This document shows, in pieces, positions 1 through 20,494 of a DNA stretch of 20,494 nt. The notes beneath the pieces are model-generated. The model was not told where the DNA came from. It was given only the letters and a program-made list of their open reading frames with translations, and ran no database searches. How positions within the stretch are numbered: the first letter of the stretch is position 1; every line of letters begins with the position of its first letter. This DNA comes from a virus. The position numbers were made by a program, and so were the translations under genes. Location of the stretch: positions 1 to 20,494 of IMG/VR virus record IMGVR_UViG_3300044568_001921; one strand, written 5' to 3'.

Positions 1-60
1 TAAATTTGGTTGGAGGATTTTACGATCACTATTTTATCATTTTTATATAAGTGAGACTGA

Positions 61-86
61 GGGTGGTGCCTTTTACAGCACCACCC
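61..86 (-). terminator. 9-bp perfect hairpin downstream of late promoter
   Basis: GGGTGGTGC at 61-69 pairs perfectly with GCACCACCC at 78-86 around an 8-base loop. It lies 33 bases past the fibre stop. No T tract follows directly on the minus strand, so it may be a terminator-like structure or a protective 5' leader hairpin for the transcript starting near 100. Confidence 0.5.
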
Positions 87-104
87 AGCAGTAGTTATTT
101 CATA

Positions 105-112
105 TATTTATA
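105..112 (-). promoter_or_regulatory. T4-type late promoter element
   Basis: The minus strand reads TATAAATA, the consensus of T4-like late promoters recognised by the gp55 sigma factor. It lies just after the stop of the 526-residue fibre and points to a gene outside the window. A strong hairpin at 61-86 lies in the predicted leader. Confidence 0.7.
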
Positions 113-118
113 CATCTA

Positions 119-1699
119 TTATAGCACTACCCAACGACTTCCACCAGATACTGTAATAACAGCACCACCAGTCATTGTCAATGGACCACAACTTGTTGCA
201 TTTGATCCAACTGGAATAGTGTATGAAGTATCAATAACATTGTTATTAAGAATAAATCCAGTACCTGCAGAACCAACGGCAGCAATACCGGGAGCACCAT
301 CAGCACCTCTTAATTGCTCAACAACATTTGGAGGTAATGTACCAACATTTGAAAAATCAGCATTGGCAGGAGTATATCCCAGTGCCAGTGCAATGTTACT
401 ACTTGTTGGTACACCAGCGGCAACAGCAGCAGTAACAAACGGTTGGGTTGCAATTGCAACTTCTTCGTTTGTTGGACCCATTTTCCACTGACCTGCAGTT
501 TCATCCCAAACAATACGTTGACGTGCTAGATCGCCACGGTCAATATCAAGACCGGAGTAACGAGTAGAAACACCAGAACCTGATTCACCCTTGTTCAAGG
601 TCATTACACTGTCTTTGACTGCTAAGTTGGTTGTATTTACTGTAGTTGTTGTACCAGCAACAATCAATCCACCTGAAATAGTTAGACTGCCAGATACTGT
701 ACCATCACCAACAATTGACACGGTTGGTGCAGTTAGAGTAACTTGTGTGGCAGATGTTAGACGTGTGGTAGACCCAACTCCCTCAGACTGAATCAATACA
801 TCTGCATTCATGCCAGTTGTTTTTATTGAAGTGGCAGCTGCAGAATTAAGTATAGTTTGACCAGTTCCAGTTGTTGCGATCCGTATACCTTGATCTAAAT
901 CAGCAGTAATATTGATAGTTTCTGCATTCGATCCAATGACTGGAACACCATCGATATACAAAGTATTTGCATCTAGATACAATTCTTCGGTGAAAATAGC
1001 ACCAAACTTGTGGGTTGCATCTCCAATCGTAGAAACACCTGGCACTGCCGGCATGATATCGCCAACTGTTAATGTACTTATGGCAAAGTCTGTAGATGAT
1101 GATCCATTAAGATTTGATTTGCCGCTAACAACATCCGCAACACCTGCTGTTAAAGTAGCAACTGCAGCTGATACATCTGATTCCAATGCAACTGGTGCAT
1201 TATTTACTGTTAGTTTACCATCTGATTCTTTAATACTTACAGTAGTTGTTAATCCCAATACCAATTCTTCAGATACAGTTAGTGCAACTGTGTTCATAAA
1301 TTGTAATGAGAACAATACAACTGTACCTGCCACTGCAGATGATAAGTTAATGGTACAAGTATTTGCATTGACAATTGTCATTCCAGCATATAGCATACTA
1401 TGATTGGTATCATATACAAAATAAGCAAAGTTATCTGTATTGAAACCATGGTTTACAGTCCAAGTTGTGCTTGGAACACCTTGAGTATGTAGATATGATG
1501 CTTGTATTGTTCCTGGAGTAATTGGCATCCAAGTGAAAAATCCAGAACCATCTATTAGTTCACTATAGATGTATGGAGTTCCAGCTACGACAGCAATTGT
1601 TCTAGGGGATGGATTTGGTGGAAATCCAGAATGATTACGCTCAAAACTCATGTTTGCGTTCAAACTTAGTTCTGATAAAACTCTAATTTTTTCTGACAT
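119..1699 (-). CDS. Tail fibre / virion structural protein, 526 residues
   Basis: The N-terminus is MSEKIRVLSELSLNANMSFE. Residues 68-131 carry the small beta domain (SYLHTQGVPSTTWTVNHGFN ... INLSSAVAGTVVLFS) shared with two upstream genes. The middle has TIGDATHKFGAIFTEELYLD and a beta-shaft-like region, then TNLAVKDSVMTLNKGESGSG, STRYSGLDIDRG and QRIVWDETAGQWKMG, a block found in many phage fibres. A short collagen-like RGADGAPG at about 464 precedes a closing beta element (DTSYTIPVGSNATSCGPLTM ... VTVSGGSRWVVL-like end) typical of fibre C-termini. AGGA lies upstream, overlapping the stop of the previous gene. A late promoter and hairpin follow its stop. Confidence 0.88.
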   Translation of the reverse strand: MSEKIRVLSELSLNANMSFERNHSGFPPNPSPRTIAVVAGTPYIYSELIDGSGFFTWMPITPGTIQASYLHTQGVPSTTWTVNHGFNTDNFAYFVYDTNHSMLYAGMTIVNANTCTINLSSAVAGTVVLFSLQFMNTVALTVSEELVLGLTTTVSIKESDGKLTVNNAPVALESDVSAAVATLTAGVADVVSGKSNLNGSSSTDFAISTLTVGDIMPAVPGVSTIGDATHKFGAIFTEELYLDANTLYIDGVPVIGSNAETINITADLDQGIRIATTGTGQTILNSAAATSIKTTGMNADVLIQSEGVGSTTRLTSATQVTLTAPTVSIVGDGTVSGSLTISGGLIVAGTTTTVNTTNLAVKDSVMTLNKGESGSGVSTRYSGLDIDRGDLARQRIVWDETAGQWKMGPTNEEVAIATQPFVTAAVAAGVPTSSNIALALGYTPANADFSNVGTLPPNVVEQLRGADGAPGIAAVGSAGTGFILNNNVIDTSYTIPVGSNATSCGPLTMTGGAVITVSGGSRWVVL

Positions 1700-1707
1700 T
1701 ATTTATC

Positions 1708-1917
1708 CTATTTTGTGATCGGCACAGACACGGGTCTGGCACCAACAAATAAAAATTCACCCGTTAGGGTTTTGTTTATTATCATTAATAGATGATATTG
1801 CTGTGTGATGAATGCAATCTTATCTTCTTTCGTATGTATCGTATCATCATTTTTGAATTTATGCAAATTGTGTTCTATTTGCTCAATCCAATGGGAAATA
1901 CAGTCATTTTGGTACAT
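1708..1917 (-). CDS. Small unknown protein
   Basis: The protein has 69 residues. Its sequence (MYQNDCISHWIEQIEHNLHK, EDKIAFITQQYHLLMIINKT, LTGEFLFVGARPVSVPITK) is mostly amphipathic helix with a short beta-like end. It begins inside the last codons of the previous gene, in another frame, which suggests translational coupling. Its stop codon overlaps the AGGA ribosome site of the following fibre. I do not recognise it. A small chaperone or structural adaptor for one of the flanking fibres is possible by position only. Confidence 0.6.
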   Translation of the reverse strand: MYQNDCISHWIEQIEHNLHKFKNDDTIHTKEDKIAFITQQYHLLMIINKTLTGEFLFVGARPVSVPITK

Positions 1918-2122
1918 AAGATTGTCGAATTAAAACATCGGCACGTTCAAAAAATTGTTTCATGAAATTAATATCATTGGTATATTGTATTTTTATATCA
2001 TCATTAGAAAAATCTGCTATACTTGCATTTTCTTTCAGTGTGTTCAGGCAAATTTCTATATGCAATAAAGTATCATCAACTGTAGTTAATGATCCTAACC
2101 AAATATTTGGCATCGGTTTCAT
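1904..2122 (-). CDS. Small unknown protein
   Basis: The protein has 72 residues from ATG 2122, or 69 from ATG 2113. Neither start has a convincing ribosome site. It contains NIWLGSLTTVDDTLLHIEIC, LNTLKENASIADFSNDDIKI and FMKQFFERADVLIRQSYVPK, mostly predicted helix. There is no signal peptide or membrane segment. A 14-bp hairpin lies just upstream in the leader. It overlaps the next small gene by 14 bases, and both are about 70 residues and helical. I do not recognise the family. The gene's position between two large fibres and its coding-like composition support it being real. Confidence 0.6.
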   Translation of the reverse strand: MKPMPNIWLGSLTTVDDTLLHIEICLNTLKENASIADFSNDDIKIQYTNDINFMKQFFERADVLIRQSYVPK

Positions 2123-2136
2123 ATTATAGGTATAAG

Positions 2137-2172
2137 TGGTCTGACTGTATGATACACTATACAGTCAGACCA
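2137..2172 (-). terminator. 14-bp perfect hairpin between fibre and small genes
   Basis: Arms at 2137-2150 and 2159-2172 (TGGTCTGACTGTAT and its complement) pair perfectly around an 8-base loop. It lies between the stop of the coiled-coil fibre and the first small unknown gene, ending 14 bases before ATG 2122. No T tract follows. It could stop or stabilise the fibre transcript or control the small gene. Confidence 0.55.
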
Positions 2173-2183
2173 TCTAAACTAGA

Positions 2184-4049
2184 TTAAACTGCCTCGTAAC
2201 GATTGACAGAAATCTTAATCTTTCTTGCTTCAGAAAGGTAAACTTTCAATGTATTGGAATCTACTTCTTCAACAGAAACGATATCATTGCGATACTTTCC
2301 GTCTGCACGTTCAACTAGAACAACAAATGATGTCTGAAGAGAACCTAGATTATGAACAATGGTATGCTCAACTGCAGTTGTTGCTGTTTGATGGAAGTAC
2401 TTAGAAGCATTAATTGCAGCACGAATTGCAGTATCTGCATTTGTACGTGCCAATGCTTCATCAGTAATAGCTGCTTGGCGATCTGATACTTCTGTGTTGA
2501 TCCGATTAGAAAGACCTAACTCAGCAGCAACACGTTCAGCGTGCTCAATACCAGCAGCAGTTGTACGTGCCAATGTTTCAGCAGCATCTTGAGAAGCACG
2601 GGTAGATGCTTCAGCATCGATATTACCTTGCAGAGTAGACTCATTAGCACGTGCTGTAGCTGCTTCGGTTACTAGATTAGAAGCAGTTTGATTGCGCTGT
2701 GTGTCGACTTCATTGATAGCAGCAACAATGGTTGATTTGTCATCAGTGGTTAGACCAGAAAGTGTACCAATCTTACCATTTACTTGACCTTCAACTGTTG
2801 TTACACGTGTATCTAATCCTTGTTCAGCAGCAACACGGGCAGCTTGCTCTGTAGCAGCATCAGAAAGACGAGTAGCTTCATTAGTAGCAATTGCATTGGT
2901 TAATCCTTGTTCAGCAGCAACACGGGCAGCTTGCTCTGTAGCAGCATCAGAAAGACGAGTAGCTTCATTAGTAGCAATTGCATTGGTTAATCCTAGTTCA
3001 GCAGCAACACGTTCAGCGTGCTCTGTAGCAGCAGCAGCTTCTGTAGCAGATAAATTGCTATCAACACTGTCCCAGAGCTCATTCAGTTCAGAGCCAAGGA
3101 CTTGTTCTCGGAATGCAGCTTCAGCAACACGGGCAGCTTCAACTGCAGCAGCAAGTCCAGCACGGGTAGATTCAACTGCAGCAGCTTCAGCAACACGGGC
3201 AGCTTCAACAGCATCAGCAAAACCAACACGGGCAGCTTCAATTGCAGCAGCTTCAGCAACACGGGCAGATTCAACTGCAGCAGCTTCAGCAACACGGGCA
3301 GATTCAATTGCAGCAGCTTCTAGAACACGGGCAGCTTCAACTGCAGCAGCAGCATCAGTGCGGGCAAGTTCATTAGCAGCGATCTGATTAGAAAGATCTA
3401 ACTCAGCAGCAACACGGGCAGCTTGCTCTTCAGAAGCAGCAAGTTCACGAGCAGCAACTTCATCTGCAAGTAAGGCTGTAACTGAACCAGCACCAGTACC
3501 TTCGAAAACACTTAACCGACCAGAAAGACCAAGTTCAGCAGCTTCAGCACGGTCTTGTTCTGCTTTAACTTTGAAGTCAACAGAACCAGGTACTGTATCA
3601 GCAGCATCTAGTTGAGTTAGTTTTGTTTCGATTTCGCCGAGGGTGTCGAATGCCGCACCAACTTCACCAAGAATTTCTGCCTTGGCATTGGCGATGTTAG
3701 TTAAAACGGTTGCTGAAAAGTTATCATCACCAGCGATAGCATCTGATAGTTCTTTAAGTGTGTTAAGAATTTCAGGCGCAGAATCAACTAGAGCAGAAAT
3801 TGATGTATCTGTATAGTCTTTTGCTGATTGTAGAGCAGTAGCAACATCAGAAGAAACGATATTAGAAACGGTGATAACTTCACCGGTAGAACTTAGTGTG
3901 GAATACTTTACTGATTTTTCAGTGCTGTTGAACCAGATACGACCAGCAGATGCTGGTATTGGATCTGATGTAAGAATTTCTAACTGTAGATTTTCAATGA
4001 ATGCATTCGGTGCTAGTGTAATTCCGTGGTGAATTGGAAAATTTGACAT
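2184..4049 (-). CDS. Long alanine-rich coiled-coil tail fibre
   Basis: The protein has 621 residues. Residues 1-60 (GITLAPNAFIENLQLEIL, AGRIWFNSTEKSVKYSTLSS) form an attachment-type N-terminus, then SAPEILNTLKELSDAIAGDD near 90, a phrase common in phage fibres. Residues 234-321 are eight 11-residue units of the type AAAVEAARVAE, a hendecad coiled-coil pattern. Residues about 352-410 hold two identical 29-residue repeats (TNAIATNEATRLSDAATEQA...). More coiled coil follows to 545. The end (about 551-621: VEHTIVHNLGSLQTSFVVLV, RADGKYRNDIVSVEEVDSN) is a small beta domain shared with the genes at 4112-4432 and 119-1699. AAGGGA is the ribosome site. It is probably a trimeric long-fibre shaft. Confidence 0.9.
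   Translation of the reverse strand: MSNFPIHHGITLAPNAFIENLQLEILTSDPIPASAGRIWFNSTEKSVKYSTLSSTGEVITVSNIVSSDVATALQSAKDYTDTSISALVDSAPEILNTLKELSDAIAGDDNFSATVLTNIANAKAEILGEVGAAFDTLGEIETKLTQLDAADTVPGSVDFKVKAEQDRAEAAELGLSGRLSVFEGTGAGSVTALLADEVAARELAASEEQAARVAAELDLSNQIAANELARTDAAAAVEAARVLEAAAIESARVAEAAAVESARVAEAAAIEAARVGFADAVEAARVAEAAAVESTRAGLAAAVEAARVAEAAFREQVLGSELNELWDSVDSNLSATEAAAATEHAERVAAELGLTNAIATNEATRLSDAATEQAARVAAEQGLTNAIATNEATRLSDAATEQAARVAAEQGLDTRVTTVEGQVNGKIGTLSGLTTDDKSTIVAAINEVDTQRNQTASNLVTEAATARANESTLQGNIDAEASTRASQDAAETLARTTAAGIEHAERVAAELGLSNRINTEVSDRQAAITDEALARTNADTAIRAAINASKYFHQTATTAVEHTIVHNLGSLQTSFVVLVERADGKYRNDIVSVEEVDSNTLKVYLSEARKIKISVNRYEAV
2821..2994 (-). repeat. Perfect 87-bp tandem duplication
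   Basis: Positions 2821-2907 and 2908-2994 appear identical. Each encodes 29 residues of the coiled-coil fibre, keeping the frame. A diverging third partial copy begins at 2995. Confidence 0.92.
3120..3350 (-). repeat. 33-bp degenerate repeats encoding hendecads
   Basis: Seven 33-base units encode AAAVEAARVAE-like 11-residue blocks (residues 234-310 of the fibre); an eighth degenerate unit follows. Variation between units is moderate, so the array is older than the 87-bp duplication. Confidence 0.85.
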
Positions 4050-4111
4050 TTTTATTCCCTTATAGTTTTTAAAATTTTATTGCTTAAAATGTATATAATT
4101 AACAATCATCA

Positions 4112-4432
4112 CTACACTATTTCAATATCTGCCATGTCTGATAATTCAAAAACGACATCGACAGTACCACTTGTTGCCTCAGTTAAAATTACATTAAATT
4201 TATTTTTATCAATTTTAATGATCTTAGCATAAAATTGATTTCCTTCTAAATCACGAAGCACTGCAGAAAACTTATCAGTATTTTGATTATGGGGTATTTC
4301 CCAAATCAATGATGGATTCTGTATTGAATATCTTCTATATATTACAAAATTTGTACTTGTTGTAACTACTTTCGGGGCAGAAGATGCAATAACTATCTTT
4401 GGGATAGCATTGCCTTTTAGTCGTGTGCGCAT
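4112..4432 (-). CDS. Single-domain fibre-type beta protein
   Basis: The protein has 106 residues. A basic N-terminus (MRTRLKGNAIPKIVIASSAP) is followed by a domain with IQNPSLIWEIPHNQNTDKF, AVLRDLEGNQFYAKIIKIDK and KFNVILTEATSGTVDVVFEL. The same domain layout (W-I-H-N..., V-D-x-x-G, then I...D-x-N and a closing G-x-V strand) appears at the end of the fibre at 2184-4049 and at residues 68-131 of the fibre at 119-1699. It is thus a stand-alone copy of a domain otherwise fused to fibres. No clear ribosome site precedes the ATG, so the start is uncertain. It follows the previous gene by 12 bases. Confidence 0.68.
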   Translation of the reverse strand: MRTRLKGNAIPKIVIASSAPKVVTTSTNFVIYRRYSIQNPSLIWEIPHNQNTDKFSAVLRDLEGNQFYAKIIKIDKNKFNVILTEATSGTVDVVFELSDMADIEIV

Positions 4433-4444
4433 AATATATTAAAA

Positions 4445-4795
4445 TTAGGTTATGGTAGGTCTAGTTATACATGGAGATAAAAGTAAAATACCTTCAATTA
4501 TCCTGATTTGTACATTATTTAGTGGATCATGAATTTCAATATCGTATAAATACCGTCCAGCTGGAATATCTATAGATACACTGCCAGGCAAATCCAATGA
4601 AATCTCACCCAAAGATGCCGGTCCAACTATAGAACAATTAAATGCATAGTATGCACTAGATTGAAAACTTTTTCTAAACTGGGAATATACGTTGTATCCT
4701 GTTAAATCTATACCAACTAAATCTTGATTATTTAATAGCACTTCATAGTGAAAATCAGATCCCTGATCCATATACAAGTTTACGGTATGTGCCAT
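4445..4795 (-). CDS. Small beta-sandwich virion-type protein (MAHTVNLY family)
   Basis: The protein has 116 residues. The N-terminus MAHTVNLYMDQGSDFHYEVL is followed by IDLTGYNVYSQFRKSFQSSA, GEISLDLPG and AGRYLYDIEIHD, ending in IIEGILLLSPCITR. The strand pattern and the phrase 'x-DQGSDF...LTGY...R...AGRY-YDIE...EGIL-SP' recur in small structural proteins of T4-like aquatic phages and in baseplate-type Ig-like domains. A TATAAATA late promoter lies 22 bases before the ATG, with GGAGA between them, so this gene begins a late transcript. A baseplate or fibre-connecting role is inferred only. Confidence 0.78.
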   Translation of the reverse strand: MAHTVNLYMDQGSDFHYEVLLNNQDLVGIDLTGYNVYSQFRKSFQSSAYYAFNCSIVGPASLGEISLDLPGSVSIDIPAGRYLYDIEIHDPLNNVQIRIIEGILLLSPCITRPTIT

Positions 4796-4816
4796 AGTAA
4801 TATCTCCATATATATG

Positions 4817-4824
4817 TATTTATA
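4817..4824 (-). promoter_or_regulatory. T4-type late promoter element
   Basis: The minus strand reads TATAAATA in the gap between the cupin gene and the small beta-sandwich gene, 22 bases before the ATG at 4795. A GGAGA ribosome site lies between them. Confidence 0.75.
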
Positions 4825-4842
4825 AAAAATCTCACTTGAGGG

Positions 4843-5184
4843 TCAGATTTTCATTGGGAATCGTAGTCCCCGAGGATTATTGTTGGATAATAGAAGATTT
4901 GCATAATCTATTTCTCTGGTCATGTTCACAAATACTGTACCATCCTCCAACATCTCAAATTCATGCCATTCATTGGCAGGTAGATTTATTGGAGGATGAT
5001 TTTTATCCATCACAAGATCCTCTTCTCTATTTTCCATGCGCACAATCATAGAACCAGAATTACACATCAGACCATGATCATAGGTATGTGAATGTTTAAC
5101 TAACTTATCTCCTCTGTCTCCATTGTAGATATTTAGCATTACTCCACCAAAATTAAATACAAATTTTGCGTGGACCTTACACAT
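4843..5184 (-). CDS. Small cupin-like protein
   Basis: The protein has 113 residues. The cupin signature is visible: His31, His33 and His37 in KHSHTYDHGLMC, then a glycine turn (NSGSMIVRM), the PINLPANEWHEFEML segment with His74, and DGTVFVNM. These histidines would form a metal site in a small beta-barrel. It starts at ATG 5184 one base after the previous stop; an internal ATG at residue 16 has a closer GGAG but would cut into the first strand. Small cupins occur in aquatic T4-like phages near structural genes; substrate and role are unknown. Possible roles are sugar binding or modification on the virion. Confidence 0.75.
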   Translation of the reverse strand: MCKVHAKFVFNFGGVMLNIYNGDRGDKLVKHSHTYDHGLMCNSGSMIVRMENREEDLVMDKNHPPINLPANEWHEFEMLEDGTVFVNMTREIDYANLLLSNNNPRGLRFPMKI

Positions 5185-5185
5185 A

Positions 5186-5827
5186 CTATATCTTCGATTC
5201 TATGGCTTTAGGTGTGATGGTCTCCAGTAATTTTGTAAGTTCTGCATCGTCAACATTAAGTTGCAAAATAGGATCATCAGGAGCGATTAATCTAATCTCC
5301 GTGGGTATTAATCCCGCAACTTGCAACCTTCTAAAAATCTGTGGGCAAAGCATAGCATTTTTTATCTTTGCCGGTGAAGGTCTACCATTGGCAATTATTT
5401 CAGACTGTATTTCTCTGGCCAATAGAACTGTAAATTCATTCATGGCATTCGCTTCAAACATTTCTTCGTCTGAATACCCCTCTATCCTAGTGGGTTCTGC
5501 AATAGCTAAACATTCTGCCAACAAACCTTTTAGCATTTTTATTTCTTCTCTATTCAAATCCATCGCATCTTTTTGTATTGCTTCGTGTGCTTGCATCTCA
5601 AGAAGATCTGCCTTAAAATTTAGTAATATGTGCGGCAATGCATTGGATAATTTTAAATGCTCATATTCCACTAACTTTGCTTCGCATCGAAGTTTAGACA
5701 CTTCTTCCATGGCACCGGCAGCGATTCTTCCCTCTAAAAATCCCTTTAGAGTTTTTATTTTCTCCCAGATTGTTTCACCAATTACTTGGTATCTGTAATT
5801 AAATTCTGAATTAAATTTTGATGCCAT
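5186..5827 (-). CDS. Conserved helical phage protein of unknown function
   Basis: The protein has 213 residues. ATG at 5827 is chosen because GAGGAG lies 8 bases upstream; the TTG at 5842 falls inside that ribosome site. It starts MASKFNSEFNYRYQVIGETI and is mostly predicted helix: KTLKGFLEGRIAAGAMEEVS, LRCEAKLVEYEHLKLSNALP, LNREEIKMLKGLLAECLAIA, then EPTRIEGYSDEEMFEANAMN. The C-terminal third is less charged, with LIPTEIRLIAPDDPILQLN. No signal peptide or membrane segment is visible. I recall similar proteins beside T4-like tail genes but cannot name a function. Its setting between the propeller and a cupin protein suggests a virion or assembly role. Confidence 0.72.
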   Translation of the reverse strand: MASKFNSEFNYRYQVIGETIWEKIKTLKGFLEGRIAAGAMEEVSKLRCEAKLVEYEHLKLSNALPHILLNFKADLLEMQAHEAIQKDAMDLNREEIKMLKGLLAECLAIAEPTRIEGYSDEEMFEANAMNEFTVLLAREIQSEIIANGRPSPAKIKNAMLCPQIFRRLQVAGLIPTEIRLIAPDDPILQLNVDDAELTKLLETITPKAIESKI

Positions 5828-5842
5828 ATAGATACTCCTCAA

Positions 5843-6820
5843 TTATCCAAACTGGGTGGCGGATGGGATGTGTGGTCTAATTGATACCCCTGCGGCAGCA
5901 ACTGAATCTGATGCGACCGTGCCAGTATTAGATATTAAATTATAATTTTTTGTACTCCCTACAGCAGTCTGCCCGAACGCAATAATTGCCCTATCTGCAC
6001 CAAATTTCACTCCCGTTATATTATTTTTTCCAGTTGCCAGGGTCGCAGTATCAGCGGCAACTACACCCGTATTAGATATCAAATTTCTAGTAGAGCTATA
6101 CGAAGCAATATTAGTTGTCCCGCAGACCGAAATTGCTTTATCTGCTCCATATCTAGCGGCAGCAGCATATGATTTAGGAACTGCTGCAGTGGCATCTACA
6201 TAAGTAAATACTCCAGTATTAGATACTTTATATGTCTGTCTTGCATTGGTAACTATTGTGTAGGGTGGACACCCATCGGTCGTGTCCCATTGGCCAAATA
6301 ATGTAATTGCTGTATCTATACCATATCCAGTGGCCACGGACCCATATAAAGTCCCTCCGGCAGAATTTTGGGAACCAACCACACCAGTATTTGTTACTAA
6401 ACTTAACATATCTGTTGCCGAACCATAGGCACTGTATCCACCTTGAAAAAATGCTTTATCTGTTCCATAATTAGCGGCACATGGATTTAGCACCCCATAA
6501 CCATACCATCCAGATGCCGATATGTCAGCAGCAACCACACCAGTATTAGATACAAGATTAGTTGTCGATGCGGTCAGACCAGTGGATGCATAAGCTCCAT
6601 ATCCAAAAATTCCCTTATCACCGCCATATCCTGCGCCTGAACCTGCGGATTTATTGGAACCTACAGTAGTGGTATCACTTGCAATTACACCAGTGGTTGA
6701 GATGAGATTGCCTATTGCTGCACCTGATGCAGTTCCACCCCAAAATATCGCACGCACCTGCACGATCATTGCGCCGAAACTTCTCAAATTTCTATAAACT
6801 GCTTGAAGTGCACCACTCAT
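5843..6820 (-). CDS. Six-repeat beta-propeller-like tail protein
   Basis: The protein has 325 residues. After about 20 residues it consists of six imperfect repeats of about 45-58 residues starting near 22, 66, 119, 167, 225 and 274. Each opens with a strand of the form YG(A/T/G)DKAIxxFG and continues into NLVSNTGVVAADT. The pattern matches Kelch/RCC-like propeller repeats that I know from phage fibre-associated proteins, so a six-bladed propeller is a reasonable prediction. A propeller at the fibre end could bind a surface glycan or protein. It overlaps the preceding fibre by ATGA, so the two are translationally coupled and may form one fibre. Blade 4 has an insertion (about residues 181-196). 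Confidence 0.78.
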   Translation of the reverse strand: MSGALQAVYRNLRSFGAMIVQVRAIFWGGTASGAAIGNLISTTGVIASDTTTVGSNKSAGSGAGYGGDKGIFGYGAYASTGLTASTTNLVSNTGVVAADISASGWYGYGVLNPCAANYGTDKAFFQGGYSAYGSATDMLSLVTNTGVVGSQNSAGGTLYGSVATGYGIDTAITLFGQWDTTDGCPPYTIVTNARQTYKVSNTGVFTYVDATAAVPKSYAAAARYGADKAISVCGTTNIASYSSTRNLISNTGVVAADTATLATGKNNITGVKFGADRAIIAFGQTAVGSTKNYNLISNTGTVASDSVAAAGVSIRPHIPSATQFG

Positions 6821-7701
6821 GTCAAATTAGTCCCCGAGATCATCCATGTTGTACTGGTCATTTTAATTGCTGTTGCAGAACCATACAAAGCCAACACTCT
6901 GCTTCCGGTAGTTCCTGCACCGGATAGGTACATTGTATCAGTGTTGATTGCAATATTTACATTCGATGTAGACATATTAATAAAAGTAATTGCCGTTCCT
7001 ATAGGATATGGCTGCACTCCATTGGCAGGAATAGTATACGTTCTAATGTTAGCATCAGTTGCTGGATGGTAAATTGCCTTGCCGGCATCTGCCAATACTG
7101 TTGTATATGCAACTATCTGAGAATTTATAGGAATATTTCTAAAACCAACTGAATTAGTGCCATCCACCGTACAACTAGACAGCGTGCCACTTGAAGGTGT
7201 GCCTAGAGCACCTGCTGGGGCAATATAGTCAGTTCCAGCCACTGCAATTGATGGAACACCAGTACTGGTAGTATTCTTTAGGAGACCAGTGGTTAATTCT
7301 GACAGTGTAGTTCCATTAATTTTACTCACCGTGGCAGCATTGCCCACAGAAGTAACATCACCAGTAAGATCTATACTGGTAGGGGCAGAAGAAATCCAAG
7401 TTGAACCATCGGAAGTAAGTACATTACCGGCATCTCCTGATGCCACGATAGTTACTGCGGGCGATTCAATTCCTGCCGGTGGATTGAAAGATAAAGTTAC
7501 TGCCCCTGATCCGGCAGGTAAGTCTACCATACCCTGCACCACAAAATTATCTTCTAGAGAATATAAAATATCATATTTTGGGAATGGTGCTGCCACTCCT
7601 ACCGTCAGAGAATGTGCCGACGAAATTTCGCGCCATTCAGCCAGTTCAATTCTTAATTGTGCTTCAGAACAAGGTAGTCTAGATGCATCTATAGAATTCA
7701 T
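6817..7701 (-). CDS. Tail fibre with chaperone-like N-terminal module
   Basis: The protein has 294 residues. Residues 1-55 (MNSIDASRLPCSEAQLRIEL, AHSLTVGVAAPFPKYDILY, FVVQ) align with the start of the chaperone-like gene at 14181-14606. A GSGAVTLSFNPPAGIESPAVT segment follows, then fibre stem motifs (GNVLTSDGSTWISSAPTSID, LTGDVTSVGNAATVSKING, VAGTDYIAPAGALGTPSSG). The C-terminal domain (AYTTVLADAGKAIYHPATDA, PYPIGTAITFINMST, TSTTWMISGTNLT) resembles the end of the gene at 12120-12896. Two tandem copies of AAAGGATTAAT precede the ATG. The stop overlaps the next start as ATGA. The protein is probably a fibre, given its stem and tip; what the N-terminal module does is open. Confidence 0.82.
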   Translation of the reverse strand: MNSIDASRLPCSEAQLRIELAEWREISSAHSLTVGVAAPFPKYDILYSLEDNFVVQGMVDLPAGSGAVTLSFNPPAGIESPAVTIVASGDAGNVLTSDGSTWISSAPTSIDLTGDVTSVGNAATVSKINGTTLSELTTGLLKNTTSTGVPSIAVAGTDYIAPAGALGTPSSGTLSSCTVDGTNSVGFRNIPINSQIVAYTTVLADAGKAIYHPATDANIRTYTIPANGVQPYPIGTAITFINMSTSNVNIAINTDTMYLSGAGTTGSRVLALYGSATAIKMTSTTWMISGTNLT

Positions 7702-7723
7702 ATTAATCCTTTATTAATCCTTT
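7702..7723 (-). promoter_or_regulatory. Duplicated ribosome binding site
   Basis: The minus strand holds two direct tandem copies of AAAGGATTAAT immediately before ATG 7701; the distal copy overlaps the stop of the collar fibre. Two Shine-Dalgarno-like sites therefore precede one start. Confidence 0.65.
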
Positions 7724-9251
7724 ATGTCTTGATGATGTAAGTAACAATTAAAGAAGGCTGAATAACATTAAAGGCAGCGCCACTACCTGTAGATGAAGAT
7801 GTCCAAGTATATCCCGCATTTTTTGGATCTCCGTAGGGTGCCGCACCGCCACCGCCCGTTCCAGAGTAATAATTGTGAGTATGCGCCGGCATTTCCGCTG
7901 TAGTCTGAACGTGAGATTCTTCTCCACCAGAATTCCCTACAGCATTTCCAAGCATTGCAGTTCCAGCACCTCCACTACCTACTAAAGTTCGTCTTGCCGA
8001 GTTGGGTAGAGTAAAAGTATTAATTCCATCCCCAACACCAAAAGTAGTGGAGATAACTGCAAATAAGGCAGAGTAAGTTGATCGTGAGATATTCGCTCCA
8101 TTGCAAGCAAGCCATCCGGTCGGTGGAGTTGCTGATCCAAATGCCATAAGTGCTCCTGTTGGAGCACCCCCTGCAGGAGCAGAAGACCAAGTTGAACCAT
8201 TGGAAGTAAGTACATTGCCTGATGCACCAGAAGCAGTAACACCAGTACCACCATTTGCAACTGCCAATGTGGCAGATAATCCCGCAGCAGTGCCAGAAGT
8301 ATTCTGATTAAGTGTCGGGAAAGTGCAATTTGCCAGATTACCAGAAGTAGGAGTGCCCAATACTGGAGTTACCAAGGTTGGACTGGTACTCAATACATTA
8401 TTACCAGAACCAGTTGAAGTAGTAACACCAGTACCACCGGATGCAACTGCCAGAGTGGTGGATAGACCTGCCGCAGTACCAGAAGTGTTCTGATTAAATG
8501 TTGGGAAAGTGCAATTTGCCAGATTACCGGAAGCAGGAGTACCCAATACTGGGGCAGTCAATGTTGGACTGGTAAGTGTCTTATTGGTAAGTGTATCTGT
8601 GGTTGCTTTACCAACCAGAGTATCTGTGGCATCCGGCAAAGTTACTATATGATTTGCCGTTGCCCCAGTTTGAATTGTAGTGATTGTATTAGTTGTTCCA
8701 TTAGGGTGAAAAGTAATTCTCTTGGTGGTATCAATTGCAGAATGTATCGTTACAGTGCCAGTGCCCTTTGCCTGTAAATGTAAACTAATATTAGCGTCAG
8801 AACCAGTTGCCAGAATGTGTGGTGGTTCCCCTGAACTATTATTTTGAATTGTAACTTGATTGACGGCAGATGCAATAGAAGAAAATTTAAGTTCTGCATG
8901 TCCATCGGCATCATCAATCTGAGCAATTACCGGTGTTGTAATAGTTGGACTGTTACTTAATACTACATTTGTAGTACCAGTTGAACTTGTAACACCAGTA
9001 CCACCGGATGCAACTGCCAATGTGGCAGATAATCCTGCGGCAGTGCCAGATGTATTCTGATTAAGTGTCGGGAAAGTGCAATTTGCCAGATCACCGGAAG
9101 TAGGAGTACCCAATATTGGAGTGGTGAAACTGGGAGAAACTAATTCTGCCTTATCAGTATTCAGATTGATAAAGTTATTATCTAGTTCAGTATTATTGAG
9201 GGGAGCATTTTTTGCTGTCCCGCCAGTAATCCGTGTTACGATGGTCGCCAT
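7722..9251 (-). CDS. Large tail fibre with tail collar domain (copy B)
   Basis: The protein has 509 residues. Residues 1-34 (ATIVTRITGGTAKNAPLNNT, then LDNNFINLNTDK) are a typical fibre N-terminus. The stem repeats a module of LGTPTSGNLANCTFPTLNQN, TSGTAAGLSATLAVASGGTGV and NVLSTSPTLVTP three times, split by an unrepeated stretch (about residues 110-220) that includes HAELKFSSIASAVNQVTIQN and HPNGTTNTITTIQ. TSNGSTWSSAPAGG leads into a collar domain from about 363: GALMAFGSATPPTGWLACNG, EMPAHTHNYYSGTGGG. The last about 50 residues are almost identical to the gene at 14619-15389. TATAAATA about 40 bases upstream of the ATG marks a likely late promoter. Confidence 0.92.
   Translation of the reverse strand: MATIVTRITGGTAKNAPLNNTELDNNFINLNTDKAELVSPSFTTPILGTPTSGDLANCTFPTLNQNTSGTAAGLSATLAVASGGTGVTSSTGTTNVVLSNSPTITTPVIAQIDDADGHAELKFSSIASAVNQVTIQNNSSGEPPHILATGSDANISLHLQAKGTGTVTIHSAIDTTKRITFHPNGTTNTITTIQTGATANHIVTLPDATDTLVGKATTDTLTNKTLTSPTLTAPVLGTPASGNLANCTFPTFNQNTSGTAAGLSTTLAVASGGTGVTTSTGSGNNVLSTSPTLVTPVLGTPTSGNLANCTFPTLNQNTSGTAAGLSATLAVANGGTGVTASGASGNVLTSNGSTWSSAPAGGAPTGALMAFGSATPPTGWLACNGANISRSTYSALFAVISTTFGVGDGINTFTLPNSARRTLVGSGGAGTAMLGNAVGNSGGEESHVQTTAEMPAHTHNYYSGTGGGGAAPYGDPKNAGYTWTSSSTGSGAAFNVIQPSLIVTYIIKT
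7786..7930. repeat. 145-bp near-identical collar tip block, copy 1
   Basis: Matches 14683-14827 with no gaps and only about ten differences. It encodes the HTHNYY receptor-tip region of the large collar fibre. Confidence 0.88.
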
Positions 9252-9291
9252 GATGAATTCCTATATTATTTACAATAACAACTGTGTATCA

Positions 9292-9299
9292 TATTTATA
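9292..9299 (-). promoter_or_regulatory. T4-type late promoter element
   Basis: The minus strand reads TATAAATA in the 88-base gap upstream of the large collar-domain fibre starting at 9251. Confidence 0.75.
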
Positions 9300-9339
9300 C
9301 CGAGTGTTCTTTACCAAATCAACTCATCATGGTTAAATC

Positions 9340-9600
9340 TTATGATGCTGGAGGTTTCTCAAATTCTATGTGAGGGAAATTCTCTTGCTTATTTATATCC
9401 CGCAACGATTGCCTATATGATTTCCAATTTGATTTTAGTTGTTCAGATAATTGATTATCAGACAATTGTGTCCAATCTGATTGTTGTAATAGGAAGTTTC
9501 TTTTTAAGATAATCTGTTTGCTTATTTCTGATTTATCTTGGAGTTGTTCTACATTTTTATCAATGTCACTATCACTGGTATCTACCAAATCTTGTATCAT
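9340..9600 (-). CDS. Tail assembly chaperone-like protein (RNxLLxxSDWTQL type)
   Basis: The protein has 86 residues. An acidic helical N-terminus (residues 1-30) leads to KRNFLLQQSDWTQLSDNQLS, WKSYRQSLRDINKQENFP and a proline end, FEKPPAS. This is the usual C-terminal pattern of phage tail assembly chaperones encoded next to fibre genes. It has the core only, without the N-terminal module seen in the gene at 14181-14606. It lies upstream in transcription of the large collar fibre at 7722-9251, which it may assist, and after the membrane protein. AGTGGA is a moderate ribosome site. Confidence 0.78.
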   Translation of the reverse strand: MIQDLVDTSDSDIDKNVEQLQDKSEISKQIILKRNFLLQQSDWTQLSDNQLSEQLKSNWKSYRQSLRDINKQENFPHIEFEKPPAS

Positions 9601-9617
9601 ATATGTCCACTAAAATA

Positions 9618-9884
9618 TTATTGAAATAACAAACGCACTTCCGGTGTTGCTAGAACTCCTGCGATAGTGCCAAGTGCCCAGAATACTAGATCCATGCGAC
9701 TGCCAGGACCAAAGTCATACCATACTCTGTTATTGTCATATCTCTGATAAATTTCTCGCATCAACCCTGTCATGGCACTAATGATAGCTGCCATCCAGAG
9801 TGATGTGATAAACGAGAATACGAATACGAGAACTACAGCAACAATGAAATGTGCCGGCTGGTCTATGTAATTTTTGTTGATCAA
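9618..9884 (-). CDS. Small membrane protein in fibre array, TTG start
   Basis: The protein has 88 residues. It starts at TTG 9884, one base after the fibre stop, with a strong GAGGAG 9 bases upstream. Residues 12-41 form a long hydrophobic stretch that could be one or two membrane segments, followed by a charged MREIYQRYDNN stretch, WYDFGPGSRMDL, and a second hydrophobic segment at about 65-80. The spacing of His12, Glu44 and Asp65 recalls small VanZ- or YfiM-like membrane proteins, but that comparison is from memory and weak. A holin-like role is possible because of size and topology, yet no endolysin lies nearby. It is the only membrane protein in the window. Confidence 0.75.
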   Translation of the reverse strand: MINKNYIDQPAHFIVAVVLVFVFSFITSLWMAAIISAMTGLMREIYQRYDNNRVWYDFGPGSRMDLVFWALGTIAGVLATPEVRLLFQ

Positions 9885-9885
9885 C

Positions 9886-10866
9886 TTATGCCGCTCCTCG
9901 TAGTATAGCTAGTTCCTCAACTATAATATGTAAAAAATGTTGAAGACCACTATCACCTGCCATTAATGGAGCGGTTCCACTAAGAACATTAACATCGTGG
10001 TTATAATTTATGTGACCCGCACCATCATAAGTTCTAAATACAAGTCTAAATTGAACTGTGAAATCCACTGCTTGACTTGGTGTTATGAGTATTGAATTAG
10101 TGTAAGTCCCAATTGCAGCATTGCCCAAATTCATTACATTACCATCATATCCACACGAACCAAGACTTTGCCAACCAGCGCCAGCAATGTTGATTTGCGG
10201 TTCAATATACATACCACCCCATGATGTAGAATCGTTTCTACAAGGCACGGTATAACTCATTTTGATTAAAGAACCAGCCTTCATGTCGGTCAGTTGTGCA
10301 AACGTAGGTCCGACAGCCCATCCAGCAGTGACGTTATAAGTCGCAGAGTCTACCTGGGCAATTATCTGCCTAGTATACCTACCACCAGTGGCCAGTTTTG
10401 CCACGTCAAGTGCGGCAGCACCGGCGGCATTCTTAATTATAGGAGTGTTTATACTTGTTGCAGTTGCTGCTCCTAATGATGGCGCGGTTAACACCATACC
10501 AGTTGATGTACAAGCACTAATGTCGCCTGATATGGCACCAGAAGCACTCAAGGTACCTGTAACAGTGGCACCAGTGGCAGTTGCTGCAACGATGGTTGTT
10601 GCACCTGAGAATAAAGCAGTGGCTGAAGTGGACGATGGAAACCCAGTACAATTCGACAAATTACCACTTGCCGGTGTACCAAGAATAGCACCTGTACCTA
10701 ATGTTGCTACACCTGTAACATCCAAGGCACCAGTAACAGTGGCACCAGTGGCAGTCATCGCTACTATTGTTGTGTCACCGGATAGTAAAGATAGATTACC
10801 AGATGCATCGGCAGTTTGAACTATACCACCGCCACCAGTTGTTATTGCCGAAATTGTTGATGCCAT
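9886..10866 (-). CDS. Tail fibre with MAST N-terminal module and unrecognised tip
   Basis: The protein has 326 residues. Residues 1-46 match the MAST module. The stem contains GAILGTPASGNLSNCTGFP and a second imperfect copy of the module core, FSGATTIVAATATGATVTGTLSAS, suggesting an internal duplication. From about residue 160, after KLATGGRYTRQIIAQVDS, lies a domain of about 165 residues (SLIKMSYTVPCRND, GMYIEPQINIAGAGW, FTVQFRLVFRTYDG) ending in the helical HFLHIIVEELAILRG; I do not recognise it. It is mostly beta-like and may be the receptor-binding tip. Its 28-base leader with the ribosome site is identical to that of the gene starting at 12896. A near-match late promoter (CATAAATA) lies 37 bases upstream. 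Confidence 0.8.
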   Translation of the reverse strand: MASTISAITTGGGGIVQTADASGNLSLLSGDTTIVAMTATGATVTGALDVTGVATLGTGAILGTPASGNLSNCTGFPSSTSATALFSGATTIVAATATGATVTGTLSASGAISGDISACTSTGMVLTAPSLGAATATSINTPIIKNAAGAAALDVAKLATGGRYTRQIIAQVDSATYNVTAGWAVGPTFAQLTDMKAGSLIKMSYTVPCRNDSTSWGGMYIEPQINIAGAGWQSLGSCGYDGNVMNLGNAAIGTYTNSILITPSQAVDFTVQFRLVFRTYDGAGHINYNHDVNVLSGTAPLMAGDSGLQHFLHIIVEELAILRGAA

Positions 10867-10894
10867 TTTATTTTCCTAAAAATTAATGTTATTA
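10741..10894. repeat. 154-bp MAST module plus leader, copy 1
   Basis: About 95 percent identical by eye to 12771-12924. It covers the N-terminal coding part and the 28-base upstream leader with the ribosome site. Confidence 0.88.
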
Positions 10895-10902
10895 GATATA
10901 AC

Positions 10903-10910
10903 TATTTATG
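10903..10910 (-). promoter_or_regulatory. Near-match late promoter element
   Basis: The minus strand reads CATAAATA, one base off the T4-like late consensus, in the gap upstream of the fibre starting at 10866. Position supports it; the mismatch lowers confidence. Confidence 0.45.
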
Positions 10911-10917
10911 ATTACAT

Positions 10918-11289
10918 TCAATCCATTACAACCCATTGGGTGGATTCTTCATTCCACTCATATTCTTTTTCATCTGCGGGCATTGCAACTGGTGATTGCC
11001 ACAAACATGTTTCTTCATCCAATGTCCAACTTTCATATGGTTGTGGAGCAAAAAATGCATCTCTAACTGAATCGTATGTGAAACCAATACTTCCGTAGTT
11101 CTTGCGTAGAGGTGTACCATTTGGATTCTTGCCACCGTATGTATGGTAACTTGTCTGAATCCATTGACCTGGACTGGAGTCCATAGGTTTCACCAATGTA
11201 TTAAAGTACTCTGGTTCAGCGGCAATAACATTAATAACTATTCCATTAAATACTTTAGCGAAATGACTATCTGTATGTATATGACTCAT
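10918..11289 (-). CDS. Conserved small phage protein, MSHFAKV family (copy 2)
   Basis: The protein has 123 residues. It has an N-terminal insertion relative to the copy at 16393-16689 (MSHIHTDSHFAKVFNGIVIN), then the same blocks: DSSPGQWIQTSYHTYGGKNP, LRKNYGSIGFTYDSVRDAFF, WTLDEETCLWQSP. It also has the acidic C-terminal tail YEWNEESTQWVVMD that the other copy lacks. The insertion looks like a near duplication of the start (MSHIHTD then SHFAKV). AAGGAT lies 7 bases before the ATG. It follows the glycine-rich tip gene by 9 bases. The function is not known to me; recurrence beside glycine-rich and fibre genes suggests a structural or assembly role. Confidence 0.83.
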   Translation of the reverse strand: MSHIHTDSHFAKVFNGIVINVIAAEPEYFNTLVKPMDSSPGQWIQTSYHTYGGKNPNGTPLRKNYGSIGFTYDSVRDAFFAPQPYESWTLDEETCLWQSPVAMPADEKEYEWNEESTQWVVMD

Positions 11290-11298
11290 AATTTATCC

Positions 11299-12123
11299 TT
11301 AAAATGTTATTGTGCCCGATGATGTCCATGTATAGACACGGTATCCACCGGCAACAGTTATAGTTGCGCCTGTAGTTGATTTCGCTGCCAGGTACTTATC
11401 TGCATATCTAATGATAACAATACCTGAACCACCAGCACCACCAGCACCACTTCGACCACCACCACCGCCTGACCCAGTATTTATAGTGCCTGCAGCATGA
11501 GATCCACCATAAGTACTTCCGCCGATTCCATTGGTATTTGCCCCTGCGTACCAACCAGAACCTGTTCCACCTGCCGCGTACCAGGTTGCTGCTCCAGAAA
11601 TTGCAGAACTTAGTCCTACACCACCACCCATTGGACTATTAGAAAATGGACCTGTACCAGTTCTATAACCAGGACCACCAATACCGCCGGCACCACCACC
11701 ACCACCACCGGCAGAATCGCTGCCACCTTGGTTGGCCGATGATGCAATACCACCGGAAAATCCTTGTCCAACAGTTTCCAAACCTCCTACTCCGTTAATT
11801 GGTCCGCCACCGCCGCCAGAACCTCCATTACCACCTGCTTGCGCATAAGCATAAGCACCACGGCCACCACCAATAGTGGTTAATGTACTAAATATACTAT
11901 TGCTTCCATTTGCATTTGCCGTGCCGCCAGCACCAATTGTTATAGTTAACGGAACACCGGAAGCTACTGCAAACCCTGCACTCGTCAATAATCCTCCTGC
12001 ACCACCGCCACCACAATAGTTAGCACCTGATGTACCACCACCACCACCGCCAGCAACTACTAGATATTCGACTGTTGGAGTAATAGATATTACAGAACTG
12101 GCTATTGTGCCAATAATAATCAA
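11299..12123 (-). CDS. Glycine-rich tail tip-like protein, TTG start
   Basis: The protein has 274 residues if it begins at TTG 12123, which overlaps the previous stop as TTGA and has GGAG 7 bases upstream. An ATG at 12171 lies far inside the upstream fibre with no ribosome site, so I reject it. After a hydrophobic start (IIIGTIASSVISI) comes PTVEYLVVAGGGGGG, many GG blocks interrupted by short loops, and the closing GGSGIVIIRY and YRVYTWTSSGTITF. This frame of EYLVVAGGGGGG, glycine loops and SGIVIIRY is a known glycine-rich phage fibre tip domain. It has no attachment module of its own, so it may work as a partner of the upstream fibre or be joined to it by frameshifting. Start and independence are uncertain. 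Confidence 0.75.
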   Translation of the reverse strand: MIIIGTIASSVISITPTVEYLVVAGGGGGGTSGANYCGGGGAGGLLTSAGFAVASGVPLTITIGAGGTANANGSNSIFSTLTTIGGGRGAYAYAQAGGNGGSGGGGGPINGVGGLETVGQGFSGGIASSANQGGSDSAGGGGGGAGGIGGPGYRTGTGPFSNSPMGGGVGLSSAISGAATWYAAGGTGSGWYAGANTNGIGGSTYGGSHAAGTINTGSGGGGGRSGAGGAGGSGIVIIRYADKYLAAKSTTGATITVAGGYRVYTWTSSGTITF

Positions 12124-12896
12124 GATATTGCTCCTACGACATACCAAGTATCTGTACCAGTTTTGATACAAGTGGCAGATTTATTTTGCCCTAGAACTGG
12201 AGAAGCAGTAGTAGTGCCTGTGGATAGTACGGTTGTTGTTGCAGGAGTTACTGCACTTATTGTGGTAGCACCTACGCCTGTCTGTATCAAAGTTATGGTA
12301 GATCCTATTGCGTATGGCACACTCGCATTGGTTGGTAACTTAAATGTATTGGCAGAAGCATTGTTAATCGTTACTATTGCGCCGGCATCAGCAGCCACGG
12401 TTACATATGCTGTGGTTGTTTGAGCATTAATTGCCTGAACAATAATTTTGTTTGTCAACGTATCAGTCGTATTCTTTCCAACTAGGGTATCAGTAGCGTC
12501 TGGTAGAGTTAGTGTATTACTTCCTGATACTGCCGGGGCTGCTAGTGTGATTGAACCTGATACTGCACCGCTGAATGTACCTGTAGTGCCTGATACTGCA
12601 CCGCTGAATGTACCTGTAGTGCCTGATACTGCACCGCTGAATGCACCTGTAGTGCCTGATACTGCACCGCTGAATGTACCTGTAGTGCCTGATACTGCAC
12701 CGCTGAATGCACCTGTAGTGCCTGCTACTGCACCGCTAAATGTATTTGCACTCAAGGTACCTGTAATAGTGGCACCAGTGGCAGTCATCGCCACTATTGT
12801 TGTGTCACCGGATAGTAAAGATAGATTACCAGATGCATCGGCAGTTTGAACTATACCACCAATACCCGTTGTTATTGCTGCAATTGTGGATGCCAT
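12120..12896 (-). CDS. Tail fibre with 11-residue tandem repeats
   Basis: The protein has 258 residues. Residues 1-46 are the MAST module. Residues 53-118 are six tandem 11-residue units of the form FSGAVSGTTG(T/A), encoded by nearly identical 33-bp DNA repeats; such G/T/S-rich repeats probably form a beta-structured shaft. They are followed by ITLAAPAVSGSNTLTLPDAT, TLVGKNTTDTLTNK and a C-terminal domain (AYVTVAADAGAIVTINN, VPYAIGSTITLIQTG, KSATCIKTGTDTWYVVGAIS) resembling the end of the fibre at 6817-7701. Its leader, TAGGAAAATAAAATG with the preceding bases, is identical to that of the gene starting at 10866. The stop overlaps a TTG start of the next gene. Confidence 0.82.
   Translation of the reverse strand: MASTIAAITTGIGGIVQTADASGNLSLLSGDTTIVAMTATGATITGTLSANTFSGAVAGTTGAFSGAVSGTTGTFSGAVSGTTGAFSGAVSGTTGTFSGAVSGTTGTFSGAVSGSITLAAPAVSGSNTLTLPDATDTLVGKNTTDTLTNKIIVQAINAQTTTAYVTVAADAGAIVTINNASANTFKLPTNASVPYAIGSTITLIQTGVGATTISAVTPATTTVLSTGTTTASPVLGQNKSATCIKTGTDTWYVVGAIS
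12556..12753 (-). repeat. 33-bp in-frame tandem repeats
   Basis: Six units of 33 bases start at 12556, 12589, 12622, 12655, 12688 and 12721. The first five differ only by one T/C position; the sixth is diverged. Each encodes an 11-residue FSGAVSGTTG(T/A) unit, so copy number changes keep the frame. Confidence 0.92.
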
Positions 12897-12924
12897 TTTA
12901 TTTTCCTAAAAATTAATGTTATTA
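12771..12924. repeat. 154-bp MAST module plus leader, copy 2
   Basis: Pairs with 10741-10894; the leader part is identical and includes the stop codon of the upstream chaperone gene. Confidence 0.88.
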
Positions 12925-13221
12925 CTTCTGGTTTGGATACTTTGCTTTGATAGCAGCAATTGTTGTTTCCCAATTGTTTGTACCATTTACCTTATCCCAA
13001 TACTGCATATCTGCTTGATCTGCAAATGATGGGTAGGCGGCAGCACGGTTTCGTTGGTATTCTTTGTTGTCATACTCAGCTTGCAACTCTGTTGCCTTAG
13101 CAGTAATTGCAATCATTTGTTCGGCAGTTAGTTTACCCGTGGAGATGTAAATATCACTGCTATTAGGTTCTTGTGTGCAGTCGCCATAAATAAGGCTGGT
13201 TGCCCTTAATAAATCCAACAT
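12922..13221 (-). CDS. Probable tail fibre assembly chaperone (YPSFADQ type)
   Basis: The protein has 99 residues. ATG at 13221 is preferred because GGAGG lies 5 bases upstream within the end of the previous gene; the TTG at 13233 overlaps that site. Residues 20-70 include DIYISTGKLTAEQMIAITAK, a helical segment. The C-terminal part, NRAAAYPSFADQADMQYWDK through TTIAAIKAKYPNQK, is the same helical motif as the end of the Tfa-like gene at 15386-15715 but with a longer insert. The Tfa beta domain is absent. The position, directly after the fibre at 13223-14179, suggests a dedicated fibre chaperone. Function is inferred from motif and context. Confidence 0.72.
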   Translation of the reverse strand: MLDLLRATSLIYGDCTQEPNSSDIYISTGKLTAEQMIAITAKATELQAEYDNKEYQRNRAAAYPSFADQADMQYWDKVNGTNNWETTIAAIKAKYPNQK

Positions 13222-13222
13222 A

Positions 13223-14179
13223 TTAACCTCCAATCTCTGTGATAATTAATTCGGATGTGCCTTTTTCGTAATTGCCGCCTAATGCAGCAAAACATCTGTT
13301 GTTCCATAGAGTCGCCGTCCCCTCATAGTCGGCAACAAGACTAAATGTTATTGGTGTGCCTGCTACTGATGAGGTTGAAACTAGAGTTGATATGTTTACC
13401 GTTTCAGGTGTTGAGTTATTATCGTCTACAACATAGCTCTGCGATGGGGTTGCTAAACCATAGCCCCGCCCTTGCCCACCTACGTTTACCCTGACGCCGT
13501 TCATATGAATATTGAAAAGTGCATCCCATGCACCTGGTACTTCCCCAATCCAACGTGCAGTCACTAAGAACATACTATTAGCGCGAATCGGCGTAATGAT
13601 TTTTGTTATTCCATTGATGATTGAATCAGTACCAGATAATGTCTGTGACCCCTGTGTTGCGGTGAGGTAGCTAACAACCTGTAACACACTGCCAGCGGGC
13701 AACGCACGCGCAGGTACTCCAGTACAGTTAGTTAGATTACCAGATGCCGGTGTATTCAATATTGCACCTGAAGTTAATGCGAGGGCAGTTGTTGCCGTTG
13801 CAGCAGTGCCAGATGTATTTTGGTTGAGTGTGGGGAAAGTGCAATTCGTTAGATTACCAGAAGCAGGCGTGCCCAGTGGGGCACCATCAGAACCAGATGA
13901 AGAAACCCAAGCAGATCCATTGTAATACTCTGTTGCAGTTGAGGTACTATTAAACCTAGTCATCCCAGTAACAGGAGTAGGTCTTTGTGCTGTTGTACCT
14001 ACTGGTAGAGTCAATGCTCCAGTACCAGATACTGCAAGAGCACCTGTAATAGTGGCACCAGTGGCAGTCATCGCCACTATTGTTGTGTCACCGGATAGTA
14101 AAGATAGATTACCAGATGCATCGGCAGTTTGAACTATACCACCGCCACCAGTTGTTAGTGCTGCAATTGTTGATGCCAT
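13223..14179 (-). CDS. Tail fibre with MAST N-terminal module and beta-rich C-terminus
   Basis: The protein has 318 residues. Residues 1-46 (MASTIAALTTGGGGIVQTAD, NLSLLSGDTTIVAMTATGAT) are shared with the genes starting at 12896 and 10866. Next come a QRPTPVTGMTRFNSTSTATEYYNGSAW segment, a common phage fibre motif, and stem repeats (LGTPASGNLTNCTFPTLNQN). From about residue 160 a beta-rich domain begins with VLQVVSYLTATQGSQTL and ends in GTSELIITEIGG; I recognise this arrangement from small distal domains of aquatic phage fibres but cannot name a receptor. ATG follows the chaperone stop by one base, with AAGGAG upstream. A second chaperone-like gene starts one base after its stop. Confidence 0.82.
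   Translation of the reverse strand: MASTIAALTTGGGGIVQTADASGNLSLLSGDTTIVAMTATGATITGALAVSGTGALTLPVGTTAQRPTPVTGMTRFNSTSTATEYYNGSAWVSSSGSDGAPLGTPASGNLTNCTFPTLNQNTSGTAATATTALALTSGAILNTPASGNLTNCTGVPARALPAGSVLQVVSYLTATQGSQTLSGTDSIINGITKIITPIRANSMFLVTARWIGEVPGAWDALFNIHMNGVRVNVGGQGRGYGLATPSQSYVVDDNNSTPETVNISTLVSTSSVAGTPITFSLVADYEGTATLWNNRCFAALGGNYEKGTSELIITEIGG
14054..14179. repeat. MAST module, copy 3 (coding part only)
   Basis: Closely matches the coding part of the other two MAST modules, but its leader differs (AAGGAGAATAAAATG). Confidence 0.85.
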
Positions 14180-14180
14180 T

Positions 14181-14606
14181 TTATTCTCCTTGTATCCAAA
14201 CTGATATTGGTTTTGTGACCCAAACTAAATCCCCGGACACTGGATTAACTGCAATCTTTCTAATCTCGTTACGATAAGCAATGAATTCTGCTTGATTACC
14301 CAAGCACGGACTGTTTGTAGGATTAATTACATCTGCTATGGTTATCCAATCAGTACTATCTAGGATACCAACAGCGGTTGCTTTATTCTGTTCTGCTGTG
14401 GCTGGACCTATTGGTTCAGGATCTGATACAGGATCATCTTCCACCACAAATCCACTATCTAGAACTCCTAGTAGGTCATAGGCTGGAAGCGGTGCAGGAA
14501 TTCCAATGGTCAATCTGTGTGCCACCAGTGCTTGGTGATACGCAGAAAGATCGGCACGCAGGATTTCTTCTGACACAGGGAGTTGATTACGATGAATAGT
14601 GTTCAT
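14181..14606 (-). CDS. Phage tail assembly chaperone-like protein (Phage_tail_APC type)
   Basis: The protein has 141 residues. Residues 1-56 (MNTIHRNQLPVSEEILRADL, H-RLTIGIPAPLPAYDLL, SGFVVED) form a module also found at the N-terminus of the fibre gene at 6817-7701. A short proline-rich linker follows. The C-terminal half, EQNKATAVGILDSTDWITI, then GNQAEFIAYRNEIRKIAVNP and WVTKPISVW, matches the phage tail assembly chaperone pattern found beside fibre genes in many phages. It presumably helps fold the collar-type fibre just upstream or the next fibre. AAGGA lies 8 bases before the ATG, and the next fibre begins one base after its stop. Confidence 0.8.
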   Translation of the reverse strand: MNTIHRNQLPVSEEILRADLSAYHQALVAHRLTIGIPAPLPAYDLLGVLDSGFVVEDDPVSDPEPIGPATAEQNKATAVGILDSTDWITIADVINPTNSPCLGNQAEFIAYRNEIRKIAVNPVSGDLVWVTKPISVWIQGE

Positions 14607-14618
14607 AAAATAATATCC

Positions 14619-15389
14619 TTATGTTTTAATTATTTTGAGTACGACAGAGGATGGTTGCATGATGTTAGCAGCTGTACCGCCTCCTGTAGATGAAGATGGC
14701 CAAGTATATCCCGCATTTTTTGGATCTCCGTAGGGTGCCGCACCGCCACCACCCATTCCAGAGTAATAATTGTGAGTATGCGCCGGCATTTCAGCAATTG
14801 TCTGAACGTGAGATTCTTCACCACCTGTGCTACCAACAGAATTTGCTAATCTAGCCGTCCCTGTACCACCGGAACCAACTGCCACCTTGCGGCGAAGATC
14901 TGGCACACCAAAGGTAGTAGAACCATCGCCAACTCCCCAAACAGTACCGATTGCCGCAAACAGAGTAGCATAGGTTGTTCTACTGACATTACTGCCATCG
15001 CACCCTAGATACCCAGAAGGGGCACTGATACCACCGAAATCTAGTATTGTACCAGGAGATACAGTGCCACCAGCCACTGGGAATCCAGTACAATTCGACA
15101 AGTTACCACTTGCCGGTGTACCCAATGCCGGAGTAACCAACACTGGACTAGTATTGCGCACAGTGGCGCCAGTACCAGTATAAGAAACGTCGGCAGGTGC
15201 TGTACTTACACCAGTACCACCCTGACTAACCGATAAAACACCAGTTATGCTTGATGTTGGTATGTCACTGGCACTGGTAAGTACAGTACCGCTAACTGCC
15301 GGCAGGGTTAATGTTGTTAGTCCCGCCACTACAGGTGCCTGTAGTGTAACTGAACCTGAAATATCTCCTGCTATTACTACTGAACTCAT
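14619..15389 (-). CDS. Short tail fibre with tail collar domain (copy A)
   Basis: The protein has 256 residues. The MSSVVIAGDISG module and stem (residues 1-105) are nearly identical to those of the gene at 15717-16391. From about residue 109 comes a phage tail collar domain: PGTILDFGGISAPSGYLGCDG, SRTTYATLFAAIGTVWGVGDG, FGVPDLRRKVAVGSGG, then GGEESHVQTIAEMPAHTHNYY. HTHNYY is the metal-binding type histidine motif known from T4 gp12 receptor-binding tips. The final segment (GGGGAAPYGDPKNAGYTW and the IIKT end) is almost identical to the end of the gene at 7722-9251. It overlaps the preceding chaperone by 4 bases and is followed after 12 bases by another chaperone gene. Confidence 0.9.
   Translation of the reverse strand: MSSVVIAGDISGSVTLQAPVVAGLTTLTLPAVSGTVLTSASDIPTSSITGVLSVSQGGTGVSTAPADVSYTGTGATVRNTSPVLVTPALGTPASGNLSNCTGFPVAGGTVSPGTILDFGGISAPSGYLGCDGSNVSRTTYATLFAAIGTVWGVGDGSTTFGVPDLRRKVAVGSGGTGTARLANSVGSTGGEESHVQTIAEMPAHTHNYYSGMGGGGAAPYGDPKNAGYTWPSSSTGGGTAANIMQPSSVVLKIIKT
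14683..14827. repeat. 145-bp near-identical collar tip block, copy 2
   Basis: Matches 7786-7930. It encodes the HTHNYY tip of the short collar fibre, while the flanking parts of the two collar domains are clearly more diverged. Confidence 0.88.
15079..15221. repeat. 143-bp identical block, copy 1
   Basis: By direct reading this stretch matches 16081-16223 base for base. It encodes the stem of the collar-type fibre; the other copy encodes the stem of the gp53-like fibre. Confidence 0.9.
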
Positions 15390-15715
15390 ACTGTATCCTT
15401 GGGAAATGCATTTTTCACTGCCTGTATCTCAGCTTTCCAAGCATCAAGTCCAGAGTGAAATATGGTATCGAACTGATCAGCGAATGATGGATACGCCGCT
15501 TTACGTAGTTCAGAATATGTTTGTGTAATAATTGCTCGGGCAACCAATACAGGTTTTCCTTGTGCATCTCCGGCAATTTGCAGTCCAGTGGATTGACCTT
15601 GCTGTAAAGAATTATAATATTCTTCAGTTATCTCTACTACATCATCAGGCATTGTAGAATGGACATCTGGGGTGTAGAAACCACTTGTTGAAACTGAGTA
15701 AAAATATGTTGTCAT
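15386..15715 (-). CDS. Tail fibre assembly chaperone, Tfa-like (Caudo_TAP)
   Basis: The protein has 109 residues. The N-terminal half (FYSVSTSGFYTPDVHS, MPDDVVEITEEYYNSLQQGQ, then an AGDAQGKPVL strand) is the typical layout of lambda Tfa-like fibre assembly proteins, which bind the fibre tip and help it fold. The C-terminal half has a helical RKAAYPSFADQFDTIFHSGL...AEIQAVKNAFPK motif common in phage tail chaperones and shared with the gene at 12922-13221. It starts one base after the preceding fibre stop and overlaps the next fibre by ATGA, so it is coupled to both. Which fibre it assists is an inference; the gp53-like fibre upstream is the closest candidate. Confidence 0.85.
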   Translation of the reverse strand: MTTYFYSVSTSGFYTPDVHSTMPDDVVEITEEYYNSLQQGQSTGLQIAGDAQGKPVLVARAIITQTYSELRKAAYPSFADQFDTIFHSGLDAWKAEIQAVKNAFPKDTV

Positions 15716-15716
15716 T

Positions 15717-16391
15717 TTAATGTCCTATAGCAAACCAAGATGCTTGCATTGTTTGATCCCAACCATTAGTAATATATACTGTAGAATTATTTGCGAAATA
15801 TCCACCCTGTATACACCCCCACAAATCACCCCGAACGCCAAATGCACCGTTGGCAATAACTTGGAATCCAGCATTGGGCATGGCGATCGGTAGAGTTACA
15901 CCGGCTGTACCGTTTGCACCAACAGCAACGGTGCCCCACTGCATTATTATACCATTTGGCAATTTTGTGTATCCAAAACTCGATTTACTAGACGTCCCAC
16001 AAGCAAACTCAGTGGTTGCCAACTGGGTTGTACTTGTTCCGCTGGGAGCAGTAACGCCAGTTGTTGTTGCAGCAGCCACAGGGAATCCAGTACAATTCGA
16101 CAAGTTACCACTTGCCGGTGTACCCAATGCCGGAGTAACCAACACTGGACTAGTATTGCGCACAGTGGCGCCAGTACCAGTATAAGAAACGTCGGCAGGT
16201 GCTGTACTTACACCAGTACCACCATTGGCCACTGATAAAACACCAGTTATGCTTGATGTTGGTATGGCACTTGTACTTGTAAGTACAGCACCACTTGTTG
16301 CTGGTAGAGTTAATGTTGTTAGTCCCGCCACTTCAGGTGCCTGTAGTGTAACTGAACCTGAAATATCTCCTGCTATTACTATACTTGACAT
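15717..16391 (-). CDS. Short tail fibre with gp53-like C-terminal domain
   Basis: The protein has 224 residues. Residues 1-40 are the MSSIVIAGDISG module; 50-105 are stem motifs (ITGVLSVANGGTGVSTAP, NTSPVLVTPALGTPASG, NLSNCTGFP) almost identical to the gene starting at 15389. The linker TSTTQLATTEFA is typical of phage fibre necks. The last 85 residues, from GYTKLPNGIIMQWGTV to SWFAIGH, match the gp53-like tail fibre C-terminal domain, which often forms the receptor-contacting tip. ATG follows the previous stop by one base and uses an AGGAG inside that gene, so translation is probably coupled. The next gene is a probable fibre assembly chaperone and may serve this fibre. Confidence 0.87.
   Translation of the reverse strand: MSSIVIAGDISGSVTLQAPEVAGLTTLTLPATSGAVLTSTSAIPTSSITGVLSVANGGTGVSTAPADVSYTGTGATVRNTSPVLVTPALGTPASGNLSNCTGFPVAAATTTGVTAPSGTSTTQLATTEFACGTSSKSSFGYTKLPNGIIMQWGTVAVGANGTAGVTLPIAMPNAGFQVIANGAFGVRGDLWGCIQGGYFANNSTVYITNGWDQTMQASWFAIGH
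16081..16223. repeat. 143-bp identical block, copy 2
   Basis: Identical to 15079-15221. Downstream of the shared stem in the coding direction the two fibres have unrelated tips. Confidence 0.9.
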
Positions 16392-16392
16392 A

Positions 16393-16689
16393 TTATGCTC
16401 CTATTAATTCCGGATTTGGATTAACCCACTGACACGTTTCTTCATCCAGTGTCCAAGTAGAATCTGGTTGTGGTGGGATAAACGCATCTCTAGCTGGATC
16501 ATATGTGTATCCGATACCTGCGTAGTTCTTGCGTAGAGGTTTGTCGTTAGGGTGCTTACCACCGTATGTGTTGTAACTTGTTTGTATCCATTGACCTGGA
16601 CTGGAGTCTACGAATGTGTCGAAGAACTCTGCTTCGGCAACAATGACGTTAATAACTTTTCCATCCAATACTTTAGCGAAATGACTCAT
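16393..16689 (-). CDS. Conserved small phage protein, MSHFAKV family (copy 1)
   Basis: The protein has 98 residues and begins MSHFAKVLDGKVINVIVAE, followed by SSPGQWIQTSYNTYGGKHP, an RKNYAGIGYTYDPARDAFIPPQP block and WTLDEETCQW. This small family recurs in the structural regions of T4-like aquatic phages; to my knowledge its function is not established. It is a paralogue of the gene at 10918-11289 but stops about 15 residues earlier, lacking the EYEWNEESTQWV tail. AAGGAT is the ribosome site. A TATAAATA late promoter element lies about 32 bases upstream, so this gene probably opens the transcript that continues into the fibre-chaperone array. No signal peptide or membrane segment is visible. 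Confidence 0.85.
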   Translation of the reverse strand: MSHFAKVLDGKVINVIVAEAEFFDTFVDSSPGQWIQTSYNTYGGKHPNDKPLRKNYAGIGYTYDPARDAFIPPQPDSTWTLDEETCQWVNPNPELIGA

Positions 16690-16720
16690 GATTTATCCTT
16701 AAAATTTTATTACATGCATC

Positions 16721-16728
16721 TATTTATA
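16721..16728 (-). promoter_or_regulatory. T4-type late promoter element
   Basis: The minus strand reads TATAAATA in the 47-base gap between the second polyglycine gene and the MSHFAKV gene starting at 16689. It would drive the fibre-chaperone array. Confidence 0.75.
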
Positions 16729-16736
16729 ACTAATAT

Positions 16737-17570
16737 TTAAACTTTCGCTCCATATGTTGTGCCAAGAGCACCACTCCAAGTTACAAATCCATTTCCACTG
16801 ACAGCAGCACCTGCCGCTCCACCACCACCGGCACCTTGACCTCGTTGACCGCCGCCACCACCATGTCCAACTGCGCCGCTGGCACCACCAGAACCTCCAG
16901 GACCAGAACTACTAAATTTACCACTACCACCGTGCGCAGATCCACCGCCACCACCGGCATATAATGATCCAGCCCCGCCGTGGCTAGTTCCACCGCCGCC
17001 GGTACCATAACCGCCGCCGCCGCCTCCACCGCCACCTGTTGGTCCAAGTCCATTACCACCGCCACCACCACCGCCTCCACCGCCACCAATTGTACCATTA
17101 TTTACTATGGTTATGGGGGCAGTAACTCTTATACCAGTACCACCGGCAGCACCCCAATTTCCACCACCATAACCACCAGTACCACCCTTCCCCATTATTA
17201 TACCATTGTTTATTAATTTTGCGCCGTTGGGAAATGGTCCATTAATTGTAAAGGCTGGAGTACCCGAGCTAGATGACAATATTATCGTTCCAGCATTTAT
17301 AGTTAATTCAACGTAAGAATTTTGATTCCACCCAGCGGCGATTGCCAATGTCCGATAATCGCCTTGATACTGTGTTGGAGCTGCCGGAGCATATGTAAGA
17401 AATTGGGAACTAGATTTGCCATGACCATGGGAAAACGAGACCGCGCCAGTGGCACGTTCGAATAATCCACGTACACCTGCGTGATCAAGAGATAAAGTTG
17501 CTGTTGCACTCAAACTTAATTCAGTGTTTATGTTTGTTGCCGATATTGGACCAGATATTGGGAGTCCCAT
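16737..17570 (-). CDS. Polyglycine adhesin-like tail fibre protein (copy 2)
   Basis: The protein has 277 residues and is a clear full-length paralogue of the preceding gene. The N-terminus MGLPISGPISATNINTELSL is followed by AGVRGLFERATGAVSF and HGHGKSS. Shared landmarks are the WNQNSYVELTI segment near residue 81, FPNGAKLINNGIIMGKGG near 114-130, an 11-glycine run at 162-172, GKFSSSGPGGSGG, QRGQGAGGGGAAGAA and the end GTTYGAKV. The two copies differ mostly in the loops between glycine blocks, where receptor-contacting residues would be expected if this is a polyglycine-II type adhesin. AGGA lies 7-8 bases upstream of the ATG. Possible roles are a distal adhesin cap or a short fibre tip. Confidence 0.8.
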   Translation of the reverse strand: MGLPISGPISATNINTELSLSATATLSLDHAGVRGLFERATGAVSFSHGHGKSSSQFLTYAPAAPTQYQGDYRTLAIAAGWNQNSYVELTINAGTIILSSSSGTPAFTINGPFPNGAKLINNGIIMGKGGTGGYGGGNWGAAGGTGIRVTAPITIVNNGTIGGGGGGGGGGGNGLGPTGGGGGGGGGYGTGGGGTSHGGAGSLYAGGGGGSAHGGSGKFSSSGPGGSGGASGAVGHGGGGGQRGQGAGGGGAAGAAVSGNGFVTWSGALGTTYGAKV

Positions 17571-17604
17571 GTTATTTTCCTGTTTATTTTAATATTTTGT
17601 TTAT

Positions 17605-18447
17605 TTAATTAAGAGAACCATATGTTGTGCCAAGAGCAGTCCAAGTTACATATGCATTTCCATTAATGGCTGCACCTGCCGCTCCACCACCACCGGCACC
17701 TTGACCTCGTTGACCTACACTACCACCATGACCAACAGCACCTATGTTCCCGCCAGAACCCCCTGCTCCAGAACTACTAAATTTACCTCTGCCGCCGACG
17801 TGACCACCGCCACCACCGCCGCCATATAATGAACCCCCAGCACCACCGACCCATGCTCCAGCACCATATGAAGCACCGCCACCACCACCGCCGCCATGTC
17901 CATGAGCAGATCCTTCACCGGAACCCCCGCCTCCACCACCGCCTCCACCGCCACCAATTGTACCATTATTTTCAATAATTATTGGAGTAGAAACATTTAC
18001 ACCTGGACCACCGGCAGCACCCCAACTTCCATTGCCACCTTGCCCACCATTACCACCCCTTCCCATTATTATACCATTGTTTATTAATTTTGCACCGTTG
18101 GGGAATGCCCCATCAATTGTTAGAGCCGGTATACTTGTAGAATTTGACAATATTACTGTTGACGCACTTATAGTTACTTCAACATAAGCATTTTGATTCC
18201 ACCCACCCTCTATTGCCATCTGCCGCAAATTTAATCCATATGCTCCACCGCTTGGAGGAACATATGGAATATACATAGAGATAAATTTACCATGACCATG
18301 GTCATATGAGATTTCACTCTCTGTAATTGGTCGTGTAAATAATACGCGCACTGGTGGATCATTTAATGCTGTAGTTGACAGTGGTGGTGCCATCAACTCA
18401 GCATTAATATCATCGGCAGATAACGGACCAGACAGTGGAAGTGTCAT
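17605..18447 (-). CDS. Polyglycine adhesin-like tail fibre protein (copy 1)
   Basis: The protein has 280 residues. Residues 1-55 (LPLSGPLSADDINAEL, then VRVLFTRP and HGHGK) form an N-terminal module seen in many phage structural proteins and shared with the next gene. Residues 80-125 are beta-rich (WNQNAYVEVTISASTVIL, ALTIDGAFPNGAKLINNGIIMG). From residue 130 the chain is dominated by glycine, with an unbroken run of 11 at 165-175 and many GGGGxGG blocks. It ends in a short non-glycine cap (INGNAYVTWTALGTTYG). Known T-even-like adhesins such as gp38 use glycine-rich segments packed as polyglycine-II helices to display receptor loops; the layout here is compatible, but homology to gp38 is inferred. 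The ribosome site is weak (GTAGAAAAAATG), only 12 bases after the preceding gene. Confidence 0.8.
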   Translation of the reverse strand: MTLPLSGPLSADDINAELMAPPLSTTALNDPPVRVLFTRPITESEISYDHGHGKFISMYIPYVPPSGGAYGLNLRQMAIEGGWNQNAYVEVTISASTVILSNSTSIPALTIDGAFPNGAKLINNGIIMGRGGNGGQGGNGSWGAAGGPGVNVSTPIIIENNGTIGGGGGGGGGGGSGEGSAHGHGGGGGGGASYGAGAWVGGAGGSLYGGGGGGGHVGGRGKFSSSGAGGSGGNIGAVGHGGSVGQRGQGAGGGGAAGAAINGNAYVTWTALGTTYGSLN

Positions 18448-18459
18448 TTTTTCTACGTA

Positions 18460-19161
18460 CTATTTTTGTAATGCAGTTACCTTTGCGTCCAATTCTTTAA
18501 TTGCTTCAATTAATAATGGAACGATTCTGTCATAATGTACAGTCATATAGTTTTCACCTGATTTGCTATATTCGCTGCCATCGGCATTTTGCGCAATATC
18601 AAACGGGGCAGGAGTTACTATTTGAGGTAAAACTTTTTGGATTTGTTGAGATAATATGCCGACTTGTTCTTCATCTGACGTGTAACCATATTGTTTAGCA
18701 ACCTCGTTGCCCTTGTATATAACACCGTCCAATGATTTAACTGCTTCCAATGGATTCTTGATATTGCAAATAACATCTTTCAATCTAGCATCAGAATAGA
18801 ATGCTGTAATGTTGTTTGTGGCGCGAATTTCACCAGCAACTGCAGATGGAGCAGTGCCAACACCGAAAGAATTAACTTGGTAGTTGGCAGTAGTTACCAA
18901 AATACCAGCAGATCCAGAAGTGTTCTGATTAAGTGTTGGGAACACACAATTTGTTAGATCACCAGAAGCAGGAGTACCCAACGTTGGATTTACCAATGTT
19001 GGACTGGTAGCAAATACAACGGCACCAGTGCCAGTTGCCTCTGTATTTGTAAGTACAGTACCACTAGCTGTAGGTAGGGTTAATACAGTTGCGCCTGCAT
19101 TGGGTTGAGCTTGTAACGTAACAGTACCTGAAACATCCCCTGAAATGACTACACTTGACAT
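18460..19161 (-). CDS. Short tail fibre with S74 self-cleaving chaperone domain
   Basis: The protein has 233 residues. ATG at 19161 is chosen because GGAG lies 6 bases upstream; a TTG at 19173 overlaps that ribosome site and is unlikely. Residues 1-40 are the MSSVVISGDVSG N-terminal module also found in the genes starting at 16391 and 15389. Residues 50-95 carry stem motifs (SPTLVNPTLGTPASGDL, FPTLNQNTSGSAG). From about residue 112 it is an S74 intramolecular chaperone domain with Ser123 and Lys128 in YSDARLKD, then the EQVGILSQQIQKVLPQIV core and a terminal helix. The fibre is probably processed to about 122 residues after trimer folding. A TATAAATA element and an AT-rich inverted repeat lie upstream, so it probably starts a late transcript. 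Strongly paralogous to the upstream gene over the last 120 residues. Confidence 0.9.
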   Translation of the reverse strand: MSSVVISGDVSGTVTLQAQPNAGATVLTLPTASGTVLTNTEATGTGAVVFATSPTLVNPTLGTPASGDLTNCVFPTLNQNTSGSAGILVTTANYQVNSFGVGTAPSAVAGEIRATNNITAFYSDARLKDVICNIKNPLEAVKSLDGVIYKGNEVAKQYGYTSDEEQVGILSQQIQKVLPQIVTPAPFDIAQNADGSEYSKSGENYMTVHYDRIVPLLIEAIKELDAKVTALQK

Positions 19162-19218
19162 ATTATTCTCCAAAAATTACAACATATTTGATGATACAAT
19201 TTACAATTTTGATACATA

Positions 19219-19241
19219 ACATTATTTATAATAAATAATGT
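19219..19241. repeat. AT-rich inverted repeat over late promoter
   Basis: ACATTATTTA at 19219-19228 and TAAATAATGT at 19232-19241 are perfect inverted copies around 3 bases. The repeat contains the TATAAATA element and follows the stop of the S74 fibre by about 40 bases. Confidence 0.6.
19223..19230 (-). promoter_or_regulatory. T4-type late promoter element
   Basis: The minus strand reads TATAAATA in the gap between the two S74 fibre genes, about 62 bases before the ATG at 19161. It lies within an AT-only inverted repeat. Confidence 0.65.
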
Positions 19242-19280
19242 TTCAGAACCCTGAAATACCAATAATTTTGAATGTATCTA

Positions 19281-20494
19281 TTATTTACCTGCTTTTTGTA
19301 GTTCAAGTATTTGAACTTGTTGCTCCTTGATTGCCTCGATCAATAATGGAATCAGTTTCTCATATTGAATTGTCAAGTAATTCTCACCGGACTTACTATA
19401 TTCACTGCCGTCCTCTGCCTGTGCTATATCAAATGGCGCCGGAACAACAACTTGTGGCAGTACTTTCTGTACTTCTTGTGCTATCAGTCCAACCTGTTCA
19501 GTGTCTGAAGTATATCCATATTCACGGGCAACTTCATTACCTTTGTATACAACTCCATTTAGAGACATCACTGCTTCCAATGGATTTTTGATATTGCCCA
19601 ACACATCCTTCAATCTAAGATCGGAGTAATATGCTGTCACATTATTTGTGGCACGAATGTCACCTGTCACTCCAGATGCCGGTGTACCGACCCCAAGAGA
19701 TCTTATCTGATAACTATTTGTGGTGACCAGTACCGCAGCAGATCCAGAAGTGTTCTGGTTGAATATTGGCCAGGTGAAGGTACCAGCACTGAAATCACCG
19801 GATACTGGAATTCCAAGGGCAGGTGTAACCAAGGTTGGTGAGATACTTAACACAACACTTCCGGTACCCGTCTTAGAATTGACACCAGTTCCACCCTGAA
19901 GAACTGACAATGGTGTGAGTAACCCAGTCAATTGAGTAATATCACCATTTGTTCCACTAATTGCAGCCGATAGATTTGCCCTTGCTTGCGTGGCAGTAGT
20001 TCCACCAGTACCACCAGATGCCACTGCCAGAGTGATAGATAGACCTGCGGCAGTGCCAGTTGTATTTTGATTCCAGATTGTAGGTGTACCAGTCAATCCA
20101 CCAAACGCAACAGTTCCGGCAGATCCAGAAACATTGCCAGTAACATTACCAATCAATGTTGTTGGAGATCCTATTGTTCCTATCGCCCCAATAAATGATG
20201 TGGCAGTTATAACATTTGCTGAAAAATTACCTCCACTATCCCGCGCCACAATAGTATCTGGGGCAGATATTGTAGATGTATTCATATCATCTAATAAGTC
20301 TGCATTCAACCCAGATCCAGGACCATCCACTGTTTTGAGTTTGATAAGTACATCTGCCGCAACATATGCATCAGCAGCAATTTTTAAATTACTAAAATTC
20401 AAATCTACTTGATCATTTGTTAGTGGGATACCCAAATATGTTACAGACTCTGGTGGCAAAGAACCAGATGCTGCTCTAAGATATAATGATACTG
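19281..20494 (-). CDS. Tail fibre with C-terminal S74 chaperone domain (5' end outside window)
   Basis: The reading frame stays open to the window edge, so the true start lies beyond position 20494; the TTG at 20459 is internal. Near the visible N-terminus is a PLTNDQVDLNFSNLK motif, common near the start of T4-like phage fibres. The middle is stem-like, with repeated QNTSGTAAGLS, LAVASGGTG and LVTPALGIPVSGDF elements. The last roughly 115 residues match the intramolecular chaperone (peptidase S74) family: YYSDLRLKD contains the Ser and Lys five residues apart that form the self-cleavage dyad, followed by EQVGLIAQEVQKVLPQVV and a C-terminal helix. In this family the domain helps the fibre trimerise and then cuts itself off before the Ser. 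The C-terminal domain is paralogous to that of the next gene. Family is clear; receptor and position in the virion are unknown. Confidence 0.9.
   Translation of the reverse strand, partial: VSLYLRAASGSLPPESVTYLGIPLTNDQVDLNFSNLKIAADAYVAADVLIKLKTVDGPGSGLNADLLDDMNTSTISAPDTIVARDSGGNFSANVITATSFIGAIGTIGSPTTLIGNVTGNVSGSAGTVAFGGLTGTPTIWNQNTTGTAAGLSITLAVASGGTGGTTATQARANLSAAISGTNGDITQLTGLLTPLSVLQGGTGVNSKTGTGSVVLSISPTLVTPALGIPVSGDFSAGTFTWPIFNQNTSGSAAVLVTTNSYQIRSLGVGTPASGVTGDIRATNNVTAYYSDLRLKDVLGNIKNPLEAVMSLNGVVYKGNEVAREYGYTSDTEQVGLIAQEVQKVLPQVVVPAPFDIAQAEDGSEYSKSGENYLTIQYEKLIPLLIEAIKEQQVQILELQKAGK

Follow-up and report, generated by a model that had tools for sequence, protein, structure and literature searches.

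Two neighbouring fibre genes, A and B, carried an identical stretch of 143 nt in the distal part of their stems and ended in unrelated tips. Both lie in the 20,494-nt stretch of viral DNA that was analysed here (the window). The stems of these modular fibres were probably homogenised by homologous recombination, either by gene conversion or by a shared incoming tract.

Fibre A (14619..15389, minus strand) is a protein of 256 aa with an MSS-type stem (residues 1-104), a tail-collar tip (Pfam Collar, residues 113-169, E 2e-20) and a C-terminal part. Fibre B (15717..16391, minus strand) has 224 aa, with the same MSS-type stem at residues 1-104 and a Gp53-like C-terminal tip (Pfam Gp53-like_C, residues 143-224, E 9e-12). 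The two domain matches agree with the initial annotation, which had assigned a collar tip and a gp53-like tip to these genes. A tail-fibre-assembly-like protein of 109 aa is encoded between B and A (15386..15715, minus strand; PHROG 188, E 2.9e-14; PHROG 5400, E 5e-15), and its gene overlaps the start of fibre A by 4 nt. Upstream of B are a small protein of 98 aa (16393..16689, minus strand; PHROG 7759), which has a paralogue at 10918-11289, and a gp38-like glycine-rich adhesin (16737-17570; Pfam GP38, E 2e-8). The PDB sequence search returned a sole, weak match for fibre A, to the long tail fibre 8kec, and no match for fibre B. The AlphaFold2 model of fibre A, built from 9 sequences, had a pLDDT of 36 and was unusable.

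The block was located at 15079..15221 in A and at 16081..16223 in B, and the two copies were exactly identical, as had been annotated. Both copies are on the minus strand as direct repeats in the same frame, with an offset of 1002 nt, which is a multiple of 3. No longer exact repeat was found in the window, and the run is broken by a mismatch on either side (15078 and 15222). In the whole record of 20,494 bases, the search recovered these two copies and, inside fibre E (10637..10680, minus strand, 93%), a third one that is shorter and corresponds to the distal end only; there were no others. The block covers codons 57 to 104, that is, the distal stem, and ends just past the motif LGTPASGNLSNCTGFP at the stem end (the GTPxSGxLxNCTG joint). 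The block ends at codon 104, Collar begins at residue 113 and Gp53-like_C at residue 143, so the conserved segment borders the variable tip.

The proximal stems (codons 1-56) of A (15222..15389, minus strand) and B (16224..16391, minus strand) were not identical. They differed by 20 nt in the 158 nt of codons 4-56 (15379-15222), a stretch that opens with an exact run of 48 nt from 15379, and by another 7 nt at 15380-15386, within codons 2-4. There were 0 differences in codons 57-103. The stem is thus a patchwork of 48 identical nt, approximately 110 diverged nt and 143 identical nt. On the 3′ side of the block in the coding direction, identity was 31% over 100 nt, and similarity past codon 104 was at chance level. 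The pairwise comparison of the two genes therefore gave a sharp block and not an even identity across them, and the slight N-terminal differences reported in the initial annotation were also found. When 20 differences were placed randomly in 301 nt by permutation, a mismatch-free run of at least 143 nt had P = 4.5e-5. The block held 0 synonymous differences, compared with approximately 6 expected at the rate of the flank (Poisson p 0.0026).

The homology of A and B ran from both ATGs to codon 104, ahead of both tip domains, and no relation was seen upstream of the two ATGs, which limits the homologous unit to the stem. It is conceivable that a whole fibre gene was duplicated in tandem and that one tip was then replaced by horizontal transfer, with the block as a remnant. 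The two genes are indeed neighbours in direct orientation, with homology from both ATGs. However, the upstream genes and the tips have no homology, and 20 differences in codons 4-56 against 0 in codons 57-103 are unlike a single duplication that diverges evenly, which makes this course of events unlikely. Whole-gene duplication as the simplest reading was rejected, as homology is confined to the stretch from the ATG to codon 104. Gene conversion or recombination is the better fit, given the unrelated upstream genes and downstream tips and the patchwork structure of the stem. The initial annotation had proposed a very recent duplication or gene conversion. Recent sharing confined to the stem stands, given the sharp block, the lack of synonymous differences and the edges at the ATG and the stem-tip joint, and duplication of the whole gene fits less well, in view of the unrelated upstream genes and tips and the patchwork stem.

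Metagenome assemblers are error-prone at repeats near the k-mer length, and an assembly artefact was a concern already raised in the initial annotation. The exact identity could then be mainly a product of an assembler that merged similar stems. A second assembly, L004 (IMGVR_UViG_3300042892_001451), is a separate IMG/VR record of different length, which argues against this. L004 covers positions 7845-20494 of the window at 99.968% and is identical to it in gene content and gene order, so the arrangement of A and B is not an error of one contig. Only four differences in total were found over 12,650 nt. Two of them (15081 and 15090), both synonymous, are near the tip end of the block in copy A, which equals copy B at these sites in the window and not in L004, so that the exact run is 131 nt in L004. 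The other two (7854 and 7858) are at the end of L004, where fibre F has the alleles of the A tip. All four fall in paralogous repeats, and each makes one paralogue match another. These differences may be a mark of gene conversion and may equally be a mark of paralogue mixing in assembly. Fibre E as an outgroup for 15081 and 15090 was ambiguous: it matched L004 at one of the two sites and the window at the remaining one. Whether the tip-side end of the block counts as fully identical thus differs between the two assemblies. The concern bears mainly on those two sites, where identity is seen in the window only, and less on the gene arrangement, found in both assemblies, or on 131 of the 143 nt, which are identical in both. 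In addition, the differences between A and B outside the block were retained in both copies in both assemblies. We consider it very unlikely that the identity arose mainly in assembly.

Selection on the DNA or the protein, through a structural constraint or a DNA site, could in principle keep the block identical without recent exchange. The last part of the block (LGTPxSGNLxNCTG) is a motif that is widespread in environmental phage fibres. However, relatives of the stem matched poorly at residues 57-80, many matches spanning just residues 1-63 or 80-102, and no synonymous differences remain in the block where about six were expected; selection as the sole cause is highly improbable. Site-specific inversion was rejected, as the block copies are direct and no inverted repeats occur there. 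The only inverted pairs in the window were two short palindromes (434-473 and 18272-18325), and no DNA invertase or recombinase was matched among the ORFs scanned in this partial contig, which comprised part of its small ORFs. A diversity-generating retroelement (DGR) as the cause of the difference between A and B was also rejected: the tips are unrelated and not adenine-mutated, and no reverse transcriptase with TR/VR was seen among the window ORFs read or scanned.

All fibre-like genes of the window, of which there are at least 10, are encoded on the minus strand. Small genes lie among them, and some of these match tail-fibre-assembly families. Two stem families were recognised, MSS (A, B and S2) and MAS (C, D and E). 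Fibre S2 (18460..19161) has the third MSS-type stem and an S74 intramolecular-chaperone tip. Fibres C (13223..14179), D (12120..12896) and E (9886..10866) have MAS-type stems with different tips; the first approximately 140 nt of their coding sequences are alike and include exact runs of 68-102 nt (102 nt between C and D), and the genes diverge further downstream. Fibre F (7722..9251) has a different N-terminus and a collar tip related to that of A (262 nt at 77%). Tips recur on differing N-termini within the window, with collar on A and F and S74 on S1 and S2.

Several repeats and small genes were also observed in the array. Fibre D has 33-nt tandem repeats at 12523-12775 that are nearly identical among themselves. 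A long coiled-coil-like fibre protein (2184-4049) has 33-nt and 87-nt repeats at 3082-3411. A repeat protein with FGYG and SNTGV units (5843-6820) stands alone in the window; in the related contig L014, translations judged by eye show a FGYG/SNTGV repeat protein apparently fused to MAS stems (3962-5305 and 5318-6679). A probable membrane protein of 88 aa (9618-9884) has a counterpart in L013/L014 (235 nt at 90.6%), whose array is different in other respects, and the protein may thus be a constant component of the region.

L004 extends beyond the window into the C-terminus of VrlC and a gene of 81 aa, directly ahead of the first fibre. The best matches of this VrlC were in Kyanoviridae (Synechococcus phage BUCT-ZZ01, 37% identity). 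In cyano- and pelagimyophages, the host recognition cluster extends from VrlC to gp14 (PMC7029224). As the array adjoins VrlC, the position of this cluster, the window very probably represents the cluster of an uncultured T4-like phage, with the contigs ending inside the array, short of its far border. The window resembles the published cluster in being a hypervariable fibre region adjoining VrlC (PMC7029224), and the order of VrlC and the 81-aa gene is as in cultured Kyanoviridae. In contrast to the regions of cultured Kyanoviridae (n = 8), most of which list few fibre genes right after VrlC, the window has its fibre-like genes in one cluster, several of them on two common stem families.

Sibling phages showed that such arrays turn over beside a near-identical core. 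Over the core stretch compared, L087, L088 and L089/L014 were identical to L004 in the VrlC-end DNA as far as approximately position 1284 and had a different array beyond. L090 matched the start of the L004 array with 0 mismatches at 1117-4923 (approximately 3,800 nt) and had 38 differences up to 1116, in the VrlC end. At L004 1117-1284 and the equivalent positions of L090, L087 and L089, core and array were decoupled, with the joint around the 81-aa gene. A distal swap within one gene was also found: L013 and L015, compared with the near-identical L014, had a fibre gene (L014 11696-12490) with a common first stretch of approximately 40 codons and a different distal part. The L013/L015 version of this gene has the GTPASGNLANCTG motif.

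In L014, an MSS stem bears an Mtd-like tip (PDB 1yu3, E 2.8e-17) as the target of a DGR at 7674-10175. A reverse transcriptase is encoded near the Mtd-like gene (9177-10175; Pfam RVT_1, E 2.5e-16), and the template repeat (TR) is at approximately 8906-9020. Of the 21 mismatches between VR and TR, 20 were at template adenines. From sample to sample, 15-18 of the 115 positions of the VR of the L014 type differed, almost always where the template has an adenine, and the TR was constant. Judged by this adenine-specific change in the VR beside a constant TR, the DGR that L014 carries on the MSS stem type is active.

The combination of one stem type with many tips recurred in other contigs. There were 43 MSS-type proteins in viral contigs, with a mean identity of 80% over residues 1-30, and the 56 MSS/MAS proteins together formed 27 clusters by tip. 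Several of the tips were found on MSS as well as on MAS stems. The Pfam domains on these proteins included glycine-rich, S74, collar, Gp53-like, C1q and Mtd domains. The joint motif was present in 51 ORFs of the 39 fetched loci, and similarity fell to background right past it in 22 non-redundant fibres. The drop is the only informative part of this comparison, because the ORFs were picked for carrying the motif. No relative of the stem turned up in the bacterial and archaeal genomes scanned. The tip A domain was found on unrelated stems in other phages, the alignments starting mostly from residue ~110. Searches with tips A and B gave distant relatives and no close copies on other stems, and tips at 90% identity or more occurred in L004 only.

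Exact repeats of at least 70 nt lying at least 400 nt apart were found in the window, in L004 and in one other contig only, among 173 stretches, overlapping ones included. An exact repeat of 100 nt was absent from the eight VrlC regions of cultured Kyanoviridae. With 3 among 173 stretches and 0 of 8 regions, the homogenised stem pair is not a general property of arrays of this kind. Modularity is general, and a freshly homogenised stem pair within one genome is uncommon in the sample taken.

Under homologous recombination of the stems, our preferred explanation, the array would be assembled from exchangeable modules, each with a short N-terminal stem, presumed to be on the virion side, and a distal receptor-binding tip. 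The 143-nt distal stem that ends at the joint would have been made identical in A and B recently, and the tips would have remained unrelated. We infer that the process was gene conversion; alternatively, both genes may have received the same incoming stem tract. Recombination of block with block would yield a fusion of the B stem to the A tip, with deletion of the B tip and the 109-aa gene. The fusion is predicted to be in frame because the copies share frame and orientation and are 1002 nt apart. As such an event would give an in-frame fusion, stem recombination is a plausible route of tip turnover, by which the array could gain, lose and re-pair tips, with a presumed effect on host range.

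It is likewise plausible that the block serves for in-frame tip exchange between A and B, as the initial annotation had suggested in describing the stem as a joint for tip exchange. The relatives lend this suggestion indirect support, with related tips on other stems, many tips per stem type and the distal swap in siblings. As for A and B themselves, no contig showed an exchange or deletion between them, and a degenerate pattern of the block edge, used to look for fusions of A and B in viral_contigs, matched L004 alone. A further, rather doubtful possibility is that the array acts as a tip library within the genome, as in cassette-based antigenic variation. Common stems would be kept alike by repeated gene conversion, tips would be movable in frame between positions, and the MSS stem would also be a mount for DGR-diversified tips in siblings.

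Tetart, Desplats and Krisch reportedly described in 1998 (cited in PMC7468147) that the distal tail fibres of T-even phages recombine between conserved motifs. The present array is similar to the T-even case (gp37/gp38), in that conserved segments beside variable receptor-binding parts would be the recombination joints, and gp38-like adhesins are in the window too. The T-even exchange takes place at gp37/gp38 between co-infecting phages, whereas the segment found here is common to two paralogues of one genome.

The modularity of fibre tips is already well known (PMC10408124, PMC3909814, PMC7468147). In modular tailspikes and fibres, an anchor-like N-terminus is retained and the distal domain is exchanged, with a conserved motif near the joint (PMC10408124), as in the present array. 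That modularity was described mainly by comparing genes between phages, whereas here several genes of one array have the same N-terminus. Metaviromic islands and flexible gene modules likewise combine a near-identical core with interchangeable host-recognition genes (PMC3909814, PMC7468147). These were mostly described at the level of genes or modules, whereas the joints between stem and tip found here are within genes.

Tip exchange between phages is well known, and the case described here concerns paralogous fibres of one genome with a stem that was probably homogenised recently. Given siblings with different arrays, with distal swaps and with a DGR on this stem type, such a case could be used to measure the rate at which host-recognition arrays are rebuilt. 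It would also allow asking whether shared stems speed the rebuilding of these arrays.

What the first reader, a model, noticed from the sequence alone, without database searches (positions are those of the whole stretch)
16737..18447. Adjacent paralogous polyglycine adhesin candidates
Two neighbouring proteins share the whole architecture, each with an 11-glycine run, but differ in the loops between glycine blocks. In gp38-type adhesins such loops contact the receptor. Two copies side by side suggest dual specificity. The shared N-terminus and end cap differ from gp38, so this may be a distinct adhesin type.
Basis: partly seen in the sequence, partly recalled or inferred. Interest (0 to 1): 0.55.

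Follow-up and report, generated by a model that had tools for sequence, protein, structure and literature searches.

The report
Paired gp38-like phage fibre-tip adhesins
A virus of bacteria carries two sister proteins that are very probably the cell-gripping tips of its tail fibres, built like the known T-even phage adhesin gp38 but mounted on the fibre by a different, widespread and so far unnamed plug, of which the two sisters carry different versions.

Summary
Two adjacent genes (17605-18447 and 16737-17570, minus strand) encode 63% identical proteins, each with an 11-glycine run. They are gp38-type polyglycine adhesins. Both pass Pfam's GP38 cut-off through to the C-terminus, beat every shuffled control, and their template-free AlphaFold models match the crystal structures of S16 and PP01 gp38 (Z about 23-24; next chains below 7). 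So the end cap does not differ from gp38, but the N-terminal attachment part does: no Gp38_N match and none of gp38's docking tryptophans. It is a three-fold repeated cap, absent from Pfam. In related contigs this cap follows directly behind fibre genes that end in an S74 chaperone, or that stop where S74 would be cut off. Companion fibres are next door: two S74 fibres lie upstream. The paralogues differ most in the cap, not only in the loops. Breakpoints suggest a fibre-adhesin pair inserted between another fibre and its adhesin, so the likeliest reading is two fibre types, each with its own tip. Receptors, dual specificity and the pairing itself are inferred. New variant of a known kind; the general cap family is the more interesting part.

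The parts
17605..18447 (-). adhesin A1, 280 aa: cap, beta-helix, PGII sandwich, C-terminal strand
   Evidence: ORF; Pfam GP38 55.3 bits v cut-off 25; AF2 mean pLDDT 82.5; Z 23.6 to 6F45_D over 194 residues, rmsd 2.2
16737..17570 (-). adhesin A2, 277 aa, same architecture
   Evidence: ORF; Pfam GP38 34.8 bits v cut-off 25; AF2 mean pLDDT 85.8; Z 23.8 to 6F45_D over 225 residues, rmsd 4.1; Z 23.4 to 9V85_A over 207, rmsd 2.6
18286..18447 (-). cap of A1 (aa 1-54), presumed docking plug; type X
   Evidence: 43/54 identical to the L008 cap but 25/52 to A2; three helices predicted, low confidence
17415..17570 (-). cap of A2 (aa 1-52), presumed docking plug; type Y
   Evidence: 36/52 identical to the L016 cap, 25/52 to A1; three helices predicted, low confidence
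17662..18063 (-). PGII glycine-rich domain of A1 (aa 129-262)
16797..17192 (-). PGII glycine-rich domain of A2 (about aa 127-258)
17923..17955 (-). 11-glycine run of A1
17055..17087 (-). 11-glycine run of A2
   Evidence: sequence
18460..19173 (-). S74 fibre F2, 237 aa, 12 bases upstream of A1; tip and S74 of type X
   Evidence: Pfam Peptidase_S74 36.2 bits v 22; S74 part 300/336 nt identical to the L008 fibre, 230/336 to F1
19281..20492 (-). S74 fibre F1, 405 aa in L003 (first two codons missing at the window edge); tip and S74 of type Y
   Evidence: Pfam Peptidase_S74 43.1 bits v 22; body 90-100% identical to the L008 fibre in 60-base steps, then a break near aa 267
18463..18795 (-). S74 chaperone part of F2 (111 aa), predicted to cut itself off before SDARLK
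   Evidence: S16 gp37 loses its last 113 residues in the same place (PMC7917993, passages read)
19223..19230 (-). TATAAATA, T4-type late promoter-like box 50 bases upstream of F2
   Evidence: 8 in window, 1.53 expected, 0 of 100 shuffles reach 8; the motif's meaning is recalled
16721..16728 (-). TATAAATA box just after A2, upstream of the next gene

Best explanation
A1 and A2 are gp38-type receptor-binding tips of a T4-like phage. Each is thought to dock as one molecule on the end of a trimeric fibre whose S74 chaperone has cut itself off, with three helices of its N-terminal cap meeting the three faces of the trimer, and to present turns of a polyglycine-II sandwich to the cell. Shown here: family, predicted fold, cap type, neighbouring S74 fibres, breakpoints. 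Inferred: docking, receptors, and the pairing. On pairing: F2 with A1 form one unit (type X, as in L005 and L008), inserted between F1 and A2 (type Y), so the virus carries two fibre types with different tips (this pairing step alone: about 0.5).
For: Pfam GP38 above its cut-off and matched in 26 of 30 family members. A gp38 profile from 7 named phages scores A1 33.1 and A2 18.1 bits; 0 of 1000 residue shuffles and 0 of 1000 glycine-preserving shuffles of either reach it. Family profile finds S16 gp38 at E 1.3e-7 and PP01 gp38 at 9.5e-6. AF2 models match 6F45 and 9V85 at Z 22.9-23.8, next rows below 7. S16 gp37 ends in S74 and is followed by gp38. Of 51 related contigs examined, 38 have an S74 fibre ending within 17 bases of the cap gene and 7 an S74-less fibre ending at the cut site (10 of the 38 rest on Pfam scans of 4 representatives and on sequence likeness). 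A search with the fibre tip alone gave 80 loci; 72 had a next gene and 66 of these encode an adhesin of this family (62 by cap profile, 4 by adhesin profile). Caps are a threefold repeat in register with the three predicted helices. A1 tracks L008 up to aa 113 and A2 after it; A2's cap tracks L016; the L008 fibre switches from F1-like to F2-like near aa 267; 0 of 5000 permutations each. Tip and cap likeness correlate over 62 pairs (r 0.28, 0 of 2000), tip and the rest of the adhesin do not (r -0.01).
Against: No protein contact or binding was measured. Cap confidence is low (pLDDT about 50-68). Within S74-less fibres alone the tip-cap correlation is weak (r 0.12, 61 of 2000). The F1-A2 pairing is by exclusion. 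In Pseudomonas phages Milchi and Astolliot two and three cap genes follow one S74 fibre, so one fibre type may serve several tips. L016 and L017 carry an A2-like adhesin with no S74 fibre beside it. Loops show no excess change over the beta-helix.
Confidence: 0.7

Rival explanations
1. Both adhesins fit the same fibre tip, so fibres of one kind carry either tip at random and the virus gets mixed specificity without two fibre types.
For: A1 and A2 follow F2 between two TATAAATA boxes. One S74 fibre is followed by two or three cap genes in Milchi and Astolliot and by two cap genes in contigs of the L051-L059 group.
Against: Caps of A1 and A2 are only 25/52 identical with dS 1.49 against 0.61-0.66 in the beta-helix and PGII parts, although the rest was homogenised. 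Two S74 fibres with different tips are present.
Confidence: 0.3
2. One copy is a spare or a donor of sequence for the other rather than a working tip.
For: Beta-helix and PGII parts look recently exchanged between A1 and A2.
Against: Both frames are intact, dN/dS is 0.41 overall and 0.14 at glycine columns, A2 has its own AGGA ribosome site, and both are intact and identical in L003.
Confidence: 0.1
3. Glycine-rich low-complexity structural or chaperone proteins unrelated to gp38, matched through composition.
For: Glycine makes up 29% and 32% of the proteins, and matches in repeats can mislead.
Against: 0 of 1000 shuffles with glycines held in place reach the gp38 score; fold match Z above 22.
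Confidence: 0.03

Closest known systems
gp38 adhesin of Salmonella phage S16 and E. coli phage PP01 (T2-type gp38; PDB 6F45, 9V85)
   Same: beta-helix with polyglycine-II sandwich, C-terminal strand, gene behind an S74-bearing fibre
   Different: no Gp38_N domain, no tryptophan in the caps; a repeated cap instead; two copies; two S74 fibres
Haloarchaeal hafunavirus glycine-rich adhesins (PMC8651126, passages read)
   Same: glycine-rich tip with hypervariable segments that track host range
   Different: not compared by sequence here; archaeal viruses
Myocyanophage Pam3 gp24 (PMC9608196, passages read)
   Same: glycine-rich lattice at a fibre tip
   Different: itself a trimeric fibre with a TNF-like domain and no separate adhesin
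Brush / Gly_rich_2 (PF21722) tips
   Same: glycine-rich phage domain; carried by the same cap in Pelagibacter phage HTVC008M
   Different: A1 and A2 do not match PF21722

Membership tests
T2-type gp38 adhesin | GP38 domain (PF05268) to the C-terminus | tested here: met
   shuffles
T2-type gp38 adhesin | polyglycine-II sandwich on a beta-helix | tested here: met
   by prediction only:
T2-type gp38 adhesin | Gp38_N attachment domain (PF21721) | tested here: not met
   found in all three gp38 tested, absent from A1 and A2 and from all 30 aligned members
T2-type gp38 adhesin | three docking tryptophans, one per attachment helix | tested here: not met
   no tryptophan in residues 1-54 of A1 or A2; definition from PMC6851490, passages read
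T2-type gp38 adhesin | three short N-terminal helices | tested here: inconclusive
   three predicted but pLDDT about 50-68
T2-type gp38 adhesin | gene directly behind an S74 (autocleaved) distal fibre | tested here: met
   A1 12 bases behind F2; A2 behind A1
T2-type gp38 adhesin | one copy bound per fibre trimer; binds a receptor | not testable with these tools
   needs protein work
Gly_rich_2 / brush tips | PF21722 match | tested here: not met

The most novel reading that the evidence does not exclude
The cap is a general, uncatalogued plug with built-in threefold repetition that lets many phages mount quite different receptor-binding domains (gp38-like PGII, brush-type, non-glycine-rich) on fibre tips, sometimes two or three in a row. 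Fibres either cut off an S74 chaperone to expose the socket or end at the socket from the start. In this virus two plug types keep two adhesins on two different fibres while their receptor-binding halves are exchanged.
Probability: 0.5. Interest if true: 0.7.

Novelty: new variant of a known kind. Interest (0 to 1): 0.5.

Why it matters
gp38 is the textbook host-range adhesin of T-even phages. This extends its receptor-binding half to uncultured T4-like viruses with another docking part, and points to a cap by which 'hypothetical proteins' behind tail fibres in Vibrio, Pseudomonas, Alteromonas and Pelagibacter phages could be recognised as likely receptor-binding tips. It makes the question of how phages carry several specificities testable with two fibres and two adhesins.

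Tried and rejected
tblastn of A2 and of the A1 N-terminal 181 aa against named phages found nothing at E 1e-5 and 1; the N-terminal 133 aa of another adhesin, L111, did find 51 records. Positive selection on loops: not seen (dN/dS 0.43). Likeness by composition alone: rejected by shuffles. VrlC neighbourhoods in BUCT-ZZ01, Mosig and Melnitz-3 were checked for glycine-rich genes: none in the first two, two long glycine-rich ones in Melnitz-3 that lack the cap, so no close named relative of the pair. Weak VIA-align rows (pectin methylesterase and others, Z below 7) are taken as beta-helix likeness. The BFVD match list holds other Gp38-named and unnamed phage proteins; not followed. The mean over the whole adhesin hides the mosaic, so I did not build a single tree. 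Breakpoint permutations treat sites as exchangeable, and many contigs in the censuses are near-copies.

The tip search asked for residues after TAY, so it leaves out most S74 fibres by design, kept the best 80 of 444 relatives, and cannot give the share of S74-less fibres. For the tip-cap correlation 85 pairs were cut to 79 with a cap and then to 62 after length and duplicate filters.

Full report
What is there. The window is a whole IMG/VR virus record of 20494 bases. The two ORFs are real, adjacent and 63% identical, each with an 11-glycine run; shuffles rarely give such a run (3 and 12 of 20000). The same pair is in two more contigs (L003 whole; L004 with A2 cut by the contig end).

What they are. 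Pfam GP38 matches both above its cut-off and through to the profile's end, and 26 of 30 aligned members. A profile of the 30 finds S16 gp38 (E 1.3e-7) and PP01 gp38 (E 9.5e-6) among solved structures. Against a profile built from seven named gp38 proteins, no shuffle in 1000, even with glycines kept in place, reached the real scores. AlphaFold2 models without templates reached mean pLDDT 82.5 and 85.8 and match gp38 of S16 and PP01 at Z 22.9 to 23.8, far above other rows. In PP01 the polyglycine lattice holds receptor-recognition loops that contact OmpC (PMC12892980; abstract, introduction and one results section read).

Where they differ from gp38. Three named gp38 proteins carry Gp38_N; A1, A2 and the 28 relatives do not, and the two caps hold no tryptophan, while S16 docks by three conserved ones (PMC6851490, passages read). 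The cap is a threefold repeat: first against last segment 0 of 500 column shuffles, first against middle 2 of 1000 and middle against last 14 of 1000. Three predicted helices lie in register with it, at low confidence.

How they are probably mounted. In S16, gp37 cuts off its last 113 residues (the intramolecular chaperone) and so exposes the gp38 docking surface (PMC7917993, passages read); Pfam finds Peptidase_S74 there. F1 and F2 end in S74 domains of 114 and 111 aa. Of 53 related contigs listed, one had no adhesin ORF and one matched only by its end; of the other 51, 38 have an S74 fibre right upstream, 7 a fibre without S74 that ends at NVTAY, DVTAY or NITAY plus two residues, where S74 would begin, and 6 neither. 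A search with that fibre end alone gave 80 loci; 8 had no following gene in range, and 66 of the other 72 are followed by a member of the adhesin family. In 5 of 5 named phages fetched around a cap match the gene upstream is an S74 fibre. Some of their cap proteins are not glycine-rich.

The pair. The body of F1 is 90-100% identical to the L008 fibre in 60-base steps, then drops to 66-75% near aa 267, about 25 residues before the cut site; F2's S74 part is instead of the L008 type (300/336 nt against 230/336 with F1). A1's cap and beta-helix go with L008 (95 of 108 informative sites), its PGII part more with A2 (85 of 133); A2's cap goes with L016 (53 of 64) and the rest with A1 (102 of 139); 0 of 5000 permutations each. 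L005 and L008 have one S74 fibre and one adhesin at this place. The simplest history is a fibre-adhesin pair of type X placed between a fibre and an adhesin of type Y. TATAAATA boxes bound F2-A1-A2.

Divergence. Cap 25/52 identical, dS 1.49, dN/dS 0.30; beta-helix 42/74, 0.61, 0.56; PGII family-glycine columns 49/55, 0.65, 0.14; other PGII columns 45/75, 0.66, 0.43. Loops differ, but not more than the beta-helix.

Limits. Virion presence, docking, receptor and host are unknown. The nearest named relatives of the upstream VrlC-like protein (taken from contig L005) are Synechococcus, Pelagibacter and Methylophilales phages below 45% identity, which does not name a host. Paper searches (listings only, with passages of the papers named) showed no description of this cap or of paired gp38-like adhesins; the 2011 study of gp38 adhesins of the T4 superfamily was not held and the 2018 S16 structure paper was not read.

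Noticed in passing
L007 2596-4095; L008 3917-5419: A polyglycine adhesin split into two ORFs in the same frame: Ig-like domain plus first half of GP38, stop codons, then an AAAGGAG ribosome site and a new ATG with the rest. Same in both contigs.
   Followed up: partly
L052 3974-5488, L054 3971-5482 and the L051-L059 group: Cap plus brush-type adhesin interrupted by a Hint (intein-like) domain, Pfam Hom_end_hint, with the rest of the brush in a separate small ORF; other contigs keep the split without the Hint part.
   Followed up: partly
L085-L164, also L032, L039, L043, L044, L046, L047, L065: Many fibres lack S74 and stop two or three residues after where S74 self-cleavage would cut, and are followed by a cap adhesin.
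   Followed up: yes
L167 4001-5678; L166 3447-4552: Pseudomonas phages Astolliot and Milchi carry three and two small cap proteins in a row behind one S74 fibre, annotated as hypothetical proteins.
   Followed up: partly
window 105-19230: Eight TATAAATA boxes (7 on the minus strand) against 1.53 expected, fitting T4-type late promoters.
   Followed up: no
window 11299-12171: Another glycine-rich protein in the window, Pfam Gly_rich_2, 62.2 bits.
   Followed up: no
window 18460-19173, 15717-16391, 14619-15389: Three fibre genes share the N-terminal module MSS(V/I)VI(S/A)GD(V/I)SG(T/S)VTLQA in front of unrelated ends (S74, Gp53-like, Collar).
   Followed up: no
L016 2107-2961, L017 4001-4855: A2-like adhesin encoded 6 bases behind a 201-aa protein with no Pfam family above its cut-off, with no S74 fibre beside it.
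   Followed up: no
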